Source of the DNA: Candidatus Puniceispirillum sp.
Lineage (GTDB): Bacteria > Pseudomonadota > Alphaproteobacteria > Puniceispirillales > Puniceispirillaceae
Direction of reading: 5' to 3'
NCBI GenBank assembly: GCA_028383305.1
Contig: JAOEVD010000011.1
Location: 1 to 64,000, forward strand
DNA: 64,000 bases
The notes beneath the pieces were generated by a model. It was not told where the DNA came from. It searched no databases and worked only from the letters and a program-made list of their open reading frames with translations. This document shows, piece by piece, positions 1 through 64,000 of this stretch (position 1 is its first letter; every line of letters begins with the position of its first letter). The translations under genes and the position numbers were made by a program.

Positions 1-496
1 TTCCGCTTGGGTCAAACGCGCCGCGATCCATCAGATCTTCAAGACGGCCAGGCGTGGCGACAACAATATCGACACCACGGCGTAATCCGCGAATTTGTGC
101 GTCATAGCGCGCCCCACCAAAAACGGCCAGATGGCGGATATTCAGATCGGCTGATAATTTGCTGACATTCTGCTCAATCTGATTTGCCAATTCGCGCGTC
201 GGTGCAAGGATCAATGCCTTTGGCGGCTGGCCAGCGCGAACGGCGGCGCTATAGCCAAGATGCGTCATCAAAGGCAGCAAAAAGGCAGCGGTTTTGCCAG
301 TGCCAGTTTGGGCAAGGCCGATAAGATCGCGCCCTTCCAGCAAAAGCGGGATCGACATTTCCTGAATGGGGGTTGGGGATACCAGGCCTTCGCGGGCCAA
401 AGTGGCCAGCATTAGTTCGGGCAATCCAAAACTATCAAAGTTGACAGCCGGTGTTTGTGCCGAGATTTCGGCAGATTCTTGGTTCATATCTGACAT
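1..496 (-). CDS. DEAD-box ATP-dependent RNA helicase, N-terminal part (runs off window)
   Basis: RNA helicase of the RhlE/DeaD type that remodels RNA duplexes using ATP. Only the first ~165 residues are inside the window; the gene continues past base 1. Visible in order: the Q-motif region (FDSFGLPELMLATLAREGL then PTPIQ), Walker A as AQTGTGKTAAF, motif Ia as PTRELANQI, the GG motif, and motif Ib as VATPGRLEDL. The DEAD motif itself lies outside. Two in-frame ATGs exist (496 and 487); I chose 496 (MSDMNQ), with no strong Shine-Dalgarno for either. The gene is transcribed away from the tRNA and the 212-base gap between them shows nothing recognisable. Family assignment is firm, subfamily is not. 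Confidence 0.93.
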   Translation of the reverse strand, partial: MSDMNQESAEISAQTPAVNFDSFGLPELMLATLAREGLVSPTPIQEMSIPLLLEGRDLIGLAQTGTGKTAAFLLPLMTHLGYSAAVRAGQPPKALILAPTRELANQIEQNVSKLSADLNIRHLAVFGGARYDAQIRGLRRGVDIVVATPGRLEDLMDRGAFDPSG

Positions 497-708
497 TGGT
501 TTGTTTTCTAGCGCATGGCTTTTCGCGAAGGTAGCATCGCCCCTAGCGCGCCACATCTTTGGCCGACATATGCGCCCTAGCGCTGAGTTTGTCAATGAAA
601 GGAATTTTTTTGGGGGTCATTAAATGCAATGATGGCATGGAAAAGCCGATAAAAACGCGGTTTTGGCAGGCTGGCATTCCATTATAAATTCGGGCATAAG
701 AGATTTAT

Positions 709-785
709 GGTCCCGTAGCTCATCAGGATAGAGCGACAGATTCCTAATCTGTAGGTAGGGGGTTCGAGTCCCTCCGGGATCACCA
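709..785 (+). tRNA. tRNA-Arg (anticodon CCT)
   Basis: A full cloverleaf is readable by eye. The acceptor stem GGTCCCG pairs with CGGGATC (one G-T pair). The D arm is GCTC...GAGC, the anticodon stem ACAGA/TCTGT holds loop TTCCTAA with anticodon CCT, and the T arm GGGGG/CCCTC holds TTCGAGT. The discriminator is A and CCA is encoded. It decodes AGG arginine codons. Confidence 0.96.
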
Positions 786-885
786 TGTGATAAACTTGGC
801 TTGTTAGGTCGCCAGGATGGATTTTTATGATGGTTTTAACCATGTTTCATTGACTGGGAACCCGATGGCCAGAGGAGTGTTGGAG

Positions 886-1740
886 ATGAGAGTTGGCTGT
901 GTTGGGACTGGAGTTATGGGCCGTGAAATTATCCGGCACCTTGTAACGGCGGGTCATGATGTGGCCGCGTTTGATTTGGACCCGGTTGCACTTGCCGCGA
1001 TTGATCCGCGCGCAGTTGCAGTGTCTGATATCGCCGAACTGGCTGGTAGCGCCGATGTGTTTTTTATTGCTGTTGCAACGGACTCACAGACAATTGATGT
1101 CGTCACGCAATTGCTGGCGGTTGGGCTTAGTGATGGCGCGGCAATAGCCGTCTTGGCGACCTGTCATCCAGACACGATGGCACCGCTTGCCAAGGCGGCA
1201 AAAGCGGCCGGTATTGGTTTTGTCGATGCGCCGGTCTGTTTCGGCAAAAAAGGTGCGGTTGATGGCAATCTGTTGTCCTTGTGCGGCGGCGATGTGGCGG
1301 TTGTCGAACAGCTAAAACCGGCGATGATGGCCTATAGCCGTGATGTTCTTCATGTTGGTGCTATTGGCAGCGGACAAGTTGCTAAAGCCTGCAATAACAT
1401 GATGCATTGGGCTGCTTGCGTGGCGAATTATGAAGTTTTGTTTATGGCAAAAAGTCATGGCATTAATGCCCAACATATGCGTGAAATTCTGCTGCAATGT
1501 CCGGCTCGTAACACCACACTGGAACGCTGGGACTCGACGAATTTTACATGGCATGAAAAGGACATGGACGTGGCGCTTGACCTGGCGCAGCAAAGCGGCA
1601 TCACCCTGCCCTTATTCGGTCAAGTTGACCAGCTTGTGAAAACGCTTGGGCCGGAAAAGGTTAAGATGCTACTTTATGGCAACTCCGCAAGTTACCTTGG
1701 TCAGGATTTGGAAGAGGTAGCCGTTAATCCAGAAAAATAA
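886..1740 (+). CDS. NAD(P)-dependent 3-hydroxyisobutyrate dehydrogenase family oxidoreductase
   Basis: Predicted cytosolic beta-hydroxyacid dehydrogenase of about 284 residues, a usual size for the family. The N-terminus carries the Rossmann dinucleotide fingerprint VGCVGTGVMG, followed by a mid-region DAPVCFGKKGAVDGNL that matches the substrate-binding DAPVSGG.. segment, and VAKACNNMMHWA, which carries the family's catalytic lysine in the G-x3-K-x2-N-N pattern. Upstream ATGs exist at 817 and 865, but 886 follows an AGGAG-like sequence and starts directly at the Rossmann fold, so I prefer it. The substrate is unknown. In the DAP motif the usual SGG is CFG, which suggests a substrate other than 3-hydroxyisobutyrate. 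It stands just before the first cupin operon and may share its theme. Confidence 0.85.
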   Translation: MRVGCVGTGVMGREIIRHLVTAGHDVAAFDLDPVALAAIDPRAVAVSDIAELAGSADVFFIAVATDSQTIDVVTQLLAVGLSDGAAIAVLATCHPDTMAPLAKAAKAAGIGFVDAPVCFGKKGAVDGNLLSLCGGDVAVVEQLKPAMMAYSRDVLHVGAIGSGQVAKACNNMMHWAACVANYEVLFMAKSHGINAQHMREILLQCPARNTTLERWDSTNFTWHEKDMDVALDLAQQSGITLPLFGQVDQLVKTLGPEKVKMLLYGNSASYLGQDLEEVAVNPEK

Positions 1741-1761
1741 TGTCTATGAGAAACTTAAATT

Positions 1762-1816
1762 GTTCCTTTATGCGGAACTACGTCCTGTTGACAGGAATGA
1801 GTCAGCAGCCTATCCT
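1762..1816 (+). promoter_or_regulatory. Tandem-palindrome operator and promoter upstream of first cupin pair
   Basis: Two 17-bp imperfect palindromes, GTTCCTTTATGCGGAAC at 1762-1778 and GTCCTGTTGACAGGAAT at 1782-1798, are spaced 20 bp start to start. The second contains a perfect -35 (TTGACA, 1788-1793), followed after exactly 17 bases by TATCCT (1811-1816). The start codon of the next gene is 26 bases downstream of the -10. The same architecture recurs at six other places in the window. That an IclR-type protein binds here is inference. Confidence 0.75.
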
Positions 1817-1842
1817 ATACTTCTGTTTAACGGGAGTTCAAG

Positions 1843-2397
1843 ATGGCAGACACCACCGAATTTGATGGCAAGAATGAAGTTGTTTGGGAACGCTGGGCGA
1901 AAAAACGCACCTTTGTTCGCGCGCTTGAGGGCACATATGGTGAGCTCAAGGAAGAGCTCTACAGCCAGCCGCGGATTTATAAAACCAGTGATCTGAACTG
2001 GAAGGGCGGACCGCAAAGCTTTGGTAAAAAGGTCATTAACCCGCAAGCCAACAAGATTGCGCAATCTATCGAGGCGCATGTCGATGTGTATGCACCGCGC
2101 GGCTATGGGCAAACCCATGGCCACATGAATTCAGCAGTATTTTTTGTGCTGAAAGGCAAAGGCCATGATATTCATGATGGCCGCCGGTTGGATTGGGAAG
2201 CTGGGGACGCGCTGATTGTCGAGAATGCCTGTGTTCACCAGCATTTGTCAGACTCAGACGATGAGACCTATGTTTTAGTTCTAAAAGCCAAACCGCTGTT
2301 CCTGTTCATGCATATGATCTTCCAAAAGATGGTGCATTATCCTCCAACAGAGCCGGTAGAGGGTTATGAAGGATTTAGCCCACCGGAAAATCTCTAA
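1843..2397 (+). CDS. Cupin-domain protein, type A of a recurring cupin pair (altered metal site)
   Basis: Single-domain cupin of 184 residues, probably a cytosolic metal-dependent enzyme or sensor; reaction unknown. Cupin motif 1 is at residues ~90-104 (THGHMNSAVFF...LKG) and motif 2 at ~119-135 (WEAGDALIVENACVHQH). It is clearly homologous to the cupin at 24631-25239, including the unusual C-terminus LKxKPxFLFMxMxFQK. Where the homologue has H-G-H-V-N-E, this one has H-G-H-M-N-S, so the usual glutamate ligand is missing. Shine-Dalgarno GGGAG lies just upstream. It is the first gene behind the tandem operator and is followed 88 bases later by the second cupin. Confidence 0.85.
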   Translation: MADTTEFDGKNEVVWERWAKKRTFVRALEGTYGELKEELYSQPRIYKTSDLNWKGGPQSFGKKVINPQANKIAQSIEAHVDVYAPRGYGQTHGHMNSAVFFVLKGKGHDIHDGRRLDWEAGDALIVENACVHQHLSDSDDETYVLVLKAKPLFLFMHMIFQKMVHYPPTEPVEGYEGFSPPENL

Positions 2398-2485
2398 AGA
2401 CTTAGGTCTGAAAAAGACAATTGCCAGCAAGAGCGTGCACAGCAATAATATAGCGAAGCCCCAGTGATGATAGGGTGAGGAAATT

Positions 2486-3073
2486 ATGGATCCAATTACA
2501 TTTGCAGATGCAATCGAGCGCCAACGGGCCAAATCTGAGGGCCCTGAAGTTGATTTCTACAAGCAGGCGCTTGAAGCCAGTCAGGAATTTCGCCGTGAAT
2601 ATCAGGACCGTCTGAATGTTGTCAAACACGACCAGATGCCAATGGAGCGTTCGGCCGACGGATTGATCAAACATGTGATCAATGAGCGGATGAACACGAA
2701 AGAATGCTGTATTGACATCTATATGCAGTTTATTGCTGCTGGCAAAGCAACTGGAACCAGCCGCCATCTATCGGAAGAAATTGCCTTTGTGATTGAAGGC
2801 CATGGTTATGATCATCATTACGACGTGAATTTCGAATGTGACGAGAAGTTTGTTTGGGAATGGGATACCACCCCAAAAACTTTTGAGTGGGGGCCAGGTG
2901 ATTTTATTTACGTGCCGCCATATGTTGCGCACAAACGCTTCAACACTTCCGATGTCGAGGCGCGGGTCATTGTGGTGAATAGCCGCGTGATGAAGGCCAT
3001 TGGCCTAGACTGGTTTGACCAGTTGGAGCCTGCCGAAGGGTTCGAGGATGTCTGGCAGCCACCAGCAGACTAG
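2486..3073 (+). CDS. Cupin-domain protein, type B of the recurring pair (altered metal site)
   Basis: Cupin of 195 residues; reaction unknown. It is homologous to the cupin at 24027-24629: both share LIKHVINERMNT/LLKHLLNEQMNT, a motif 1 around residues 91-106 and motif 2 around 138-152. In the homologue motif 1 reads K-H-R-H-L-A-E-E; here it is T-S-R-H-L-S-E-E, so the first metal-binding histidine is serine. In motif 2, HQH is replaced by HKR. It therefore probably binds metal poorly or differently. It forms an operon with the preceding cupin. A pairing of an active and a structural subunit, or a sensory role, is possible but not shown. Confidence 0.85.
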   Translation: MDPITFADAIERQRAKSEGPEVDFYKQALEASQEFRREYQDRLNVVKHDQMPMERSADGLIKHVINERMNTKECCIDIYMQFIAAGKATGTSRHLSEEIAFVIEGHGYDHHYDVNFECDEKFVWEWDTTPKTFEWGPGDFIYVPPYVAHKRFNTSDVEARVIVVNSRVMKAIGLDWFDQLEPAEGFEDVWQPPAD

Positions 3074-3162
3074 ATGACAAATTGTGATCCGTCCTAGTAT
3101 AGTCAGGCCCTTTGCCTTGGAGCTGTTTATTTATTGCAGGCTTCCATTAAGGGCGTCTGGCT

Positions 3163-4074
3163 GTGAGTGAGGCGCTGCTTGGGCAGGGATTGGCGCTTGC
3201 CTCTGCCTTCAGTTTTGCTTTTGCGAATGTTTTGATTGCGCGCTCATCTGGCCGTCGGGACAGCCGTGGTGTAGTATTTTCAGTGCTTGTCACGGCGGTG
3301 TTTGCTACTATTATTTGGCTGATCCTCGAAAGCCATGATATGCAGGTGGTTGCCAATGCAACATGGTGGAAGGGCATCGGCTTTTATGCGCTCGCCGGTG
3401 TTCTGTCAATGGTTGTTGGGCGCAGTTTTCTCTATACGTCAGTGCGTCGGCTCGGCGTGGTAAGATCATCCACGGTCAAGCGGATGAACCCGTTTTTTTC
3501 ATCCTTGCTGGCGTTTCTAATTCTAGATGAAATGATCACCACGCTCGGTGCTGCTGGCATGGCGGTGCTGTTATTTGCTTTTTTGTTAATGATGCGGGAA
3601 AGCGCAAAAAATCAGCGTGCTGGTGATGATACGCCCCCGCCGGTTTGGGATTACTCTTTTGGCGTTCTGTCGGCTCTGGCCTATGGCTGTGCTTATATTT
3701 TTCGTAAATTTGGAATTTTTGAATTGCCCTATCCGGCCTTTGGCACCCTTGTTAGTGCGTTAACAGGTCTTGCTGCGTTTTTGCTGGCTGGGCTTTTTGC
3801 TAAATCCTTGCGTGGCCAGCTAACTGGCATATTCTCAGATCTTGATCGCTGGATGATTATGGCGAGTATCGCCGTGTCGCTGGGGCAGATTTTCTTCTTT
3901 GCTGCAATTGTTTATGAAACAGTGATTGTTGTTGTGATGATCGCATCATTAGAGATATTTATCGCGAGCTATCTCTCAATTTTTGTATTTCGGTTGGATC
4001 GTCACGTAAGCCAAAGCACGGTTTTTGCATCGATTTTTGCTTTCGCCGGTGTGATCTTGATAACTTTCGGCTAG
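3163..4074 (+). CDS. EamA/DMT-family membrane transporter
   Basis: Integral membrane protein of 303 residues with about ten hydrophobic segments arranged as two EamA repeats, typical of drug/metabolite exporters (usual length ~300). The start is GTG at 3163. A short Gly-Arg-Arg-Asp loop follows the first helix and a charged loop (RESAKNQRAGDDTPP) separates the two halves. The gene sits between the cupin pair and the TctCAB system and may export a metabolite or take part in uptake; the substrate cannot be read from sequence. A related but separate EamA protein lies at 23041-24027, also next to a cupin pair, which suggests the transporter belongs to the cupin module. Confidence 0.85.
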   Translation: MSEALLGQGLALASAFSFAFANVLIARSSGRRDSRGVVFSVLVTAVFATIIWLILESHDMQVVANATWWKGIGFYALAGVLSMVVGRSFLYTSVRRLGVVRSSTVKRMNPFFSSLLAFLILDEMITTLGAAGMAVLLFAFLLMMRESAKNQRAGDDTPPPVWDYSFGVLSALAYGCAYIFRKFGIFELPYPAFGTLVSALTGLAAFLLAGLFAKSLRGQLTGIFSDLDRWMIMASIAVSLGQIFFFAAIVYETVIVVVMIASLEIFIASYLSIFVFRLDRHVSQSTVFASIFAFAGVILITFG

Positions 4075-4098
4075 CCCTATTTCATGAAAAATGATGAT

Positions 4099-4153
4099 GT
4101 TCTTTTATAAAGAACGCTGTGCCGTTGACGGCTGATTTTATTTCAGGTTTACT
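4099..4153 (+). promoter_or_regulatory. Tandem-palindrome operator and promoter upstream of tctC
   Basis: GTTCTTTTATAAAGAAC (4099-4115) is a near-perfect palindrome. Twenty bases further, 4119-4135 (GTGCCGTTGACGGCTGA) holds a GCCGT/ACGGC dyad. The second element includes TTGACG (4125-4130), followed after 17 bases by TTTACT (4148-4153), a plausible -35/-10 pair. It lies 108-144 bases before the TctC start codon. It matches the six other sites in arm sequence and 20-bp period. Confidence 0.7.
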
Positions 4154-4242
4154 TTTATCTAACACATGCGTAACTGCGGCGCGCCAGGCAATTTCTGATT
4201 GTGGTGGCCCGGATACCTTATAATGATTCTTGGGAGGGAAAA

Positions 4243-5286
4243 ATGAGACGCGTATTTCTGACGGGATTACTATCTCTTGGATTGGCGCTGCCAATGGCAG
4301 GGCTTTTACATGTTGCACCGGTAAAGGCTGAAGATGCAGCCAGTTTTTACAAGGGGAAAAAGATCAAGTTTATCGTGCCCTACAAGCCTGGTGGTGGCTA
4401 TGATGACTACGCGCGCCTTCTTGCGCCAGTCATGGAAAAATATACTGGTGCTGATGTCGAGATTTTGAACAAGGGCGGCGCTGGTGGTATGACAGGCGCA
4501 AATGAGATTTTCCGCTCACCAGGTGATGGCCTAACAATCGGTATCATCAATGGTAGCGCTATGATTACGAACGAACTCGCTGAGATCAAAGGCGCAGCCT
4601 ACAAGGTCGCGGAGTATAGCTATCTCGGACGTGTAACGGCTGATACCCGGGTGATGAGTACGTCAGTCGCCAGTGGCTTTAATACCTATGATTCACTGAA
4701 AGCAGTTAAAGAGCCATTTAAAGTGGGTGCAACTGGTCTTGGTGGATCAACCTATGTTGATACGGTGATTATCGGCAAAGTGTTTGAATTCAATCAGGAC
4801 GTTATCCATGGATTTGACCGTTCCGGCCCTATCAGAAAAGCCATGAAGCGTGGCGACGTTGTCGGCATGTGGGGGTCTTGGGGCAGTGCACGTAAAACTG
4901 TAAAGAGTGGTGACAACCAGATTGTGATGCAAAGCGGTAAAAAGCGTCACAAGGATATGCCGGATACGCCAACCATTCGTGAACTTGTGAAAAGTCTGCC
5001 AAATGCCGACAAGGCAATGAAGATTGTCGTTGGTTGGGAAGCGTTGTCAGCTGTTGGCCGGCCAATCGCGGGCCCTCCTGGTATTCCGGCCGATCGTCTG
5101 GCATTCCTTCGTGATGCCTTTGCCAAAGCTGTGGCCGATGAAGAATTCCTCGGCAAGGCCAAAAAGGCCAAGCGGGCGGTTGATTACGCATCTGGTGATG
5201 AAATGTCAGAGCTAACAAAAGAGGCAACTGACCTGCCTGATGATGTCAGAAAGATGTTTATTTCTGCAATCCGCGGTGAGCTCTAG
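4243..5286 (+). CDS. Tripartite tricarboxylate transporter (TTT) substrate-binding protein, TctC family
   Basis: Periplasmic solute-binding protein of about 347 residues that delivers a carboxylated substrate to the TctA/TctB permease encoded downstream. A clear Sec signal peptide (MRRVFL, hydrophobic core, cleavage near VKA|ED) is followed by KIKFIVPYKPGGGYDDYARLL, the Bug/TctC family signature. ATG 4243 is preceded by GGGAGG; the upstream in-frame GTG at 4201 would bury the signal peptide. The substrate is unknown; for this family it is typically a di- or tricarboxylate or an aromatic acid. The gene is followed by a transcription-terminator-like hairpin and then TctA, and is preceded by the shared tandem operator. 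Confidence 0.9.
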   Translation: MRRVFLTGLLSLGLALPMAGLLHVAPVKAEDAASFYKGKKIKFIVPYKPGGGYDDYARLLAPVMEKYTGADVEILNKGGAGGMTGANEIFRSPGDGLTIGIINGSAMITNELAEIKGAAYKVAEYSYLGRVTADTRVMSTSVASGFNTYDSLKAVKEPFKVGATGLGGSTYVDTVIIGKVFEFNQDVIHGFDRSGPIRKAMKRGDVVGMWGSWGSARKTVKSGDNQIVMQSGKKRHKDMPDTPTIRELVKSLPNADKAMKIVVGWEALSAVGRPIAGPPGIPADRLAFLRDAFAKAVADEEFLGKAKKAKRAVDYASGDEMSELTKEATDLPDDVRKMFISAIRGEL

Positions 5287-5312
5287 ACCTCGCTAATAGG
5301 CTATTGAAACTG

Positions 5313-5353
5313 CAGGTGCATCATGCTCGCTTGGGTGTGATGTACCTGTTTTT
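5313..5353 (+). terminator. Stem-loop with U-tract between tctC and tctA (probable attenuator)
   Basis: CAGGTGCATCA (5313-5323) pairs with TGATGTACCTG (5338-5348) with one wobble position and a 14-base loop, and is followed immediately by five T. Placed 27 bases after the TctC stop, it would let most transcripts end after the binding-protein gene and some read into the permease genes, giving an excess of binding protein. The role is inferred from structure and position. Confidence 0.6.
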
Positions 5354-5401
5354 CCCATCTATTCATAAGTTAATCTATTTTTAGAAACTATAGGACACGC
5401 T

Positions 5402-6901
5402 ATGGGTATCTTAGAAGGACTGGTTTCAGGCTTTGCACAGGCTATTAGTCTTGAGGTCCTGCCATTCCTCATTGTGGGCTCTGTATTTGGCATGATCATA
5501 GGCATTATTCCCGGTCTTAGCGGGCATTTTGCGATGGCGATGCTAATTCCGTTTTTATATAAAATGGACCCAGCGCCGGGAATAGCATTTCTTTTGGCGG
5601 CGCACGCAACTGTTGCTCAAGGAGGTGGTTTGACTGCCATCCTGTTTAGCACGCCCGGCACAGGCCAAAATGCGGCAACGTTGCTTGATGGCCCGCCGAT
5701 GCGTGAGCAAGGCAAGGCGGGTGTTGCTGTTGGTGCTGCGATGACATCCTGTTTCCTTGGTGCCACCTTTGGGGCAGTCGCTCTGGCGTTATTGCTGCCA
5801 GTGCTTCAACAGGTTGTGCTGTTCTTTGGCCCACCGGAAATCTTTGTCCTGTCATTCCTCGCATTGACGTTTATCGCGGTGCTTGGCAAGGAAGATATGA
5901 CCCGCAGCTTGATTGCCGGTCTTTTGGGTTTGCTGGTTTCAATGATTGGCATTGACAATGTCACCAATCAGGAACGATTCACATTTGGGTTGCTTGAGCT
6001 TTATGACGGGTTGCCGCTCGTGCCAGTTATTCTGGGTTTGTTTGCGGTTGCTGAGATGTTTGATCTGTTCGTAAAGGGCGGCAGTCTTGTCGACAAGCAG
6101 CACGGCGCGCTCAGTGCTGGTCAAACGCAAAAGCAGATTTTTGAGGGTATTGGTATTGCGTTCAAGAAATGGTGGCTGGTGATGCGTTGTAGCGCGATCG
6201 GTACAACCATCGGGATTATCCCGGGTCTAGGCAGTGCGCCAGCGGCGTTTATTGCCTACGGTCATGCAAAACAAACCTCAAAATCAAAGGAAACCTTTGG
6301 CAAGGGTAATATTGAGGGCGTTATCGGTGCCGAAGCCGCAAATGATGCGGTTGAGGGTGGGGCACTTGCCTCGACGGTGGCATTTGGTATTCCGGGCAGC
6401 TCGTCGATGGCGATCCTGCTTGGAGGCTTGTTCATCCTTGGCCTTGAAACTGGTGTCGACATGGTTACAACCGACGTCGATATTGTCTTTGTGATGATCT
6501 TTACCGTTATTTTTGGCAATTTCATCGGCACGATCTTTGGCATGTTTCTGGTTAATCCGATTGCAAGAGCGACCTCGATTCGCTCGTCAATCATGGTGCC
6601 AATTCTGATAGCGGTTGTTGTAACTGGAGCGTTCGCCGCACAAGGGTCACTTTTTGATATCGTCGTCACATTGATATTTGGGGTCATCGGCTATCTGATG
6701 AAAATCTTGAATTATTCGCGGGCGGCAATGTTGATCGGGTATGTTCTTGGTCATGCGGTGGAAAAGAATTTATATTTGGCAACACAGTTGAAGGGCACAT
6801 TATTTTTCCTTTCACCGATACCATTGACCCTTTGCCTGATCACGCTTGGGTTTATTGCCTATAATGTTTATGGGATGATTAAGGATAGGGAGCGCCTGTA
6901 A
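5402..6901 (+). CDS. TTT transporter large permease subunit, TctA family
   Basis: Inner-membrane protein of 499 residues, the full family length (~500). It has about a dozen hydrophobic segments and the two family signature stretches: GIIPGLSGHFAMAMLIPF near residues 37-55, and GIIPGLGSAPAAFIAYGHAK around 275-295. It forms the substrate channel together with TctB and receives substrate from TctC. It is followed two bases later by TctB, so the two are co-translated. It is similar in plan to the broken copy at 33512-35006, which helps define where that copy is disrupted. Confidence 0.93.
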   Translation: MGILEGLVSGFAQAISLEVLPFLIVGSVFGMIIGIIPGLSGHFAMAMLIPFLYKMDPAPGIAFLLAAHATVAQGGGLTAILFSTPGTGQNAATLLDGPPMREQGKAGVAVGAAMTSCFLGATFGAVALALLLPVLQQVVLFFGPPEIFVLSFLALTFIAVLGKEDMTRSLIAGLLGLLVSMIGIDNVTNQERFTFGLLELYDGLPLVPVILGLFAVAEMFDLFVKGGSLVDKQHGALSAGQTQKQIFEGIGIAFKKWWLVMRCSAIGTTIGIIPGLGSAPAAFIAYGHAKQTSKSKETFGKGNIEGVIGAEAANDAVEGGALASTVAFGIPGSSSMAILLGGLFILGLETGVDMVTTDVDIVFVMIFTVIFGNFIGTIFGMFLVNPIARATSIRSSIMVPILIAVVVTGAFAAQGSLFDIVVTLIFGVIGYLMKILNYSRAAMLIGYVLGHAVEKNLYLATQLKGTLFFLSPIPLTLCLITLGFIAYNVYGMIKDRERL

Positions 6902-6903
6902 AG

Positions 6904-7440
6904 ATGGCAAATAATCTTGAAACTGAATCAACAGCAAATGCTGATGAGAAGGTGGTAAATCGTAACGCACTTGAACTGGCGGCGCTATTCATTGCTGCCG
7001 GCCTTACACTCGCTGCATTGATTACTGCAATTGGCTATGATTTTTCATCATCACAGCCTCTTTTTGTGATCCTGGTGCCGCTTGTTTTGTTAATTGTCGT
7101 GCAAATCTATCGCTCGATGAAACAGGGTGACACCAAAACATCGATAAACGTGGTCAAGACGGCACTTGGCGGCAAGATTTTAGATTTTGCCGTTTCGGTG
7201 AAATTTTTTATGCTGCTTTTGGCGCTACTTTTATGTATCTATATATTAGGTCATTATGCTGGCCTCTTACTTTCGATGTTTTACTTGATCCGCGTGCATG
7301 GTGGTGAAAGCATGAAGATATCGTTGATTGTGCCAATTATAACAGCCGTAGCGCTGTTCGCGCTGTTTGAGCTCGTTTTCAGCATCGAACTGTTCCAAGG
7401 TCAGCTCTATCGCTATTTTGCCGGTTATCGGATCTGGTAG
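6904..7440 (+). CDS. TTT transporter small permease subunit, TctB family
   Basis: Small inner-membrane protein of 178 residues with four predicted hydrophobic segments (about residues 25-45, 52-69, 100-125, 135-160), the TctB pattern. It begins two bases after the TctA stop and completes the TctC-TctA-TctB system. The last gene of this operon precedes the IclR regulator on the same strand by 72 bases. Confidence 0.88.
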   Translation: MANNLETESTANADEKVVNRNALELAALFIAAGLTLAALITAIGYDFSSSQPLFVILVPLVLLIVVQIYRSMKQGDTKTSINVVKTALGGKILDFAVSVKFFMLLLALLLCIYILGHYAGLLLSMFYLIRVHGGESMKISLIVPIITAVALFALFELVFSIELFQGQLYRYFAGYRIW

Positions 7441-7512
7441 GCTGGTCGAGACAAACATTAAGGGCACCTGTGCGAAATCTAAGCTGGGTGCCAAAAGTGA
7501 CAGGGGACTTAG

Positions 7513-8313
7513 GTGCAGTATCAAGGCACAGGCGGTAAACGCAAATCTTCCAGTGATGGGCCGCGCCTATCTTCAGTAGCGACAGCGATTCGATTGCTTC
7601 GTGCATTTGATGGGAACGATGTTGAAATTGGTGTCAGTGATCTTGCAAAACGGCTTGGAATTGCCAAAAGCACGGCGCACCGCCTCGCCAGCACTCTGGT
7701 CAGCGAAGGACTGCTTGGCCAGAGCGCACAAACCGGCCGCTATCGCCTTGGTATTGGTTTATTTACGCTTGGTTCAATCGTGCGGTTGCAATTCGACCTT
7801 TGGTCAGGCGCGCGCAGCCTGCTGACGGATTTACGTAAGGCAACTGGCGAGAACGTCCGCCTTGCCTTGCGTGATGCGGAAAACATCGTTTTCCTTCATG
7901 ATTTTGAAAGTCCACAAATGGTCCGTCTTCGGTCCAGTACGGGTCAGATTAAACCGGCATTTTGTACAGCAGAAGGACATTGCTTAATTGCGCATCTTGG
8001 TGAAAGTGAGCTTACAAACCTGCTGGCGATACCGCGCCAACAACGCACGCCGCAAACTCTGATTGATGAGACGGCGATCCGCGACCGGTTAGAGATGGTT
8101 CGGCAAAATGGATATTCTGTTGAAGATGAGGAAAGCGAGGACGGAACCCGCTGTATTGCGGCACCAGTGAGGCAGGCCGATGGCGGCATTGTTGCCTCGA
8201 TTGGTTTGGCCGGGCCGAGGCTACGGATGAAAAAGCGCCTATTCCCGTCATTAATCCCGCAAGTTACCTCGGTTGCTAATCAAATATCGCGGCAAATGGG
8301 ATATCACCATTAA
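7513..8313 (+). CDS. IclR-family transcriptional regulator
   Basis: DNA-binding regulator of 266 residues. The N-terminal winged helix-turn-helix spans about residues 20-75 (GVSDLAKRLGIAKSTAHR, then LVSEGLLGQ), and the C-terminal IclR effector domain covers about 90-260, including CTAEGHCLIAHL and the DEESEDGTRCIAAPV segment. The GTG start at 7513 follows AGGGG. The gene lies directly behind a transporter operon that carries the tandem-palindrome operator. IclR proteins commonly bind GTTCC/GGAAC-type palindromes, so this is the best in-window candidate for the regulator of all seven operator sites. No operator precedes its own gene, so it is probably not autoregulated by that element. Confidence 0.92.
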   Translation: MQYQGTGGKRKSSSDGPRLSSVATAIRLLRAFDGNDVEIGVSDLAKRLGIAKSTAHRLASTLVSEGLLGQSAQTGRYRLGIGLFTLGSIVRLQFDLWSGARSLLTDLRKATGENVRLALRDAENIVFLHDFESPQMVRLRSSTGQIKPAFCTAEGHCLIAHLGESELTNLLAIPRQQRTPQTLIDETAIRDRLEMVRQNGYSVEDEESEDGTRCIAAPVRQADGGIVASIGLAGPRLRMKKRLFPSLIPQVTSVANQISRQMGYHH

Positions 8314-8402
8314 GCCAGTGGGGCGGCCAGCCTTGGGTAAACCGTTTGCCACAAATTGGGTTTTTAAAAGGCAGGTTTATAAATTAACGACCTGTTACGC
8401 CG

Positions 8403-8924
8403 TTATCGCCCTGTCAGCATTTCGATTGTAATGACGAGGCTGATCGCTGTTGCAGCGATGCCCGCAATGATCGGCACCGGCAGAACTGATACCATCCGCA
8501 GGCGGGCAAAGTTAAAGCCAAGCAATGGCAATTCGTAAATGAACAGGCGGTGCGCCCCAAACAGGCTCCATGAGGTGATAAAGGTAATCACCGCCGCTGG
8601 TGTCGCACCGGCCTTGACAAAAACGGCAGCAATCGAAAAGCAGATCACCGGTCCAGCTGGTACTAAAAGTCCGGTTAAAAACGCGATAATAAGTCCAGAA
8701 AAGCCCGATCCCTCGCCCAAAAGGCCGCTAATCCATTCGGCGGGAAGTAGTTTTGCACAGAAGCCTGCGGCAATCAGCGCGCAGAACATCCGCGGCACCA
8801 GCACGGCGAATTGCTCGATCCAGCGTTTTAAGGCGGCCCCAAAAACCGGATCGGGTGCGCGAAAGGCGGTCACGATAAGCCCAGCCAGAACTGTCAGCAT
8901 TGCATAGAAGCCAACCCCGAACAT
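8403..8924 (-). CDS. Half-size permease of the DUF318/ArsP-like type, second member of a pair
   Basis: Membrane protein of 173 residues with five or six hydrophobic segments. Its core TGLLVPAGPVICFSIAAVF followed by FITSWSLFGAHRLFIYELPLLG parallels GTITPGGPSSAYALLAVL and ITAWALLGFQRILIWDMPFMG in the gene just upstream, so the two are homologous halves. Full-length family members contain both halves in one chain, so these two probably form a heterodimeric pore. Its ATG overlaps the upstream stop in TAATG, indicating translational coupling. The substrate is unknown; context with a NicO permease and a His-tailed protein suggests a metal or metal complex. It is the last gene of the minus-strand operon starting at 13808. 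Confidence 0.75.
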   Translation of the reverse strand: MFGVGFYAMLTVLAGLIVTAFRAPDPVFGAALKRWIEQFAVLVPRMFCALIAAGFCAKLLPAEWISGLLGEGSGFSGLIIAFLTGLLVPAGPVICFSIAAVFVKAGATPAAVITFITSWSLFGAHRLFIYELPLLGFNFARLRMVSVLPVPIIAGIAATAISLVITIEMLTGR

Positions 8925-9601
8925 TACCGTGACCCTTTTGGTAATTGGCTGGCGTCAAACCGGATTGGTATATGGCGGGCGATCAGCCCTGCAAGGATTG
9001 GCAGCGGCATGCTAACGACAAAGCGTACCATTGAAAATTCTGCGCCCATAAAGGGCATATCCCATATTAGAATCCGCTGGAACCCAAGTAATGCCCATGC
9101 TGTGATATAGGCGACCAATGCGCCACGATCGGCCTTTGCTGCGGCCAATACCGCTAATAGCGCATAGGCAGAAGAGGGGCCGCCCGGGGTGATCGTGCCG
9201 GCGATTGCTGCAATGATCAGGCCGCGAAGCCCTGATTCTGTGCCGACCAGCCGTGCCATCCGGTCACGCGGCAATACCACCCACAACAATGATGCAACAC
9301 ACAGCGCTAGCACCACGCGCGGCATCATATTCACCAGTAACGTCATATCTTCACGTAAAACCGCCTCGACAGCCGCCATGCCATACATCAGATAGCAGAC
9401 GATGCTGACCAGAATGGCAAAGGCCATGAAGCCAAAGAAACCACGGCCAAATGCCGTTGAGAGAATACCACGCCACCAATCGCAATTGCCTAAAAACGCG
9501 AACCCTGCTTCAGCCCCGCTGGGCGCACCAGACGCTGTGGCAACCTTGTCTGCACGCTTGGGGCTGTGCTGGATATCTTGAGGTTTTTGCAGATCTGCCA
9601 T
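8924..9601 (-). CDS. Half-size permease of the DUF318/ArsP-like type, first member of a pair
   Basis: Membrane protein of 225 residues: a ~50-residue polar N-terminus, then about five hydrophobic segments. The signature GTITPGGPSSAYALL and the ITAWALLGFQR stretch match the family motif and the paralogous downstream protein. Both ends overlap neighbours as TAATG: the start with the stop of the His-tailed protein gene, the stop with the start of the second half-permease. The three products are probably made in fixed proportion and work as a complex. The transported species is not known. Confidence 0.75.
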   Translation of the reverse strand: MADLQKPQDIQHSPKRADKVATASGAPSGAEAGFAFLGNCDWWRGILSTAFGRGFFGFMAFAILVSIVCYLMYGMAAVEAVLREDMTLLVNMMPRVVLALCVASLLWVVLPRDRMARLVGTESGLRGLIIAAIAGTITPGGPSSAYALLAVLAAAKADRGALVAYITAWALLGFQRILIWDMPFMGAEFSMVRFVVSMPLPILAGLIARHIPIRFDASQLPKGSR

Positions 9602-10008
9602 TAATGGTGGTGGTGATCATGGTGATGATCATGCTGTTTTGGTGCCAATAACCGGTGGCTGTCATCATGGCCAGCACTTACGGCGTCAATTGTTGCGCGG
9701 TAAAGGTCGGCACCTGGCGGTAACTGGCCCGCAATAAAGCCGGCCAAGCGTGCCAGTGCGATCGCCTGTGATGCAACGACATCGACCACCTCGGTATCAT
9801 CTGCCTTGTTCATCTGTGTTGCCATATCGTGCAGCAGATGATTAAAAATCTGCGACATATACGCCGCCCTACCTTCGGCTGTTGCCAGCCCATCAGGTGC
9901 TGGTGCTGCGGGTATGGTGTCGCCGCCAATCCGGTTTCGCACAAGATAATGGAACTGGGATAAGATTTCGGCATTTATGCTGACATTTTCGTCAATTTCA
10001 CCACACAT
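9601..10008 (-). CDS. Small protein of unknown function with His/Asp-rich C-terminal tail
   Basis: Predicted 135-residue soluble protein, not recognised as a known family. The body is mostly helical-looking and acidic (INAEILSQFHYLVRNRI... NHLLHDMATQM...). The last ~11 residues are almost entirely His and Asp (KQHDHHHDHHHH), a typical divalent-metal-binding tail. I start at ATG 10008, preceded by GGGAG and AAGGAAG, rather than the upstream ATG at 10059. It lies between the NicO permease and two permease halves, and its stop overlaps the next start (TAATG). A metal-delivery or metal-buffering role for the neighbouring transporters is the simplest inference. Confidence 0.7.
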   Translation of the reverse strand: MCGEIDENVSINAEILSQFHYLVRNRIGGDTIPAAPAPDGLATAEGRAAYMSQIFNHLLHDMATQMNKADDTEVVDVVASQAIALARLAGFIAGQLPPGADLYRATIDAVSAGHDDSHRLLAPKQHDHHHDHHHH

Positions 10009-10101
10009 CTTCCTTACTCCCTTTACTGCTTTAGCATCATCTCCACCCGCGCGTTTCAATCTGGCTGGAGTGCGTGCCAGTCACACCTTGGGTGCTGATC
10101 A

Positions 10102-10830
10102 CTAGCTATTGATAAACCCAAGTATCGTCAGACTGCTGAACCCCAATTGGCTGCCCGTCCAGAAACAAAAGCCAGCCAGCGCGGTCAGGACGATCTTGTT
10201 GACGCGGCCTGCACTGGCTTGGGCAAGAGACAGCGGCATACTTACCACGATTGACAATAGGGCCATGCCGACAATCGCGCCAGCGGCAAAGACCAGAATA
10301 TAGATAAATGCTTCAAAAATTGAATGGGTGGCGGCCACAACTAGAACTAGCAATCCACCCGATCCGGCGGCACCATGCAGCAGTCCGATCAGCAATGCCA
10401 GCCAATGCCCACGCTTGGGATGTTTGTGTTGATGGGCTAATTGCGAATGCGGTATCGGGGCTGGCTCGGCCTGATGGCTATGGGCGTGAAGGTGCTTATG
10501 GCCGTCATGCTGGTGCACATGGAAATGCACTTTGCGGACGACTAAACGGTAAATAGTGTTTAGCCCAAGGCCAATAATCATCGCAGCAACCGTCAATTCC
10601 AGCCAAGCTTCGACTCTTTTGTCAAAACTGATGCTGGCAAGGATCACAATGCCACATATGAGGAGTAGCGCGATGCCATGGCCGATGCCCCACACAACGC
10701 CGCGGTGCAGTAATGAGCGCAGCCCACGCCCATGCTGATTGACCGATGCCACCGCAGCAAGGTGATCAGCCTCCATGGCATGGGTGATGCCAATAAAGAA
10801 CCCGATCACAAGAAGCCCAAGTAATTCCAT
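10102..10830 (-). CDS. NicO/UreH-type nickel-cobalt permease with His-rich loop
   Basis: Membrane protein of about 242 residues. The first helix carries GITHAMEADHLAAVAS, the H-x4-D-H metal-recognition motif of the HoxN/NixA/NicO superfamily, and helix two carries GHGIALLL. A cytoplasmic loop around residues 95-135 is very rich in histidine (HFHVHQHDGHKHLHAHSH, then HSQLAHQHKH). The fold ends with LLHGAAGSGGLLVL and further helices. I choose ATG 10830, four bases after the preceding stop. In this operon it would supply Ni or Co to a co-expressed metalloenzyme, the bicupin or another cupin being candidates. Whether it acts in import or export is not decidable here. Confidence 0.85.
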   Translation of the reverse strand: MELLGLLVIGFFIGITHAMEADHLAAVASVNQHGRGLRSLLHRGVVWGIGHGIALLLICGIVILASISFDKRVEAWLELTVAAMIIGLGLNTIYRLVVRKVHFHVHQHDGHKHLHAHSHQAEPAPIPHSQLAHQHKHPKRGHWLALLIGLLHGAAGSGGLLVLVVAATHSIFEAFIYILVFAAGAIVGMALLSIVVSMPLSLAQASAGRVNKIVLTALAGFCFWTGSQLGFSSLTILGFINS

Positions 10831-10834
10831 TTGG

Positions 10835-11314
10835 TTACAGATCTCCGATGCGAAGCGCATCAATGGTGGTGGCAATGATGTCGGGATCCTTGGTGAAAAT
10901 CTGATTTGCAACCTGCGGGCGGCGCCCCGGTTGCTGATGCAGGATAATCCAATTGACCATTATATTGTGTGAACGCGCCGTATCGTAAATACCGGCTGCG
11001 GCCTGATCTTGTGATGCGTTTGTTGAGACCATAAGTACCAGATCATGCGCCGAGATTAATGCTTCAAGATGTCCAACAGAGCCGCGCTCGTCACTGAGGG
11101 TTAGCTGGTTTGGCGCGTCGGCGGCGAGCCGGTAAACACGCTGCGATACAATTGCTGGCTGTGACCGGATTAGATCGGCTGCCGCATCGTCAAGTCCCAG
11201 AAACAGGGCCCTGCGGTGACGGCTATTTGGATATTGGACACGGAACAGCAACTCGCTAGCCGAGCTAGCCTTTGCACAGCTATGCAATAAAGTTGGCTGA
11301 ACCGTCTTTTCCAT
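10835..11314 (-). CDS. Conserved-looking protein of unknown function, between Rieske oxygenase and NicO permease
   Basis: A soluble protein of about 159 residues that I do not recognise. It shows alternating strand/helix pattern: RRALFLGLDDAAADLI, then DLVLMVSTNASQDQAAAGIYD and IMVNWIILHQ, reminiscent of a small Rossmann-like alpha/beta fold with a GxD-type first loop. No catalytic motif is evident. I start at ATG 11314 (MEKTVQP); an upstream in-frame start would overlap the oxygenase gene. It begins 13 bases after the oxygenase stop and ends four bases before the NicO start, so it is firmly part of the operon. Confidence 0.65.
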   Translation of the reverse strand: MEKTVQPTLLHSCAKASSASELLFRVQYPNSRHRRALFLGLDDAAADLIRSQPAIVSQRVYRLAADAPNQLTLSDERGSVGHLEALISAHDLVLMVSTNASQDQAAAGIYDTARSHNIMVNWIILHQQPGRRPQVANQIFTKDPDIIATTIDALRIGDL

Positions 11315-11327
11315 CACGCGCCTATAT

Positions 11328-12614
11328 CTAGACAGTGGTCTGCGGTTTGCCGACTTCTGCTTTGAAATCGTCGGCGCAGGCCTCGCTGAATGGCTGGTCC
11401 TTTGGCAGCACCTTTGCCACTGAGCGGACAAGGTGATGATTGGTGTCTCGGCCGGGCGGGGTGACGCCTTTTTCGATTAAGGCATTTACCGCTTTGCGTA
11501 ATTTATGGCGCGCCATAATGATACCATTATCAGTCGATACCAGATTTTCTTTGGTTCGGTCGACAATCGGGCCCATGCTTTCCTGCAAGCTGGCATCCTG
11601 CATGGCAATGCCCCAGACACCGGAATAAAGCTCGCCACGCTTCTGTGCGTCGCGATCCATCAGATAGTCATTATCTTTGTTCTGCAACGGGCGGAACGTT
11701 CCCGGCACATATTGGTTATGAACGCCGTTCCCCTCGATCATATATTGACGCTCTTGATCGGTAAGGGCGCGGGTCGGATGATAATCGTAACTCCATGCCC
11801 AGCAATTTTCATCATCAATCGGGATCCAGAAGTGACCATGAACAGGGTGATCACCACGCGGCGGAATCATTGTAAAGCTTGGCATTACCCATTGTGTGAT
11901 ACGCCAGTAATAATGGCCTTCTTCAGCCATCCGGCGGGCACCGATATAAAGACCGCCTTCTGAATCGACAACTTCAAAGACTGGCTTTTTATCATTGAAA
12001 TTATATTTGTTGCCAGCTGCACCTTTAAATAATGGATCAGATTTTAGACCTCCTGAATGCAGGAAAGACACATGACTAGAGTCAATACCGCCTTCCATTG
12101 CCTGCAGCCAATTGCTTTCCTGCCAGCGCTTTGAGCTGTAGGTTTGTTCAGCTGGAACCGTGGCAAATTCCCATTTTGGCAGGTCTGGAACATTGTCCTT
12201 ATCACCCATATGCGTCCAGAGAATGTCGCCAAGCTTGATCAGTGGATAGGCAGATAATTTGATCTTTTCACAAAAGCCGCTTTCCTCGGGCTCGGACGGC
12301 ACCTCAATGCAATTGCCGTTTACGTCATATTTCCAGCCATGATACGGGCAGCGGATGCCGCCTTCCTCATTGCGACCAAACCACAAAGAGACGCCGCGAT
12401 GTGCACAGAATTCATCGATCAGCCCGTATTCCCCGTTGCTGTCCCGAAAGGCAAGCAAACGCTCGCCAAGAAGTTTGACACGCACTGGCGCACAATCATC
12501 TTCGGGCAGTTCAGATGCGAGCAACGCCGGAATCCAATATTGGCGGAATAAGTCACCCATCGGCGTGCCTGCGTTGGTCTGGGTCAGCAGGTCATTAATT
12601 TCTTTTCTAAGCAT
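11328..12614 (-). CDS. Rieske non-haem iron oxygenase, phthalate 4,5-dioxygenase-like large subunit
   Basis: Ring-hydroxylating or demethylating oxygenase of about 428 residues. The N-terminus MLRKEINDLL...GTPMGDLFRQYW matches phthalate-dioxygenase-type starts. The Rieske centre is C-x-H...C-x2-H (CAHRG ... CPYHGW) near residues 75-97. The mononuclear iron site is GGIDSSHVSFLHSGG (D-x2-H-x4-H) near 185. I start at ATG 12614, nine bases after GGAG. It would receive electrons from a reductase such as the protein at 15828-16823. Phthalate-type acids fit the nearby decarboxylase homologues, but the true substrate is unknown. It follows the bicupin in the operon headed by the operator at 13921-13957. 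Confidence 0.88.
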   Translation of the reverse strand: MLRKEINDLLTQTNAGTPMGDLFRQYWIPALLASELPEDDCAPVRVKLLGERLLAFRDSNGEYGLIDEFCAHRGVSLWFGRNEEGGIRCPYHGWKYDVNGNCIEVPSEPEESGFCEKIKLSAYPLIKLGDILWTHMGDKDNVPDLPKWEFATVPAEQTYSSKRWQESNWLQAMEGGIDSSHVSFLHSGGLKSDPLFKGAAGNKYNFNDKKPVFEVVDSEGGLYIGARRMAEEGHYYWRITQWVMPSFTMIPPRGDHPVHGHFWIPIDDENCWAWSYDYHPTRALTDQERQYMIEGNGVHNQYVPGTFRPLQNKDNDYLMDRDAQKRGELYSGVWGIAMQDASLQESMGPIVDRTKENLVSTDNGIIMARHKLRKAVNALIEKGVTPPGRDTNHHLVRSVAKVLPKDQPFSEACADDFKAEVGKPQTTV

Positions 12615-12692
12615 CGGCATAATCTCCAAAAACAAACAAGTCTTGTTTCATCCAAATACGATTTAATGATCGTTATGGAAATCACGTTAGAA

Positions 12693-13808
12693 CTAGCGCT
12701 TGGGCGGAAGGTCGGGTAGTTCCGCATCATACGCGGATTGCATATTTGCAGCTATTCCGTTCTTTGCCAAGGCATCCGAAAACATCGTGCGTACCCCCTG
12801 ACTTTCATCGGCATAATCGATCTGGTCGCCGCCAATTCGCTGAGAAATCCACGCCTTTGGCACGCCCTGCGCATTGCGGATGGCGACGCCTTCATATTTG
12901 AAAGCTAAATATCGCGCCGGTGTTGTGCCGGTGTTGAAATGCTGATGATACCACATATTGGGCGGCACAATCATGCTACCAACTTCCCACTCATACCGGG
13001 TTGGCTCTTCGCCTTCAGGCCACATCAGACTATAGCCCTCGCCGGACAGAATGATCACATGCGCGCCCGGCCCATGGCGGTGACATTTTTTATAGGTGCC
13101 AATTGGGAACTGGCTGATATGGCTGTTCATCGAGCATTTTGCCAATTGAAAGCGGATATGCCCGCCTCCAGCGCCGCGCTCTTTGGCTTCGATGAGCGGT
13201 AAATTCACCGCGTCGGCGACAAAGTTAGTCTCCATCAACAGACCCTTTTGCTCGCCCTGATCAGCGAAATAATCAGGTTCGCCGGAAAAGCGGCCAAGGA
13301 AGTCATGCTGGGTTCCAAAAATAAATTCCGGATCTTCAAACACATTCATTAAAGGCGGCATGTTGGTGACTGACACATAGCGCGCAGGCTCGGTGCCAGA
13401 TCCATTGAAATGCTGATGATTGGCGTTCAGCGGGATGCCAAAAATGGCGCCGGGGCCCCACTCAAACGAGGCTTTATCGCCGCGATCGTTCCAGACCGTT
13501 GTCGAGCCGCGTCCGGAAAGAATTAAAATTGTTTCTTCAAAAAGCTGGCGCTGGGGCACGAGCTTGCCACCAGCCGGAATTTCCATGACATAGCAGTCAT
13601 TCGTCGTGCGCGATGCGTCATGGTTGATAAAGACTGCATTGCCGCCGCGCCGCGCCCATGGCTTTAACGCGACATGATTAAGATTGCGAACATATAACCC
13701 ATCGACAATATCAAGGCCTTCATTAGCGATAAACCGCGTGTAAGTGGTTTCTTTTTCGGTACGGAATTTATCGGCTAGCTTGTCCGAAACGATCGCATTT
13801 TTTATCAT
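12693..13808 (-). CDS. Two-domain cupin (bicupin) protein
   Basis: About 371 residues with two cupin barrels. The N-terminal barrel has PQRQLFEETILILSGRG in motif 1, lacking the H-x-H pair, then NANHQHF in motif 2. The C-terminal barrel has KKCHRHGPGAHVIILSGEG, with a His in place of the usual Glu, and WYHQHFN. Only the C-terminal barrel therefore looks metal-competent, possibly with an all-histidine (3-His or 4-His) site. ATG 13808 follows CGAGG; an upstream in-frame start at 13847 is less likely. First gene of the 5.4-kb minus-strand operon. It is related in plan to the bicupin at 28325-29533, which likewise adjoins a EutA-like gene. Reaction unknown. Confidence 0.85.
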   Translation of the reverse strand: MIKNAIVSDKLADKFRTEKETTYTRFIANEGLDIVDGLYVRNLNHVALKPWARRGGNAVFINHDASRTTNDCYVMEIPAGGKLVPQRQLFEETILILSGRGSTTVWNDRGDKASFEWGPGAIFGIPLNANHQHFNGSGTEPARYVSVTNMPPLMNVFEDPEFIFGTQHDFLGRFSGEPDYFADQGEQKGLLMETNFVADAVNLPLIEAKERGAGGGHIRFQLAKCSMNSHISQFPIGTYKKCHRHGPGAHVIILSGEGYSLMWPEGEEPTRYEWEVGSMIVPPNMWYHQHFNTGTTPARYLAFKYEGVAIRNAQGVPKAWISQRIGGDQIDYADESQGVRTMFSDALAKNGIAANMQSAYDAELPDLPPKR

Positions 13809-13902
13809 TGATAGGCCTCGATTTATAGGTTTGGGCAGCTGGTTCAACTGGCGCTTGTTCAGCCTGATTGGGCTGCTTTTATCTTGGAACGACTGTTAGA
13901 CT

Positions 13903-13957
13903 ATGTTAGAAGTTTCCACCTAGTATGTCAATGGAACATTGGTCTGTATAGCGGAAC
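13903..13957 (-). promoter_or_regulatory. Tandem-palindrome operator and promoter of the bicupin-Rieske-metal transport operon
   Basis: Read on the minus strand: GTTCCGCTATACAGACC (13957-13941), three bases, then GTTCCATTGACATACTA (13937-13921), again a 20-bp period. The second element contains TTGACA (13931-13926), and exactly 17 bases further is TAACAT (13908-13903). The first element shares the core CCGCTATAC with the site upstream of the bicupin at 28325, so both bicupin operons carry the closest pair of operators. The same intergenic space also feeds the divergent EutA-like gene. Confidence 0.75.
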
Positions 13958-13970
13958 GAAAGGCAATTCG

Positions 13971-15716
13971 ATGTCGCAGAAAAAACCTGATAATTCGCCT
14001 GCCTCGCATACAGTCGCGGACCATGCTTTTGGTGATTTTTTCCCGCATGAACATGACGGCGATGCTGATCACGACCATGATGATATTGATCCGGGCCCGC
14101 TTGAGGATAACCCGATATGGCAGCGCGATAATGTGACGCTTAGCACGGTTGGTGTTGATATTGGATCATCTGGCACACAAGTTATCTTTTCGCAGATTCA
14201 TTTACAGCGGCTGAATGATTCGCTTGCCAGCCGCTATGTGATTGTCGACCGGGTCACTGATTTTGAATCTCCGGTCAGCTTTACCCCGTTCATCGATCAA
14301 AAAACCATTGATGCGGTTGCCTTGGGACGGATCATTGATGCCGCTTATGCCGAGGCGGGTATCCTACCGCGACAGATTGATATTGGTGTGGTGATTCTGA
14401 CCGGTGAGGCGTTACGCCGTGATAATGCGGCGGCGGTCGCCGAGGTTATTGCGGAAAAGGGCGGTGAGTTTGTTACCGCAACCGCTGGTAACCATATGGA
14501 GGCAATGTTGGCCGCCTTTGGATCGGGTGCGGCCAAGGCCAGCCATGATCAGGAAAACCGTATTTTGAATATTGATATCGGCGGTGGCACGACCAAATTG
14601 GCATTGCTGGATCACGGGAAAATTGTCTGGACGGCGGCGTTGGATATTGGCGGGCGGCTGATTGCCATTGATGATGGCAAGATCGTGCGGCTGGATGCGG
14701 CGGGTCGGCTTCATGCCAAAACCGCCGGTCATGATCTTGAGCTTGGCCAATCCGTTGCGGCTGAAACAATGGATCAGATTGCTGCTGGCATGGCACGTGC
14801 TCTGGTCAATGCGCTGGGCGGTATGATGATGGATGAAGTGGCGGCATTGTTCCTGACCGATTTGCCAGATGATCTGACCGATATTCAGGCGGTAATGTTT
14901 TCCGGCGGGGTTGCTGAATATGTTTATCAGCGTGAGACACAAAATTTTGGTGATCTCGGGTTTTATCTTGGCAAACATCTTGGCGATCTTGCTGCTGCTG
15001 GTGCGTTTCCGGCGCCACTGCTGGCGGCGGTCGCCGGTATTCGGGCAACAGCGCTTGGCGCCTCGGAATATTCGGTTCAGCTAAGCGGCCAGACTGGCAC
15101 GATCAGCGCCCCGGGCAAAGTGTTGCCGCGCCGCAATATGCAGGTGCTAAAGCCAAATATTGATTTTACCAGCGACCCGTCAGCCGACGAGATTGCCGCC
15201 GCGATTCGCGCGCATTTTGTCGCCTTCGACCTTGATATTAATCTGGCGGAAACGGCGCTTGCTTTCGATTGGCGGGGCAGCCCTGATTACCAGCGCATTC
15301 GGGCGCTGGCTGATGGTATTCATGATGCTTTGTCCGGCTATCTTGGCGGTGGCGGCATTCTTTATGTGATGCTGGATGGGGACATTGCCTATACGCTTGG
15401 CGGTATCTTGCAGAATGAATTGCAGATCAGCAACGATATGCTGGTCATTGACGGCATTATCCTTCGCGATTTTGATTACATCGATCTTGGCAAAATTCGG
15501 TTGCCGTCATTTACCGTGCCGCTGACCGTAAAGTCACTGCTGTTCCGTGAGGAACCGGGCGCAAGCAAAACTGACCGAATTTTTGCCAGCGGCGATGAGG
15601 CCGGCCGCCAGCATCATCAAAAACACGCGCATGGCCAGCACCACCATACCTACACCCATGCCCATGCCCATCACCATCACCATCACAGTCATAAGCATGA
15701 TGGGCATGATGATTAG
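13971..15716 (+). CDS. EutA-like reactivating ATPase with histidine-rich termini
   Basis: About 581 residues of the EutA (ethanolamine ammonia-lyase reactivase) family, ASKHA fold. Seen: STVGVDIGSSGTQVIFSQ (phosphate-1 loop) near residue 60, VVILTGEALRRDNA, ATAGNHMEAMLAAFGSGA, NIDIGGGTTKLALLD (phosphate-2) near 205, MFSGGVAEY, and the family C-terminus DYIDLGKI...VPLTVKSLLF. Two additions are unusual: an N-terminal HEHDGDADHDHDD segment and a ~40-residue tail with more than 20 histidines after residue ~540. Family members reactivate cobalamin-dependent lyases, yet no such lyase is in the window. With NicO and CobW nearby, a metal-loading ATPase role is a reasonable inference. Start ATG 13971 chosen over 13884. 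Confidence 0.85.
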   Translation: MSQKKPDNSPASHTVADHAFGDFFPHEHDGDADHDHDDIDPGPLEDNPIWQRDNVTLSTVGVDIGSSGTQVIFSQIHLQRLNDSLASRYVIVDRVTDFESPVSFTPFIDQKTIDAVALGRIIDAAYAEAGILPRQIDIGVVILTGEALRRDNAAAVAEVIAEKGGEFVTATAGNHMEAMLAAFGSGAAKASHDQENRILNIDIGGGTTKLALLDHGKIVWTAALDIGGRLIAIDDGKIVRLDAAGRLHAKTAGHDLELGQSVAAETMDQIAAGMARALVNALGGMMMDEVAALFLTDLPDDLTDIQAVMFSGGVAEYVYQRETQNFGDLGFYLGKHLGDLAAAGAFPAPLLAAVAGIRATALGASEYSVQLSGQTGTISAPGKVLPRRNMQVLKPNIDFTSDPSADEIAAAIRAHFVAFDLDINLAETALAFDWRGSPDYQRIRALADGIHDALSGYLGGGGILYVMLDGDIAYTLGGILQNELQISNDMLVIDGIILRDFDYIDLGKIRLPSFTVPLTVKSLLFREEPGASKTDRIFASGDEAGRQHHQKHAHGQHHHTYTHAHAHHHHHHSHKHDGHDD

Positions 15717-15827
15717 ATCTGGCTATTATGCGAGGCCAATATTCGCCGTTGCGCGACATCTGCCATATCTCAAGCCTGTCAGGTTTTAGCCCCAAAATTT
15801 CCAGCTTGTTCGATTAAAGAGGGTAAT

Positions 15828-16823
15828 ATGCATAAAATTAAAATTGCCGGAAGTGATGATGAATTTATCTGTATGCCAGATGATACGATTTTGCGCGCGG
15901 CGTTGCGGGCCGGTCATGCGATGCCCTATTCTTGCAATGTTGGCTCTTGCGGTAATTGCCGATTTGAGCTGGCTGAAGGCACTGTTCATCACGCCAGAGA
16001 GGATTCGCCAGCATGGGGTGAGCGTGATCTAAAGCGGAACCGGTGGCTTGGCTGTCAGGCACGGCCCGAGACTGATTGTGTGATTAAATTTCGCAGCGAT
16101 GCCAAATACCAGCCGCCATTTGTGCCATCACGGCAATCTGCCAAATTGGTTTCAAAACAGTCGATCACGCATGATATTGCCGAATTCACCTTTACATTGG
16201 CGGCACCTGCCGGGTTCCGTCCGGGGCAATATGCGCTTGTTGAGATTGATGGAATTGACGGAGGGCGCGCCTATTCGATGAGCAATCTGGGTGGCACTGA
16301 TCAATGGCAGTTCCAGATCAAGAAAGTACCAGGTGGTGCGGTGACGTCGCATTTGTTTGATGCGATTGAGATTGGCGACACCATCACTATCGATGGACCT
16401 TATGGTAGCGCCTATTTACAAGAAAATAGCCCGCGCAACCTGCTTTTGATTGCTGGTGGCTCGGGGCTATCGCCGATGGTCTCGATTATCCGCGGCGCGG
16501 CGGCGGCTGGGCTTTTGGATGGGCGGCAGGTCAATTTCTTTTATGGTGGGCGCAATCAGGACGATATCCCCGCTAGCGCATTGATTGATGAAATAACCGG
16601 CCTTGGCACGAATGTAGATGTGCAGATTGTCCTGTCTGAAGATGCGAGTGGCACCTATCAAGGCGGGTTTGTGCATGATGTAGCATGGGCAAAGATTGGT
16701 GATTCAATCAGCGATTATGATCTCTATTTTGCGGGTCCGGCGGTAATGGCGGCAGCAATTCAAAAACGCGCCTATGAAACCGAATTGGCGCAGGATCAGA
16801 TGTTTTTTGACGAGTTTTATTGA
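15828..16823 (+). CDS. NAD(P)H-dependent ferredoxin reductase with N-terminal plant-type [2Fe-2S] domain
   Basis: Electron-transfer flavoprotein of 331 residues. The N-terminal ferredoxin domain has CNVGSCGNCRFEL with a distal LGCQAR cysteine, giving C-x4-C-x2-C...C. Next come the FAD-binding RPGQYALVEIDG and RAYSMSN, then the NAD site LLIAGGSGLSPMVSIIRG, and the C-terminal FAGPAVMAAA. This order (Fd-FAD-NAD) is that of reductases serving Rieske oxygenases and CDP-deoxyglucoseen-type enzymes. It could feed the oxygenase at 11328-12614 or the Rieske ferredoxin at 25422-25742. Shine-Dalgarno AGAGGG precedes the ATG. It lies 111 bases behind the EutA-like gene, which makes it part of the same plus-strand run. 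Confidence 0.9.
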   Translation: MHKIKIAGSDDEFICMPDDTILRAALRAGHAMPYSCNVGSCGNCRFELAEGTVHHAREDSPAWGERDLKRNRWLGCQARPETDCVIKFRSDAKYQPPFVPSRQSAKLVSKQSITHDIAEFTFTLAAPAGFRPGQYALVEIDGIDGGRAYSMSNLGGTDQWQFQIKKVPGGAVTSHLFDAIEIGDTITIDGPYGSAYLQENSPRNLLLIAGGSGLSPMVSIIRGAAAAGLLDGRQVNFFYGGRNQDDIPASALIDEITGLGTNVDVQIVLSEDASGTYQGGFVHDVAWAKIGDSISDYDLYFAGPAVMAAAIQKRAYETELAQDQMFFDEFY

Positions 16824-16915
16824 TACCATTTGCCGTCACGGTGCCAGCAAAATGTTTTGGCTGGACGTATCGCGGCGAATCCCAGCAGCATTGATAACCA
16901 AAGAGGGTAAAACAA

Positions 16916-17737
16916 ATGGGTGACAAGGTCAGTTTAGCGTCGCTGGCAGCGATGAAGGCAAGAGGTGAGAAAATTGTCGGCATGGTTGTATGGGACACCC
17001 ATATGGCCAAGATCGTTGATCGCATCGGTGTCGAAATTGCGTCGGTGGGTGATACGGTTGGACATAATCTATGGGGCCAGGCGAACCCGCTTGAAATAAC
17101 CATGGATCAGATGATGCCGGTTTGTCAGGCGGTGCGCCGCGGGGTCAAGAACGCGCTGGTCAGTGCGGATTTTCCCTTTGGCCCATTACAGGCTGGCCCG
17201 CAACAGGCGGTGGATGCGGCAATCCGTATGGTTAAGGAAGCCGGCGTCGATATGATCAAGCTGGATGGTGCTGCCGAGGCGCCTGAAGGGGTCGAAGCGT
17301 TGGTCAAGGCAGGTATTCCTGTTTGGGCGCAATTTGGTGTTACGCCACAAACCGCGCTGGCTTATGGTATGGAATATAAATCTATGAATACCGCCGATGC
17401 GGTGGTGCCAGATGAAATGGTTGACACGTTGATCCGTCAGGCAAAAATGCTGGAAGATGCTGGGGCATCATTGCTGGATTTCACCAATTCAGGGCCGATC
17501 GTCGGACCTGCGGTCGTCGAGGCTGTCACGATACCGGTGATTGGTGGTTTTGGGGGCGGCCCATGGCTTAATGGACGGGTGCGGATGGCGCATGCGGCGA
17601 TTGGCTATAGCGCTGCGGCAGTCGATAGTGATGCGGAGAACTATGCCAATGTTGGCAAGATCGCCTTTGACGCGCTTGGCGAATGTGCGGCTGATATCCG
17701 TGCCGGGAAACAAATCAAAGGCGCCACGAAGCGCTAG
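16916..17737 (+). CDS. PanB-like ketopantoate hydroxymethyltransferase-family enzyme (divergent paralogue)
   Basis: A TIM-barrel protein of 273 residues clearly of the PanB superfamily, but the genuine panB lies at 51056-51865. Alignment by eye to PanB: the metal aspartates are kept (VGDTVG and SADFPFG), the metal glutamate region KIEGG reads KLDGA, the H-L-G-L-T-P-Q segment reads QFGVTPQT, and the catalytic LECVP segment reads LDFTNSGP, so the general-base Glu is replaced. A different aldol or retro-aldol reaction on a 2-oxoacid is the likely role. SD GAGGG is present and the alpha/beta hydrolase follows after 12 bases, indicating a shared pathway. Confidence 0.8.
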   Translation: MGDKVSLASLAAMKARGEKIVGMVVWDTHMAKIVDRIGVEIASVGDTVGHNLWGQANPLEITMDQMMPVCQAVRRGVKNALVSADFPFGPLQAGPQQAVDAAIRMVKEAGVDMIKLDGAAEAPEGVEALVKAGIPVWAQFGVTPQTALAYGMEYKSMNTADAVVPDEMVDTLIRQAKMLEDAGASLLDFTNSGPIVGPAVVEAVTIPVIGGFGGGPWLNGRVRMAHAAIGYSAAAVDSDAENYANVGKIAFDALGECAADIRAGKQIKGATKR

Positions 17738-17749
17738 GAGATAGAGCCG

Positions 17750-18598
17750 ATGGCGTTTGTCGATATTGATGGAATTCGCACGCATTACCAGATTGAAGGC
17801 AATGGCCCCGCTTTGCTGATGTTTGCGCCGGGCGGGTTTGATGCAACGATGGATAAATGGCGGCATTTTGGCGTTTATCAGCGGATAAATTTGCTGGGGC
17901 ATCTTCCCGACCATTTTCAATGCATCCTCTTTGACCGGCGTGAAAATGGCGAGTCAGGTGGCCGTGTCGAGGCAATTGGCTGGTCAGATTTTGTTGGTCA
18001 GGCGGTTGGCTTGCTTGATCATCTGGGGGTTGAGGCTGCGCATCTTATGGGCGGATGTATGGGCTGCTCGCCGGTTCTGACGATGGCGGCGCAATATCCA
18101 GAACGGGTGCACTCAATGGTTCATTATTGGCCGGTTGGCGGGCCGCGATACCGGATTAACGCACATCAACGTTTTGCCGCCCATGCTGATTATGTGACCG
18201 CGAACGGCCTTGGCGGTGTCGTATCACTTGTGCAAAGCCATGATAAAAATTTTTCGCAAGATCCTGCTGGTGGGCCGTGGAATAATGTGATCCGCAAGGA
18301 TAAAGATTTTGCCGCGCATTATGCGGCAATGGATCAGACGCAGTATCTGGAAATTTTGCGGCAGATGGTTGGCGGCTTATTTGACCGTGATACCGCGCCG
18401 GGTGCAACGGCCGAGGATTTGCTGTCTCTTCACATTCCCAGCCTGATCGTGCCGGGCAAGGATGCTGCCCATGCCACATCGGCGGCGCGCTATCTTGAAG
18501 AGGTGCTTGAGGGATCGGACTATTGGGATCTTCCGCCTGATGCCCAGACCGAGCAAAATGTACCAGAACGAGTTCTGGCGTTTTTGCGCTCGGTCTAG
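17750..18598 (+). CDS. Alpha/beta-hydrolase-fold protein with a cysteine at the nucleophile position
   Basis: About 282 residues of the alpha/beta hydrolase fold: oxyanion-region FAPGGFDATMDKW near residue 30, DRRENGESGG near 65, and the nucleophile elbow MGGCMGCSP near residue 103 in which the usual G-x-S-x-G is G-G-C-M-G. A plausible acid lies in VPGKDAAHAT near 240. The segment after it (DYWDLPPDAQTEQN) lacks the usual catalytic His. It may be a C-C or lactone hydrolase with altered chemistry, or a lyase. Starts 12 bases after the PanB-like gene, whose end provides GGAG. It ends the plus-strand run and faces a convergent decarboxylase-like gene. Confidence 0.8.
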   Translation: MAFVDIDGIRTHYQIEGNGPALLMFAPGGFDATMDKWRHFGVYQRINLLGHLPDHFQCILFDRRENGESGGRVEAIGWSDFVGQAVGLLDHLGVEAAHLMGGCMGCSPVLTMAAQYPERVHSMVHYWPVGGPRYRINAHQRFAAHADYVTANGLGGVVSLVQSHDKNFSQDPAGGPWNNVIRKDKDFAAHYAAMDQTQYLEILRQMVGGLFDRDTAPGATAEDLLSLHIPSLIVPGKDAAHATSAARYLEEVLEGSDYWDLPPDAQTEQNVPERVLAFLRSV

Positions 18599-18620
18599 AA
18601 AAATTATGGCTTGATTTCCG

Positions 18621-19565
18621 CTAGCCGTTCAAATCGCGGCAGGCCGGCGCAAACAGCGTGTCAATCTCGACTGGTTTGGTGATGATATTCTGATCGCGCG
18701 CATGCTTTACCAGCGTTTCCAGAACCAGCCGGTTTGACTCGATACCATAAGGCAGCGGGTCGCCAAGGATTGGGTCAACCGCAGCGTGAATCTGGTCAAT
18801 CTTGGTTGGTGCGGCAATGCCACCATTGCGCAGCGTTTCCAAATAAAGCTGTTTTGAGCGCACAAAGAGATCAAATAGCTCGGCCGCAATATCCGGATTT
18901 TGTTCCAGCACTTCGTCGCGCACCACCATCAGATGGTTAATCGGATAGATGCCCTGATGACGAACGGCGGCCACCGCAGCGTCAAAGGGCTGGTCGATGA
19001 GCGTCCGGATATTTTCATGTTCAACCGCTACCCCGATCGCCGCGTCAAGCTCGCCTGACATCAACATTGCTTCCATATCTTTGCCATCTTCAATCGGCAC
19101 AACATTTGCCGGTGGCTGATAATCGGCAACATGCTCATCACCTGAAAGTACCCATGTGATTTTATTCAAATCGACGCCATGTTCGGACTGCAAAAAGCCG
19201 CGCGCCCAAACGCCGGTGGTAACGGTATAGCCGCGATTAACGCCAACCCGGCGGCCCATCAAATCCTGTGGTGTCTTGATGCCGGAATTCACATTATAGC
19301 GGATTGCCTTATGGTGAAAATCGCGAACTAGAAAAATTGGCAAGGCGGTAAATTTCACACCATGTTCATGTGCGCATAGATAGGTGGTTGCCGCCATTTC
19401 ACTGATATCAAATTCGAGATTACGCACCATTTTACGAAAGCCATGAACAAGTACCGGCATATCAATAAATTCGAGATCAAAGCCATTGGGTTTGACGATG
19501 CCTTCCTTTAATGCGTGATTATTGCCTTGGGTACGGGTAACGGTTGTGTAGACAGGACGGGACAT
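18621..19565 (-). CDS. 4,5-dihydroxyphthalate decarboxylase-like protein (periplasmic-binding-protein fold)
   Basis: A 314-residue member of the family that includes Pht5/PhtD, enzymes with the NMT1/substrate-binding fold. Seen: FDISEMAATTYLCAHEHG near residue 55, the RRVGVNRGYTVTTGVWARGFL stretch near 105-125, and HQGIYPINHLMVVRDEVL near 215. It is more distant from true Pht5 than the copy at 45901-46893 (AYQL is replaced by RGYTV). No signal peptide is visible, so it is cytosolic and not a transporter subunit. ATG 19565 follows GGAG with 8-base spacing; the TTG six bases earlier is less likely. It is downstream of a small hypothetical gene, transcribed convergently with the hydrolase. Confidence 0.75.
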   Translation of the reverse strand: MSRPVYTTVTRTQGNNHALKEGIVKPNGFDLEFIDMPVLVHGFRKMVRNLEFDISEMAATTYLCAHEHGVKFTALPIFLVRDFHHKAIRYNVNSGIKTPQDLMGRRVGVNRGYTVTTGVWARGFLQSEHGVDLNKITWVLSGDEHVADYQPPANVVPIEDGKDMEAMLMSGELDAAIGVAVEHENIRTLIDQPFDAAVAAVRHQGIYPINHLMVVRDEVLEQNPDIAAELFDLFVRSKQLYLETLRNGGIAAPTKIDQIHAAVDPILGDPLPYGIESNRLVLETLVKHARDQNIITKPVEIDTLFAPACRDLNG

Positions 19566-19604
19566 CTTCAAAACTCCATTTTCAGTGGTTCTAATTGAGG
19601 GTCG

Positions 19605-19913
19605 TTAACAACAATCTGGGTCGCCATCATCAATAAAGGCGGATAATAACCAGCCAACGGGCAAATCACTTTCATTGATTTCGGCGGCCGGTTTGAACAT
19701 CTGTAACTTATAGCGATTGACGATATTGGTTGCCGGATCGTGCCGCCAAAACAGGATTTGGGTTTCTAAATCAGGAAAGCCAGGCAGCCATCCCCGACGT
19801 TCACTGACCAGCACAATATTATCGCTTTCGAGGCTGAAATGGCCGCGGATGCAGCGTTCAACCTTTTCCAGCGACTGACCGTCAGTTTTATGATTCAGGC
19901 GCAGTCCGAACAT
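19605..19913 (-). CDS. Small conserved-looking protein of unknown function
   Basis: A 102-residue protein that I cannot assign. It has no signal peptide or membrane segment. The sequence reads like a small beta-rich domain (HFSLESDNIVLVSERRGWLPGFPDLETQILFWR) with an acidic, cysteine-terminated end (FIDDGDPDCC). It begins an apparent two-gene unit with the decarboxylase-like gene 39 bases downstream. Its start lies 42 bases from the tandem operator that faces the divergent alcohol dehydrogenase gene, so it may be controlled by the same region. Confidence 0.6.
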   Translation of the reverse strand: MFGLRLNHKTDGQSLEKVERCIRGHFSLESDNIVLVSERRGWLPGFPDLETQILFWRHDPATNIVNRYKLQMFKPAAEINESDLPVGWLLSAFIDDGDPDCC

Positions 19914-19954
19914 AGGTGATTGTAGCAGCCTATGGATAAATGTCGCTAGTGTTT

Positions 19955-20007
19955 GTTCTTTTATTCGGAACTATGTTCTTGAAAAAGGAATGGTGCATTG
20001 ATAGGTT
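19955..20007 (+). promoter_or_regulatory. Tandem-palindrome operator upstream of alcohol dehydrogenase-CobW-RraA operon
   Basis: GTTCTTTTATTCGGAAC (19955-19971) and GTTCTTGAAAAAGGAAT (19975-19991) again sit 20 bp apart, with strong arms GTTCT/GGAAC and GTTCT/GGAAT. A weak promoter reading is TTGAAA (19979-19984), 17 bases, TAGGTT (20002-20007). It lies in the divergent space between the hypothetical gene at 19913 and the dehydrogenase at 20089, and could act on both. Confidence 0.7.
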
Positions 20008-20088
20008 TTTATGATGTTTTCTTGACCAGTGGCGGGCAATTCAAAATTGTCAGCCGGTCATCTCATTTGTTACTAAGGAGACCTTGCG

Positions 20089-21192
20089 TTGGCGGAAAAA
20101 GTTCAGGCGGCGGTTCGCATCGGCCCGCATAAAACCGAATATCGGGAATATGATATGCCGGATGTGCCCGAGGACGGCGCGCTGCTTAAGATGGAAGTTG
20201 CCGGGATTTGTGGTACAGATGTGAAATTCTATGCCAAGCCGCCGATTGATGACCCGGTGATTATGGGGCATGAAAATATCGGTTATATCGCCAAAGCTGG
20301 CAAACAGTTCATGCAACGCAAAGGCGTCAAAGAAGGCGATCTGGTTTTCGTTGAACATTATGTGCCGTGTTTTCAATGCGAATGGTGTCATCAGGGGGAT
20401 TACCGGCTTTGCATGGGAACCGACTGGCGCAAGAACCCTGATGGGTTGCGTTATGGCTATACTTCGGCAAGTCGTGCGCCGCATCTGTGGGGCGGTTTTG
20501 CAGAATATATGTATCTGCCATGGAACGCCGTGTTGCATAAGGTACCAACCGGGCTTTCGCCTGAGCTTGCCGGCATTGTCACGCCGATGGCCAATGGCAT
20601 TCAATGGGCGTTGTTTGATTGCGGTGTTGGCTATAATTCCTCGGTTTTGATCCAAGGGCCGGGCCAGCAGGGCCTGTCGCAGGTCATTGCCTGTAAACAG
20701 GCCGGCGCGTCGCTGATCATTGTTACCGGAACGGGCAAGGATGTTTACCGGCTTGAGGTTGCCAAGAAACTTGGTGCGGATGTGGTCATTAATGTTGATG
20801 CCGAAGACCCACTTGCCAAGGTTCGCGAGGCAACGGGTGGTCTTGGGGTTGATGTGTCACTTGATTGTACTGCGGGTGCTGGTACCATTCCGGTGCTGTT
20901 TGGCCTTGAGGCTTTGCGGCGCAAAGGCGGCACTATGCTGATCCAAGGCGAAACCGCAACATTCCCGAATTTTCCGTTGGCGCAGGTCGCCAATAAATAT
21001 GTCACGATTAAAGCGGCGCGCGGCCATAACTACCAATCATGCGAACTGGCGCTTCAACAGCTCGCCTCTGATCGCTTTGCGCTTGATTTGATTGCAACGC
21101 ACCGCTTTGGCCTGAAAGATGTCGATGCGGCAATTAAAGCTGTGGGTGCGAGTGACGGCGTTATTCATGTCTCGCTAATGCCGTGGCAATAG
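20089..21192 (+). CDS. Zinc-dependent medium-chain alcohol dehydrogenase
   Basis: Cytosolic NAD(P)-dependent dehydrogenase of 367 residues. The catalytic zinc site is GICGTDVKFY and MGHENIGY near residues 40-65. The structural zinc site is CFQCEWCHQGDYRLC (C-x2-C-x2-C-x7-C) near 97-112. The Rossmann fold is later (VLIQGPGQQGLSQVIACKQAGA near 190), in which G-x-G-x-x-G reads GPGQQG. The start codon is TTG with AAGGAG eight bases upstream; no in-frame ATG is near. First gene of an operon with the CobW GTPase and RraA aldolase under the tandem operator. Substrate unknown, presumably a hydroxy acid or alcohol intermediate. Confidence 0.9.
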   Translation: MAEKVQAAVRIGPHKTEYREYDMPDVPEDGALLKMEVAGICGTDVKFYAKPPIDDPVIMGHENIGYIAKAGKQFMQRKGVKEGDLVFVEHYVPCFQCEWCHQGDYRLCMGTDWRKNPDGLRYGYTSASRAPHLWGGFAEYMYLPWNAVLHKVPTGLSPELAGIVTPMANGIQWALFDCGVGYNSSVLIQGPGQQGLSQVIACKQAGASLIIVTGTGKDVYRLEVAKKLGADVVINVDAEDPLAKVREATGGLGVDVSLDCTAGAGTIPVLFGLEALRRKGGTMLIQGETATFPNFPLAQVANKYVTIKAARGHNYQSCELALQQLASDRFALDLIATHRFGLKDVDAAIKAVGASDGVIHVSLMPWQ

Positions 21193-21214
21193 GGCGGCCG
21201 GGCGCGGCAGCGTT

Positions 21215-22279
21215 ATGACCCAAGGTCAGCATGATCGGGCAGTGACAGAAAATCCTGTCGTGCCGGTGACGCTGATTACCGGCTTCCTTGGTGCTGGCAA
21301 AACCAGCCTGATTAATCATGTATTAGCGGGTGACAATGGTCAAAAATTTGCCGTGATCGTCAATGAATTTGGCGCCATCGGTATTGACCATGATTTGATT
21401 GTCAGCAGTACGGAAACCCTGCTCGAACTCAGCAATGGCTGCGTGTGCTGTACCATTCGTGGTGACCTTGTGACAACGTTGCGAGACTTGCTGGCGCGGT
21501 CTGAAGATTATAACGGTATCTTTATTGAGACCACCGGCCTTGCCGATCCGGCGCCGGTGATCCAGACCTTTATGTTTGATCAATTATTGGCGTCAAAGGC
21601 CTGTCTTGACGCGGTTGTGACGGTGATTGACGCGCATCATTTTGCCAGTCAGGTTGAGCGGTTCCCCGAGGCCTTGCATCAATTGCTTTATGCTAATGTC
21701 GTGATCGTCAATAAAACCGAATCTTGCAGCGCGCCTGCATTGGATGCGCTGACGCAAAATCTGCGGGCGCTTAATGCGCATGCGTTGTTGCATTTTACCG
21801 AGAATGCCGCCGTGCCATTTGGCAGCATCACCGGACAGAACGCGTTTGATATGGAACGGCTTATTGATGAGTTTGGCGGTGCGGGGAAAATTGACACTGG
21901 CGATGGGGCTGCTGAACGGCCAGCGCATGATTTTGCGCATGATGATGCAGCAAAATCGCAGGCCAGCGCCCATCACGTTACCAGCCAGTCATTTGCCAGT
22001 GCGGCGCCGCTTGATCTGATGCGACTTGAGGCTTGGCTTAATGGGCTATTGCAGAAACACGGCCAAGATATATTGCGGATGAAAGGCATTTTTCAAATTG
22101 CTGGCCGCAATGAGAAACTCGTTTTTCAGGCCGTTCATATGATGTCGGATGCGCGCTGGGTTGATGTTTGGGCACCCGGTGAACTGCGGCAATCGCGGCT
22201 TGTGATCATCGGGCAACAGCTCGATCAGCTGGCGTTAGCGGATTTTGATTTGGGCTTGCTGGTGACACAAAACAGATAG
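21215..22279 (+). CDS. CobW/COG0523-family GTP-dependent metallochaperone
   Basis: About 354 residues. Walker A ITGFLGAGKTSL near residue 20-32, the metal motif GCVCCTIRGDL (C-x-C-C) near 74, switch region TTGLADPAPV, NKTE guanine motif near 167, then a linker containing HDFAHDDAAKSQASAHH and the C-terminal CobW_C domain ending with VWAPGELRQSRLVIIGQ. Family members insert or supply Zn, Co or Fe to client enzymes. The neighbouring zinc alcohol dehydrogenase and the cupins controlled by the same operator are candidate clients. It begins 22 bases after the dehydrogenase stop with a poor ribosome-binding site, suggesting coupling. Confidence 0.9.
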   Translation: MTQGQHDRAVTENPVVPVTLITGFLGAGKTSLINHVLAGDNGQKFAVIVNEFGAIGIDHDLIVSSTETLLELSNGCVCCTIRGDLVTTLRDLLARSEDYNGIFIETTGLADPAPVIQTFMFDQLLASKACLDAVVTVIDAHHFASQVERFPEALHQLLYANVVIVNKTESCSAPALDALTQNLRALNAHALLHFTENAAVPFGSITGQNAFDMERLIDEFGGAGKIDTGDGAAERPAHDFAHDDAAKSQASAHHVTSQSFASAAPLDLMRLEAWLNGLLQKHGQDILRMKGIFQIAGRNEKLVFQAVHMMSDARWVDVWAPGELRQSRLVIIGQQLDQLALADFDLGLLVTQNR

Positions 22280-22338
22280 CGTGTTGAACGCAGATAGCGC
22301 GTTAAATAGACCGACAATAGATTAACTGGGAGATGAAG

Positions 22339-23019
22339 ATGAGCGTAGTTATTCAAAATATCAAACGGGCAGCGGCAGATACAGTTGCCGAACTTGGCCG
22401 GTATGGCGTTGCCACAATTCATGAGGCGCAGGATCGCACTGGCCTGATGGCGCCCTATATGCGGCCCATTTGGACCGGTGCGCATATCAGCGGCACTGCC
22501 GTCACAGTCAGTGTGCCGCCTTGTGACAATTGGATGATCCATGTTGCGATCGAGCAATGCCAGCCGGGCGATATTATGGTGATTGCGCCAACGTCTTTTT
22601 CGGATGCTGGCTATTTTGGTGATTTGCTTGGGGCGTCGTTAAAGGCGCATGGGGTCACCGGCGTTGTGCTTGATGCTGGCTGCCGCGATATTACCGTTTT
22701 GCGAGAAGCAGGATTTCCTGTCTGGTCAAAGGCGATTTCAGCGCAAGGGACAGTCAAGGAAACCTTGGGCGATGTGAATATTCCGATTGTTTGTGCTGGT
22801 CAGATCGTCCATCCGGGCGATGTGATTGTCGCCGATGATGATGGAATTGCTGTGGTGCCACGATTGCAGGCTGACGTAATTGCCAAAAAATCAGCTGCGC
22901 GTGAAGCCCGCGAAGATCAGATCAGAGCCAGATATGACGCCGGCGAGCTGGGCATTGATATCAATAATATGCGGCCGCGCCTTGCCGAAAAGGGGCTTGT
23001 TTACAAAGACATGGAATAG
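22339..23019 (+). CDS. RraA-fold aldolase/decarboxylase (HMG or CHA aldolase type)
   Basis: About 226 residues of the RraA-like class II aldolase family, which cleaves 4-hydroxy-4-methyl- or 4-carboxy-4-hydroxy-2-oxoadipate to pyruvate plus a 2-oxoacid with divalent metal. The signature GDLLGASLKAHGVTGVVLD-AGCRD carries the phosphate/pyruvate loop and catalytic Arg-Asp; [15 protein letters not shown] follows. It is closely similar to the lig-cluster copy at 36262-36990, so one may be redundant or specific for another substrate. ATG 22339 is six bases after GGGAG; the ATG at 22333 abuts it. Third gene of the dehydrogenase-CobW operon. Confidence 0.87.
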   Translation: MSVVIQNIKRAAADTVAELGRYGVATIHEAQDRTGLMAPYMRPIWTGAHISGTAVTVSVPPCDNWMIHVAIEQCQPGDIMVIAPTSFSDAGYFGDLLGASLKAHGVTGVVLDAGCRDITVLREAGFPVWSKAISAQGTVKETLGDVNIPIVCAGQIVHPGDVIVADDDGIAVVPRLQADVIAKKSAAREAREDQIRARYDAGELGIDINNMRPRLAEKGLVYKDME

Positions 23020-23040
23020 GTGCTTGGCTGTTTTCGGGGG

Positions 23041-24027
23041 CTAGAAACGCCAGCTCAGCAAGCCGGTGAGTTCTGGCCCCAGATCAAGCCAGTCAAGCGC
23101 AGTCTTTGTGTCAACACCAAGCGCTGCCGCGCCAAATATTGACAAGATAATCCCGACGATCACCATCGGATCCAGCCGCTCATCCTTGCGGTTTAGTATC
23201 GCATTGAACAAAAGCCGGAAGATCGCCGAGAGCCGCTGAATTGGCACAACCACCGATACCGGTGCGACGACCAATGCCATGTAGCGAAACAGCTGGGATA
23301 ATGCGACCAGAACGCTGGAGAATAGATACCAGTTTAATCCGCTTTTTGGGATTGAGCGCACGACCTTTATCCCGCCAGCCATCATAATAACGCCGATCAC
23401 CATAACGCTGGCGCAGCCATAAGACACAAATAGAACGCCAATCGCATTACCGAATGGGGCCTCAACCGGCCCAGCGCTACGCAATGCCAACGCAACAAAT
23501 AGCGGGCTACTGCCATAGCCGAAAGCCGATACCAGCCCCCAGATTAGGCCAGAGCGAAAATTGGGTTCAAAATCTGAACCGGCGCGTTTGCCGGCGTTTT
23601 TCTTGCGGCGACTTAACATCACCATTGGGCCAAAAATCACCAGACCGATGCCAACGAAATTTAGGCCGCTGATGCTTTCCTGCAGGAACAATACTGCCAG
23701 TACCAGCGCAACAAGAACGCTTAATTGCTGGATCGGGGTTGATAGCGTGCCGCCCAGCGCCTGTGTGGCGTGGTAATTGCCAAACCGGCCAATGACAAAA
23801 TGGATAATGCCAGCAACACCTGCCCAAAGCCAAGTGCTGGCCGGCCAGCTCGGCATCGCATCAAAGCCGCCAAAAAACAATGCCAGCGCGGCAAATAATG
23901 GCACGCCTGACGGCACGGTAATCGCCATGCCCTGAAGCGGGCTGGAGCTGGTCACCGCGCGGCGTACAGCGGCGCTTTGCAGGCCAAATAACGCCGCCGA
24001 TGCCAGCGCAAGAAGTGCGCCTAGCAT
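23041..24027 (-). CDS. EamA/DMT-family membrane transporter
   Basis: Integral membrane protein of 328 residues with about ten hydrophobic segments in two EamA halves, split by a basic loop (RRKKNAGKRAGSD) near residue 145. It starts with ATG overlapping the stop of the upstream cupin (TAATG), so the three-gene minus-strand unit is cupin-cupin-transporter. The gene at 3163-4074 is in the equivalent place after the other cupin pair. The transporter is thus a repeated partner of this cupin module; its substrate is unknown. Confidence 0.85.
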   Translation of the reverse strand: MLGALLALASAALFGLQSAAVRRAVTSSSPLQGMAITVPSGVPLFAALALFFGGFDAMPSWPASTWLWAGVAGIIHFVIGRFGNYHATQALGGTLSTPIQQLSVLVALVLAVLFLQESISGLNFVGIGLVIFGPMVMLSRRKKNAGKRAGSDFEPNFRSGLIWGLVSAFGYGSSPLFVALALRSAGPVEAPFGNAIGVLFVSYGCASVMVIGVIMMAGGIKVVRSIPKSGLNWYLFSSVLVALSQLFRYMALVVAPVSVVVPIQRLSAIFRLLFNAILNRKDERLDPMVIVGIILSIFGAAALGVDTKTALDWLDLGPELTGLLSWRF

Positions 24028-24629
24028 TAGTCGCGGTTCTTGATGAAGTCGGCGACGATTTCAGGCGTCAGCGTCATACCCTCGACATGTTCGGGCGCAT
24101 CTTCGATTTGTTCAAGATCATTCAATCCCGAATGTTTGAAAATACGGTTGATGACTGAAATGAGCCGCGCCGGCCGTTTTGGGTCTGCGTTGAAATGCTG
24201 ATGGATTGTGTTGGGCGGAACATAAATCAAATCGCCAGCTTCCCACTCAAATTTCTGGATTTTGTCCTGTGGTTTCCAGTGGTAGTCATCGGTGATTTCA
24301 ACATCGCAATCTTGGTGCAAATCATAACCATTGCCTTCAACCACATAAAGACACTCTTCGGCCAGATGGCGATGCTTGCCCGAATGTGACCCGGGCGGGA
24401 TGATCTGCATATAGGCGTCAACTGTTTCCATGCGGGTGTTCATCTGTTCGTTCAGCAAATGCTTGAGCAGTCCCTGGCGCGACATTTCCCATGGCATTTC
24501 GTTGGGGCGAACAACTTTTTTCCGGCCAGCATTGCGCACTGGCGCCGCCTCGGCATCGTCCAAAAGCTGCTGATAAAGATTCTTATTTTCCAGCCCATCG
24601 AGCCAGACTTTGCTTTCTTTCCAGGCCAT
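24027..24629 (-). CDS. Cupin-domain protein, type B of the recurring pair (intact metal motif)
   Basis: Cupin of about 200 residues; reaction unknown. Motif 1 is GKHRHLAEECLYVVEGNG near residues 85-101 with the complete H-x-H...E set, and motif 2 is WEAGDLIYVPPNTIHQHFN near 129-147. It is the homologue of the cupin at 2486-3073, which has lost two of these ligands. I start at ATG 24629, preceded by AGAAGGGGG, instead of the upstream in-frame ATG at 24692 that would overlap the preceding gene. It is translationally coupled to the EamA gene downstream (TAATG). Confidence 0.87.
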   Translation of the reverse strand: MAWKESKVWLDGLENKNLYQQLLDDAEAAPVRNAGRKKVVRPNEMPWEMSRQGLLKHLLNEQMNTRMETVDAYMQIIPPGSHSGKHRHLAEECLYVVEGNGYDLHQDCDVEITDDYHWKPQDKIQKFEWEAGDLIYVPPNTIHQHFNADPKRPARLISVINRIFKHSGLNDLEQIEDAPEHVEGMTLTPEIVADFIKNRD

Positions 24630-24630
24630 T

Positions 24631-25239
24631 CTAATAGCCCCCTTCTGGATGATTGAAATCTTCTTCTTCTTCACGAACGACAAAATTCTCACCGCCCGGT
24701 GCCGGGTCTGCTGAACGCGGTTCGACTTGTTTTTGGAACAGCATATTCATGAACAGGAACATCGGTTTGGTTTTCAGGACAAGGGCGCGCGCTGGCTTGG
24801 TGTCGCTGGCGTTAAAATGCTGATGAACGCAGTTATTGTGGACAATCGCCACGTCACCTGCGGTCCAGTCATAGCGGATACCATCATGGATTTCATAGCC
24901 ATCGCCATCCAGAATATAAAATGCGGCTTCGTTCACATGGCCATGCTTTTGCGATTTGCCGCCCGGGCCATATTCCTCAAGATGGATATGAAACAGCTGC
25001 GTAACCCCGTCTTTTGGCTGCATGTAATGGCGGGAATAGGCTTGTGGGCCATCAACGAATTTGATTTCCTTCGCCTTTTTGACGCGCGGCATCGACCGCA
25101 GCCTCTCCAGCTCTTCGGTCAGGTTATACGCACCTTGGATCGACCTTACAAAAATACGGTCTTTCTGGCTGTGATAGTGACCGGCAGGACTCTCTGCACT
25201 GTCGGTTTTAGCCTCACTTGCCGGTTTTTTCTCGTCCAT
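24631..25239 (-). CDS. Cupin-domain protein, type A of the recurring pair (intact metal motif)
   Basis: Cupin of about 202 residues. Motif 1 is SQKHGHVNEAAFYILDGDG near residue 97-114, containing H99, H101 and E104, and motif 2 is WTAGDVAIVHNNCVHQHFN. The homologue at 1843-2397 replaces the glutamate by serine. A C-terminal LKTKPMFLFMNMLFQK stretch is shared only with that homologue. The ATG at 25239 follows AAGGG; the TTG 15 bases upstream is not used in my reading. It heads the cupin-cupin-EamA operon, 30 bases downstream of a good -10 associated with the tandem operator. Confidence 0.87.
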   Translation of the reverse strand: MDEKKPASEAKTDSAESPAGHYHSQKDRIFVRSIQGAYNLTEELERLRSMPRVKKAKEIKFVDGPQAYSRHYMQPKDGVTQLFHIHLEEYGPGGKSQKHGHVNEAAFYILDGDGYEIHDGIRYDWTAGDVAIVHNNCVHQHFNASDTKPARALVLKTKPMFLFMNMLFQKQVEPRSADPAPGGENFVVREEEEDFNHPEGGY

Positions 25240-25268
25240 TACGCACCCTTTCAATCAATAAGGCATGA

Positions 25269-25315
25269 TCATAGATAATTTTCCATAGAAGAACAATATT
25301 CCTATATGCGGAACT
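25269..25315 (-). promoter_or_regulatory. Tandem-palindrome operator and promoter of cupin-cupin-EamA operon
   Basis: On the minus strand: GTTCCGCATATAGGAAT (25315-25299), ATT, then GTTCTTCTATGGAAAAT (25295-25279), with the 20-bp period. TTGTTC (25297-25292), 17 bases, TATGAT (25274-25269) forms the promoter for the cupin at 25239. On the plus strand the same palindrome is followed by TTGTTT (25321-25326), 17 bases and TAGTAT (25344-25349), a possible divergent promoter for the Rieske ferredoxin at 25422, so this site may be bidirectional. Confidence 0.7.
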
Positions 25316-25421
25316 GGAATTTGTTTTCTCGAACAAGCTGGATTAGTATCTTGCTCCGATGTGGCGCCTCGGCTAGGAATGGGCGTTCAATTGTAATCTA
25401 TCGCGGTTTTGAGGGTTTGAA

Positions 25422-25742
25422 ATGACAGGTAGCATAGAGGTTTTGACCGTTTGTCGTAAAGACGAAGTGGCTGAAGGATCAGTGATCCAAGTGCAAAAGG
25501 ATGGTCTTGATTTGGCAGTCTATTGTGTCGAATCGGTATTCTATGTCACCGATAATTTATGCACACATGGTCCGGGCTATATGAATGAGGGTTATTTGGA
25601 CGGGCATGTGATCGAATGTGATTTCCATAATGGTGCATTTGATATCCGTACCGGCGAGGTGGTGTCGCCGCCATGTATGGTGCCGCTGAAAACCTATGCG
25701 GTATTGGATGATGCCGCCGAGGTGAAAATAGCAATTTCGTGA
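25422..25742 (+). CDS. Rieske-type [2Fe-2S] ferredoxin
   Basis: Small soluble electron carrier of 106 residues, the normal size for naphthalene/biphenyl dioxygenase-type ferredoxins. The cluster-binding motifs are C-T-H-G (residue ~46) and C-D-F-H-N-G (~66), spaced as in the family. It precedes a molybdenum hydroxylase large-subunit gene by 88 bases on the same strand, rather than an oxygenase. It could also carry electrons between the reductase at 15828 and the oxygenase at 11328. The pairing with a molybdenum enzyme is unusual. Confidence 0.92.
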   Translation: MTGSIEVLTVCRKDEVAEGSVIQVQKDGLDLAVYCVESVFYVTDNLCTHGPGYMNEGYLDGHVIECDFHNGAFDIRTGEVVSPPCMVPLKTYAVLDDAAEVKIAIS

Positions 25743-25830
25743 TCTGAGGCATCCCGAAAGGGCTGGGCCTTTTATGCGATGTTTAACCTGATGGTTGGGT
25801 TTCGGTCTGGCCTGCCAAGATGTGAGTGAT

Positions 25831-28143
25831 ATGGATATTAACGCAGATCAATCATTGGATAAAACCGCCGCCGGGCGAAGCGAGGATCGCCGATTCATTA
25901 CCGGCACTGGACAATATACCGGAGATACGCTTCCCGATAATGTGTTATTTGCCGAATTCTATCGTGCGCCGATCGCCCGTGGCCGGCTTGTCAGGCTGGA
26001 TTGCGGCGCGGCGCGAGCGCATGCGGGTGTTCATGCCGTCTTGACTGCTGATGATGCGGCTGATGATGGGCTGGCGTTTATGCCATGGACAGGCACGCCA
26101 AAGCGGGATGATGCCGGTGTTCCAATCCAATCGCAAAAACCGGTTCTAAGTGGTGATTTGATCCGCCATCTTGGCGAGCCGGTGGCGATGGTGATTGCCG
26201 AAAGCAAACAGGCGGCTTGTGATGCGCTTGAGATGATCATCGCTCAATTTTCAGGTGATAAGATTGCCGCGCTTGCAACCGATCCCAATCTTGACAGCCC
26301 GCTCGTTTGGGATAGCGGCACCGATAATATTGCCGCCATGCACATGGTTGGCGACAAGGCCGCTGTTGACGCCGCATTGGACGCATCGGCGCATGTGACC
26401 ACGCTAGAATTTGATATATCGCGGATTCTGGCCTGTCCGATGGAGATGCGTAACTCGCTTGGCTATGTTGATGATGCTGGCCGGCCCTGCCTTCGTACCA
26501 GCGGCCAGAGCCCGTTTGCGTTGCGCAACGAGGTGGCAAGCTATCTTGGTGTCACCACCGCTGATGTGCATGTGACAACGCCCGATGTGGGCGGTTCTTT
26601 TGGGATGAAAGGCGGCCTGTTCCGCGAAGATGCGGCGCTTGTCTGGGCGGCGCGGCGTCTCGGGCAACCGGTCTATTGGGCGGCCAGCCGCAGCGAGTCC
26701 TTCCTTAGTGATGACCATGCGAGGGGCGTTTGTGGCACGGCGCGCCTTGGGCTTGACGGTGACGGCAATTTCAGTGCCCTTGACGTCGATCTGAATGTCG
26801 ATGTCGGTGCCTATTTATCGCGGCGCAGCATGGGAATGCTGAATAATCTTGGCGGTATCGCTGGTCAATATCGTACACCCCATATCGCGGCGCAGTTGAA
26901 ATTCATCCATACCAATACCGTTTCTACGGCGCCTTATCGCGGTTTTGGTCGGCCAGAGGCAACCTATATCATCGAGCGATTGATCGAAAAGGCGGCGCGT
27001 GAAACTGGCCGTGATAAAATGGCATTGCGCCTGCAAAATTTGATCACGCCTGATATGATGCCGTACAAGACTGGCCTGACCTTCAATTATGATTGTGGTG
27101 ATTTTCCGCAGGTGATGACGGCGGCATTGGCGCTGGCTGATTATCATGGCTTTGCCAAGCGTCAGGCAGATTCGGCGGCGCGCGGCCGGCTTCGCGGGAT
27201 TGGTGCGGCAAATCCGATTGAGGTTGCGGGCGGTCCTTTGCGACAGGTGAAAAAAGATATAGCGCGGATTACCGCCCGTGCAGATGGGTGTATCGTGATC
27301 GATCCCGGTCTGATGTCGGTGGGTCAGGGGCACGAAACCGCACTGAAACGAATGGCGCAAGAACGATTGCAAATCGCCGCCAGCCAGATTGTCTATCGGC
27401 ATGGTGATACCGATCTTTTGGCGTCTGGGCGCGGCAATGGTGGTTCGGCTGCGACTGTGGTTGCCGGTGCGGCGGTCTCGCTTGGGCTTGATCAATTATT
27501 GGCTGAAGCAACGGCGCTGGCGGCTGAAATTATGCAATCGCCGGTCAGCTATGCCGATGGGTATTTTACCGCCAGATCGCCAGATACGCTAGACGCTAGG
27601 CAAACAATGTCTTGGGCGGAACTGGTCAGTCATAGTAATCAGCTGGGCGGGCTGCGTGTTGACAGCGAGTTTCTGCCGGATGCGCCGACCTATCCAAATG
27701 GCTGTCATATTTGTGAGGTTGAAATTGACCCTAAAACCGGCCGTGTTGAGATTGTCGATTATGTTGGGGTCGAGGATGTTGGCACGGTTCTGAACCGTGA
27801 TCTTGTTGAAGGGCAAATGCAGGGCGGGATTGTGCAAGGCATTGGTCAGGCGCTTGGCGAAATTCTCCATTACGATGTTAGCGGTCAGCTGCTAAGCGGT
27901 TCGTTCATGGATTACCAAATGCCGATTGCAGCCGATATCCCGCCGATTAGGCTGGCAACAGTGACGGTGCCAACAAAGGTCAATCCACTTGGGGCAAAAG
28001 GTGTTGGCGAGGCCGGAACCGTCGGGGCATTGGCGGCGGTTATGAACGCTGTTGAGGATGCGCTGGCAAGTGCGGGTGTGACGCATTTTGAGATGCCTGC
28101 CAATCCCTACCGCGTCTGGAACGCACTACAATTGGTGAAATAA
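25831..28143 (+). CDS. Xanthine dehydrogenase/CO-dehydrogenase-family molybdenum hydroxylase large subunit
   Basis: About 770 residues, the full size of the molybdopterin-cytosine-dinucleotide-binding subunit. It has the small a/b hammerhead domain (DRRFITGTGQYTGD onward, residues ~20-130), then the large domain with PDVGGSFGMKGGLF, PYRGFGRPEATYIIERL (equivalent to the AYRGAGR motif of form-II enzymes), SVGQGHET and the catalytic-glutamate motif KGVGEAGTVGALAAV near the C-terminus. It hydroxylates a carbon centre of an unknown substrate. No FAD (CoxM-type) or iron-sulfur (CoxS-type) subunit gene is adjacent, and a Rieske ferredoxin takes their place. I start at ATG 25831; GTG 25822 and an upstream start at 25795 are alternatives. 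Confidence 0.9.
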   Translation: MDINADQSLDKTAAGRSEDRRFITGTGQYTGDTLPDNVLFAEFYRAPIARGRLVRLDCGAARAHAGVHAVLTADDAADDGLAFMPWTGTPKRDDAGVPIQSQKPVLSGDLIRHLGEPVAMVIAESKQAACDALEMIIAQFSGDKIAALATDPNLDSPLVWDSGTDNIAAMHMVGDKAAVDAALDASAHVTTLEFDISRILACPMEMRNSLGYVDDAGRPCLRTSGQSPFALRNEVASYLGVTTADVHVTTPDVGGSFGMKGGLFREDAALVWAARRLGQPVYWAASRSESFLSDDHARGVCGTARLGLDGDGNFSALDVDLNVDVGAYLSRRSMGMLNNLGGIAGQYRTPHIAAQLKFIHTNTVSTAPYRGFGRPEATYIIERLIEKAARETGRDKMALRLQNLITPDMMPYKTGLTFNYDCGDFPQVMTAALALADYHGFAKRQADSAARGRLRGIGAANPIEVAGGPLRQVKKDIARITARADGCIVIDPGLMSVGQGHETALKRMAQERLQIAASQIVYRHGDTDLLASGRGNGGSAATVVAGAAVSLGLDQLLAEATALAAEIMQSPVSYADGYFTARSPDTLDARQTMSWAELVSHSNQLGGLRVDSEFLPDAPTYPNGCHICEVEIDPKTGRVEIVDYVGVEDVGTVLNRDLVEGQMQGGIVQGIGQALGEILHYDVSGQLLSGSFMDYQMPIAADIPPIRLATVTVPTKVNPLGAKGVGEAGTVGALAAVMNAVEDALASAGVTHFEMPANPYRVWNALQLVK

Positions 28144-28231
28144 TTCCCCGAAATCCAAATGCCCCGAAATCAATACCTCTTCGCCAATCGGGGGATAATC
28201 TGCTTGGTTGAGCCGGTGTGGAAAATTTTCT

Positions 28232-28269
28232 GTACCGCTATACGAGACACTGTTCCATCTCGCTTGACC
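28232..28269 (+). promoter_or_regulatory. Tandem-palindrome operator upstream of bicupin-EutA-TctB operon
   Basis: GTACCGCTATACGAGAC (28232-28248), ACT, GTTCCATCTCGCTTGAC (28252-28268). It is nearly identical over its length to the site at 32360-32396 and shares CCGCTATAC with the one at 13941-13957. TTGACC (28264-28269) could be the -35; a -10 at the correct distance (CATCTT, 28287-28292) is weak, consistent with an activated promoter. Confidence 0.68.
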
Positions 28270-28324
28270 CGCTCCTGTTTTTTAGTCATCTTAAAAATAA
28301 CAATGAAATTTAAGGAAACCCTCA

Positions 28325-29533
28325 ATGCCGCATGATATAGATAACATGGTCCATTGGCACGAGCCAAAGCCCGGTGAAAAAGCCGGTTATGGACGCTTTG
28401 ACTTGCCAAAATCTGACTATGATCAGTTTATGGAATCCGATGGTATTCCGATTGTAAGAGGTGTTGGTGTTTCCAAAGTGCAGAATTTGCCGCTTGTTGA
28501 CTGGCCCCGCATGGGCGGTCGTGGCACCTATATCCAGCTGCATGGCACCGAGGGCAAATGGGGCAATTATGTTGTCGAAGTGCCCGCTGCTGGTGCGCTG
28601 AATGTTGAAAAACATATTTACGAAGAAATTTATCTTGTTGTGGAAGGGCGCGGCTCGACCGAGGTTTGGCTTGAAGAAAACGGCCCAAAACATGTTTTTG
28701 AATGGCAAACCGGATCAATGTTCTCAATTCCGGTCAATGCCTATCATCGGATTGTGAATGCAACATCGTCACCGGCGCTGCTGCTTGGCGGCACAACAGC
28801 GCCGAATTTGATGAATTTAATTGGCAATCGTGATTTTATTTTCAATTGCCCTTACGAGTTTACCGACCGATTCTCGCCCGCAGCCGATTTTTATAAGCCG
28901 AATGATGATGTCGAACCAGATCCGATTCGCGGTCTTGCTATGCGACGAACAAATCTAGTGCCTGATGTGATGAATTGTGATTTGCCGCTTGATAACCGGC
29001 GCTCTCCTGGCTGGCGGCGTGTTGAACCGTTCATGACCGGCAATAAATTCTATCTTTGGATCGGTCAGCATGAGACTGGCAAATATTCCAAAGCGCACGC
29101 CCATTCGTCAGCCGCGGTTTTGGTATGTATCAAAGGGCGCGGCTACACCTATACATGGCCCGAAGAATGCGGTGTCAACCCGTGGCAAGATGGTCATGCT
29201 GATAAGGTCAAGCGGGTCGATTATGAACCGGTTGGCTTGGTCAGTGCGGCACCGGGCGGTGCGCGCTGGTATCACCAACATTTTAATGCATCTGATGGGC
29301 CGTTCCGCCTCACTGCATGGTTTGGGCCACATCATCCGAGCCTTGTTACCGGCCTGCCGCCGGGAGAAAAACAGATCGACTATACCGGCATGGATGTGAA
29401 TGAAGGGGGAACCTCAATTCCTTATTGGATGGAAGATCCAAAGCTTCGCAAAGAGTTCGAAGAAATGCTGGCCGAACATGGCCAAGAAAGTCGGATGGAT
29501 CCATCGCTTTATGAAAAACCAGCTGACAAATAG
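28325..29533 (+). CDS. Two-domain cupin (bicupin) protein
   Basis: Two cupin barrels in 402 residues. N-terminal barrel: VEKHIYEEIYLVVEGRG in motif 1 (one His, two Glu) and VNAYHRI in motif 2. C-terminal barrel: SKAHAHSSAAVLVCIKGRG (H-x-H, but Ser-Ser-Ala where Glu is usual) and ARWYHQHFN. It shares the plan of the bicupin at 12693-13808, but the ligand sets differ, so the two probably have distinct metals or substrates. It lies 57 bases before a EutA-like ATPase gene on the same strand, as the other bicupin is divergently paired with a EutA-like gene. Reaction unknown; a ring-cleaving or hydroxyacid-oxidising dioxygenase is conceivable. Confidence 0.85.
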   Translation: MPHDIDNMVHWHEPKPGEKAGYGRFDLPKSDYDQFMESDGIPIVRGVGVSKVQNLPLVDWPRMGGRGTYIQLHGTEGKWGNYVVEVPAAGALNVEKHIYEEIYLVVEGRGSTEVWLEENGPKHVFEWQTGSMFSIPVNAYHRIVNATSSPALLLGGTTAPNLMNLIGNRDFIFNCPYEFTDRFSPAADFYKPNDDVEPDPIRGLAMRRTNLVPDVMNCDLPLDNRRSPGWRRVEPFMTGNKFYLWIGQHETGKYSKAHAHSSAAVLVCIKGRGYTYTWPEECGVNPWQDGHADKVKRVDYEPVGLVSAAPGGARWYHQHFNASDGPFRLTAWFGPHHPSLVTGLPPGEKQIDYTGMDVNEGGTSIPYWMEDPKLRKEFEEMLAEHGQESRMDPSLYEKPADK

Positions 29534-29590
29534 CGCTGTCAGTATTGCTATGGGGTTTCAGCGCGATTTTGGAAGAAAGCATTTGCAGCC

Positions 29591-31072
29591 GTGACGACGA
29601 ATGAAAATACTGGCGGCCGCGTGTTTTTTTCCAGTGCTGAACGCAGCCTGATTGAGGAAGATGAAATTATCCTCAAGACGGTTGGCGTTGATATCGGCTC
29701 GGCAACGTCGCATATCCTGTTTTCCGAGATCTATCTCGAAAGGCTTGATACGCGATATATCGTCTCCAAGCGTGAAATCATCCATCGTTCGGAAATTTTG
29801 CTAACGCCCTATAGCCATGAGCAGGATATCGACAAGGACCGGCTTGGGCAGTTTTTCGACAAGCAATTCAAGCTAGCCGGCTTGGCACCTGATGATATCG
29901 ATACTGGTGCGTTGATTTTAACTGGTGTTGCGGTGCGCCGCCGCAATGCCCGCGCCATTGGCGAGCTGTTTGCCGCCCAAAGTGGAAAATTTGTTTCGGT
30001 CAGTGCGGGTGACGGGCTTGAGGCCATTATGGCTGGGCATGGTTCGGGTGCGGTCGGGTTAACCGGCGGTGCTGATAATGATCGGTCTATGGTGTTGAAT
30101 ATTGACATTGGTGGCGGCACGACCAAGCTGGCAGCTTGTGGTGGGGGCGAGGTAAAACATTGCTCGGCAATTGATGCAGGTGCCCGACTTGTGACGTTTG
30201 ACCAGCAGAATATCATCACGCATATCGAACCTTTTGGGCAAAAATACCTCCTACTGGCAGGGTTTGATCTGCGGGTAGGTGATCCGATTTCAGACAGTCA
30301 AAAATCCCTGCTCGCCGATCTTATGGTTGATCAGATTATGGCCGCGATGGCGGGTGATGAGTTGGAGGGGCTGTACCGATTGCCCCGCCTGCCTGCGGGC
30401 AATGACTATCGCCAGATTATTTTTTCCGGCGGCGTCTGTGAATATATTGCCAACCCCGAATTGGCGACATTTGGTGATTTGGGGCAGGCCATCGCAAAGA
30501 GTATTTCCAGCCGGGTTGCGGCGCTTGATATTCCCTATCAGGCAGCCAATCTTGGCATTCGGGCGACCGTGATTGGCGCGTCGCAATATACGGTTCAGGT
30601 CAGTGGCTCGACCATCTATTTCGATCCTGCAGATGTTCTGCCAATTCGCAACGTGCCGGTGATCGCGCCTGAATTGACGATCGGTGATGAGATTGACGAG
30701 GCAATTGTAAAGGCTGAAATCATCGCGGCGCTGGCGCAGATGAACTTGGCCGATCCGGATCAGCCAGTTGCGCTTGCGGTACCGTGGCAAGGCTCGGCAA
30801 GTTTTGCTAGGCTTCAGGGGTTTGCCCGTGCCGTTCTTGGTGGTCTTGAAACAGTCATTGGGCGCGGGCATCCGCTGATACTGGTTGTTCGCGGTGATAT
30901 TGCGGGTCTGTTGGGAATTCATTTTCGTGTTGAAGAAGGCTTTGCCGGTCCGATCATTTCGATTGATGGAATTGAGGTTTCAAATTTTGATTTCATCGAT
31001 ATTGGTGATGTTATAAGGTCAACCGGATCCGCCCCTGTGGTTATTAAATCTCTTATCTTTCCGTCGGAGTAA
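29591..31072 (+). CDS. EutA-like reactivating ATPase (no histidine tail)
   Basis: 493 residues, close to E. coli-type EutA length. Seen: TVGVDIGSATSHILFSE near residue 30, GALILTGVAVRRRNARA, VSAGDGLEAIMAGHGSGA, NIDIGGGTTKLAACGGGE, IFSGGVCEYIANPE, and FDFIDIGDV...VVIKSLIFPSE at the C-terminus. It is about equally related in plan to the copy at 13971-15716, but lacks the histidine-rich termini of that copy. GTG start at 29591 with a weak, distant SD. The gene lies in a bicupin-EutA-TctB unit. No cobalamin-dependent ammonia-lyase gene accompanies it, so its client enzyme is unknown. Confidence 0.87.
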   Translation: MTTNENTGGRVFFSSAERSLIEEDEIILKTVGVDIGSATSHILFSEIYLERLDTRYIVSKREIIHRSEILLTPYSHEQDIDKDRLGQFFDKQFKLAGLAPDDIDTGALILTGVAVRRRNARAIGELFAAQSGKFVSVSAGDGLEAIMAGHGSGAVGLTGGADNDRSMVLNIDIGGGTTKLAACGGGEVKHCSAIDAGARLVTFDQQNIITHIEPFGQKYLLLAGFDLRVGDPISDSQKSLLADLMVDQIMAAMAGDELEGLYRLPRLPAGNDYRQIIFSGGVCEYIANPELATFGDLGQAIAKSISSRVAALDIPYQAANLGIRATVIGASQYTVQVSGSTIYFDPADVLPIRNVPVIAPELTIGDEIDEAIVKAEIIAALAQMNLADPDQPVALAVPWQGSASFARLQGFARAVLGGLETVIGRGHPLILVVRGDIAGLLGIHFRVEEGFAGPIISIDGIEVSNFDFIDIGDVIRSTGSAPVVIKSLIFPSE

Positions 31073-31076
31073 TGCC

Positions 31077-31589
31077 ATGACTGAATCCACTCAAACGCCA
31101 GCTTTGGTCCGGTCGCCGCTTGTACCTCTCGTTTTGTTCGCTTTATCGGTGGGACTTGCCATTTGGAGTAGTGCTCTGCCAGAAATTCCAAGGATGATGC
31201 CGTTTCTTGTAGCGGTAATCACAGCGGTGCTATGTGTTTTTGATTTTCTGGCGCGAGGCAACAGTACCTTTGCGCAAAAGCTCGGCCATTGGCTGGGAGC
31301 GGATTTCAACAACCGTGAAATGAAGCATAACCCTGCAATCAAAGCTGAAGTGGTGATGCTGTTATGGATGGTACTATGTGTTGGCCTGATGATGTTTTTT
31401 GGCATTTTGCCAAGTATTTTTGTCTTTGTGCTGGCTTACATGCGTTATCAGGGTAAACAGAGCTGGCGCAATTCGCTTTTAGCCAGCATTGGCAGTTTGC
31501 TATTCGTGGTCTGTGTTTTCGAGATCCTGCTTCAATATAACTTATATCGTGGTGCACTTTTTGATCCGCGAGGTTTTGATGCTTGGTAG
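31077..31589 (+). CDS. TTT transporter small permease subunit, TctB family
   Basis: Membrane protein of 170 residues with four hydrophobic segments (about 15-32, 40-55, 90-122, 130-155), the TctB layout. It starts five bases after the EutA-like stop. Its partner TctC and TctA genes appear to be those at 32493-35006, which are separated from it by an isochorismatase-like gene on the opposite strand; this arrangement is unusual, as TctB normally sits between or after TctC/TctA. Confidence 0.85.
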   Translation: MTESTQTPALVRSPLVPLVLFALSVGLAIWSSALPEIPRMMPFLVAVITAVLCVFDFLARGNSTFAQKLGHWLGADFNNREMKHNPAIKAEVVMLLWMVLCVGLMMFFGILPSIFVFVLAYMRYQGKQSWRNSLLASIGSLLFVVCVFEILLQYNLYRGALFDPRGFDAW

Positions 31590-31599
31590 TAGGGCAAGA

Positions 31600-32292
31600 C
31601 TAGCCGCTGTAGGCTTCTAAATCGGCAGCGCTGATCAAATCGGCGTATTTGGCCTGACAGTCAAATAAAGCAATTTTGTGTGATATTGAAAATCGGTCAA
31701 AAACCGCATCAGCAATAATGAAATTGTTAATTTGGCGACTAAATGCATCTACGGCGCTGGCACGAACGCAGCCCGATGTTGTGCAGCCAGCTACGAATAG
31801 CCCATCACAGCCTTGGTTCGCAAACCATGTAGGAAACGTAGTTTCAAAAAATATGCTTGGCGCGGCCTTGCCAAACACCAAATCTTCTTTGGTTGGGGTA
31901 AGTTCAGTAATTATGCAATTACCATTTCCATTAATAGAAAATGGCTTCACATCCTCATCAGCACGCGCACTTTTTGGACTCTTTCTCCGCAGCCGCGTTT
32001 CACTGCGCCTGCTGTAGGCAATGGGCATCTTTGCCCGCCGTGCAGCAGTCAATGCTCTCTTGATAGTAGGCACAGTTTTCCAAGCTGATGGTCCGCAGGA
32101 AGTGCGCCTTTCAGTAGCTGCAGATACGGCATCAGTACCGGGCAGGCCACAAAAATCATAAGTCATATCAATTATGACAAGCGCGGGCCGTTTTGGCATG
32201 GGAAGCATAAGGCCATACTGGCTCACATTCAGGATCTCTTTATCCTGTTCTGTTAAAAGTGACTCCCACTGTTTGCTGAAATTACTTTGCAT
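31600..32292 (-). CDS. Isochorismatase-like cysteine hydrolase
   Basis: 230 residues of the isochorismatase/nicotinamidase/carbamoylsarcosine amidase superfamily. The catalytic aspartate is in ALVIIDMTYDF near residue 40; the catalytic cysteine in AGCTTSGCVRASAVDAF near residue 170. A ~35-residue N-terminal extension (FSKQWESLLTEQDKEIL) resembles the N-carbamoylsarcosine amidase branch. It would hydrolyse an amide or enol ether. It is inserted on the minus strand between TctB and TctC, and its base composition is more AT-rich than genes on either side, as for the next two genes. Confidence 0.85.
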   Translation of the reverse strand: MQSNFSKQWESLLTEQDKEILNVSQYGLMLPMPKRPALVIIDMTYDFCGLPGTDAVSAATERRTSCGPSAWKTVPTIKRALTAARRAKMPIAYSRRSETRLRRKSPKSARADEDVKPFSINGNGNCIITELTPTKEDLVFGKAAPSIFFETTFPTWFANQGCDGLFVAGCTTSGCVRASAVDAFSRQINNFIIADAVFDRFSISHKIALFDCQAKYADLISAADLEAYSG

Positions 32293-32359
32293 TGTGTCGC
32301 TGCTTTTAATTGTGCACTCATAAACTTGAAAAGATGACCTCGTTAAAAGGGGGCTTTCC

Positions 32360-32419
32360 GTACCTCTATGCGAGACAGTGTTCCATCTTGCTTGACCGTA
32401 ATTATTTTTTAAGTAATCC
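32360..32419 (+). promoter_or_regulatory. Tandem-palindrome operator and promoter upstream of second tctC
   Basis: GTACCTCTATGCGAGAC (32360-32376), AGT, GTTCCATCTTGCTTGAC (32380-32396), same 20-bp period. TTGACC (32392-32397) and, 16 bases further, TAATCC (32414-32419) could be the promoter. The element lies between the divergent isochorismatase gene and TctC. Confidence 0.7.
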
Positions 32420-32492
32420 TTATTCCTAAGCTAAACACAACTACTATTGCTTAAAGATTTATTCTAAATACTAAAATGAAAGGGAGGAAAAA

Positions 32493-33440
32493 ATGTTTAA
32501 CAGAATTCTCGCATCATTTTCGCTTATAGCGGCAATGTCGGTTGGGGTTGGATCTGCGGCCGCAGACTGGCCGGAAAAACCAATAAAATTTGTTGTACCC
32601 TACAGCACTGGTGGAGGTTTTGATACATATGTCAGGGCGATTGCTCCTGAAATGGAAAAAATTCTAGGTGTACAAGTTGTTCCTGAAAACATTCCGGGAG
32701 CCGGTGGTCAAAAGGGCTCAGCAACTGTTTATCGCTCAAAGCCTGATGGTTATACGATCGGTATCATGAATATTCCAGGACTAACGGTGCCTCCTTTGTT
32801 AGGAAAAAAAGTTGCATATAACCTTGATGACATGACTTGGATTGGGAACCTTGCCAAATCCACTTACGCAATTGCGGTAAAGGCTGACTCCCCCATCAAC
32901 TCTCTAGAAGAATTATGTTCACTTGGCCGACCAGCTAAATTCTCAGACACTGGCCCAACATCAACATCTTCAGTTACTTCGCAAATCTCGATGTCATTAA
33001 TTAATTGCCCAATTACAAATGTTACCGGTTACAAAGGATCCAGTGGGGCAACTGTTGCTGTGATGCGTGGCGAAGTTGACGCAACACTTAAGCCTATCTC
33101 CTCTCTTAGGAAATATGTGAAATCTGGAGACATGAAATTTATTGTTACGTTTGAAAACAAACCATCTCTAAAAGGCGTCCCGAGCTCCCGAGATCTTGGT
33201 CACGATGAGTTTGAAAAACTCACTCTATACCGTATTGTTGGAGCTCCCCCCGGGTTGCCATCAGATATTACCAAAAAGTTGTCTGATGCACTCTATCAAG
33301 CAGCAACATCAGCAACTGTTCAAGAGTGGTCTAAAAAATCTAAAAAACCATTAGAGCCACTTGATAGCGCTGAAGCTACGAAGATCATGGCTGAACTTTC
33401 CGGTTTCTACGCAAAATACAAATCTATTCTGGCTAACTAG
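32493..33440 (+). CDS. TTT transporter substrate-binding protein, TctC family (second copy)
   Basis: Periplasmic binding protein of 315 residues. A signal peptide (MFNRILASFSLIAAMSVGVG, cleavage near SAAA|DW) leads into DWPEKPIKFVVPYSTGGGFDTYVRAI, the classic TctC/Bug start. GGGAGG precedes the ATG. It is about 30 residues shorter than the first TctC and diverged from it, so it likely binds another ligand. Codon use is AT-richer than flanking genes. It is controlled by the tandem operator upstream and followed after 71 bases by a TctA gene that is disrupted in this sequence. Confidence 0.9.
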   Translation: MFNRILASFSLIAAMSVGVGSAAADWPEKPIKFVVPYSTGGGFDTYVRAIAPEMEKILGVQVVPENIPGAGGQKGSATVYRSKPDGYTIGIMNIPGLTVPPLLGKKVAYNLDDMTWIGNLAKSTYAIAVKADSPINSLEELCSLGRPAKFSDTGPTSTSSVTSQISMSLINCPITNVTGYKGSSGATVAVMRGEVDATLKPISSLRKYVKSGDMKFIVTFENKPSLKGVPSSRDLGHDEFEKLTLYRIVGAPPGLPSDITKKLSDALYQAATSATVQEWSKKSKKPLEPLDSAEATKIMAELSGFYAKYKSILAN

Positions 33441-33511
33441 CTTTTGATTTGTGAGGAGAGGCTAAACTGCCTCTCCTTGATAAATAGTTTCTCAAGGATC
33501 GGATCACTATT

Positions 33512-34210
33512 ATGGGCGTTGAGGCATTTTTCCAAGCTTCTATTGACGTGTTCAGCAGTGGTTCAGTGATGTTTGTATTTCTTGGCGTGCTTTTAGGCTT
33601 GTGCTTCGGCATCATCCCAGGCTTGGGCGGGACAACGGCACTGGCACTTCTAATTCCAATAACTTTTACAATGGACGCGCTCGATGCAATGTATCTTGCA
33701 GGCGGGGTTATGGGTGCGACGTCATTTGGTGGTTCAATTACTGCAATCCTATTAAATACACCAGGGACTGCGCCAAATGCGGCTACCAGCTTTGATGGTT
33801 ATCCACTTGCACAGCAAGGAAAAGCCGGCCTTGCTATTGGCGCTTCAGCTACCGCTTCAGCCGTTGGTGGTTTGTTGGGGCTGATCACCTTGATGATGTT
33901 TATCCCCTTAGCAAAAGAAATTGTTCTGTTGTTTGGACCAGTGGAATTTTTGTTGTTAACGCTATTAGGCTTGGTAGCAATAGCTGTTTCTTCAAGAGGT
34001 AAGCTACTTCGCGGGCTGATTGCGGGCGGTTTTGGACTGATGCTGGCCTTTGTGGGTGTTGATACTATGTCTGGTGAGACACGGTTTACACTCGACACCG
34101 ATTACTTATGGGACGGTGTGCCATTGGTCCCGACATTGACGGGTTTGTTTGCCATCAGTCAAATGATTGAACTTTCCCTCAAGGGGGGGGGCGGTAGCCT
34201 CAAAGATTGA
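33512..34210 (+). CDS. TctA permease, N-terminal portion of a frameshifted gene
   Basis: 232 codons covering the first half of a TctA permease: GIIPGLGGTTALALLIPI near residue 35, LLNTPGTAPNAATSFDGYPLAQQGKAG near 90, and LFAISQMIELSLK at the end. The frame then runs into nine G and stops nine codons after SLK. Removing one G would continue as SLKGGAVASKIEDIGR into the second half (34167-35006) and give one protein of about 497 residues, matching the intact TctA at 5402-6901 (499). The second TctB/TctC set therefore lacks a working TctA unless the frame is restored by slippage or the base is a sequencing error. Confidence 0.85.
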   Translation: MGVEAFFQASIDVFSSGSVMFVFLGVLLGLCFGIIPGLGGTTALALLIPITFTMDALDAMYLAGGVMGATSFGGSITAILLNTPGTAPNAATSFDGYPLAQQGKAGLAIGASATASAVGGLLGLITLMMFIPLAKEIVLLFGPVEFLLLTLLGLVAIAVSSRGKLLRGLIAGGFGLMLAFVGVDTMSGETRFTLDTDYLWDGVPLVPTLTGLFAISQMIELSLKGGGGSLKD

Positions 34211-35006
34211 GGATATTGGCCGGATCTCTGGAATGTGGGATGGCGTAAAGTCCGTCTTTATTAATTGGACTGTTTTATTTCGAGGTTCAATTATTGGCAC
34301 TGTAATAGGCGCTATTCCAGGCCTTGGTGGAACCGTTGCTTCATTTATTGCTTATACTTCAACGGTTCAAGCGTCGTCAGATCCTTCGAGTTTTGGAAAG
34401 GGCAATATTATTGGCGTTATTGCACCAGAGAGCGCCAACAATGCAAAGGATGGCGGATCTCTGGTTCCAACAGTCGCTTTTGGAATTCCAGGAAGTGCTG
34501 AAACTGCTGTTTTTTTGGGCATTCTTGTGCTTCATGGTATTGATCCAGGGCCAACTTTGTTGTTGGAGAACGAAAGAGAAATTTACGGCCTGATAATAGC
34601 ACTTACGTTGTCTGCAGTTGGAGCATCTGTTATTGGGTTGCTTACAGCTAAATGGTTGGTAAAAATCACGTTTGTAAATGTGAATATATTAGTGCCATTG
34701 GTGGTTACAATCTCTCTTACCGGTGTTTATGTACTCCAAGGCAAACCCGGCGATGTCTTAATGGCGCTAATCATGGGTATTGTTGGGTATCTTATGATTA
34801 GATTTGATTACCCGCGATTGACTTTGGTGATAGCACTGGTACTTGGAGAAACAGCCGAGCGATCTTTTCATCAGTCCCTGCTGATTTCGGATCATAATCT
34901 AGTTGGGCTTATTATGGATCGACCACAAGCGATCATATTAGTGCTGGCAACCTTGCTGACATTGCTGTTGCCAGCGTTACGCAAGCGCGGTAAAAAAACC
35001 GCCTGA
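34167..35006 (+). CDS. TctA permease, C-terminal portion of the frameshifted gene
   Basis: About 270 residues with the second half of TctA: VIGAIPGLGGTVASFIAYTSTVQAS, then GVIAPESANNAKDGGSLVPTVAFGIPGSAETA, followed by the C-terminal membrane segments. It is in the +1 frame relative to 33512-34210, and the two overlap by 44 bases around the G-run. The open frame can be traced from a TTG at 34167, but no ribosome-binding site supports independent start there. I regard it as the downstream part of the same gene, not as a separate protein. Confidence 0.8.
   Translation: MNFPSRGGAVASKIEDIGRISGMWDGVKSVFINWTVLFRGSIIGTVIGAIPGLGGTVASFIAYTSTVQASSDPSSFGKGNIIGVIAPESANNAKDGGSLVPTVAFGIPGSAETAVFLGILVLHGIDPGPTLLLENEREIYGLIIALTLSAVGASVIGLLTAKWLVKITFVNVNILVPLVVTISLTGVYVLQGKPGDVLMALIMGIVGYLMIRFDYPRLTLVIALVLGETAERSFHQSLLISDHNLVGLIMDRPQAIILVLATLLTLLLPALRKRGKKTA
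34183..34191 (+). repeat. Homopolymeric run of nine G inside tctA
   Basis: Nine consecutive G, the only such long run I noticed in the window, sitting exactly at the junction of the two TctA reading frames. Eight G would restore a full-length protein. Such tracts are prone to slipped-strand change and to sequencing miscalls. Confidence 0.95.
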
Positions 35007-35040
35007 TCACGGAAATAGGCCTAGCCGTCACCAACCAATG

Positions 35041-36216
35041 TCATAGTGGCAGGCCAACATAGTTTTCGGCCATCATCAAACGCCCGGCTGGTGAGGCGGT
35101 GATGTAATCCAGCTCTGCCTCTTTCATTTTCTGCTCAAACGGGTCGGCATTAAACCGGTGTGTAAGGTTGGTCAGGTACCAACTAAAACGTTCGGTTTTC
35201 CAGACGCGCGCCAGCGCTTGTTGTGAGTAATGCGGCAATGCTGCGATATCATTATTGGCAAAGAAACTCTCAATTGCCTGATGCAAATAATAAATATCCG
35301 AAAAAGCGAGATTTAAGCCCTTGGCGCCGGTTGGTGGAACCACATGTGCGGCGTCACCAGCTAGAAGCAAACGTCCAAAATGCATGGGCTCGGCGACAAA
35401 GCTCCGCAAAGGGGCGATGGATTTTTCCAGTGAAGGGCCGGTGATCAGCTGTTCGGCAGTTTCTGGCGGCAAGCGCCGGCGTAACTCATCCCAGAAAGCA
35501 TCGTCACTCCAGCGTTCAATATTATCGGCTGGGTTGCATTGTATGTAATAGCGCGACCGGGTCATCGACCGCATCGAACAAAGGGCAAATCCCCGATCAT
35601 TATTGGCGTAGATCACCTCGGTTGATACCGGCGGCGTATCTGCCAACAGTCCAAGCCATCCAAATGGGTAAACCTGTCCATAAGTGGTAATTGCGTTGTC
35701 AGGAATGCTGGCACGGCAAACACCGTGATAGCCATCACAACCGGCGATCAGATCACAGGCAATCTCTTCAGCCTTGCCATTATTTACAAACCTAATAAAT
35801 GGCCAATCTCGGTCAAAATCATGGATCTCGACATTTCCAGCCGAATAAATGGTCTGGCTGCCACCCGCCGCCCGAAGATTATACAGATCAAGGGTAACTT
35901 CGGTCTGGCCATAGGCGGTCACAACCTTACCATTGGTTGTCGCACCAAGCGGCACTGAAACCAATTTGTGGTCAAAAGCGATGTTGACCGCGTGATGCGC
36001 AATGCCCTCGGCAGCGAGCCGCGCACCAGCCCCTGCGCTCGTCAGCAAATCAACAGAGGTCTGTTCTAAGATGCCGGCCCGAATGCGGGCTAATACATGA
36101 TCCTTTGTTTGTCTTTCGACAATGATATTATCAATGCCTGCGCGGTCAAGAAGACAACCAAGCAATAGTCCTGATGGGCCTGCTCCAACAATGACAACCT
36201 GTGTTCGTTTTGCCAA
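35041..36216 (-). CDS. pobA: 4-hydroxybenzoate 3-monooxygenase
   Basis: FAD- and NADPH-dependent hydroxylase of 391 residues (family ~390) converting 4-hydroxybenzoate to protocatechuate. The N-terminal FAD motif is VVIVGAGPSGLLLG; the family-specific RIRAGILEQTSVDLL follows at ~44-58; GCDGYHGVCRASIP near 160 and LLAGDAAHVVPPTGAKGLNLAFSD near 280 are the DG and GD motifs. The start is TTG with a weak ribosome-binding site; no better in-frame ATG exists before the FAD motif. Last gene of the minus-strand unit ligA-ligB-ligC-ligK-pobA, so its product feeds straight into LigAB. Confidence 0.93.
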   Translation of the reverse strand: MAKRTQVVIVGAGPSGLLLGCLLDRAGIDNIIVERQTKDHVLARIRAGILEQTSVDLLTSAGAGARLAAEGIAHHAVNIAFDHKLVSVPLGATTNGKVVTAYGQTEVTLDLYNLRAAGGSQTIYSAGNVEIHDFDRDWPFIRFVNNGKAEEIACDLIAGCDGYHGVCRASIPDNAITTYGQVYPFGWLGLLADTPPVSTEVIYANNDRGFALCSMRSMTRSRYYIQCNPADNIERWSDDAFWDELRRRLPPETAEQLITGPSLEKSIAPLRSFVAEPMHFGRLLLAGDAAHVVPPTGAKGLNLAFSDIYYLHQAIESFFANNDIAALPHYSQQALARVWKTERFSWYLTNLTHRFNADPFEQKMKEAELDYITASPAGRLMMAENYVGLPL

Positions 36217-36261
36217 AATCTAGTTCCATTAAACGTAATTGGTAGGGTTAGATCTATCCAC

Positions 36262-36990
36262 CTAATCTCGATTTTTACAATCAATCCCGTTGAATTCGCC
36301 GAGGTCTTCAAGCGTATCGACATAGGTAAAACCTGCGGCGGCTAGGGCAGAGCGCATATTATAAAGATCAATGCCAAGCTCACCTGCAGCTAGTTTCCCC
36401 CGCTTGCTGTCCTCGTTTGCAATCCGCTCATTCGCCTTGATCAGCACGTTGTCTGCCTGTTTACGGGCAACAACGCAGACGCCATCATCATCGGCAACAA
36501 TTACATCACCCGGAAAGACCAGCTGACCAGCGCATACCACCGGCACATTCACCGCACCAGGTGTGTTTTTAACGGTGCCTTTTGATGAGATTGCCCGAGA
36601 CCAGACCGGAAAATTCATCGCTTTTAAATCGGCTGCATCGCGTGTTCCCCCATCAATCACCAGCCCCAGAACACCGCGCGCCCGCGCCGAAGTGGCCAGC
36701 AGGTCACCAAAGAAACCATCTGTATTATCGGTTGTGCAGGCCACCACCAAAATATCGCCCGTCTGGCACATTTCAATAGCCACGTGAATCATCCAATTAT
36801 CACCGGGCTGGGCCAACACAGTTACCGCCGTGCCGCCAATCCGGGCGCCGGGATAGACCGGCCGGATATAGGATTTAAAAAGGCCAATCCGGCCTTGCGC
36901 CTCATGCACGGTTGAAACACCAGCATTGCCAAGCCCGATGGCGGTTGCGGCATCGGCGCGCGTGATATTGCGAACCGCGACTGTTTTCAT
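36262..36990 (-). CDS. ligK: 4-carboxy-4-hydroxy-2-oxoadipate aldolase (RraA-fold), LigK type
   Basis: 242 residues of the RraA-like class II aldolase family. The signature [24 protein letters not shown] with the catalytic Arg-Asp lies near residues 100-125, and [14 protein letters not shown] follows. In the protocatechuate 4,5-cleavage pathway LigK splits 4-carboxy-4-hydroxy-2-oxoadipate into pyruvate and oxaloacetate, and usually also decarboxylates oxaloacetate. Location between ligC and pobA supports that role over the copy at 22339. AAGGA ribosome-binding site. The C-terminal end ([11 protein letters not shown]) is slightly longer than in the paralogue. Confidence 0.87.
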
Positions 36991-37011
36991 TATCCTATCC
37001 TTATTTCCGGG

Positions 37012-37968
37012 TTATTGGGTCATTGCTTGTTCAATTTCATGCATGACCTTCATCGCTGGCAGGCCTTGCGCAAGGCTTGAATTAGGTTCGCGTCTATCGG
37101 CAATCGCCGCAATAAATTCACGATCAATCAACTCGATTCCGTTCATCGACACATCAACCGCTGACACATCAATCTGTTGACCCTTGCCATCATAAAGATC
37201 ATCATAGCTGGCGACATAGGTGCCCCTGTCACATATATAGCGAAAATAGCTGCCAAGTGGCCCGTCATTATTAAATGATAAGGACAAGGTGCAAAGCTTG
37301 CCGGTTGGGGTTTTCATGATGATTGCCATATCCATGGCGATACCAAGCTCAGGGTGCTTTGGTCCCTGAACAGCGTGAACTTCGCTAACCGGCTCGCCAG
37401 TCTGATATAAAAAAAGGTCAATCGTATGACAGGCATGATGCCATAACAGATGATCCGTCCATGATCGTGGCTCGCCCTTGGCGTTCATATTGGTGCGGCG
37501 AAAGAAATAGGTTTGCACATCCATTTGCTGGATCGACAGCGCCCCTTTGCTGATTTCATTATGTACCCACTGGTGCGACGGGTTAAACCGGCGTACATGG
37601 CCAACCATGCCAACAAGGCCGGTTTCGGCCTGTTTTGCCACTAGACGTTCGGAATCAGCCAGATTGTCAGCCATCGGAATTTCGACCAGAACATGTTTGC
37701 CTGCCGCCATCGCTTTGATGCCCTGCTCGGCATGGAGCTGGGTTGGGGTTGCCAGAATAATCGCATCAACCCGGTCACTAGCGATAAAGGTGCAATAATC
37801 ATCAAAACGTAATGGCACATCGAATCTATCAGCAACACCAGCGGCCTTTTCCATGGTGGTGGCCATAACGGCAGTAATGTCTACATCGCTAATCACCCTT
37901 AACGCTTCGAGATGTTTGATACCAAACGCGCCATTTGCGCCGGCAACGCCAAGCCTTATTTTACTCAT
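37012..37968 (-). CDS. ligC: 4-carboxy-2-hydroxymuconate-6-semialdehyde dehydrogenase (Gfo/Idh/MocA fold)
   Basis: NAD(P)-dependent enzyme of 318 residues that oxidises the LigAB product to 2-pyrone-4,6-dicarboxylate. Rossmann start LGVAGANGAFGIKHLEAL, the EIPMADNLADSE motif near residue 95, then VGHVRRFNPSHQWVHNEI and MDVQTYFFRRTNMNAKG-EPRSWTDHLLWHHACHT, a stretch I recognise from LigC proteins. It is flanked by ligB (15 bases upstream) and the ligK-like gene. Remote alternative: a phthalate dihydrodiol dehydrogenase, which shares the fold; the lig context argues against it. Confidence 0.9.
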   Translation of the reverse strand: MSKIRLGVAGANGAFGIKHLEALRVISDVDITAVMATTMEKAAGVADRFDVPLRFDDYCTFIASDRVDAIILATPTQLHAEQGIKAMAAGKHVLVEIPMADNLADSERLVAKQAETGLVGMVGHVRRFNPSHQWVHNEISKGALSIQQMDVQTYFFRRTNMNAKGEPRSWTDHLLWHHACHTIDLFLYQTGEPVSEVHAVQGPKHPELGIAMDMAIIMKTPTGKLCTLSLSFNNDGPLGSYFRYICDRGTYVASYDDLYDGKGQQIDVSAVDVSMNGIELIDREFIAAIADRREPNSSLAQGLPAMKVMHEIEQAMTQ

Positions 37969-37983
37969 CTTATCGGTACTTCC

Positions 37984-38826
37984 TTAGTCAGTATTTTCCA
38001 GAATGATGGCGCCATAAGCAGTCGCCGAAACGGGGATATGATAGAAACGATAGATCTCATTGACATTGTCACTCAACGCGCCGCGCATCACGTTCCACAT
38101 GATCATTTCGATGCCTTCACAACCGGCTTCGCGAATAAAATCAGTATGGGTAAGACGAGTATTGGCCGCGGGATCAGAGACCAGATTATTCATAAAAGCG
38201 GTGTCAAATTCAGGGTTCAGCACGCCAGCACGTTCCCCGCCCAGCTGATGCGACATACCGCCCGTACCCCAAATGCCAACGCTCAGATCTTCGGGAAAGC
38301 TCTCAACGGCGCGGCGGATGGCTTGGCCCAGCTTGTAACAGCGAAGCGGTGTTGGTTGCGGATATTGGATAACATTGACACAGAGCGGGATTACCTTGGT
38401 CGGCCAGACATCGGGCTGATCATAGGCAACTGATAGCGGCACGGTCAGGCCGTGATCGACGTCAAGACTGCCAGCGACCGCCATGTCAAATTCGTTCAGA
38501 ATAAGGTTTTCAGTGATATGCCATGCAAGCTCGGGATGCCCCATGACCATTGGCACTTGACGTGGCCCCCAGCCTTCATCAGCGGGCATGAACTCCTCGG
38601 CAACCCCCATCGTAAAGGTCGAATAATTATCCAGCGAATAGGATGTGGCATGGTCGTTGTAAACAATGATTGTCACATCTGGGATATTATCCTTGTGCCA
38701 CGCGCGAACCGGCTCTAGCCCCTTGAATAGTGGCTGCCAATACGGCTCGCCGGTTTTGCCATTATCCATAGCGGCGCCAAGGCCGGGCACGTGTGATGTG
38801 CCCATGCCAGCAATAATCCTAGCCAT
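37984..38826 (-). CDS. ligB: Protocatechuate 4,5-dioxygenase beta subunit
   Basis: Catalytic subunit of the extradiol dioxygenase, 280 residues (LigB ~300). Iron ligands expected from the family: His12 in GTSHVPGLG, a second His in YNDHATSYS near residue 60, and Glu near 240 in GCEGIEMIMW. The catalytic His lies in PMVMGHPELAW or GTGGMSHQL regions. Its ATG overlaps the end of ligA by eight bases, so the two subunits are co-translated. Together they open protocatechuate between C4 and C5. Confidence 0.94.
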   Translation of the reverse strand: MARIIAGMGTSHVPGLGAAMDNGKTGEPYWQPLFKGLEPVRAWHKDNIPDVTIIVYNDHATSYSLDNYSTFTMGVAEEFMPADEGWGPRQVPMVMGHPELAWHITENLILNEFDMAVAGSLDVDHGLTVPLSVAYDQPDVWPTKVIPLCVNVIQYPQPTPLRCYKLGQAIRRAVESFPEDLSVGIWGTGGMSHQLGGERAGVLNPEFDTAFMNNLVSDPAANTRLTHTDFIREAGCEGIEMIMWNVMRGALSDNVNEIYRFYHIPVSATAYGAIILENTD

Positions 38827-39217
38827 TCAACTGCTCCTTCTTGCTGCGGTTGCCATCAATCGGGCGGCCGCCAGCCATCATCATCGCTTGAAATTCGTCA
38901 AAACTCATTGCCGGTTGCGCCATCTTGCCATACATCACCTGCGGCGGCTGCTTATCATGGCTAACAAGCTTAAAAGCATAATAGACATTTGCCCCAAGTT
39001 GCAGCATTCGCAGATATTCCCGATCCAAAACCGCTTGGCGTTGTTCCGCGGTCAATTTGTAGGTTTGCAGATAGGCTGTCTCATCAGCCGCAAAGGCCGC
39101 GCGCGCTTCGGATTTGTTTAATGACATCAGAAACATATTTAGATGATAGCCTTTTCGGTAATTGCGGCTATCCAGCACATAGGTGCCTGGCACATCATCA
39201 TAATCCCGTATCGTCAT
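38819..39217 (-). CDS. ligA: Protocatechuate 4,5-dioxygenase alpha subunit
   Basis: 132 residues, the normal size of LigA, the small subunit that covers the active site of LigB. The stretch RKGYHLNMFLMSLNKSEARAAF near residue 20-42 and EYLRMLQLGANVYYAFKL near 70-90 match the family. ATG 39217 has a perfect AAGGAG eight bases upstream. First gene of the five-gene minus-strand pathway unit; overlaps ligB. Confidence 0.93.
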   Translation of the reverse strand: MTIRDYDDVPGTYVLDSRNYRKGYHLNMFLMSLNKSEARAAFAADETAYLQTYKLTAEQRQAVLDREYLRMLQLGANVYYAFKLVSHDKQPPQVMYGKMAQPAMSFDEFQAMMMAGGRPIDGNRSKKEQLNG

Positions 39218-39336
39218 CTAAATACTCCTTGACATGTTATCGCCAAAATGAGGCAATTTACCGTCACCTAAAAGGTTACCCCAGCAACTATGCCGGCACA
39301 ACAAACCATTACATTTGATAATAAATTAGGATAAAC

Positions 39337-39354
39337 GGACAGCATTTGCTGTCC
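39337..39354. repeat. Perfect inverted repeat upstream of ligA
   Basis: GGACAGCATTTGCTGTCC: two seven-base arms around a four-base spacer, 120 bases upstream of ligA and 80 bases past the stop of the ThDP-enzyme gene. No T-run follows on either strand, so an operator (for example of a pathway regulator) is more likely than a terminator. Next to it, GGGTGGCGG occurs twice within 39370-39410. Confidence 0.5.
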
Positions 39355-39434
39355 ACCCGATTGCGTTGGCACGGCGTTTTTGGGTGGCGGCCTTGGGTGG
39401 CGGTTTTGGCTCGTAACCTAGGGTTGGCGTCAGG

Positions 39435-41237
39435 CTATTTGCGTTTTTCCTGACGCGCAACTTCGGCTTCACGACCAATGTTTGACTCGATCACAACATC
39501 GACGAGAAACGGTTTTCTGGCCCGAACGGCTGCGACCGCTTGTTGCATTGCAGCCACAAGATCGTCACGGGTCTCAACCGGCCCAATGGCCTCGACCCCT
39601 AGCCCTTTTGCCAGCTGGGCAATATCAGGCGTCGGGTCATCAATACGTTGGCCAACCCAGCGATTTTCAACATTGCGATCGCGTTTCTCGGCAACTTTCT
39701 GCTGATGAATTTCGTCGTTAAAATAAGAACGGTTATTGGCAATAACCATCAGGGCGGGAATCTCATATTTGGCCGCTGTCCATAATGCATTAATGCTCAT
39801 CAACGCATCGCCATCCCCCAGAATACCGACGGTCAAGCGTGGGCTTTGGTGATTTGCCAGCGCTGCACCAATGACCAGCCCGGGCCCGCTGCCGATACCG
39901 CCGCCGCCATCCTTGCCAAGATAATCAAGCGGATGCTTCATCGGCCAGAGATCAAACGGCCAGCCGCGCGCCAACGCCGCAAACGTAACCAGATCATCAC
40001 CAGTGGCATTCTTTAGTGCAACGGCGACATCCCGCAATGATAATGCCCCTTCGCCCGCTACTGGTGCGTCGCCCGCAACAGGGTCAGGCAATACTGGCAT
40101 TGGTCGCTGGCTAGTTGCTGCTAACAAATCTGCAACTGCCAGATCGGCATCACCGACCAGTTCGACATCAATTGCCGGCAAGGTGAAATGTTCTTTGCCC
40201 CATCCATTATGCAACGTTACATCCTGTCCGGCGTGAATGATGGTGATATCAGGCTGGCTGGTGCCAAAGGCCTGTTGCAAAAGCCCGCCAAGATCAATCC
40301 AGCCGATACTAAGAATAAGATCAGCCTGCTGTAATATTTCACGGTGTGATGGGGGTAATTTATTGAATGGTGCCCCAACATGAAGTGGATGGTCAGTCGG
40401 AACCATGACGCCGGATTTCAAATCGCTCATCATCCGCGCGCCCAGCTTTTCTGCCAGTGCAACGCGCTGGGTCATTGCTGTATCATTGCGGGCCCCGCGC
40501 CCGAAGAGGATTACAATATTTGATGCAGCGGCCAGCCGTTCTGCTGCTGCCGTAATCGCATTACCGGCAGGCCTTGCAGGTTCTGGCGGTTGCGCGCGAT
40601 CAAGCACTGGCATGCTGAAATTGTCACGAACGGCCTCTTCTTGAATGGCGGCGTCAAGACAGACATAGACTGGTGCGCATGGTGTCATATTGGTCATCTT
40701 CCATGCGCGGCTGAATGATTCGGGGATCGCCTCGATCGACGCCGGCTGATCATCCCATTTGGTGAAATTACGGACCAGCGCACCTTGATCCTGTGCGGTA
40801 TGCAGCCAGTCAACCCATGGCCGGCGCAATGCTGCATCGACCGGGCCGGTAGCACCAAGAACAAGCATTGGCGCCCGATCTGCATAGGCGTTAAAAATTG
40901 CCATCGTCCCGTGCATCAGGCCAACATTTGAATGGAGCGCAACCGCCATGGCTTTGCCGGTGGCCTTGGCATAACCATGCGCAATTGAAACGGCATATTC
41001 CTCATGAAGGCACATAAGCATCTGCGGCGTTTCATTGCCGAGATAATTGACCAAACTGTCATGTAATCCGCGATAACTGGCCCCCGGATTCAGTGCAATA
41101 TAGGAAATATCGAGCTGGCGCAGCATTTCAGCGGCCACGTCGGATCCCCAGCCAAGTCTTTGGTCGGGGGTGCCTGCTGGCAATTCGCGTTTGATCGGTG
41201 AGGATGCGCTTGCGCTAGGGGGGCTTGAAGATGACAT
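39435..41237 (-). CDS. Thiamine-diphosphate-dependent decarboxylase/synthase of the acetolactate synthase family
   Basis: 600 residues with the three-domain plan of ThDP enzymes. The N-terminal PYR domain carries the catalytic-glutamate region MCLHEEYAVSIAHGYAKATGKAMAVALHS near residue 75; the middle domain has IVILFGRGARND; the C-terminal PP domain has the ThDP motif GILGDGDALMSINALWTAAKYEIPALMVIANN (GDG...NN) near 465. The reaction is uncertain: benzoylformate- or 2-oxoacid-decarboxylase-like. It stands alone on the minus strand between the lig unit and the decarboxylase-aldolase genes, with its own promoter. GGAG precedes the ATG at a long 11-base spacing. Confidence 0.87.
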   Translation of the reverse strand: MSSSSPPSASASSPIKRELPAGTPDQRLGWGSDVAAEMLRQLDISYIALNPGASYRGLHDSLVNYLGNETPQMLMCLHEEYAVSIAHGYAKATGKAMAVALHSNVGLMHGTMAIFNAYADRAPMLVLGATGPVDAALRRPWVDWLHTAQDQGALVRNFTKWDDQPASIEAIPESFSRAWKMTNMTPCAPVYVCLDAAIQEEAVRDNFSMPVLDRAQPPEPARPAGNAITAAAERLAAASNIVILFGRGARNDTAMTQRVALAEKLGARMMSDLKSGVMVPTDHPLHVGAPFNKLPPSHREILQQADLILSIGWIDLGGLLQQAFGTSQPDITIIHAGQDVTLHNGWGKEHFTLPAIDVELVGDADLAVADLLAATSQRPMPVLPDPVAGDAPVAGEGALSLRDVAVALKNATGDDLVTFAALARGWPFDLWPMKHPLDYLGKDGGGGIGSGPGLVIGAALANHQSPRLTVGILGDGDALMSINALWTAAKYEIPALMVIANNRSYFNDEIHQQKVAEKRDRNVENRWVGQRIDDPTPDIAQLAKGLGVEAIGPVETRDDLVAAMQQAVAAVRARKPFLVDVVIESNIGREAEVARQEKRK

Positions 41238-41360
41238 TTGGAACGACTCCAGAACAAAAGGGCCATGACCCTAAGCAAAATAAATAAGGCCAGCGGAGGC
41301 AGGCAAAGCGACAAATTTCAGTAACTAACGTCGTGCAAACTCGCGTGTTTTTACAGGTTA

Positions 41361-41390
41361 AGATTAGGTTGTTTGTGCGGTTTATGTCAA
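41361..41390 (-). promoter_or_regulatory. Probable sigma-70-type promoter of the ThDP-enzyme gene
   Basis: On the minus strand TTGACA (41390-41385), 18 bases, TAATCT (41366-41361), leaving a leader of about 120 bases to the ATG at 41237. This lies in a 485-base space (41238-41722) that also holds a 20-bp tandem repeat and a palindrome. I see no gene in that space. Confidence 0.5.
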
Positions 41391-41436
41391 AGAAAAGCTG
41401 CGAGGATTTTGTCGTTCCTTGCGCGGCCGCCACTTT

Positions 41437-41476
41437 ATCTCGGCGCGTGAGTCCGGATCTCGGCGCGTGAGTCCGA
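41437..41476. repeat. Tandem 20-bp direct repeat
   Basis: The unit ATCTCGGCGCGTGAGTCCG plus one base (G, then A) occurs twice head to tail at 41437-41456 and 41457-41476. It lies in the divergent space between the ThDP enzyme and the decarboxylase-like gene. It could be a duplicated regulator site; the 20-bp period equals two helical turns. Confidence 0.75.
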
Positions 41477-41624
41477 TCCTGATAAAACTAGGGGTGTCAC
41501 CGCTTTTGTTGCTTGGTTTTGACGCATCGCTGGCGTAACCTTTACATCTTTATAAATGGCCTGTTAGATCGGAACGGCCGAAGGCAATGCGAGTTATCTC
41601 GATAAAATCTTCCCGCCACTCCAT

Positions 41625-41642
41625 CATATCCCATAGGATATG
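41625..41642. promoter_or_regulatory. Palindrome upstream of the 41723 gene, possible operator
   Basis: CATATCC-CATA-GGATATG, perfect seven-base arms, 80 bases before the ATG of the decarboxylase-like gene. No other copy was noticed. Function as an operator is inferred only from symmetry and position. Confidence 0.4.
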
Positions 41643-41722
41643 ACTTTACCCTTCGGTCTTTGTCACCGGCAGATGGCAGTCGCCATTTTGTTGAATTTCG
41701 GAACTGTATTTTTGAGGTATTT

Positions 41723-42712
41723 ATGTCAGAGCTAAAACTATCCATCGCAACAACTGATTATGACCATTTCCGCGATTTCCGCCTTGGTGAAGTGCGGGCG
41801 CAAGGCATTGACCATAACTGGCTCAACCTTGGCCATCATGAGTGCTTTGCGAGATTCACTGCCAATCGTGAATTTGATGTTGCCGAGCTGTCCTTTGCCA
41901 AATTCTCGGCGCAGGTGACCCGCCCGGATAGCGATGTTATTGGCCTACCGGTCATTTGTTCTCGGCTGTTCCGCTTTAGTTCGTTTTATGTCAATAAAAA
42001 CAGTAAAATCAAAACGATTGCCGACTTGAAAGGGAAACGCGTGGGATCGCCGGAATGGGCACATTCTGCGGCCGTTTATATGCGTGGCTGGATGCATAAC
42101 GAGATGGACGTAAAGCTGAGTGATGTTCATTGGGTGCAGGCAGGTGCCAATGCTGCCGGACGCAAAGAAAAGGTCGAGTTAAGCCTGCCTGAGGGTGTCA
42201 AGCTGACGCGGATCAATGATAAATCGCTCAGTGAGCTTTTGGCCTCAGGCGAGATTGATTGCGCGATCATTGCCCGCCCACCAACCTGTTTTCTTGAGGG
42301 GCATCCAGATGTTGAGCGGCTGTTTCCTGACTATATCGAAATGGAAGAGGATTATTACCAGCGCACTAAGGTCTGGCCGATTATGCATATCATTGCCATG
42401 CGGCGGCAGATTTTGGATGAAAATCCTTGGGTCGCGCGGAACTTGCTGAATGCGTTTCAGGAGTCCAAGCGGCGCAGTCTTGAGCGGCTTCTTGATCCGG
42501 CGGTTTCGCGCTATCCGGTGCCGTGGCTGGCGACCTATGCGCGCAAGATGCGTGACATGTTTGATGGCGATCTTTTCCCTTATGGCATCGAAGAAAATCG
42601 CCCGACATGGGAACAAATGGCGCTTTATACCTATCAGCAGGGCATCGCGCATCGTCAATTTACCCCCGAAGATATTTTTCCCAAGGGCATCATGACTGAC
42701 GTTGTGATCTGA
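41723..42712 (+). CDS. 4,5-dihydroxyphthalate decarboxylase-like protein (second divergent homologue)
   Basis: 329 residues of the Pht5/PhtD family with the binding-protein fold. Seen: LSIATTDYDHFRDFRLGEV at the start, FDVAELSFAKFSAQ near 55, KGKRVGSPEWAHSAAVYMRGWMHNE near 105-130 (where Pht5 has EYQLTANVWARG), and KVWPIMHIIAMRR near 225. The changed EYQL segment suggests an altered active site. No signal peptide. ATG 41723 is better supported than 41660. It begins a run with two class II aldolase genes, so a decarboxylation/aldol sequence on a hydroxylated aromatic or oxoacid is plausible. Confidence 0.8.
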   Translation: MSELKLSIATTDYDHFRDFRLGEVRAQGIDHNWLNLGHHECFARFTANREFDVAELSFAKFSAQVTRPDSDVIGLPVICSRLFRFSSFYVNKNSKIKTIADLKGKRVGSPEWAHSAAVYMRGWMHNEMDVKLSDVHWVQAGANAAGRKEKVELSLPEGVKLTRINDKSLSELLASGEIDCAIIARPPTCFLEGHPDVERLFPDYIEMEEDYYQRTKVWPIMHIIAMRRQILDENPWVARNLLNAFQESKRRSLERLLDPAVSRYPVPWLATYARKMRDMFDGDLFPYGIEENRPTWEQMALYTYQQGIAHRQFTPEDIFPKGIMTDVVI

Positions 42713-42752
42713 TCATATCATATCAACAAAAGGCGATTGAAGACGAGGTGAC

Positions 42753-43502
42753 ATGATGAGTGAAACTCCAAAATCTGCGGGGCCGGTTGCGCCTGAATTG
42801 CTGGCCGATCTTGCGGCGGCAAGCCGAATTCTTGCCGCGCGTGGTGTGGTTGATGGCTTTGGTCATGTGTCGATGCGCCACCCAGATTCGCCCGACCGGT
42901 TTTTGATGTCAAAATCAATTGCGCCGGCACTGGTGGTTCCTGATGACATCATTGAATATGACCTAAATAGCGAGCCGTGTAACGCCAATGGACGTGGCAG
43001 TTTTCTTGAAAGGTTCATTCATGGTGAAATCTATAAGGCACGCCCCGATATCAATTCAGTGGTTCATAGCCATTCGCCATCGGTGATCCCGTTTGGGCTG
43101 GTGACAACCGATATGAAGGCAATGTTCCACAATGCTGCTTTTTTGGCGGCGGGTGTTCCGGTTTTTGATATTGCCGACAAATTTGGCGATACGGATATGC
43201 TGGTTTGCGACTGTGTGAAGGGTGAGGCCTTGGCCGAAGTTTTAAAGGACAAGGATGTTGCATTGATGCGGGCGCATGGGTCTGTCGCTTGTGGGCCGAC
43301 GCTGCAAACGGCGGTGTTTCGTGCGGTCTATACCGAAGTGAATGCCCGAATTCAGCATTTTGCGCAGGCACTAAGCAGCGATGGCAATCTGGCGGCATTG
43401 ACTAAAACCGAAGGCCAGCTTGCAGATGTGCCGAACCAGACCGCAGGTATGCGCGCATGGCATCTTTGGCGCGCTGAGGTTCGTAAAGAGGTTAATTGGT
43501 AA
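42753..43502 (+). CDS. Class II aldolase/adducin-family protein
   Basis: 249 residues. The zinc-binding histidines of the family appear as VVHSHSPSVIPF (H-x-H) near residue 105-115 and MRAHGSVACG near 175; the catalytic Glu region is HGEIYKARPD near 90. It resembles members that decarboxylate dihydroxy-aromatic acids or cleave fuculose-type phosphates; the substrate is not decidable. Two adjacent ATGs (42753, 42756) follow GAGG. It is followed after 14 bases by a second, shorter family member, so the two may form a hetero-oligomer or act in sequence. Confidence 0.85.
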   Translation: MMSETPKSAGPVAPELLADLAAASRILAARGVVDGFGHVSMRHPDSPDRFLMSKSIAPALVVPDDIIEYDLNSEPCNANGRGSFLERFIHGEIYKARPDINSVVHSHSPSVIPFGLVTTDMKAMFHNAAFLAAGVPVFDIADKFGDTDMLVCDCVKGEALAEVLKDKDVALMRAHGSVACGPTLQTAVFRAVYTEVNARIQHFAQALSSDGNLAALTKTEGQLADVPNQTAGMRAWHLWRAEVRKEVNW

Positions 43503-43516
43503 ATTGGAGTCGATAA

Positions 43517-44194
43517 ATGGATGATCTAGAGCAGAAAAAACAACAGCTTGCCGATTGTATTCGGATGCTGGAATCGTCTGATATTATTGACTATAACGGC
43601 CATGCCAGCTTTCGCGGTGATGGTGAAACCTTGCATATCAATATTGGATCATGCCAGCGCAGCCAGCTTCGTGCCAAGGATATCTGCCAGATTGATTTTG
43701 CGGGCAATTTGCTTGCGGGTGATGGCAATCCGCCGCTGGAATTTCATCTTCATGCCGGCATTTATCGGGCGCGTCCTGAGGTGAATGCCATTGTCCACGC
43801 GCACCCGAAATGGTCTACCTTCCTGACCATGGTCGGCGTTGATTATCTGCCTGTATTTGCCCAAGGCTCGCTGGTATATCCGGTGCCGGTACTAGACACA
43901 CCAGACTCGATTAATAATCCGAAAATGTCGGATCGGTTGAATCAAATTCTTGGCGACCGGCCCGCCGCCTTAATGAAATCGCATGGCGCGGTGACGGTTG
44001 GCGCCAGCATTACCGAGGCGTTTGTGCTGATCAATTATCTTGAAGAAAATGCGCATCGTCAGCATATGGCGATGCAGATCGGCAAGCCGTATTGCTTTAG
44101 TGATGATGAAATGGCGCTGTGCCGGGGCAAGCTATGGAATGCCAAGCTGTTTCAGCGTACTTGGGATCACTTCTATGCCAAATTGCCGTCATAA
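43517..44194 (+). CDS. Class II aldolase/adducin-family protein, possible dihydroxyphthalate-type decarboxylase
   Basis: 225 residues. FHLHAGIYRARPEVNAIVHAHPKWSTF near 75-100 gives the Glu/His-x-His metal site and MKSHGAVTVGASITEAF near 155 the distal histidine. The N-terminal DYNGHASFRGDG corresponds to the G-N-x-S-x-R phosphate-loop region, but lacks the usual phosphate-binding pattern, as in family members acting on aromatic acids (PhtC-type). Neighbouring Pht5-like genes favour an aromatic acid as substrate. Follows the other family member by 14 bases and precedes the shikimate dehydrogenase-like gene. Confidence 0.83.
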   Translation: MDDLEQKKQQLADCIRMLESSDIIDYNGHASFRGDGETLHINIGSCQRSQLRAKDICQIDFAGNLLAGDGNPPLEFHLHAGIYRARPEVNAIVHAHPKWSTFLTMVGVDYLPVFAQGSLVYPVPVLDTPDSINNPKMSDRLNQILGDRPAALMKSHGAVTVGASITEAFVLINYLEENAHRQHMAMQIGKPYCFSDDEMALCRGKLWNAKLFQRTWDHFYAKLPS

Positions 44195-44248
44195 TGCGGG
44201 GGCATGTGATCGGTAAGTGACCTCGGCGTTTTAAGGAAAGGAAATCAG

Positions 44249-45118
44249 GTGTCAAATATCCATAGGTCAAAAAAAGACGGTTTTCTGCTGGCAGGGGTCA
44301 TGGGTTGGCCGGTGCTTCATTCGCGCTCGCCGCTAATGCATAATTACTGGTTCAGCCAACAGAATCTTCGCGGCAGCTATGTACCGTTGGAGATCAAGCC
44401 GGGGTCTGTCGGCGCGGCGCTTCGGGCGATGGCACCGCTGGGGTTTTCTGGCTGTAACCTGACGATTCCGCACAAGCTAGAGGCGATGGATATTGTTGAT
44501 GAGCTGGACGATGTTGCCAAAAAGATTGGGGCGATTAGCTGTGTGGTGTTGCGGGAAGACCAATCGCTTTTTGGGACGAATAATGACTGGCTTGGTTTTA
44601 TTGGAAACATAAAACAGCAGGTTCCTGATTGGCGTGCAGATGCTGGGCCGGTGGTGGTGCTTGGCGCCGGCGGTGGTGCGCGGGCGATCTGTTATGCGCT
44701 GTTGTCCGAAGGCGCAACTGAAATCCGGTTGGTAAACCGGACCAAGGCGCATGCCGAAATCATCGCCAGTGAATTTGGCGGACCAATAGAAACATTGCCT
44801 TGGGATCTGCGCCATGATGCGCTTGATGGTGCAGCGATGCTGGTCAACACCACCAGTCAGGGTATGGTTGGTATGGCTGAATTAGATTTGACGTTGGATG
44901 CGCTGCCGGCCGCGGCCTTGGTAAGTGATATTATTTATACGCCGCTGGAAACAAGATTGCTGGCGGTGGCGCGCCAACGCGGTAACATGACGATAAACGG
45001 GCTTGGAATGTTGTTGCATCAGGGCAAACCGGCATGGCGTATGTGGTTCGATGTCGAGCCTGAGGTAACCGATGAGTTACGCCAAAAGATGGAGGCAAGC
45101 ATCCGCGGTGACGAATAA
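44249..45118 (+). CDS. Shikimate/quinate dehydrogenase
   Basis: 289 residues of the AroE family. The substrate site is GWPVLHSRSPLMHNYWF near residue 20, TIPHKLEAM (catalytic Lys) near 73, and TNNDWLGF near 110; the nucleotide loop is VVLGAGGGARAICYAL near 135, then NRTKAH; C-terminal NGLGMLLHQGKPAW. GTG start behind AAGGAAA. In a protocatechuate-catabolic neighbourhood it may oxidise quinate or shikimate for degradation instead of, or as well as, serving aromatic biosynthesis. No dehydroquinate or dehydroshikimate dehydratase gene is in the window. cysQ follows after 16 bases. Confidence 0.88.
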   Translation: MSNIHRSKKDGFLLAGVMGWPVLHSRSPLMHNYWFSQQNLRGSYVPLEIKPGSVGAALRAMAPLGFSGCNLTIPHKLEAMDIVDELDDVAKKIGAISCVVLREDQSLFGTNNDWLGFIGNIKQQVPDWRADAGPVVVLGAGGGARAICYALLSEGATEIRLVNRTKAHAEIIASEFGGPIETLPWDLRHDALDGAAMLVNTTSQGMVGMAELDLTLDALPAAALVSDIIYTPLETRLLAVARQRGNMTINGLGMLLHQGKPAWRMWFDVEPEVTDELRQKMEASIRGDE

Positions 45119-45134
45119 TCTGGGGCAAAGCAAG

Positions 45135-45896
45135 ATGGATTATGCAGCGCTTGCGAAGCAATTGATCCGCCCGGTTGAAGAGGCTGGTCAGGTTATTATG
45201 GATATCTACCGCCGCCGGCCAACAATCGATATCAAGGCTGATGGCAGCCCCGTCACCGAGGCGGATAAGGCGGCTGAAGCGATTCTGTTGCCGGCAATCG
45301 CTGCTGCTGCCCCATCAATCCAGATTGTGTCCGAAGAAAACCCGATGAGCCATGATTCTGCTGCTGGGGAACAGTTCTTTCTCGTTGATCCGCTGGATGG
45401 CACCAAGGAATTTATCAAAACTGATGCCAATGGCGCCTTTACCGTCAATATCGGTTTCATTGAAGGCGGCGTTCCGGTGATGGGTGTTGTTTATGCGCCA
45501 GCATTGGGCCGGTTATTTTTTGGTAGTGCCGATGCCGGCGCGTTTGAAATTTCGTCCGGTAATTGTCGGCCAATTGAGGTTCGAAAACCAGACTCTGCGG
45601 CGATTGTTGCGGTCGCCAGCGCATCGCACCGTGACGCGGCGACAAACCGCTGGCTAGAAGATCGGGGCATTAAACAGACTGTTTCAATTGGGTCATCGTT
45701 GAAATTCTGTCTGGTTGCGGCGGGTGAGGCAGATGTCTATCCGCGCTATGGGCCAACTATGGAATGGGATACGGCAGCCGGTGATGCTGTGCTGCGCGCC
45801 GCCGGTGGCACTGTTGTCGGCGATGATGGCACGCCCTTCTGCTATGGTAAAAGCGGTTATCGCAATGACGCGTTCTTTGCCTTTGGCGGCGGCTGA
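45135..45896 (+). CDS. cysQ: 3'(2'),5'-bisphosphate nucleotidase
   Basis: About 253 residues of the inositol-phosphatase-like family. It hydrolyses adenosine 3',5'-bisphosphate formed in sulfate assimilation. Metal-binding motifs: SEENP near residue 70, FLVDPLDGTKEFIK near 90, and MEWDTAAGDAVLRAAGGTV near 210. I start at ATG 45135; the upstream start at 45072 would overlap the preceding gene by 47 bases. It is a housekeeping gene that appears to be read through from the shikimate dehydrogenase gene. Confidence 0.92.
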   Translation: MDYAALAKQLIRPVEEAGQVIMDIYRRRPTIDIKADGSPVTEADKAAEAILLPAIAAAAPSIQIVSEENPMSHDSAAGEQFFLVDPLDGTKEFIKTDANGAFTVNIGFIEGGVPVMGVVYAPALGRLFFGSADAGAFEISSGNCRPIEVRKPDSAAIVAVASASHRDAATNRWLEDRGIKQTVSIGSSLKFCLVAAGEADVYPRYGPTMEWDTAAGDAVLRAAGGTVVGDDGTPFCYGKSGYRNDAFFAFGGG

Positions 45897-45900
45897 TCGG

Positions 45901-46893
45901 CTAGACCGAGAATTGCTCAATCGTTCCTTGATGGAACAGCTCATCGACTGAAACGCGCCGCGCTGATAGGCCCTGCCGGTGATGGTGATCGAGGAAATTA
46001 TCCAAGACCTTACGGTTTGCCTCAACCCCGTTTGACCAGTAATCCTGCCCCAGAAGCGCCTGTGCAGACTCGATATGTTCGGCCAAAAACGGAATTGTCG
46101 CGTGCGATGCAGCCGTATCTAAAAGCATATTAACCGCCATGTTTTTTGACAGATTAAATGCTTTATAAAGGGCGCCGGGCAGCCAGGGGTGGGCCTTGGC
46201 TAGGGTTTTGCGAACGCCAAGTAGATGCATGATCGGGAAAATACCACTGCGTTTGTAATAATCGGTCGCGGTGCCGACCAAATCGGGGAACAGGCGGACA
46301 ATATCAGGGTTTCCAGCATCATAACATGGCGGGTTGCGGGGCCCGATAAAGCCATCAAGATCACCAGCAACCAGCATTTCATCAAGCGATTTGCCCTTTG
46401 GTGCCGGTTCGATGGAGACATCAGCGGGAAGTTGAAGTTTGATTTTTTCCGGCCGGTCAGGCGTCCCAACACCGCCGCGAATCCAGTGAATATCGGATGG
46501 CTTGACGCCGTAATCATCTTCAAGAAGGCCGCGGGCCCATACATTGGCGGTTAGCTGGTATTCTGCAATGCCAATGCGTTTGCCGCGAAGATCGGCAGGC
46601 TCATTTATGCCTTTGCCTTTACGGATATAGATTGATGAATGGCGAAAAGAGCGTGACATAAAGACAGGAATGGCAATGTAATGGCCGCTGTCCTGAGCGG
46701 TGCTGACCGTGTAAGAGCTGAATGATAGCTCGCAAATATCAAAATCCTGATTACGAAAGGCGCGAAAAAAAATTTCTTCAGGCGACAATTTCATAAAGAT
46801 TGGATCAACGCCGTCAATTTGCACATCACCATCAAAAAGGGCGCGGTTACGATCATAATTGCCGACAGCAATAGACAGATTAAGATTGGCCAT
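45901..46893 (-). CDS. 4,5-dihydroxyphthalate decarboxylase
   Basis: 330 residues, the same length as Pht5/PhtD, and very like it throughout. Recognised stretches: AVGNYDRNRALFDGDV at the start, SPEEIFFRAFRNQDFDICELSFSSY near 40-65, AEYQLTANVWARGLLEDDYGV near 115-135, RSGIFPIMHLLGVRKTLA near 220, and HHHRQGLSARRVSVDELFH at the end. It converts 4,5-dihydroxyphthalate to protocatechuate, the substrate of LigAB. ATG 46893 follows GGAG; an in-frame ATG at 46944 is weaker. It is convergent with cysQ and divergent from ligI across a 464-base space. Confidence 0.87.
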   Translation of the reverse strand: MANLNLSIAVGNYDRNRALFDGDVQIDGVDPIFMKLSPEEIFFRAFRNQDFDICELSFSSYTVSTAQDSGHYIAIPVFMSRSFRHSSIYIRKGKGINEPADLRGKRIGIAEYQLTANVWARGLLEDDYGVKPSDIHWIRGGVGTPDRPEKIKLQLPADVSIEPAPKGKSLDEMLVAGDLDGFIGPRNPPCYDAGNPDIVRLFPDLVGTATDYYKRSGIFPIMHLLGVRKTLAKAHPWLPGALYKAFNLSKNMAVNMLLDTAASHATIPFLAEHIESAQALLGQDYWSNGVEANRKVLDNFLDHHHRQGLSARRVSVDELFHQGTIEQFSV

Positions 46894-47182
46894 GATATCT
46901 CCAGAAATATCCGACGGATCGCCGGCAGGCGCGCTAGCGCGCAACAGAAGTTAGCTGTATAAATTAGCTGTATTCCCGCGGTCGTCAAGGTTGAACTCCG
47001 CCGCAAAATAATGACGCATATTTTGCTCGCTAAACCGTCAGCGGCTTTGGCAAAGAAACATTCATTGTGGCGTGCGTCGATTTTGGGGGCGCCGATTTGG
47101 GGTGGGGGTGAAATTTGGGAGCAGGTGCCCATTGTCATTTTATATGTCTAAAATTTTTTCTCGCAGGTTTAAAACTTACCCT

Positions 47183-47227
47183 GGAATTTCGTTCTTCTAT
47201 TGATTGTTCTGCATCACCGCATATTCT
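47183..47227 (+). promoter_or_regulatory. Possible promoter of ligI-ligJ with a partial tandem-operator core
   Basis: TTGATT (47200-47205), 16 bases, TATTCT (47222-47227) is a fair promoter, 130 bases before ligI. Just upstream, GGAAT-TTC-GTTCT (47183-47195) equals the central dyad of the tandem operator (right arm, three bases, left arm), but the outer arms are missing. The rest of the 46894-47357 space shows no gene that I can support. Confidence 0.35.
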
Positions 47228-47357
47228 ATAGCTTGAAAGATGCGAAAGCGCGAATAAATGACGAAAGCTCGATTTAGACATTTTCCCATCTGACGAGTTA
47301 TTTCACCCCCTCATGAACAAAGGCGCCTAGAGATATTGTCGCCAGATTGGTATTGCT

Positions 47358-48263
47358 ATGAGTGAATATTTACACCCCGTTACCGGTATGAAAAGCTGCA
47401 TGGCGCCCGATCCGGATACGCGAACACCGGCGTTTATTGCGCCAAAGGGTGCTTGCGACAGTCATTGTCATATTTTTGGCCCTCATGAGGTTTTTCCCTA
47501 TCACCCGAAATCGACCTATCATCCGCCTGATGGCCCAAAGGAAAGTCTGGCCGCTCTTCATGCCAAGCTGGGCATTGATCGTGCAGTGATTGTGCAGGCA
47601 AGCTGTCATGGCCCTGATAACCGTGCGATGCTTGATGCGATTGCAGGTCGGCCTGATGATTATCGTGGTGTCTGTATTGCCAATGACAGTTTTTCCGACG
47701 AGGATTTTGCCGATCTTGATGCTGGTGGGGTGCGCGGCATCCGGTTCAATTTTGTAACCCATCTTGGTGGCACGCCTGATTTGGCGATGATGCAGCGGGT
47801 GTTAGACCGGATAAAGCCGCTTGGTTGGCATTTAGTGATCCATGTAAACGCCGAGGATATTCTAAATTTCAAGGATTTCTTCCTGCAGTTTGATATGAAT
47901 ATAGTTGTTGATCATATGGGCCGAGTGCCAACAGCCGACGGCGTGCATCAGCCCGCTTTCAAGATTTTAAAATCCTTTCTTGAGCGCGAGAATTGGTGGG
48001 TAAAAATTTGTGGTTCTGAACGTATTTCATCAGCGGGGCCGCCATTTTATGATGCGGTTCCCTATGCTCAGGAACTTGTCGAAATTGCCCCCGACCGTGT
48101 TTTATGGGGAACCGACTGGCCGCATCCAAACATCAAGCGTCATATGCCAAATGACGGTGATTTGTTGGATCTGGTGCCGTTATTGGCGCGTGATTCAGCG
48201 TTACAGAAAAAAATTCTGGTGGATAATCCAGCCCGGCTTTACGGATTTACGCCGGTAGAATGA
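47358..48263 (+). CDS. ligI: 2-pyrone-4,6-dicarboxylate lactonase
   Basis: Amidohydrolase-superfamily hydrolase of 301 residues (LigI ~295) that opens 2-pyrone-4,6-dicarboxylate to 4-oxalomesaconate. Seen: GACDSHCHIFGP near residue 33 (H-x-H), VIVQASCHGPDNRAMLDAI near 75, GVRGIRFNFVTHLGG near 125, VVDHMGR near 180, CGSERIS near 215 and LWGTDWPHPNIKRH near 255 with the metal-site Asp. A weak ribosome-binding site precedes the ATG. ligJ follows on the same strand after 159 bases. Confidence 0.93.
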   Translation: MSEYLHPVTGMKSCMAPDPDTRTPAFIAPKGACDSHCHIFGPHEVFPYHPKSTYHPPDGPKESLAALHAKLGIDRAVIVQASCHGPDNRAMLDAIAGRPDDYRGVCIANDSFSDEDFADLDAGGVRGIRFNFVTHLGGTPDLAMMQRVLDRIKPLGWHLVIHVNAEDILNFKDFFLQFDMNIVVDHMGRVPTADGVHQPAFKILKSFLERENWWVKICGSERISSAGPPFYDAVPYAQELVEIAPDRVLWGTDWPHPNIKRHMPNDGDLLDLVPLLARDSALQKKILVDNPARLYGFTPVE

Positions 48264-48422
48264 GGGCGATACCAGCCTAAATGAAACAAGCTTTTTGCAG
48301 CGGCGTTTTTCATTTTGGCTCTTGGTTTCGCGCATTTGTTGTCCTAGGCTATCTACTTGCTTATGTCTTAGGTCAGCGCACATGACCAATATTTCAGTAT
48401 TTTTATGAAGGAAGATTCAACG

Positions 48423-49433
48423 ATGATTATTGATTGTCATGGCCATTACACAACAACGCCCCCACAGGTCGAGGCCTATCGTAACGATCAGCGGGCATTA
48501 TTGGCAAAAGACCCAAACCATCTTTTTACAAAGGGCGATGTGAAGATTTCGGATGATGAAATTCGCGAATCAATCGCTAATAATCAACTGAAATTGCAAC
48601 AGGATCGCGGCACTGATCTGACAATATTTTCGCCGCGGGCTAGCTGGATGGGGCATGACCTTGGCAATGCCAGCACGTCGCAAGCATGGACCGAACTTTG
48701 TAATGATCTAATCCGGCGCGTCTGTGACCTGTTTCCAGATAATTTTGTTCCGGTTTGCCAATTGCCGCAAAGCCCTGAGACCTCGCTTGAAAATAGCATT
48801 GCCGAACTGTCGCGCTGTGTCGAGGAAATGGGCTTTATCGGTTGTAATCTAAACCCTGATCCGTCTGGTGGTTTTTGGAAGGATCCGCGTCTTGGTGATC
48901 GTTACTGGTACCCGTTTTATGAAAAAATGATCGAGATGGATGTGCCTGCTATGATCCATGTATCGGGGGCATGCCAGCATTCGCTTGACACGACGTCCAG
49001 TTATTATCTTGGGGCTGATACAACCGCCTTTACTCAGCTGTTATTTTCTGACGTCTTCACCGACTTCCCTGAATTAAAGTTGATTATCCCACATGGTGGC
49101 GGTGCCGTTCCCTATCATTGGGGCAGGTTCCGCGGGATTGCACAGGATAGAGGCCTTGGTGATCTGGATGAGCGGGTGCTTGGGAATCTCTATTTTGACA
49201 CTTGCGTCTATCATCAGCGCGGTATTGATCTATTGCTTGATGTTATCCCGACAAAAAATATTCTGTTCGCTTCAGAAATGATTGGTGCGGTTCGCGGTAT
49301 TGACCCCAGAACTGACCATCACTACGATGATACCAAGCGTTATATCGATGGTAATAAGGCGCTGGATGCCGCGGCAAAGCAGGCTATTTTTGAAGGTAAT
49401 GCCCGGCGTGTCTTCAACCGGTTGAAAATCTGA
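48423..49433 (+). CDS. ligJ: 4-oxalomesaconate hydratase
   Basis: About 336 residues of the amidohydrolase superfamily (LigJ 341). It hydrates 4-oxalomesaconate to 4-carboxy-4-hydroxy-2-oxoadipate, the LigK substrate. Metal-binding residues: IIDCHGHYTT at the N-terminus, PAMIHVSGACQHS near 185, LIIPHGGGAVPYHWGR near 225 and LFASEMIG near 285. ATG 48423 follows AAGGAAG at nine bases; the ATG at 48405 includes that ribosome-binding site and is unlikely. Completes the 4,5-cleavage pathway with ligI. Confidence 0.92.
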   Translation: MIIDCHGHYTTTPPQVEAYRNDQRALLAKDPNHLFTKGDVKISDDEIRESIANNQLKLQQDRGTDLTIFSPRASWMGHDLGNASTSQAWTELCNDLIRRVCDLFPDNFVPVCQLPQSPETSLENSIAELSRCVEEMGFIGCNLNPDPSGGFWKDPRLGDRYWYPFYEKMIEMDVPAMIHVSGACQHSLDTTSSYYLGADTTAFTQLLFSDVFTDFPELKLIIPHGGGAVPYHWGRFRGIAQDRGLGDLDERVLGNLYFDTCVYHQRGIDLLLDVIPTKNILFASEMIGAVRGIDPRTDHHYDDTKRYIDGNKALDAAAKQAIFEGNARRVFNRLKI

Positions 49434-49493
49434 TTTGTGCTTTTGTTATATGCATTGGCGTAAAAGCCAGTGCTGATTTCAGCGTGGGTCTGG

Positions 49494-50111
49494 TCAAGCG
49501 GTGAAATAATGCGATTCAAGCTGGCGGCAAATTTCATGATAGATCGGAAGATGCATTTCTTGAATGCTGGCAACGTCATTAGATGCCACATCGATCAGCA
49601 CATCACATAGTGGTCCTAGCTTGCCGCCACCAGCACCGGTAAGGCCGATCACCTTCATGTTTTTGGCGCGGGCAGTCTTTGCGGCCAGCAAGATATTTTC
49701 AGAATTTCCCGATGTTGAAATGGCAAGCAAAACATCAGTGGCCCTACCCATTGCCCATATTTGCTGGGCAAAAATCAAATCACCGTCAAGATCATTGGCA
49801 ATCGCGGTAATCAGGGATGAATGGCTGACCAGTGACAGGGCTGGCAATCCATATTGAAGTTTTTCCCCAAGACGCGCCGCATCATCACCACAAATGGCCG
49901 TCAATCGATCGCGATCTTGTGCTGATAATGAACGCGGCAGGCAAAACCCCTTCATCAATTCGCCAACGATATGTTCGCAATCGGCCGCGCTGCCACCATT
50001 GCCACAAATCAGCAAACTGCCACTAGCATCATAGCTAGCAATCAGCAGTTTTATCGCCGCGGCGATTTTGGCTATCTGGTTCTGATCGCTATTTTGGTCT
50101 TGCGGCTGCAT
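49494..50111 (-). CDS. SIS-domain phosphosugar isomerase, GmhA-like
   Basis: About 205 residues. LLICGNGGSAADCEHIVGELMKGF near residue 40-62 is the phosphoheptose isomerase signature; AISTSGNSENILLAAKTARAKNMKVIGLTGAGGG near 120-155 is the SIS core; the C-terminal IQEMHLPIYHEICRQLE carries the family Glu and His. It isomerises sedoheptulose 7-phosphate or a related sugar phosphate for surface heptose synthesis. ATG 50111 follows AAGGAG at six bases. Alone on the minus strand, not part of the aromatic genes. Confidence 0.87.
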   Translation of the reverse strand: MQPQDQNSDQNQIAKIAAAIKLLIASYDASGSLLICGNGGSAADCEHIVGELMKGFCLPRSLSAQDRDRLTAICGDDAARLGEKLQYGLPALSLVSHSSLITAIANDLDGDLIFAQQIWAMGRATDVLLAISTSGNSENILLAAKTARAKNMKVIGLTGAGGGKLGPLCDVLIDVASNDVASIQEMHLPIYHEICRQLESHYFTA

Positions 50112-50202
50112 GCAGCGCTCCTTCACTTAAAGGCATCATCATCATGCCTGATCTTGCCATTATTGAGGGGCTGAACAAAAAGCACAAATGATAAAATCAC
50201 CC

Positions 50203-51036
50203 TCACAGGGCGTAATTATCAATCAAGCGCGTTGTGCCAAGCCAGATGGCGGCAAAAATCCGGCAATTTGGCACTAATGTTTTGGCTGGCTGCAGATTGT
50301 CTGAATGGCGTAGGTCAAAATAGTCAATCTTGCTAAAGCCAGCTTTGGTGAGCTGTGTTTTGGCACTGGTCAAGGCCGCATCAACTGGCGTGCCTCTGGC
50401 AATCTGTTTGGCGGCTTCCTGCATTTCGGCATAAAGCAATGGCGCCAATTTACGTTCGGCGGCGCTTAGATACAGATTGCGCGACGATAATGCCAAACCG
50501 TCGGTTTCGCGAATTGTTGGCTGTGCCAGAATTGTGATGTTCAGATCGAGATCACGAACCATTTGCCGGATGACTGCTAATTGTTGGTAATCTTTTTCGC
50601 CGAAAATTGCGAAATTGGCAGGGATGTGGGTGAATAGTTTCAAAACAATTGTGGCAACGCCGGTAAAAAAATGTGGTCTTGTCTGGCCTTCCATGGCCAG
50701 CGCAACACCAGCTGGAACAATGCTGGTGGCATGACCATCATCATACATATTGGCAGGCGCATAAATGGCATCACACCCACCCGCTGCAGTGATAGCCGCG
50801 CAATCAGCCTCAAGCGTGCGGGGATAGTGATCAAAATCCTCGCCAACACCAAATTGTGTGGGGTTCACATAGATGCTGACAATCACGCGATTGGCGGTTT
50901 TGCGCGCTGCGGCAATCAGCGCAAGATGGCCTTGGTGAATGCTTCCCATTGTTGGCACAAGGCAAACCGTTTCCCCCGCCGCTTGCCAGGCAATTGTGGT
51001 GGCGGTCATTTCGGCTTTGTTGTGTAGAATCTTCAT
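50203..51036 (-). CDS. panC: Pantothenate synthetase
   Basis: 277 residues (family ~280). ATP-dependent ligation of pantoate and beta-alanine. VPTMGSIHQGHLALI (H-x-G-H nucleotidyl-transferase motif) near 30, SIYVNPTQFGVGEDFDHYPRT near 60, FGEKDYQQLAVIRQMV near 150, and LSSRNLYLS (KMSKS-like) near 185. Coupled downstream of panB on the same strand, 19 bases apart. ATG 51036 is preferred to the adjacent GTG 51039. Confidence 0.95.
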   Translation of the reverse strand: MKILHNKAEMTATTIAWQAAGETVCLVPTMGSIHQGHLALIAAARKTANRVIVSIYVNPTQFGVGEDFDHYPRTLEADCAAITAAGGCDAIYAPANMYDDGHATSIVPAGVALAMEGQTRPHFFTGVATIVLKLFTHIPANFAIFGEKDYQQLAVIRQMVRDLDLNITILAQPTIRETDGLALSSRNLYLSAAERKLAPLLYAEMQEAAKQIARGTPVDAALTSAKTQLTKAGFSKIDYFDLRHSDNLQPAKTLVPNCRIFAAIWLGTTRLIDNYAL

Positions 51037-51055
51037 CACTTTGCTCTACCTGAGA

Positions 51056-51865
51056 TCAGGTCTTTTTCGGCCAGAAAAGATGATCCTGGGTTGGAAAGCT
51101 GCCATCAATGACTGCGGCGCGATAGCCAGCTGCAGCGGCGCCAATATCATCTTGAAGATTGGCAAATTTCCGAACAAATTTTGGGGTAAAGGCGTCATAT
51201 AGCCCAAGCACATCTTCGGTCACAAGAATTTGCCCATCACAAACCGCCGAGGCACCAATACCGATTGTTGGTACGGCGCAAGATTGGGCAATTGATGCGG
51301 CAACCGGTTCGATAACCCCTTCCATGACAATGCCAAAAACGCCTGCCGCAACCATGGCATCAGCATCGGCATGAAGCTGGGCTGACTCGTCATCGCTTCG
51401 TCCGGTGATGCGAAAAGCGGCTCCTGCAACCGCATGTTGCGGCAAAAGTCCGATATGGCCAAGCACCGGAATGCCTGAATCAACAAGGCATTTCACATGC
51501 GGGGCAAGATCAGTGCCGCCCTCAAGCTTGACCGCATCAGCGCCGGTTTTGGCCATAATCTCGGCAGCGCTGGCCAAGGCCTGCGCCGGACTATTTTCAT
51601 AGCTGCCAGCAGGAAGATCAATCACCACAAGCGCTGATTGCCGCCGCCGCATAACGGCCTGACCATGCCTGATCATCATATCAAGATCGGCATTTTGCGT
51701 TGTATTCATGCCATAGACGACCATCGCCACGGAATCGCCGACAAGCAAAAGATCACAATGCGGGTCAAGCGCATGTGCCATTGGCGCGCTATAAGCGGTT
51801 AGGCAAACAATTTTGCGCTGGCCCTTAAGGGCAATAAAATCACTGATTTCAGGTTTCACAGACAT
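51056..51865 (-). CDS. panB: 3-methyl-2-oxobutanoate hydroxymethyltransferase
   Basis: 269 residues, normal for PanB. It has the complete catalytic set that the paralogue at 16916 lacks: LLVGDSVAMVVYG, VIDLPAGSYENSP, AVKLEGG, HIGLLPQ and VMEGV. It makes ketopantoate for pantothenate and CoA synthesis, and precedes panC. ATG 51865 is used; the ORF extends upstream to 51919 with no good ribosome-binding site at either. Confidence 0.94.
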   Translation of the reverse strand: MSVKPEISDFIALKGQRKIVCLTAYSAPMAHALDPHCDLLLVGDSVAMVVYGMNTTQNADLDMMIRHGQAVMRRRQSALVVIDLPAGSYENSPAQALASAAEIMAKTGADAVKLEGGTDLAPHVKCLVDSGIPVLGHIGLLPQHAVAGAAFRITGRSDDESAQLHADADAMVAAGVFGIVMEGVIEPVAASIAQSCAVPTIGIGASAVCDGQILVTEDVLGLYDAFTPKFVRKFANLQDDIGAAAAGYRAAVIDGSFPTQDHLFWPKKT

Positions 51866-52135
51866 GTTGGTCAGTCTCGTTGCAGGCGGGTTGGATAGTA
51901 TTGTCACTAAAGCGCCCAAGGGGGATAGATTATCGGGGCAAGCCCCCAGCCAAATAACGTCAATTAATTAGCATATATTCCGATAGTGGGCGATAGGTTT
52001 TTCAGTGATGTTGTGATGGCTCTCGCCTTGACCTGTGATTTGCCGGTGCTAGCATAAGCTTTCGCACTCCAGTCGGTGATGCGATCAGTTCTGCGCTTTT
52101 TCTGGCGCGGTTTATGTTGCTTTTTGAGGATGACG

Positions 52136-52942
52136 ATGACCCGACCAACAATCATCATGGCGGCACCAAATGGCGCACGCAAAGTAAAAACTGACCATCC
52201 GGCCGTTCCGGTTACGATTGCGGAAACGATTGCAACCGCCAAGGAATGCCATGCGGCTGGTGCAAGTATTCTTCACGCGCATGTTCGCGATGATGATGGC
52301 AAACATCTTCTTGATGCGGGGCGCTACGGGCAATTGCTTGACGGCTTGTGGCAGGAAGTGCCGGAAATGCTGGTGCAGATTACCACCGAAGCTGTTGGCA
52401 TTTACACGCCTGAACAGCAGGCTGATTTGGTATTTGCTTTAAAGCCTGATTTTGTGTCAGTTGGATTTCGTGAAATGATTGGTGATAATGGCGAGGCCGC
52501 GCGCGCGCTTGCCAAGCAGTTCTATCATCAAAGCCTTACCGAGCAGATAAATGTTCAACATATCCTGTATGATCTTGATGACCTGCAGCGGTTCCGCGTG
52601 GCGATGGCTGATGGCATTTTACCCGCTGCGCGGCCGCATCTTTTGTTGGTGCTTGGCCGCTATAGCGGTAATTTCCAGTCTGACCCTGCCGAAATGAAGC
52701 CATTTATCAATGACGGGCTGACCGATATGGCAAGCTGGTCGATCTGCGCATTTGGGCATCGCGAATTTGACGTTATGACCGATGCAATTGCCAGTGGCGG
52801 CCATTGCCGGGTTGGGTTTGAAAATAACCTCTATTTAAAAGATGGCAGTTTGGCGCTAAATAATGCCGCGCTGATCCGCCAGCTGGCTGAGACTTGTCAG
52901 CCAGCCACGCGCGAGGAAACATTGGCACTTTTCGCGCTATAG
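52136..52942 (+). CDS. BKACE-family beta-keto acid cleavage enzyme (DUF849)
   Basis: 268 residues. IMAAPNGARK at the N-terminus, ASILHAHVRDDDGKH near 45-60 (zinc His-x-His), LVQITTEAVG near 85, and SWSICAFGHRE near 205 are BKACE landmarks. Family members condense a beta-keto acid with acetyl-CoA to acetoacetate and a CoA ester; the specific substrate is unknown. ATG 52136 follows TTGAGG at six bases. It ends three bases before the convergent gcvP stop. Confidence 0.85.
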   Translation: MTRPTIIMAAPNGARKVKTDHPAVPVTIAETIATAKECHAAGASILHAHVRDDDGKHLLDAGRYGQLLDGLWQEVPEMLVQITTEAVGIYTPEQQADLVFALKPDFVSVGFREMIGDNGEAARALAKQFYHQSLTEQINVQHILYDLDDLQRFRVAMADGILPAARPHLLLVLGRYSGNFQSDPAEMKPFINDGLTDMASWSICAFGHREFDVMTDAIASGGHCRVGFENNLYLKDGSLALNNAALIRQLAETCQPATREETLALFAL

Positions 52943-52945
52943 CCG

Positions 52946-55774
52946 TTATTCGGCGGCCTGTTGTTCCCAAAATTCCATTGGCGGGCAGGCGCAAATTAGC
53001 GCGCGATCACCAAGCGCGTTATTGACCCGGTTTACCGGTGGCCAATATTTGTTTTCTTGGTGATTCCCATCAGGGTTGCCAGCTTGTTTGCGGCTGTAGG
53101 GGCGTGTCCAGTCATCATCCATAATGTCATCGGCGGTATGGGGTGCATTGACCAAGGGGTTATTGTCTTTGGGCCATATGCCATCAGCGATGGACTGGAT
53201 TTCGGCGGCAATCGCAATCATGGCGTCACAAAACCGGTCAATTTCAGAAAGTGATTCAGACTCGGTTGGTTCGATCATCAAGGTGCCAGCAACCGGAAAT
53301 GACATGGTTGGCGCGTGAAAGCCATAATCAATCAGCCGCTTGGCAATATCTTCATTGCTGATGCCATGCGCCTCCTGAATATGCCGGATATCAATGATAC
53401 ATTCATGCGCAACCCGCCCATTGCGGCCGGTGTAAAGCAGCGGATAGGAAGCGGCAAGCCGCTTGGCAATATAATTGGCCGACAAGATTGCCGCAGCAGT
53501 AGCAGCGCCAAGCCCGTCTGGCCCCATCATGCGAATATAGGCATAGGTGATGGGCAGAATACCTGCCGAGCCAAAGGGTGCAGCACTGACAGCGCCAATG
53601 CCGTCAATCGGTGATCCGGGCAGAAATTGTGTCAGATGCGCCGCAACACCAATCGGGCCAACGCCTGGGCCGCCGCCGCCATGCGGGATGCAAAAGGTTT
53701 TATGCAGATTGAGATGGCTGACATCGGCACCAAATTCGGGCGGCGCGCAATGGCCAACAAGCGCATTTAAATTGGCGCCATCAACATAGACCTGCCCACC
53801 TGCCTGGTGAATAATATCGCAAATTTCTGCAATGGCTTCTTCAAACACACCATGCGTTGACGGATAGGTGACCATCAAGGCGGCAAGATTGGTTTCATAT
53901 TGGGCGGTCTTGGCGCGTAAATCATCAAGATCAACATCCCCCGATGCATCACATTTCACCACAACAACTTTCATGCCGGCCATTGCTGCTGAGGCTGGAT
54001 TGGTGCCATGTGCGGATGAGGGGATCAGACAGATATTGCGGTGATGATCACCGCGCGACTGGTGATAACGTGAAATCGCCAGCAATCCGGCAAATTCGCC
54101 CTGCGCGCCGGAATTTGGTTGCAGTGACATTGCGTCATAGCCGGTGCATTGGCATAGCATCTCTTCCAGCCGTTCGATCATCTCGCGATAGCCAACGGTC
54201 TGATCATCTGGTGCAAAAGGGTGGATATTGGCAAATTCTGGCCATGTAACCGGCATCATTTCAGCGGTGGCGTTCAGCTTCATGGTGCAGGATCCAAGTG
54301 GGATCATGCTGCGGTCAAGCGCAAGGTCACGATCGGCAAGCCGCCGCATATAGCGCAGCATTTCAGTTTCCGAACGATATTGATGAAACACATGATGTGT
54401 TAAAAACGGGCTGCTTCGGCCAAGTTGTGATGGGATGCTGTCAAGGTGATCATCGCCTAAATGCCCACCAAGCGCGCTGATGATGGCGGCAAGCGCGGCA
54501 TCATCAATCGTTTCATCAAAGCTTGCGGCAACCGCATGATCTAATTGCCGAAGGTTAAAGCCAGCCGCAACCGCCGCCGCCATGAGCGCATTACGATCAT
54601 TTGCCGCTTCAATCACGACCGTGTCAAAAAATGCCTGATGCCGGATAGTACGGCCAGCCGCCGTCATTGCGGCGGCGAAACGCCGTGCTTGCCGGTTGCT
54701 ATGCGATGCAATGTTTTGCAGCCCCTCTGGGCCATGCCAAACCGCATAGAAACTTGCCATAATCGCTAAAAGCGCCTGTGCGGTGCAGATGTTGGAGGTG
54801 GCTTTTTCGCGGCGGATATGCTGTTCGCGGGTTTGCAATGCCAGCCGGTAAGCAGGCTGGCCACTGGAATCGCGCGACACCCCGACCAATCGTCCGGGGA
54901 TTGACCTCTGCAAGTCTTGGCTGCACGCAAAATAGGCCGCATGCGGCCCGCCAAAGCCAAATGGCACGCCAAATCGTTGCGCGCTACCAACGACAATATC
55001 GGCACCCATTTCGCCCGGCGGTTTCAGCAGGGTCAGCGCCAAAAGATCGGCGCAAACAACGGCCAAGCCGCCACCATCTTGGATGGTAGCAATCGCGCCC
55101 GATAGGTCATGAATGGCACCGCAACTGCCTGGATAGCTGAGCAAGCCACCAAAGCAATCTTCGGGTATTGTGTCGCCAATGGGCTGAACGTCAATGATGA
55201 TGCCAAGCGGTTCGGCACGGGTTTTTAAAATGGCAATGGTTTGTGGATGCGTATCGGGATCAACGATAAAATGGTTGCCCTTGGGTCGATGCATACGGCT
55301 TGCCAATGCCATGCCTTCGGCAGCGGCGGTGGCTTCATCAAGAAGTGACCCATTGGCGATATCCATGCCGGTGAGATCGATGATCATTGTCTGGAAATTT
55401 AAAATCGCCTCAAGTCGCCCTTGGGAAATTTCCGGCTGATAGGGGGTGTAGGCGGTGTACCATGCCGGATTTTCCAGAATATTGCGCTGTACCACTGGTG
55501 GGGTATAGCAATTATAATATCCCATGCCGATCAACGATGTTTTGACCTGATTTTTGACGGCAAAGCTTTTTAATTCAGCCAATGCTTCATGTTCCAAAAG
55601 TGCCGGTGCCAAGGCCATTTTGCTTTGGCGGCGAATATTTTTGGGAATCACCGAATCCAGTAATGCCGCCATTGAAGGAGCGCCAACCGCATCAAGCATT
55701 TTGTCGATATTGGTATCATTAATGCCGATATGGCGGCTGGCAAAGGTAGCTTGTGGCGAAGGAAGAGATGACAT
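52946..55774 (-). CDS. gcvP: Glycine dehydrogenase (decarboxylating), P-protein of the glycine cleavage system
   Basis: 942 residues, a single-chain PLP enzyme of usual length. The PLP-binding segment is [22 protein letters not shown] near residue 695. Other landmarks are the N-terminal [35 protein letters not shown] near 90 and the C-terminal [18 protein letters not shown]. It decarboxylates glycine and loads the aminomethyl group on GcvH. Third gene of the gcvT-gcvH-gcvP operon controlled by the glycine riboswitch. Confidence 0.97.
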
Positions 55775-55865
55775 AATGCGTCCTTTCTAAAATAATGACC
55801 CATTTGGGCAAGAACGGCAATGCTTGGTCAGGCCAGATTGCCGTAAAATGATCGGGCGATACTGG

Positions 55866-56228
55866 TTAGCTAATCATGGCATTATAGGCGGCTTCATCCA
55901 TCAGTGACTCAAGGTCGCCAGCATCATTGATTTTGATTTTAAAAAGCCAGTTGGCCATTGCGCTTTCGGGCGTGATTGCGGTCAGGTCGTCAAGAAGTGC
56001 ATTATTGACCTCGACAATTTCCCCACCGGCAGGGCTGTAGATATCGGATGCGGCCTTGACCGATTCAAAGACGGCGACGGCATCACCTTTATTCACCGCC
56101 AGACCAATATCGGGCAATTCAACAAAAACAATATCGCCAAGCTGTTCAACCGCATGTGGTGAAATACCAACCGCGCAAATATCGGCATCTAGGTTGGCCC
56201 ATTCGTGATCTTCAGAAAATTTAAGCAT
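55866..56228 (-). CDS. gcvH: Glycine cleavage system H protein
   Basis: 120-residue lipoyl carrier. EDHEWANLDADICAVGISPHAVEQLGDIVFVELPD is the conserved N-terminal region, and FESVKAASDIYSPAGGEIVEVN near residue 50-70 carries the lipoylated lysine. It shuttles the aminomethyl intermediate between GcvP and GcvT. Lies 27 bases after gcvT and 91 bases before gcvP. Confidence 0.96.
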   Translation of the reverse strand: MLKFSEDHEWANLDADICAVGISPHAVEQLGDIVFVELPDIGLAVNKGDAVAVFESVKAASDIYSPAGGEIVEVNNALLDDLTAITPESAMANWLFKIKINDAGDLESLMDEAAYNAMIS

Positions 56229-56255
56229 GATTGTCTCCTTATGGCTTGGATATGT

Positions 56256-57350
56256 TTAACCGCGAAAATAGCGATGTGGGACGAGTGGCAAATTCACCAC
56301 GGTAATTGGGGTTTCACCGCCTCTTGTGGCGGCGGCAAGGACGGTGCCATCAGTGGCAAGATGGGTCTCAACAAACCCAAGTGCGGCTGGGCGATCAAGG
56401 CTTGGCGCAAAGCCGCCCGATGTGATGATGCCAATGTCAACACCGCCATGAAGCAGGATTGTGCCATCGCGAACTGGCCGTGCGCCGCTTGCCAATAAAC
56501 CGACAAGCTGTCGTTTCGGGCCATTTGCAAATTCATCAAGAATGATATTGGCACCGGGGAAATCAGCCGCTTTACGCCGCCTTTTTGAAAGGGCAAATCT
56601 TAGCCCGGCCATTATTGGGGTGATGGTTTCATCAAGTTCATGCCCCCATAGCGGCAGGCCTGCCTCAAGACGTAATGTATCGCGGGCACCAAGACCGGCA
56701 AGCGTGACATCACCTGTCGCCATTAGGGTTTTGGCAATATCAACAGCGGCATTGGCGGGCATGGAAATTTCGAATCCATCTTCGCCAGTATAGCCAGACC
56801 GCGCGATCACAAGCGGAACCGTGCCAAGGGTGAAATGGCGGATATCCATAAAGCGGAACCCGTCAAGATCAAGGCCAAGGCTGGATAGGATCTGCGCCGC
56901 TTTTGGGCCTTGAAGCGCCAAAAGCGCCTTGCCGTGATGAACATCCATCTTGGTGCGTTCGTCAAGATTCTGGCGAAGATGATCAATGTCATGCGTGGCG
57001 CGACCGGCATTGACAACAAGGTGCAGTCTGCCATCAAGCCGCGCCACCATCAAATCATCAAGAACACCGCCAGCGTCATTCAGCAGCATTGAATAGCGAA
57101 CGCGCCCTTCGGCAACCGCGCCAATATCGGTTGGTGTCAGACGTTCAAAAAAGGCATCGGCGCCATTGCCGGATAATTCGACCTGCACCATATGCGATAC
57201 ATCAAATAATCCTGCGCCATTGCGGGTTGCCAGATGTTCGGTTTTGATGCCGGCCGCATATTGCACAGGCATATCCCATCCGGCAAAAGGCACCATGCGG
57301 GCGTCATTGGCAATATGAAAATCATAGAGTGGGGTCCGTTGTTTTTCCAC
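56256..57350 (-). CDS. gcvT: Glycine cleavage system T protein (aminomethyltransferase)
   Basis: 364 residues, typical length. MVPFAGWDMPVQYAAGIKTEHLATRNGAGLFDVSHM near residues 18-55 and GEDGFEISMP near 190 are family landmarks, followed by LRLEAGLPLWGHELDE. It transfers the methylene group to tetrahydrofolate. The start is GTG 57350, with AGGAG nine bases upstream. First gene of the operon behind the glycine riboswitch. Confidence 0.95.
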   Translation of the reverse strand: MEKQRTPLYDFHIANDARMVPFAGWDMPVQYAAGIKTEHLATRNGAGLFDVSHMVQVELSGNGADAFFERLTPTDIGAVAEGRVRYSMLLNDAGGVLDDLMVARLDGRLHLVVNAGRATHDIDHLRQNLDERTKMDVHHGKALLALQGPKAAQILSSLGLDLDGFRFMDIRHFTLGTVPLVIARSGYTGEDGFEISMPANAAVDIAKTLMATGDVTLAGLGARDTLRLEAGLPLWGHELDETITPIMAGLRFALSKRRRKAADFPGANIILDEFANGPKRQLVGLLASGARPVRDGTILLHGGVDIGIITSGGFAPSLDRPAALGFVETHLATDGTVLAAATRGGETPITVVNLPLVPHRYFRG

Positions 57351-57381
57351 TGGTCTACTCTCCTAGTCACGCGTCAAAGGT

Positions 57382-57660
57382 GAATACCATTAGATGGTAT
57401 TCGCCCCGTCTGTCGCGGAACCTGAGAGATTAGCTGTTTCCAACCACGTCCTATAGTGACCTGATTGGATGATCGTTTGAATCTTATGCCAATTCTGGCT
57501 GATTCATAAGATCACCAGTTTTCCCCTTCGGTGGACACTGCCGTGTCACTTTCCAGAGTGCTCACATGAAAGAGTACATTTACCTGAGAGTTTCTGGGGA
57601 TTTGCTCCTTCGGTGTTGCTGCTATCGCTCGTTCGGCGGCCAGCAATCTCTCCCCTCTCA
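57382..57660 (-). ncRNA. Tandem glycine riboswitch upstream of gcvT
   Basis: Read on the minus strand: aptamer 1 (about 57660-57545) contains GGGGAGAGA, GCCGCCGAACGAG, ACACCGAAGGAGCAA and AACTCTCAGGTAAA; aptamer 2 (about 57545-57405) contains CACCGAAGGGGAAAAC and AATCTCTCAGGTTCC-GCGACAGACGGGG. Both show the ACCGAAGG and CTCTCAGG signatures of the glycine aptamer. A nine-base-pair hairpin (GAATACCAT/ATGGTATTC, 57402-57382) follows and is the likely expression-platform element before the ribosome-binding site. Glycine should switch on gcvTHP. The remaining 190 bases to the divergent peptidase gene show no other feature. Confidence 0.92.
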
Positions 57661-57850
57661 TGTATCGAGCGGACTGAAGCTAACGCAATTTAGATTTTGG
57701 AGCAAGCGTGCAGCGAATTTCTAAGGGATAAATCTAAAAGGTTTGAAAAACAGCCTTGAGAAAGCTCTTGCTGATGCTCATATAACAGCAAGGTAAGGTT
57801 GCCCCTTTCCGTGGCTATGGTTGGTTCTGTTAGAAAAGTGAAGCTTTGAA

Positions 57851-59629
57851 ATGCCTGATTCCTGTCCAATTTGGAGCTTGAGTGACCTTTATGACGGCGT
57901 TGATTCCCCAGCTGTGCAAACCGATATTGCCGCCTGCCGCAAGGCCGCATTAGCGCTTGCGGCTGATTGGCAGGGGAAGATTGCCACGATTTCAGGAGCC
58001 AAACTTGCTGCTGTCATCACCGCCTATGAGGCGATTCTCGAACAGCTAGGCAAGGTACAAAGCCACGCACAATTGCTATTTGCAGCCAATACAAATGATC
58101 CGGCAATAGCCAAACATCACCAATCGGTGCGCGAAGCTGGATCCGAAATTGGCGCGGCGCTCTTATTTGTCGAGCTTGAGCTTGCGCGCCTTGATCAAGA
58201 TCATGTTGACGGCTTGCTTGACGATGCTGGTTTGGCGCGATTTTTACCCTGGTTACGGCGGGTGCGGGCAATGGCGCCATACCAATTATCTGATGAAATT
58301 GAAAAAATGATTGCCGAACGCGCGCCAACAGGTGCCGGAGCTTGGGTGCGATTATTTGATGAAACCACAACGGCAATGCGGTTTGCTTTTCAAGGCACCG
58401 ATGTAACCGAAGCGGAAATTCTTGATGCGCTATCCAGCACCGATGCAGCCAAGCGCAAAGAGGCGGGCCAGTCTTTATCAACAACTTTGAAAGATCATCA
58501 AAGATTGCTGTCACTGGTGATGAATACCATCGCCAAGGACAAGCAGATCGAAGATGGCTGGCGCGGTTTTGTGCGGCCAGTATCATCGCGCAATCTGGCA
58601 AATGATGTTGATGATCATGTTGTTGATGCGCTGGTGCAGGCGGTGAATGACCGCAATGCCGATCTGTCGCATCGCTATTACAGCCTCAAAGCTGGCTGGA
58701 TGGGCAAAAAGCAAATTGACTGGTGGGATCGCAACGCGCCATTGCCCGGTGATGATGACCGGCATTATGAATGGGGCGAAGCAAAGCAGATTGTGCTTGA
58801 TGCGTTTCATGGATTTGATCCCGAAATGGCAAAGATTGCCTTGCCGTTTTTCGAGCAGAACTGGATTGATGCGGCACCGCGCGCGGGCAAAAGCTCGGGC
58901 GCATTCTCGCATCCAGCCGTGCCATCAGCGCATCCCTATATCTTGATGAATTTTGCCGGAAAATCGCGTGATGTTATGACTTTGGCGCATGAGATGGGGC
59001 ATGGCATCCATCAGGTGCTAGCGGCCGATCAGGGCTATTTAATGTCTGATACGCCGCTTACCCTTGCTGAAACAGCGTCGGTTTTTGCCGAAATGCTGGC
59101 CTTTCGCCAGCTTGTTGATAGCCAAACCAATGCCCAATCGCGGCGGTTATTGTTGGCGGGCAAGGTTGAAGACATGCTGAATACGGTTGTGCGGCAGATT
59201 GCGTTTCATAATTTTGAAACCGAATTGCATCAGGCGCGCGCCAAAGCCGAACTGACGGCCGAAGAAATTTCGGATATCTGGATGGAAACCCAGCGTGTTG
59301 CGCTAGGGCCAGCGATTAAAACTGGCGATGATTACCGGCCGATCTGGGGCTATGTACCGCATTTCATCCATACTCCATTTTATGTTTACGCCTATGCATT
59401 TGGCGATTGTTTGGTGAATGCGCTCTGGCAGAAATATCAATTGGCGCAGGCTGGCAAGACCGACCATCTGTTTATCCAGAATTATAAAAATCTGCTAAAG
59501 GCTGGTGGCACCGAACGTTATAATGTGGCCTTGCGACATTTTGACCTTGATGCCAGCAAGCCAGCTTTCTGGTCGCTTGGGCTGGATATGATTAGTGGCA
59601 TGATTGACGAGTTGGAAGGGTTAAAATAA
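57851..59629 (+). CDS. M3-family oligoendopeptidase (PepF/oligoendopeptidase F type)
   Basis: Cytosolic zinc metallopeptidase of 592 residues (family ~600) that degrades oligopeptides. The zinc motif is LAHEMGHGIHQVLA near residue 380, with the third ligand Glu in ETASVFAEML near 410. The N-terminal helical domain (residues 1-200) has the PepF oligomerisation-type pattern. Its stop shares bases with the next start (TAATG), giving coupled translation with the kinase-like gene. Confidence 0.92.
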   Translation: MPDSCPIWSLSDLYDGVDSPAVQTDIAACRKAALALAADWQGKIATISGAKLAAVITAYEAILEQLGKVQSHAQLLFAANTNDPAIAKHHQSVREAGSEIGAALLFVELELARLDQDHVDGLLDDAGLARFLPWLRRVRAMAPYQLSDEIEKMIAERAPTGAGAWVRLFDETTTAMRFAFQGTDVTEAEILDALSSTDAAKRKEAGQSLSTTLKDHQRLLSLVMNTIAKDKQIEDGWRGFVRPVSSRNLANDVDDHVVDALVQAVNDRNADLSHRYYSLKAGWMGKKQIDWWDRNAPLPGDDDRHYEWGEAKQIVLDAFHGFDPEMAKIALPFFEQNWIDAAPRAGKSSGAFSHPAVPSAHPYILMNFAGKSRDVMTLAHEMGHGIHQVLAADQGYLMSDTPLTLAETASVFAEMLAFRQLVDSQTNAQSRRLLLAGKVEDMLNTVVRQIAFHNFETELHQARAKAELTAEEISDIWMETQRVALGPAIKTGDDYRPIWGYVPHFIHTPFYVYAYAFGDCLVNALWQKYQLAQAGKTDHLFIQNYKNLLKAGGTERYNVALRHFDLDASKPAFWSLGLDMISGMIDELEGLK

Positions 59630-61017
59630 TGGCAATGAGCGGTGATCATGATGCTGCCAGCGACCGGCAGTTTGGCGGCCGTATCCGCCGTTATGCAAAA
59701 GTAACGTCAACAATGGGCGGGCTTGCGGCGCGGGTTGCCGGTGAACGCTATCTTGGTTGGGAAATTGATCGCGGTAAACATGCCGCTGATTTGCGGCAAG
59801 CACTTGGCGGGCTAAAAGGTCCGATCATGAAAGTGGCGCAGATTCTTTCAACCATTCCCGATGCATTGCCACCAGAATATGCCGAAGAGCTGGCAGGGTT
59901 GCAGGCCGATGCGCCATCAATGGGCTGGCTGTTTACCAAACGCCGCATGGCGGCCGAGCTTGGCGCTGATTGGCAGCAGAAATTCAGCGGCTTTGGCCGT
60001 GACGCGGTATCGGCGGCATCGCTTGGACAGGTTCATCAGGCGATGGGACTGGATAACGCGCCTTTGGCGGTGAAATTACAATATCCCGATATGCATTCGG
60101 CGATTGAGGCTGATCTGAAGCAACTAAAATTGCTATTCCAGCTATATGAACGTTATGATTCGGCGATTTCGACATCGGATATTTATGACGAATTATCCGA
60201 GCGGCTTTTAGAAGAGCTTGATTACCGTCGCGAAGCGATGAATATGCAGCTTTATCAGCATATGCTTGCTGATGAGACAAAGGTGCAGGTGCCAAGCCAT
60301 ATTCCGGAATTATCAACAAACCGGCTTTTAACCATGAACTGGCTTGAAGGCCAGCGGTTAATGGCCTTTCTTGAAACCAACCCCGATCAGGCAACGCGCA
60401 ATGAAATTGCGAAAACCATGTTTCGGGTCTGGTATGTGCCGTTTTATTATTACGGCGTCATTCATGGTGATCCGCATCTTGGCAATTATTCGATTGCCAA
60501 GGATCACAGCATCAATCTCATGGATTTCGGGTCAATCCGCCTGTTCCGGCCGCAATTTGTTGCTGGCGTGATTGAACTTTATAAGGCGCTTCGTGACAAT
60601 AACCGCGATCAGGCCGTTGATGCCTATGAACGCTGGGGCTTTGTCGGGCTTGATAATGAAGCCATTGATGTTTTGAATATGTGGGCCGAATTTATCTATG
60701 CCCCGCTTCTTGAAAATCGGGTTCGCCCCATCCAGCAAATGCGAGGTGGCAAGGAGGGACGTGATCTGGCTGGCAAGGTTCATACCGAGTTGAAACGCAT
60801 TGGCGGGATCAAGCCGCCGCGTGAATTTGTGCTGACCGATCGGGCGGCTGTTGGGCTTGGATCAGTTTTCATGCATCTTGGTGCTGAAGTGAATTGGCAT
60901 GAATTATTTCACGAGCTGATTGATGATTTCTCGGTTGATGCGCTTGCCGAACGGCAACGCGTGGCTGCAACCAAAGTCGGGCTTCCGGATAATCTGATTG
61001 CACCTTATAGTGGCTAG
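59629..61017 (+). CDS. ABC1/UbiB-family atypical kinase-like protein
   Basis: 462 residues of the ADCK/UbiB family, which supports ubiquinone synthesis or lipid homeostasis. KGPIMKVAQILSTIPDALPPEYAEEL near residue 65 resembles the KxGQ inhibitory motif (here KVAQ, G changed to A). AVKLQYPDMHSAIEADL gives the lysine of motif VAVK near 145; VIHGDPHLGNYSI near 280 and NLMDFGSIRLF near 298 give the catalytic Asp and the DFG. No C-terminal membrane helices are evident, unlike UbiB. Translationally coupled to the peptidase gene upstream and followed by a strong terminator. Confidence 0.88.
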   Translation: MAMSGDHDAASDRQFGGRIRRYAKVTSTMGGLAARVAGERYLGWEIDRGKHAADLRQALGGLKGPIMKVAQILSTIPDALPPEYAEELAGLQADAPSMGWLFTKRRMAAELGADWQQKFSGFGRDAVSAASLGQVHQAMGLDNAPLAVKLQYPDMHSAIEADLKQLKLLFQLYERYDSAISTSDIYDELSERLLEELDYRREAMNMQLYQHMLADETKVQVPSHIPELSTNRLLTMNWLEGQRLMAFLETNPDQATRNEIAKTMFRVWYVPFYYYGVIHGDPHLGNYSIAKDHSINLMDFGSIRLFRPQFVAGVIELYKALRDNNRDQAVDAYERWGFVGLDNEAIDVLNMWAEFIYAPLLENRVRPIQQMRGGKEGRDLAGKVHTELKRIGGIKPPREFVLTDRAAVGLGSVFMHLGAEVNWHELFHELIDDFSVDALAERQRVAATKVGLPDNLIAPYSG

Positions 61018-61059
61018 ATTGGGCACTGGATAAACCCGACCTGCCGAAAACAGACCAAG

Positions 61060-61094
61060 AAAAAGGCAGCCCGTCCAATCAGGGCTGCCTTTTT
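61060..61094. terminator. Bidirectional Rho-independent terminator
   Basis: AAAAAGGCAGCCC (61060-61072) pairs perfectly with GGGCTGCCTTTTT (61082-61094) around a nine-base loop. The A-run and T-run make it work on both strands, ending the convergent ubiB-like and pntB transcripts. Confidence 0.9.
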
Positions 61095-61118
61095 GTTAGG
61101 CGGTTATATGGTAATGGA

Positions 61119-62558
61119 TCAATGACCCGAAACAACCACCAATAGCTGGTCAAGTGACGCTTTGGCATCACCATAGAACATGCGGGTGTTTTCTTTGAAA
61201 AATAGCGGATTTTCAATGCCCGAATATCCGGTGCCTTGGCCACGCTTTGATACGAAAACCTGTTTTGCCTTCCAACATTCCAGAACAGGCATGCCGGCAA
61301 TCGGGCTGTTCGGATCGTCTTGTGCTGCTGGGTTCACAATATCGTTGGAACCAATCACGATGGCAACATCAGTGCTTGGAAAATCATCATTGATTTCATC
61401 CATCTCAAGAACGATGTCATAGGGCACTTTGGCTTCGGCTAACAGCACGTTCATATGGCCGGGAAGCCGGCCAGCAACCGGATGAATTGCAAAGCGTACA
61501 GTTTTGCCTTTCGCCCGAAGCCGCCTGGTAAGTTCGGCAACATTTTGTTGTGCCTGTGCCACCGCCATGCCGTAACCCGGGATGATAACAATGCTTTCCG
61601 CATCTTCAAGCGCTGCCGCAACACCATCGGCATCAATCGCAATCTGCTCGCCTTCAACTTCCATCTGCGGGCCAGCTGTGCCGCCAAACCCGCCGAGGAT
61701 AACGCTGACAAAGGATCGGTTCATCGCCTTACACATGATGTAGGACAAGATCGCGCCTGACGAGCCAACAAGCGCACCAACAACGATCAGCAGATCATTG
61801 CCAAGGCTAAAGCCAATCGCGGCCGCTGCCCAACCCGAATAGGAATTCAGCATTGATACAACCACTGGCATATCAGCACCACCAATACCCATGATCAAGT
61901 GATAGCCAATGAAAAGGGCTAGAATCGTCAGAATAACCAGAGGCAGTAACGCGCCGCTTGAGAGATACCAGCCAAGGCAGGCCAATGATGATATCGCCGC
62001 GGTCGCATTCAATAGATGCCCGCCGGGAAGCTTGGTTGCGGCTGATGTCACTTTTCCAGATAGCTTGCCATAAGCAATTACCGAGCCGGTAAAGGTAACG
62101 GCACCAATCCAGATGCCAAGCGATGCCTCAACACGCAAAATATTAATCTCGGCACCTGATTTCTTTGCCAGCAATGCGGCAAACCCCTCAAGCGCTTTCT
62201 TTGTCGTGTCATCCATGGTTAGGACGTTGGCAAGTTCAAAATGCGCGTTAAACCCGACAAAGACCGCAGCCAGACCAACCAGTGCGTGCATACCCGCAAC
62301 CAGTTCCGGCATTTGGGTCATTTCAACTTTTGACGCAAGCTGATAGCCAATCAATCCGCCGATTGCGATCAAAATAGCTGTTAGCTGCCATAGGCCAGCC
62401 CCCGGGCCAATGACGGTCGCCAGTACCGCCAGCCCCATACCAACAATGCCATACCAAACGGCGCGCTTTGCGCTTTCCTGACCTGACAGCCCGCCGAGCG
62501 ACAGGATGAACAGAATAGCGGCGACAACATAAACAGCAGTGGTGAAACCTAGATCCAT
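61119..62558 (-). CDS. pntB: NAD(P) transhydrogenase beta subunit
   Basis: Proton-translocating transhydrogenase subunit of about 479 residues. The N-terminal half has about nine membrane helices; the C-terminal NADP-binding domain (residues ~300-479) has [38 protein letters not shown], and [31 protein letters not shown] 62558 follows AAGGAG; the ORF start at 62594 is not used. It begins 13 bases after the pntA stop. Confidence 0.95.
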
Positions 62559-62571
62559 CGTTCTGGTCTCC

Positions 62572-64000
62572 TTAAGATTTCTGGAACATGGCAAGCATGC
62601 GACGTGTTACGAGGAAGCCACCAAAAATATTAATTCCAGCAAAGAATATGGAAATGCCTGCAAGCACGGTCACCAGAAAGCTGCTTGAGCCGATCTGCAG
62701 GATAGCCCCGAGAATGATGATCGATGAAATCGCATTCGTGATCGCCATCAATGGTGTGTGCAGTGAATGACTGACGTTCCAGATCACTTGGAACCCGACA
62801 AAGACCGACAAAACAAAGACAATGAAATGCTGCATGAAGCTGGCGGGTGCATAGGCCCCAACGGCTAGCAAAGCTGCGCCGCCAATGGTCAAAAGCATGA
62901 CCTGATTTTTGGTCGTTTGCTTGAATGCCGCAATCTCATCAGCACGAATTTCTTCGGCAGCGCGCTCGGGTATTTTTTCCTTTGGCTTTGCAGCAATTGC
63001 CTGAACTTTTGGCGGCGGCGGCGGGAATGTAACTGAACCATCAAATGTGGCGGTTGCACCGCGGATCACATCATCTTCCATATTATGCACAGTCTGACCG
63101 TCTTTTGCGGGTGTCAGATCGGCCATCATATGACGAATATTTGTTGCATAAAGGGTCGAGGATTGCGCTGCCATGCGGCTTGGAAAATCGGTGTAACCAA
63201 CGATTGTCACGCCGTTCTCAGTGATGATTTTTTCATTGGGGACGGTAAGATCGCAATTGCCGCCGCGCTCAGCCGCCAAATCAACAACGACAGAGCCGGG
63301 CTTCATGTCGGCGACCATATCTGCAAGCCATAGCTTTGGTGCGTCTCTTCCCGGAATCAGCGCTGTGGTGATAACGATATCAATTTCAGGTGCTAATTCG
63401 TGGAATTTTTCCAGCTGCTTTTCACGGAACTCAGGGCTTGATGGGGCCGCATAACCGCCGGTTGCCGCACCATCCTGCTGGGTTTCTTCAAAATCAAGAT
63501 AGACAAATTCGGCGCCCATTGATTCGATTTGTTCAGCAACTTCCGGCCGCACATCAAAGGCAAGGGTGATTGCGCCAAGTGAGGTGGCAGTGCCAATCGC
63601 GGCCAAGCCAGCCACGCCAGCACCAACGACCAAAACCTTGGCAGGCGGCACTTTGCCCGCGGCGGTAATTTGGCCCGTGAAAAAACGGCCAAAATTGTTA
63701 CCGGCTTCGATTACCGACCGGTATCCGGCAATGTTTGCCATTGACGATAGCGCATCCATTTTCTGCGCGCGGCTGATTCTGGGAACCATATCCATGGCAA
63801 TGACATTGGCATCTTGCTTTGCAATCAGCGCCATCTGGTCAGTGTTTTGTGCCGGATAAAAGAATGATATTAACAATTTCCCTTTTTTCAGGAATTTGAC
63901 TTCATCTGCCTCTGGAGGGCGAACCTTGCTAATGATATCGGCGGTTTTCCACAATTCTACAGAGGTTTTGGCGATTTTGACGCCAGCTTTTTCATAAGCT
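62572..64000 (-). CDS. pntA: NAD(P) transhydrogenase alpha subunit (5' end beyond window)
   Basis: At least 476 codons; the frame stays open to the window edge ([22 protein letters not shown]), so the true start is outside. NAD-binding domain: [21 protein letters not shown] near the middle, followed by a linker with a Pro-rich stretch (FPPPPPK) and four C-terminal membrane helices. It is a single-chain PntA with the alpha-2 membrane part fused, unlike the split pntAA/pntAB of many alphaproteobacteria. Pairs with PntB to make NADPH from NADH with the proton gradient. Confidence 0.95.

Follow-up and report, generated by a model that had tools for sequence, protein, structure and literature searches.

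EutA-Family ATPases Encoded Beside Bicupins: Candidate ATP-Driven Reactivation or Metal-Loading Factor Outside Ethanolamine Utilization

Gene Content of the Locus

The window, i.e., the whole analyzed stretch of 64,000 nucleotides, contains two genes for EutA-family ATPases, each adjoined by a gene for a two-cupin protein (bicupin). Coordinates are summarized in Table 1. All features that an earlier note had named for the first locus were found, namely the bicupin, the Rieske oxygenase, the NicO permease, the His-tailed protein, the half-permeases and the divergent EutA-like gene. One additional gene, orf198, was missing from that list. The second EutA-bicupin pair, at positions 28325-31072, is devoid of any His tail.

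Table 1. Features of the two EutA-bicupin loci and co-located genes in the window.
Feature	Position	Strand	Evidence
IclR-type regulator, candidate operator binder	7513..8313	+	IclR assigned from sequence
permB, N-terminal half of probable ArsP_1-type permease	8403..8924	-	match made by homologue
permA, C-terminal half of probable ArsP_1-type permease	8924..9601	-	profile match near cut-off
Small protein, His/Asp tail	9601..10008	-	41-55% conserved, tail too, in Rhodobacteraceae
NicO-family permease, His-rich loop	10102..10830	-	PF03824
orf198	10835..11314	-	without family match; 27-33% identity, Actinobacteria loci included
Rieske oxygenase, LigXa-like C-terminal domain	11328..12635	-	Pfam Rieske and LigXa_C
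bicupin1, conserved EutA1 partner	12693..13808	-	Cupin_2 match; invariant residues; nearest PDB gentisate/salicylate dioxygenase
Tandem operator, divergent EutA1/bicupin1 promoter region	13927..13957	+	conserved in six Rhodobacteraceae loci; chance expectation
EutA1, EutA-family (ASKHA) ATPase	13971..15716	+	PF06277 E 1e-109; start ATG 13971; tree, motifs
EutA1 C-terminal tail, 56 aa, 18 His	15546..15713	+	past conserved KSLxF fold end
CobW/G3E GTPase (metallochaperone family), ADH operon	21215..22279	+	operator site 19955-19971
bicupin2, EutA2 partner	28325..29533	+	family match, relatives, invariants
EutA2, second EutA-family ATPase, without His motif or tail	29591..31072	+	PF06277 E 4e-105

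The EutA Proteins Lie Outside the Ethanolamine Clade

Both EutA proteins matched PF06277 over its full length (profile positions 3-474 of 475) with 368 and 353 bits against a cut-off of 27. The cut-off of the NCBIfam EutA equivalog was not reached (310 bits versus 598 for the best equivalog). The ATPase motifs phosphate 1 (GVDIGSS), phosphate 2 (NIDIGGGTTK) and adenosine (FSGGV) are kept. In the phylogenetic tree the EutBC-linked EutA proteins formed a separate clade with a support of 100/100, and the residue that distinguishes the phosphate-loop type is Lys209 here versus Asn in 7/7 classical EutA proteins. The EutA model adopts the ASKHA fold and was matched in structure comparison to activators such as HgdC (Z about 14.5), and further to AnmK and PPX/GppA; a PDB sequence search yielded no solved structure of a EutA protein. 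EutB was found neither in the 11 alphaproteobacterial genomes with EutA nor in the source genome, which is 84% complete, and the complete genome G020 was likewise without EutB. A B12-binding motif was looked for in the EutA loci and none was found.

The Partner Is a Bicupin, Probably of the Ring-Cleaving Dioxygenase Type

The nearest solved relatives of the bicupin are gentisate and salicylate 1,2-dioxygenases, with a best sequence match at E 7.7e-12. Its model (pLDDT 87) matched the bicupin fold of these enzymes at Z 20.7 and 19.9. Residues H256, H258 and H301 (numbering from the long 384-aa open reading frame) were invariant in 85 sequences. The C-terminal cupin of bicupin1 retains the HxH....H and HQHFN motifs, and its N-terminal cupin is degenerate. 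None of the NCBIfam equivalogs reached its cut-off with the bicupin. Judged from sequence and model, the protein most likely belongs to the metal-dependent oxygenases, resembles gentisate/salicylate 1,2-dioxygenase in type and acts in an aromatic-acid pathway; by analogy the metal is probably Fe(II). The earlier note had linked His-rich tails of this kind to the buffering of Ni, Co or Zn. Nothing points to Ni or Co in the cupin, whose closest relatives are ring-cleaving dioxygenases with Fe(II).

EutA and Bicupin Genes Occur Together

EutA-bicupin pairs were found again in Alphaproteobacteria, Betaproteobacteria and Actinobacteria. The neighborhood, whose lack of conservation in related genomes would have spoken against the idea, proved to be conserved. 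Among 385 alphaproteobacterial genomes EutA was present in 11, all of which (11/11) also encode the bicupin family; matches to the bicupin2 family were obtained in 12/385, including all 11 EutA genomes. In 72,556 plasmid records, relatives of bicupin1 were found in four, and these are exactly the four records with 39-40% EutA relatives. Many genomes with EutA or the bicupin alone were not seen in the collections surveyed.

At the level of single loci, 27 EutA genes from the 11 alphaproteobacterial genomes were examined. The bicupin adjoins 21 of them, a single-domain cupin is close by in 4 further cases, and two near-identical genes from two species have neither bicupin nor small cupin nearby. 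Of 45 well-flanked EutA1 loci, 5 were without a nearby bicupin or related small cupin. Several paralogous EutA-bicupin pairs per genome were observed at distant sites, and in paralogue matching the distances between EutA proteins correlated with those between their adjacent bicupins (r 0.76; 0/2000 permutations). The pairing extends over four EutA clades, differing gene contexts and two phyla, with other neighbors varying. The genomic data thus support well a bicupin as the predicted EutA client, and narrow the earlier proposal, in which one or more of six co-regulated cupins were supplied, from this group to the bicupin. Gene linkage can also reflect membership of one pathway.

Two other enzymes were considered as partners and rejected. 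The Rieske oxygenase does not qualify as a general client, as most EutA2 and clade A/B loci are without it and the bicupin stays. A UbiD decarboxylase adjoins only four EutA genes, where a small cupin is close by in every case, and occurs in addition in L060, there also together with bicupins.

His-Rich Tails, Transporters and Operator Are Conserved in Part of the Family

A His tail was found in 66/66 proteobacterial EutA1 proteins (median 17.5 His), but in 0/17 actinobacterial EutA1 and 0/23 EutA2 proteins, so it was rejected as an essential part of the system. For the EutA1 of the window more than 20 tail histidines had been claimed; the tail holds 18 in 56 residues, and about 7 further His are located in the N-terminus, with the motif HEHDGDADHDHDD. 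In the model, the tail has a pLDDT under 50. As the EutA2 pair is tail-less and the actinobacterial pair has neither tail nor NicO, the core consists of EutA and bicupin, to which metal handling is an addition. For the same reason, the absence of tail and transporters in Actinobacteria and EutA2, metal supply by the tail cannot be the universal function.

The NicO permease scored near the PF03824 cut-off (30.0 versus 27.7 bits) and carries a HAxxADH-type motif, which reads THAMEADHL in the window and RHALDADHI in locus L064; its relatives are 39-46% conserved, including the His-rich loop. The split nature of the permease was confirmed through relatives of the halves, which match the C-terminal (170-291) and N-terminal (15-130) halves of ArsP_1, with scores near the cut-off of 32.3 bits (relatives 32.5 and 24.3, window half 22.2). 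Rhodobacteraceae retain NicO, the His-tailed small protein and the split, probably ArsP-type, permease, and lineages differ in the transporters carried at their EutA loci. Judged by this gene distribution, the three are lineage-specific additions.

Six Rhodobacteraceae loci share the tandem operator at 13927-13957, in the conserved form GTCAATGGACCG..GGTCCGCATAGAGGAAC. The initial consensus scored poorly at 13941, and the comparison with relatives resolved the site. Six related sites were observed in the window versus 0.39 expected by chance. The CobW operon has a related single site at 19955, and the small-cupin operons have sites at 1762 and 25297. The site of the bicupin2-EutA2 pair at 28233 differs and is common to the TctC gene at 32361. 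The tandem operator stated in the earlier note is real, and the metal-handling genes are indeed grouped with the cupin/EutA unit by a common operator family. That all six cupins share one operator was rejected, as bicupin2 is under a different one. The IclR-type regulator is a candidate for the operator-binding protein, and in Rhodobacteraceae a similar regulator is encoded directly downstream of EutA1.

Proposed Function and Alternative Explanations

In ethanolamine utilization, the classical EutA opens ethanolamine ammonia-lyase with the help of ATP so that damaged B12 is expelled, and it is by likeness to this reaction that an action on the bicupin is proposed here. With middling confidence we consider EutA1 and EutA2 members of a non-ethanolamine EutA branch, the client of which would be the neighboring bicupin, subject to ATP-driven reactivation or metal loading. 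ATP binding and hydrolysis by EutA would open the bicupin, so that active metal could replace an inactive center (oxidized or wrong metal, or trapped product). In lineages that possess them, EutA1 with its His motif and tail, the His-tailed protein, NicO, the split permease and CobW would both store this metal and deliver it. Such a role presumes a direct EutA-bicupin contact; reactivation or loading is suggested by analogy, and the transporters may serve the metal supply of the bicupin.

Regarding the metal genes, it is doubtful, yet deserves weight, that they merely provide homeostasis or efflux of the Ni/Co or arsenical type for the island, with His tails that only buffer and a EutA acting without metal delivery. 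The NicO and ArsP families include exporters, Actinobacteria and EutA2 manage without these genes, and the transporters differ between lineages. However, operator family and operon are common with the oxygenase genes and kept across Rhodobacteraceae, and NicO adjoins EutA also in the unrelated UbiD-type loci L064, L073 and L075. EutA might instead be a catalytic partner, which phosphorylates or otherwise activates with ATP an aromatic or ring-cleaved substrate, the bicupin then acting on the product. Many ASKHA proteins are kinases, the fold being common to kinases and phosphatases such as AnmK and PPX/GppA; the pairing with a single enzyme family is constant, some members pair with UbiD, and for phenol, activation by phosphorylation precedes UbiD-type chemistry. 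We consider this unlikely, as the EutA-specific architecture is present in full length, the best studied family members are reactivases, and we know of no substrate kinase in the EutA family.

A joint movement of whole catabolic islands as the only cause of the co-occurrence would agree with the presence of the genes in only 3/61 genomes of the window's family, i.e., with an island that is mobile in effect. Four clades in differing contexts, distant paralogous pairs, two phyla and changing other neighbors make it improbable. Least of all do we expect EutA to serve a B12 enzyme encoded elsewhere, with an accidental bicupin adjacency. This would suit the full-length family match, but the classical ethanolamine/B12 role is largely refuted by the lack of EutB in the 11 EutA genomes and of a B12-binding motif in the loci, and the near-perfect bicupin co-occurrence in two independent collections, the separate clade and the changed phosphate-loop residue argue in the same direction.

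Ring-cleaving non-heme iron dioxygenases lose activity when their metal is oxidized, and to our knowledge few dedicated repair factors have been described for them, e.g., the XylT ferredoxin. In the literature searched, no description of EutA paired with a cupin, Rieske enzyme or dioxygenase was found, in agreement with the earlier statement that no system of this composition was known; some of the papers retrieved deal with ectoine metabolism, in which the name EutA is used for an unrelated protein. The evidence appears evenly balanced on the wider proposal that ATP-driven factors with EutA fold form a widespread, undescribed class that reactivates cupin (non-heme metal) oxygenases or loads them with metal, and that a proteobacterial subclass is equipped with a His-rich metal store and with dedicated transporters. 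If true, a mechanism so far established for B12 enzymes alone would extend to a second class of metalloenzymes, the cupin oxygenases, and many proteins that in Streptomyces, rhizobia and marine bacteria bear the annotation ethanolamine ammonia-lyase reactivating factor are probably unrelated to ethanolamine. The idea is testable in cultured carriers, namely Brevirhabdus pacifica, Fertoeibacter niger, Pusillimonas caeni, Noviherbaspirillum humi, and Planotetraspora and Streptomyces species.

Comparison With Known Systems

The full-length PF06277 match and the ASKHA ATPase motifs are common with classical EutA, the ethanolamine ammonia-lyase reactivating factor, and identity to the Escherichia coli and Klebsiella proteins is 31-33%. 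Here, however, EutBC is lacking, a bicupin is the partner instead, the proteins fall into a separate clade, Lys209 and Ser66 replace Asn and Thr of the classical members, and EutA1 carries the His motif and tail. HgdC and the ATPase subunits of benzoyl-CoA reductase, ATP-driven ASKHA activators, resemble EutA in fold; EutA1 is larger (about 580 versus about 260 aa), the partners differ and no reductive role is indicated. The bicupin has the two-cupin architecture of the Fe(II) ring-cleaving gentisate/salicylate 1,2-dioxygenases, its best sequence and structure matches, but identity over the structure amounts to 11-15% and the metal motif is invariant only in the C-terminal cupin. With UreE and HypB, His-rich metallochaperones of nickel enzymes, the system has in common a nucleotide-using or dedicated factor, a His-rich extension and adjoining transporters, whereas the fold of EutA1 is ASKHA and not that of UreE or a G3E GTPase. 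UreE itself has been studied in a truncated form for its His-rich C-terminus, according to an entry of a reference list (reference 144 in PMC7055735).

Arrangement of the EutA genes

The host genome is alphaproteobacterial, 2.41 Mb in 81 contigs and 84% complete, and belongs to a family in which EutA genes were found in 3 of 61 genomes. Two pairs of a EutA-family ATPase and a two-domain cupin (bicupin) are encoded in the window (see table), the second of which had been left unused in the earlier note. The unit opposite EutA1 comprises the genes for bicupin1, a Rieske oxygenase, orf198, a NicO-family permease, a small His/Asp-ended protein and two half-permeases. The claim that these halves form a split permease was borne out, as their relatives matched a single Pfam family, ArsP_1, in its C-terminal and its N-terminal half respectively, with scores around the Pfam cut-off.

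Further features were observed around the pairs. The PanB-like enzyme is conserved in the cluster around EutA1 and bicupin1, both in Proteobacteria and in Actinobacteria; in catabolism it could perhaps carry out one-carbon transfer after demethylation. The tRNA gene was found at the same place in the complete relative G020, and no repeat of its 3' end was found within the window. Compared with the single 497-aa TctA ORF of G020, the TctA gene of the window's second tripartite transporter has an indel near 34176, which is either genuine or introduced during assembly.

Features of the EutA-bearing region
Feature	Position	Strand	Remark
tRNA-Arg (CCT)	709-785		left edge of catabolic island, directly upstream of first island gene
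Small-cupin operon site	1762		similar to tandem site
bicupin1 to half-permeases	13808-8403	minus
orf198	10835-11314	minus	no known family; adjoins Rieske gene; kept from Rhodobacteraceae to Actinobacteria
Tandem site	13927-13957		31 bp; divergent EutA1/bicupin1 promoter region
EutA1	13971-15716		divergent from minus-strand bicupin1 unit
PanB-like enzyme	16916-17737		ketopantoate hydroxymethyltransferase family
ADH-CobW operon site	19955		similar to tandem site
Small-cupin operon site	25297		similar to tandem site
bicupin2 and EutA2	28325-31072		EutA2 without His tail
TctA	33512-35006		split into two frames
Protocatechuate 4,5-cleavage set	35041-39217		PobA, LigAB-type dioxygenase, LigK-type aldolase, GFO dehydrogenase

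Pairing of EutA with a bicupin

The partner of EutA is a bicupin. Among 385 genomes of the class, EutA was present in 11 (1-4 copies each) and bicupin2 relatives in 12, namely all 11 EutA genomes and one without detected EutA, which is 70% complete and from a genus having EutA. The hypergeometric chance of this co-occurrence was 2e-20, with a small effective number of independent cases, since only 7 genera in 4 families were involved. A bicupin neighboured 21 of the 27 EutA genes of these genomes, and a small cupin was close by for 4 more. An independent plasmid collection agreed: only 4 of 72,556 records carried bicupin1 relatives (3 Sinorhizobium, 1 Phyllobacterium), exactly the four with a EutA 39-40% identical to EutA1. 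The best 80 EutA1-like loci of a named-genome scan came from Alpha- and Betaproteobacteria, Actinobacteria and one Nevskia. Counting was limited to the 45 with at least 7 kb of flank on both sides; a bicupin lay within 7 kb of EutA in 37, and within 1.5 kb in 28 of those.

A shared island alone does not account for the several pairs that one genome can carry at far-apart sites, three in the case of G358. Distances among EutA proteins followed those among the adjacent bicupins (r 0.76, 40 pairs, 0 of 2000 permutations). Nearest neighbours agreed in only 19 of the 40 pairs, so the match is at clade level and not exact. No description of the pairing was found in the open-access literature searched.

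A distinct branch of the EutA family

By its sequence, the EutA found here is a distinct branch of the family. A tree of 66 proteins split 7 classical EutA from 59 others with full support; its midpoint root gives no order of age between the types. Six of the classical set lie beside EutBC in annotated records, and the seventh (Acetoanaerobium) is without annotation. The 59 formed the EutA1 clade (with bicupin1), the EutA2 clade (with bicupin2) and two more groups with other bicupins; one subgroup adjoins UbiD decarboxylases and has a small cupin in the vicinity. Classical and non-classical EutA alike have intact ATP-binding motifs, while the phosphate-2 loop has Lys209 here versus Asn in all 7 classical proteins, and Ser66 stands here versus Thr.

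The UbiD-adjacent relatives (L061, L064, L073, L075, and also L060) represent a second kind of EutA neighbourhood. A single-domain cupin was close by in all of the first four loci and NicO beside EutA in three, and L060 contained two bicupins and a split permease.

His-rich elements and transporters

With 18 His among its 56 residues, the EutA1 tail directly follows the conserved KSLxF that closes the EutA fold, and both termini were disordered in the predicted structure. The tail was present in 66/66 proteobacterial EutA1 (median 17.5 His), and in 0/17 actinobacterial EutA1, 0/23 EutA2 and 0/13 other EutA. An N-terminal [DE]HxH motif was found in 64/66 proteobacterial EutA1, in 10/13 members of the other two groups and in no EutA2. 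Rhodobacteraceae keep NicO with its His loop, the His-tailed small protein and the permease halves with the Rieske-bicupin1-EutA1 core (39-62% identity). Outside this family replacement transporters were observed. NicO stands beside the UbiD-type EutA. Rhizobiales and Betaproteobacteria have an ABC system (fused permease, ATPase, binding proteins) whose type also covers iron(III) importers; its substrate is a guess from family resemblance. At the Phyllobacterium locus two split chromate-transporter genes accompany a 'putative metal transport protein'. The actinobacterial loci examined showed nothing corresponding to the window's NicO, permease halves or His-tailed protein. The supply layer therefore exists but differs between lineages, and EutA with its bicupin forms the core.

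Regulation and pathway

The tandem site was kept in Rhodobacteraceae, and the similar sites upstream of three other operons exceeded chance; the second pair has its own, separate site. In most Rhodobacteraceae loci examined a GTTC-N-GGAAC site directly follows EutA1 at the location of an IclR-type gene, which suggests IclR as candidate binder.

One nearby gene, RraA1, gave a curated match to LigK (4-carboxy-4-hydroxy-2-oxoadipate aldolase); therefore the end products of the pathway are probably pyruvate and oxaloacetate, formed via the gallate/protocatechuate 4,5 route. As the protocatechuate 4,5-cleavage set shares the island, two ring-cleavage routes may exist there side by side.

Proposed role and comparison with known systems

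The best solved relatives of the bicupin, by sequence and structure, were gentisate and salicylate 1,2-dioxygenases (E 7.7e-12; Z 19.9-20.7), with seed globulins and oxalate decarboxylase slightly below (Z 18-19). Gentisate and salicylate dioxygenases are ring-cleaving enzymes that hold Fe(II) by three His; bicupin1 has an invariant His motif in its C-terminal cupin and a degenerate one in its N-terminal cupin. In the best reading EutA would be a factor that maintains the bicupin at the expense of ATP. The bicupin is likely the client, and ATP-driven maintenance is somewhat more likely than substrate activation. The His elements have an even chance of being a metal store for the client, and the metal is somewhat more likely to be Fe than Ni or Co; all four are rough estimates. 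The step from the pairing to reactivation is drawn by analogy to classical EutA and other ASKHA activators. EutA1 is predicted to fold as an actin/Hsp70-like (ASKHA) ATPase, and among the matches of the model were exopolyphosphatases, FtsA and the ATP-driven activator of 2-hydroxyglutaryl-CoA dehydratase.

The EutA genes here do not serve ethanolamine. EutB, the client of the EutA family, was absent from the 84% complete host genome, its 27 genomes in the class overlapped with none of the EutA genomes, and the EutA loci examined yielded no B12-binding motif. As a separate observation, ethanolamine ammonia-lyase of the Alphaproteobacteria seems to work without EutA reactivase, since 27 of 385 genomes had EutB and lacked EutA at E 1e-20. 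In contrast to the loci described here, the annotated plasmid-borne EutA of E. coli, Klebsiella, Cetobacterium and haloarchaea adjoin EutB and EutC.
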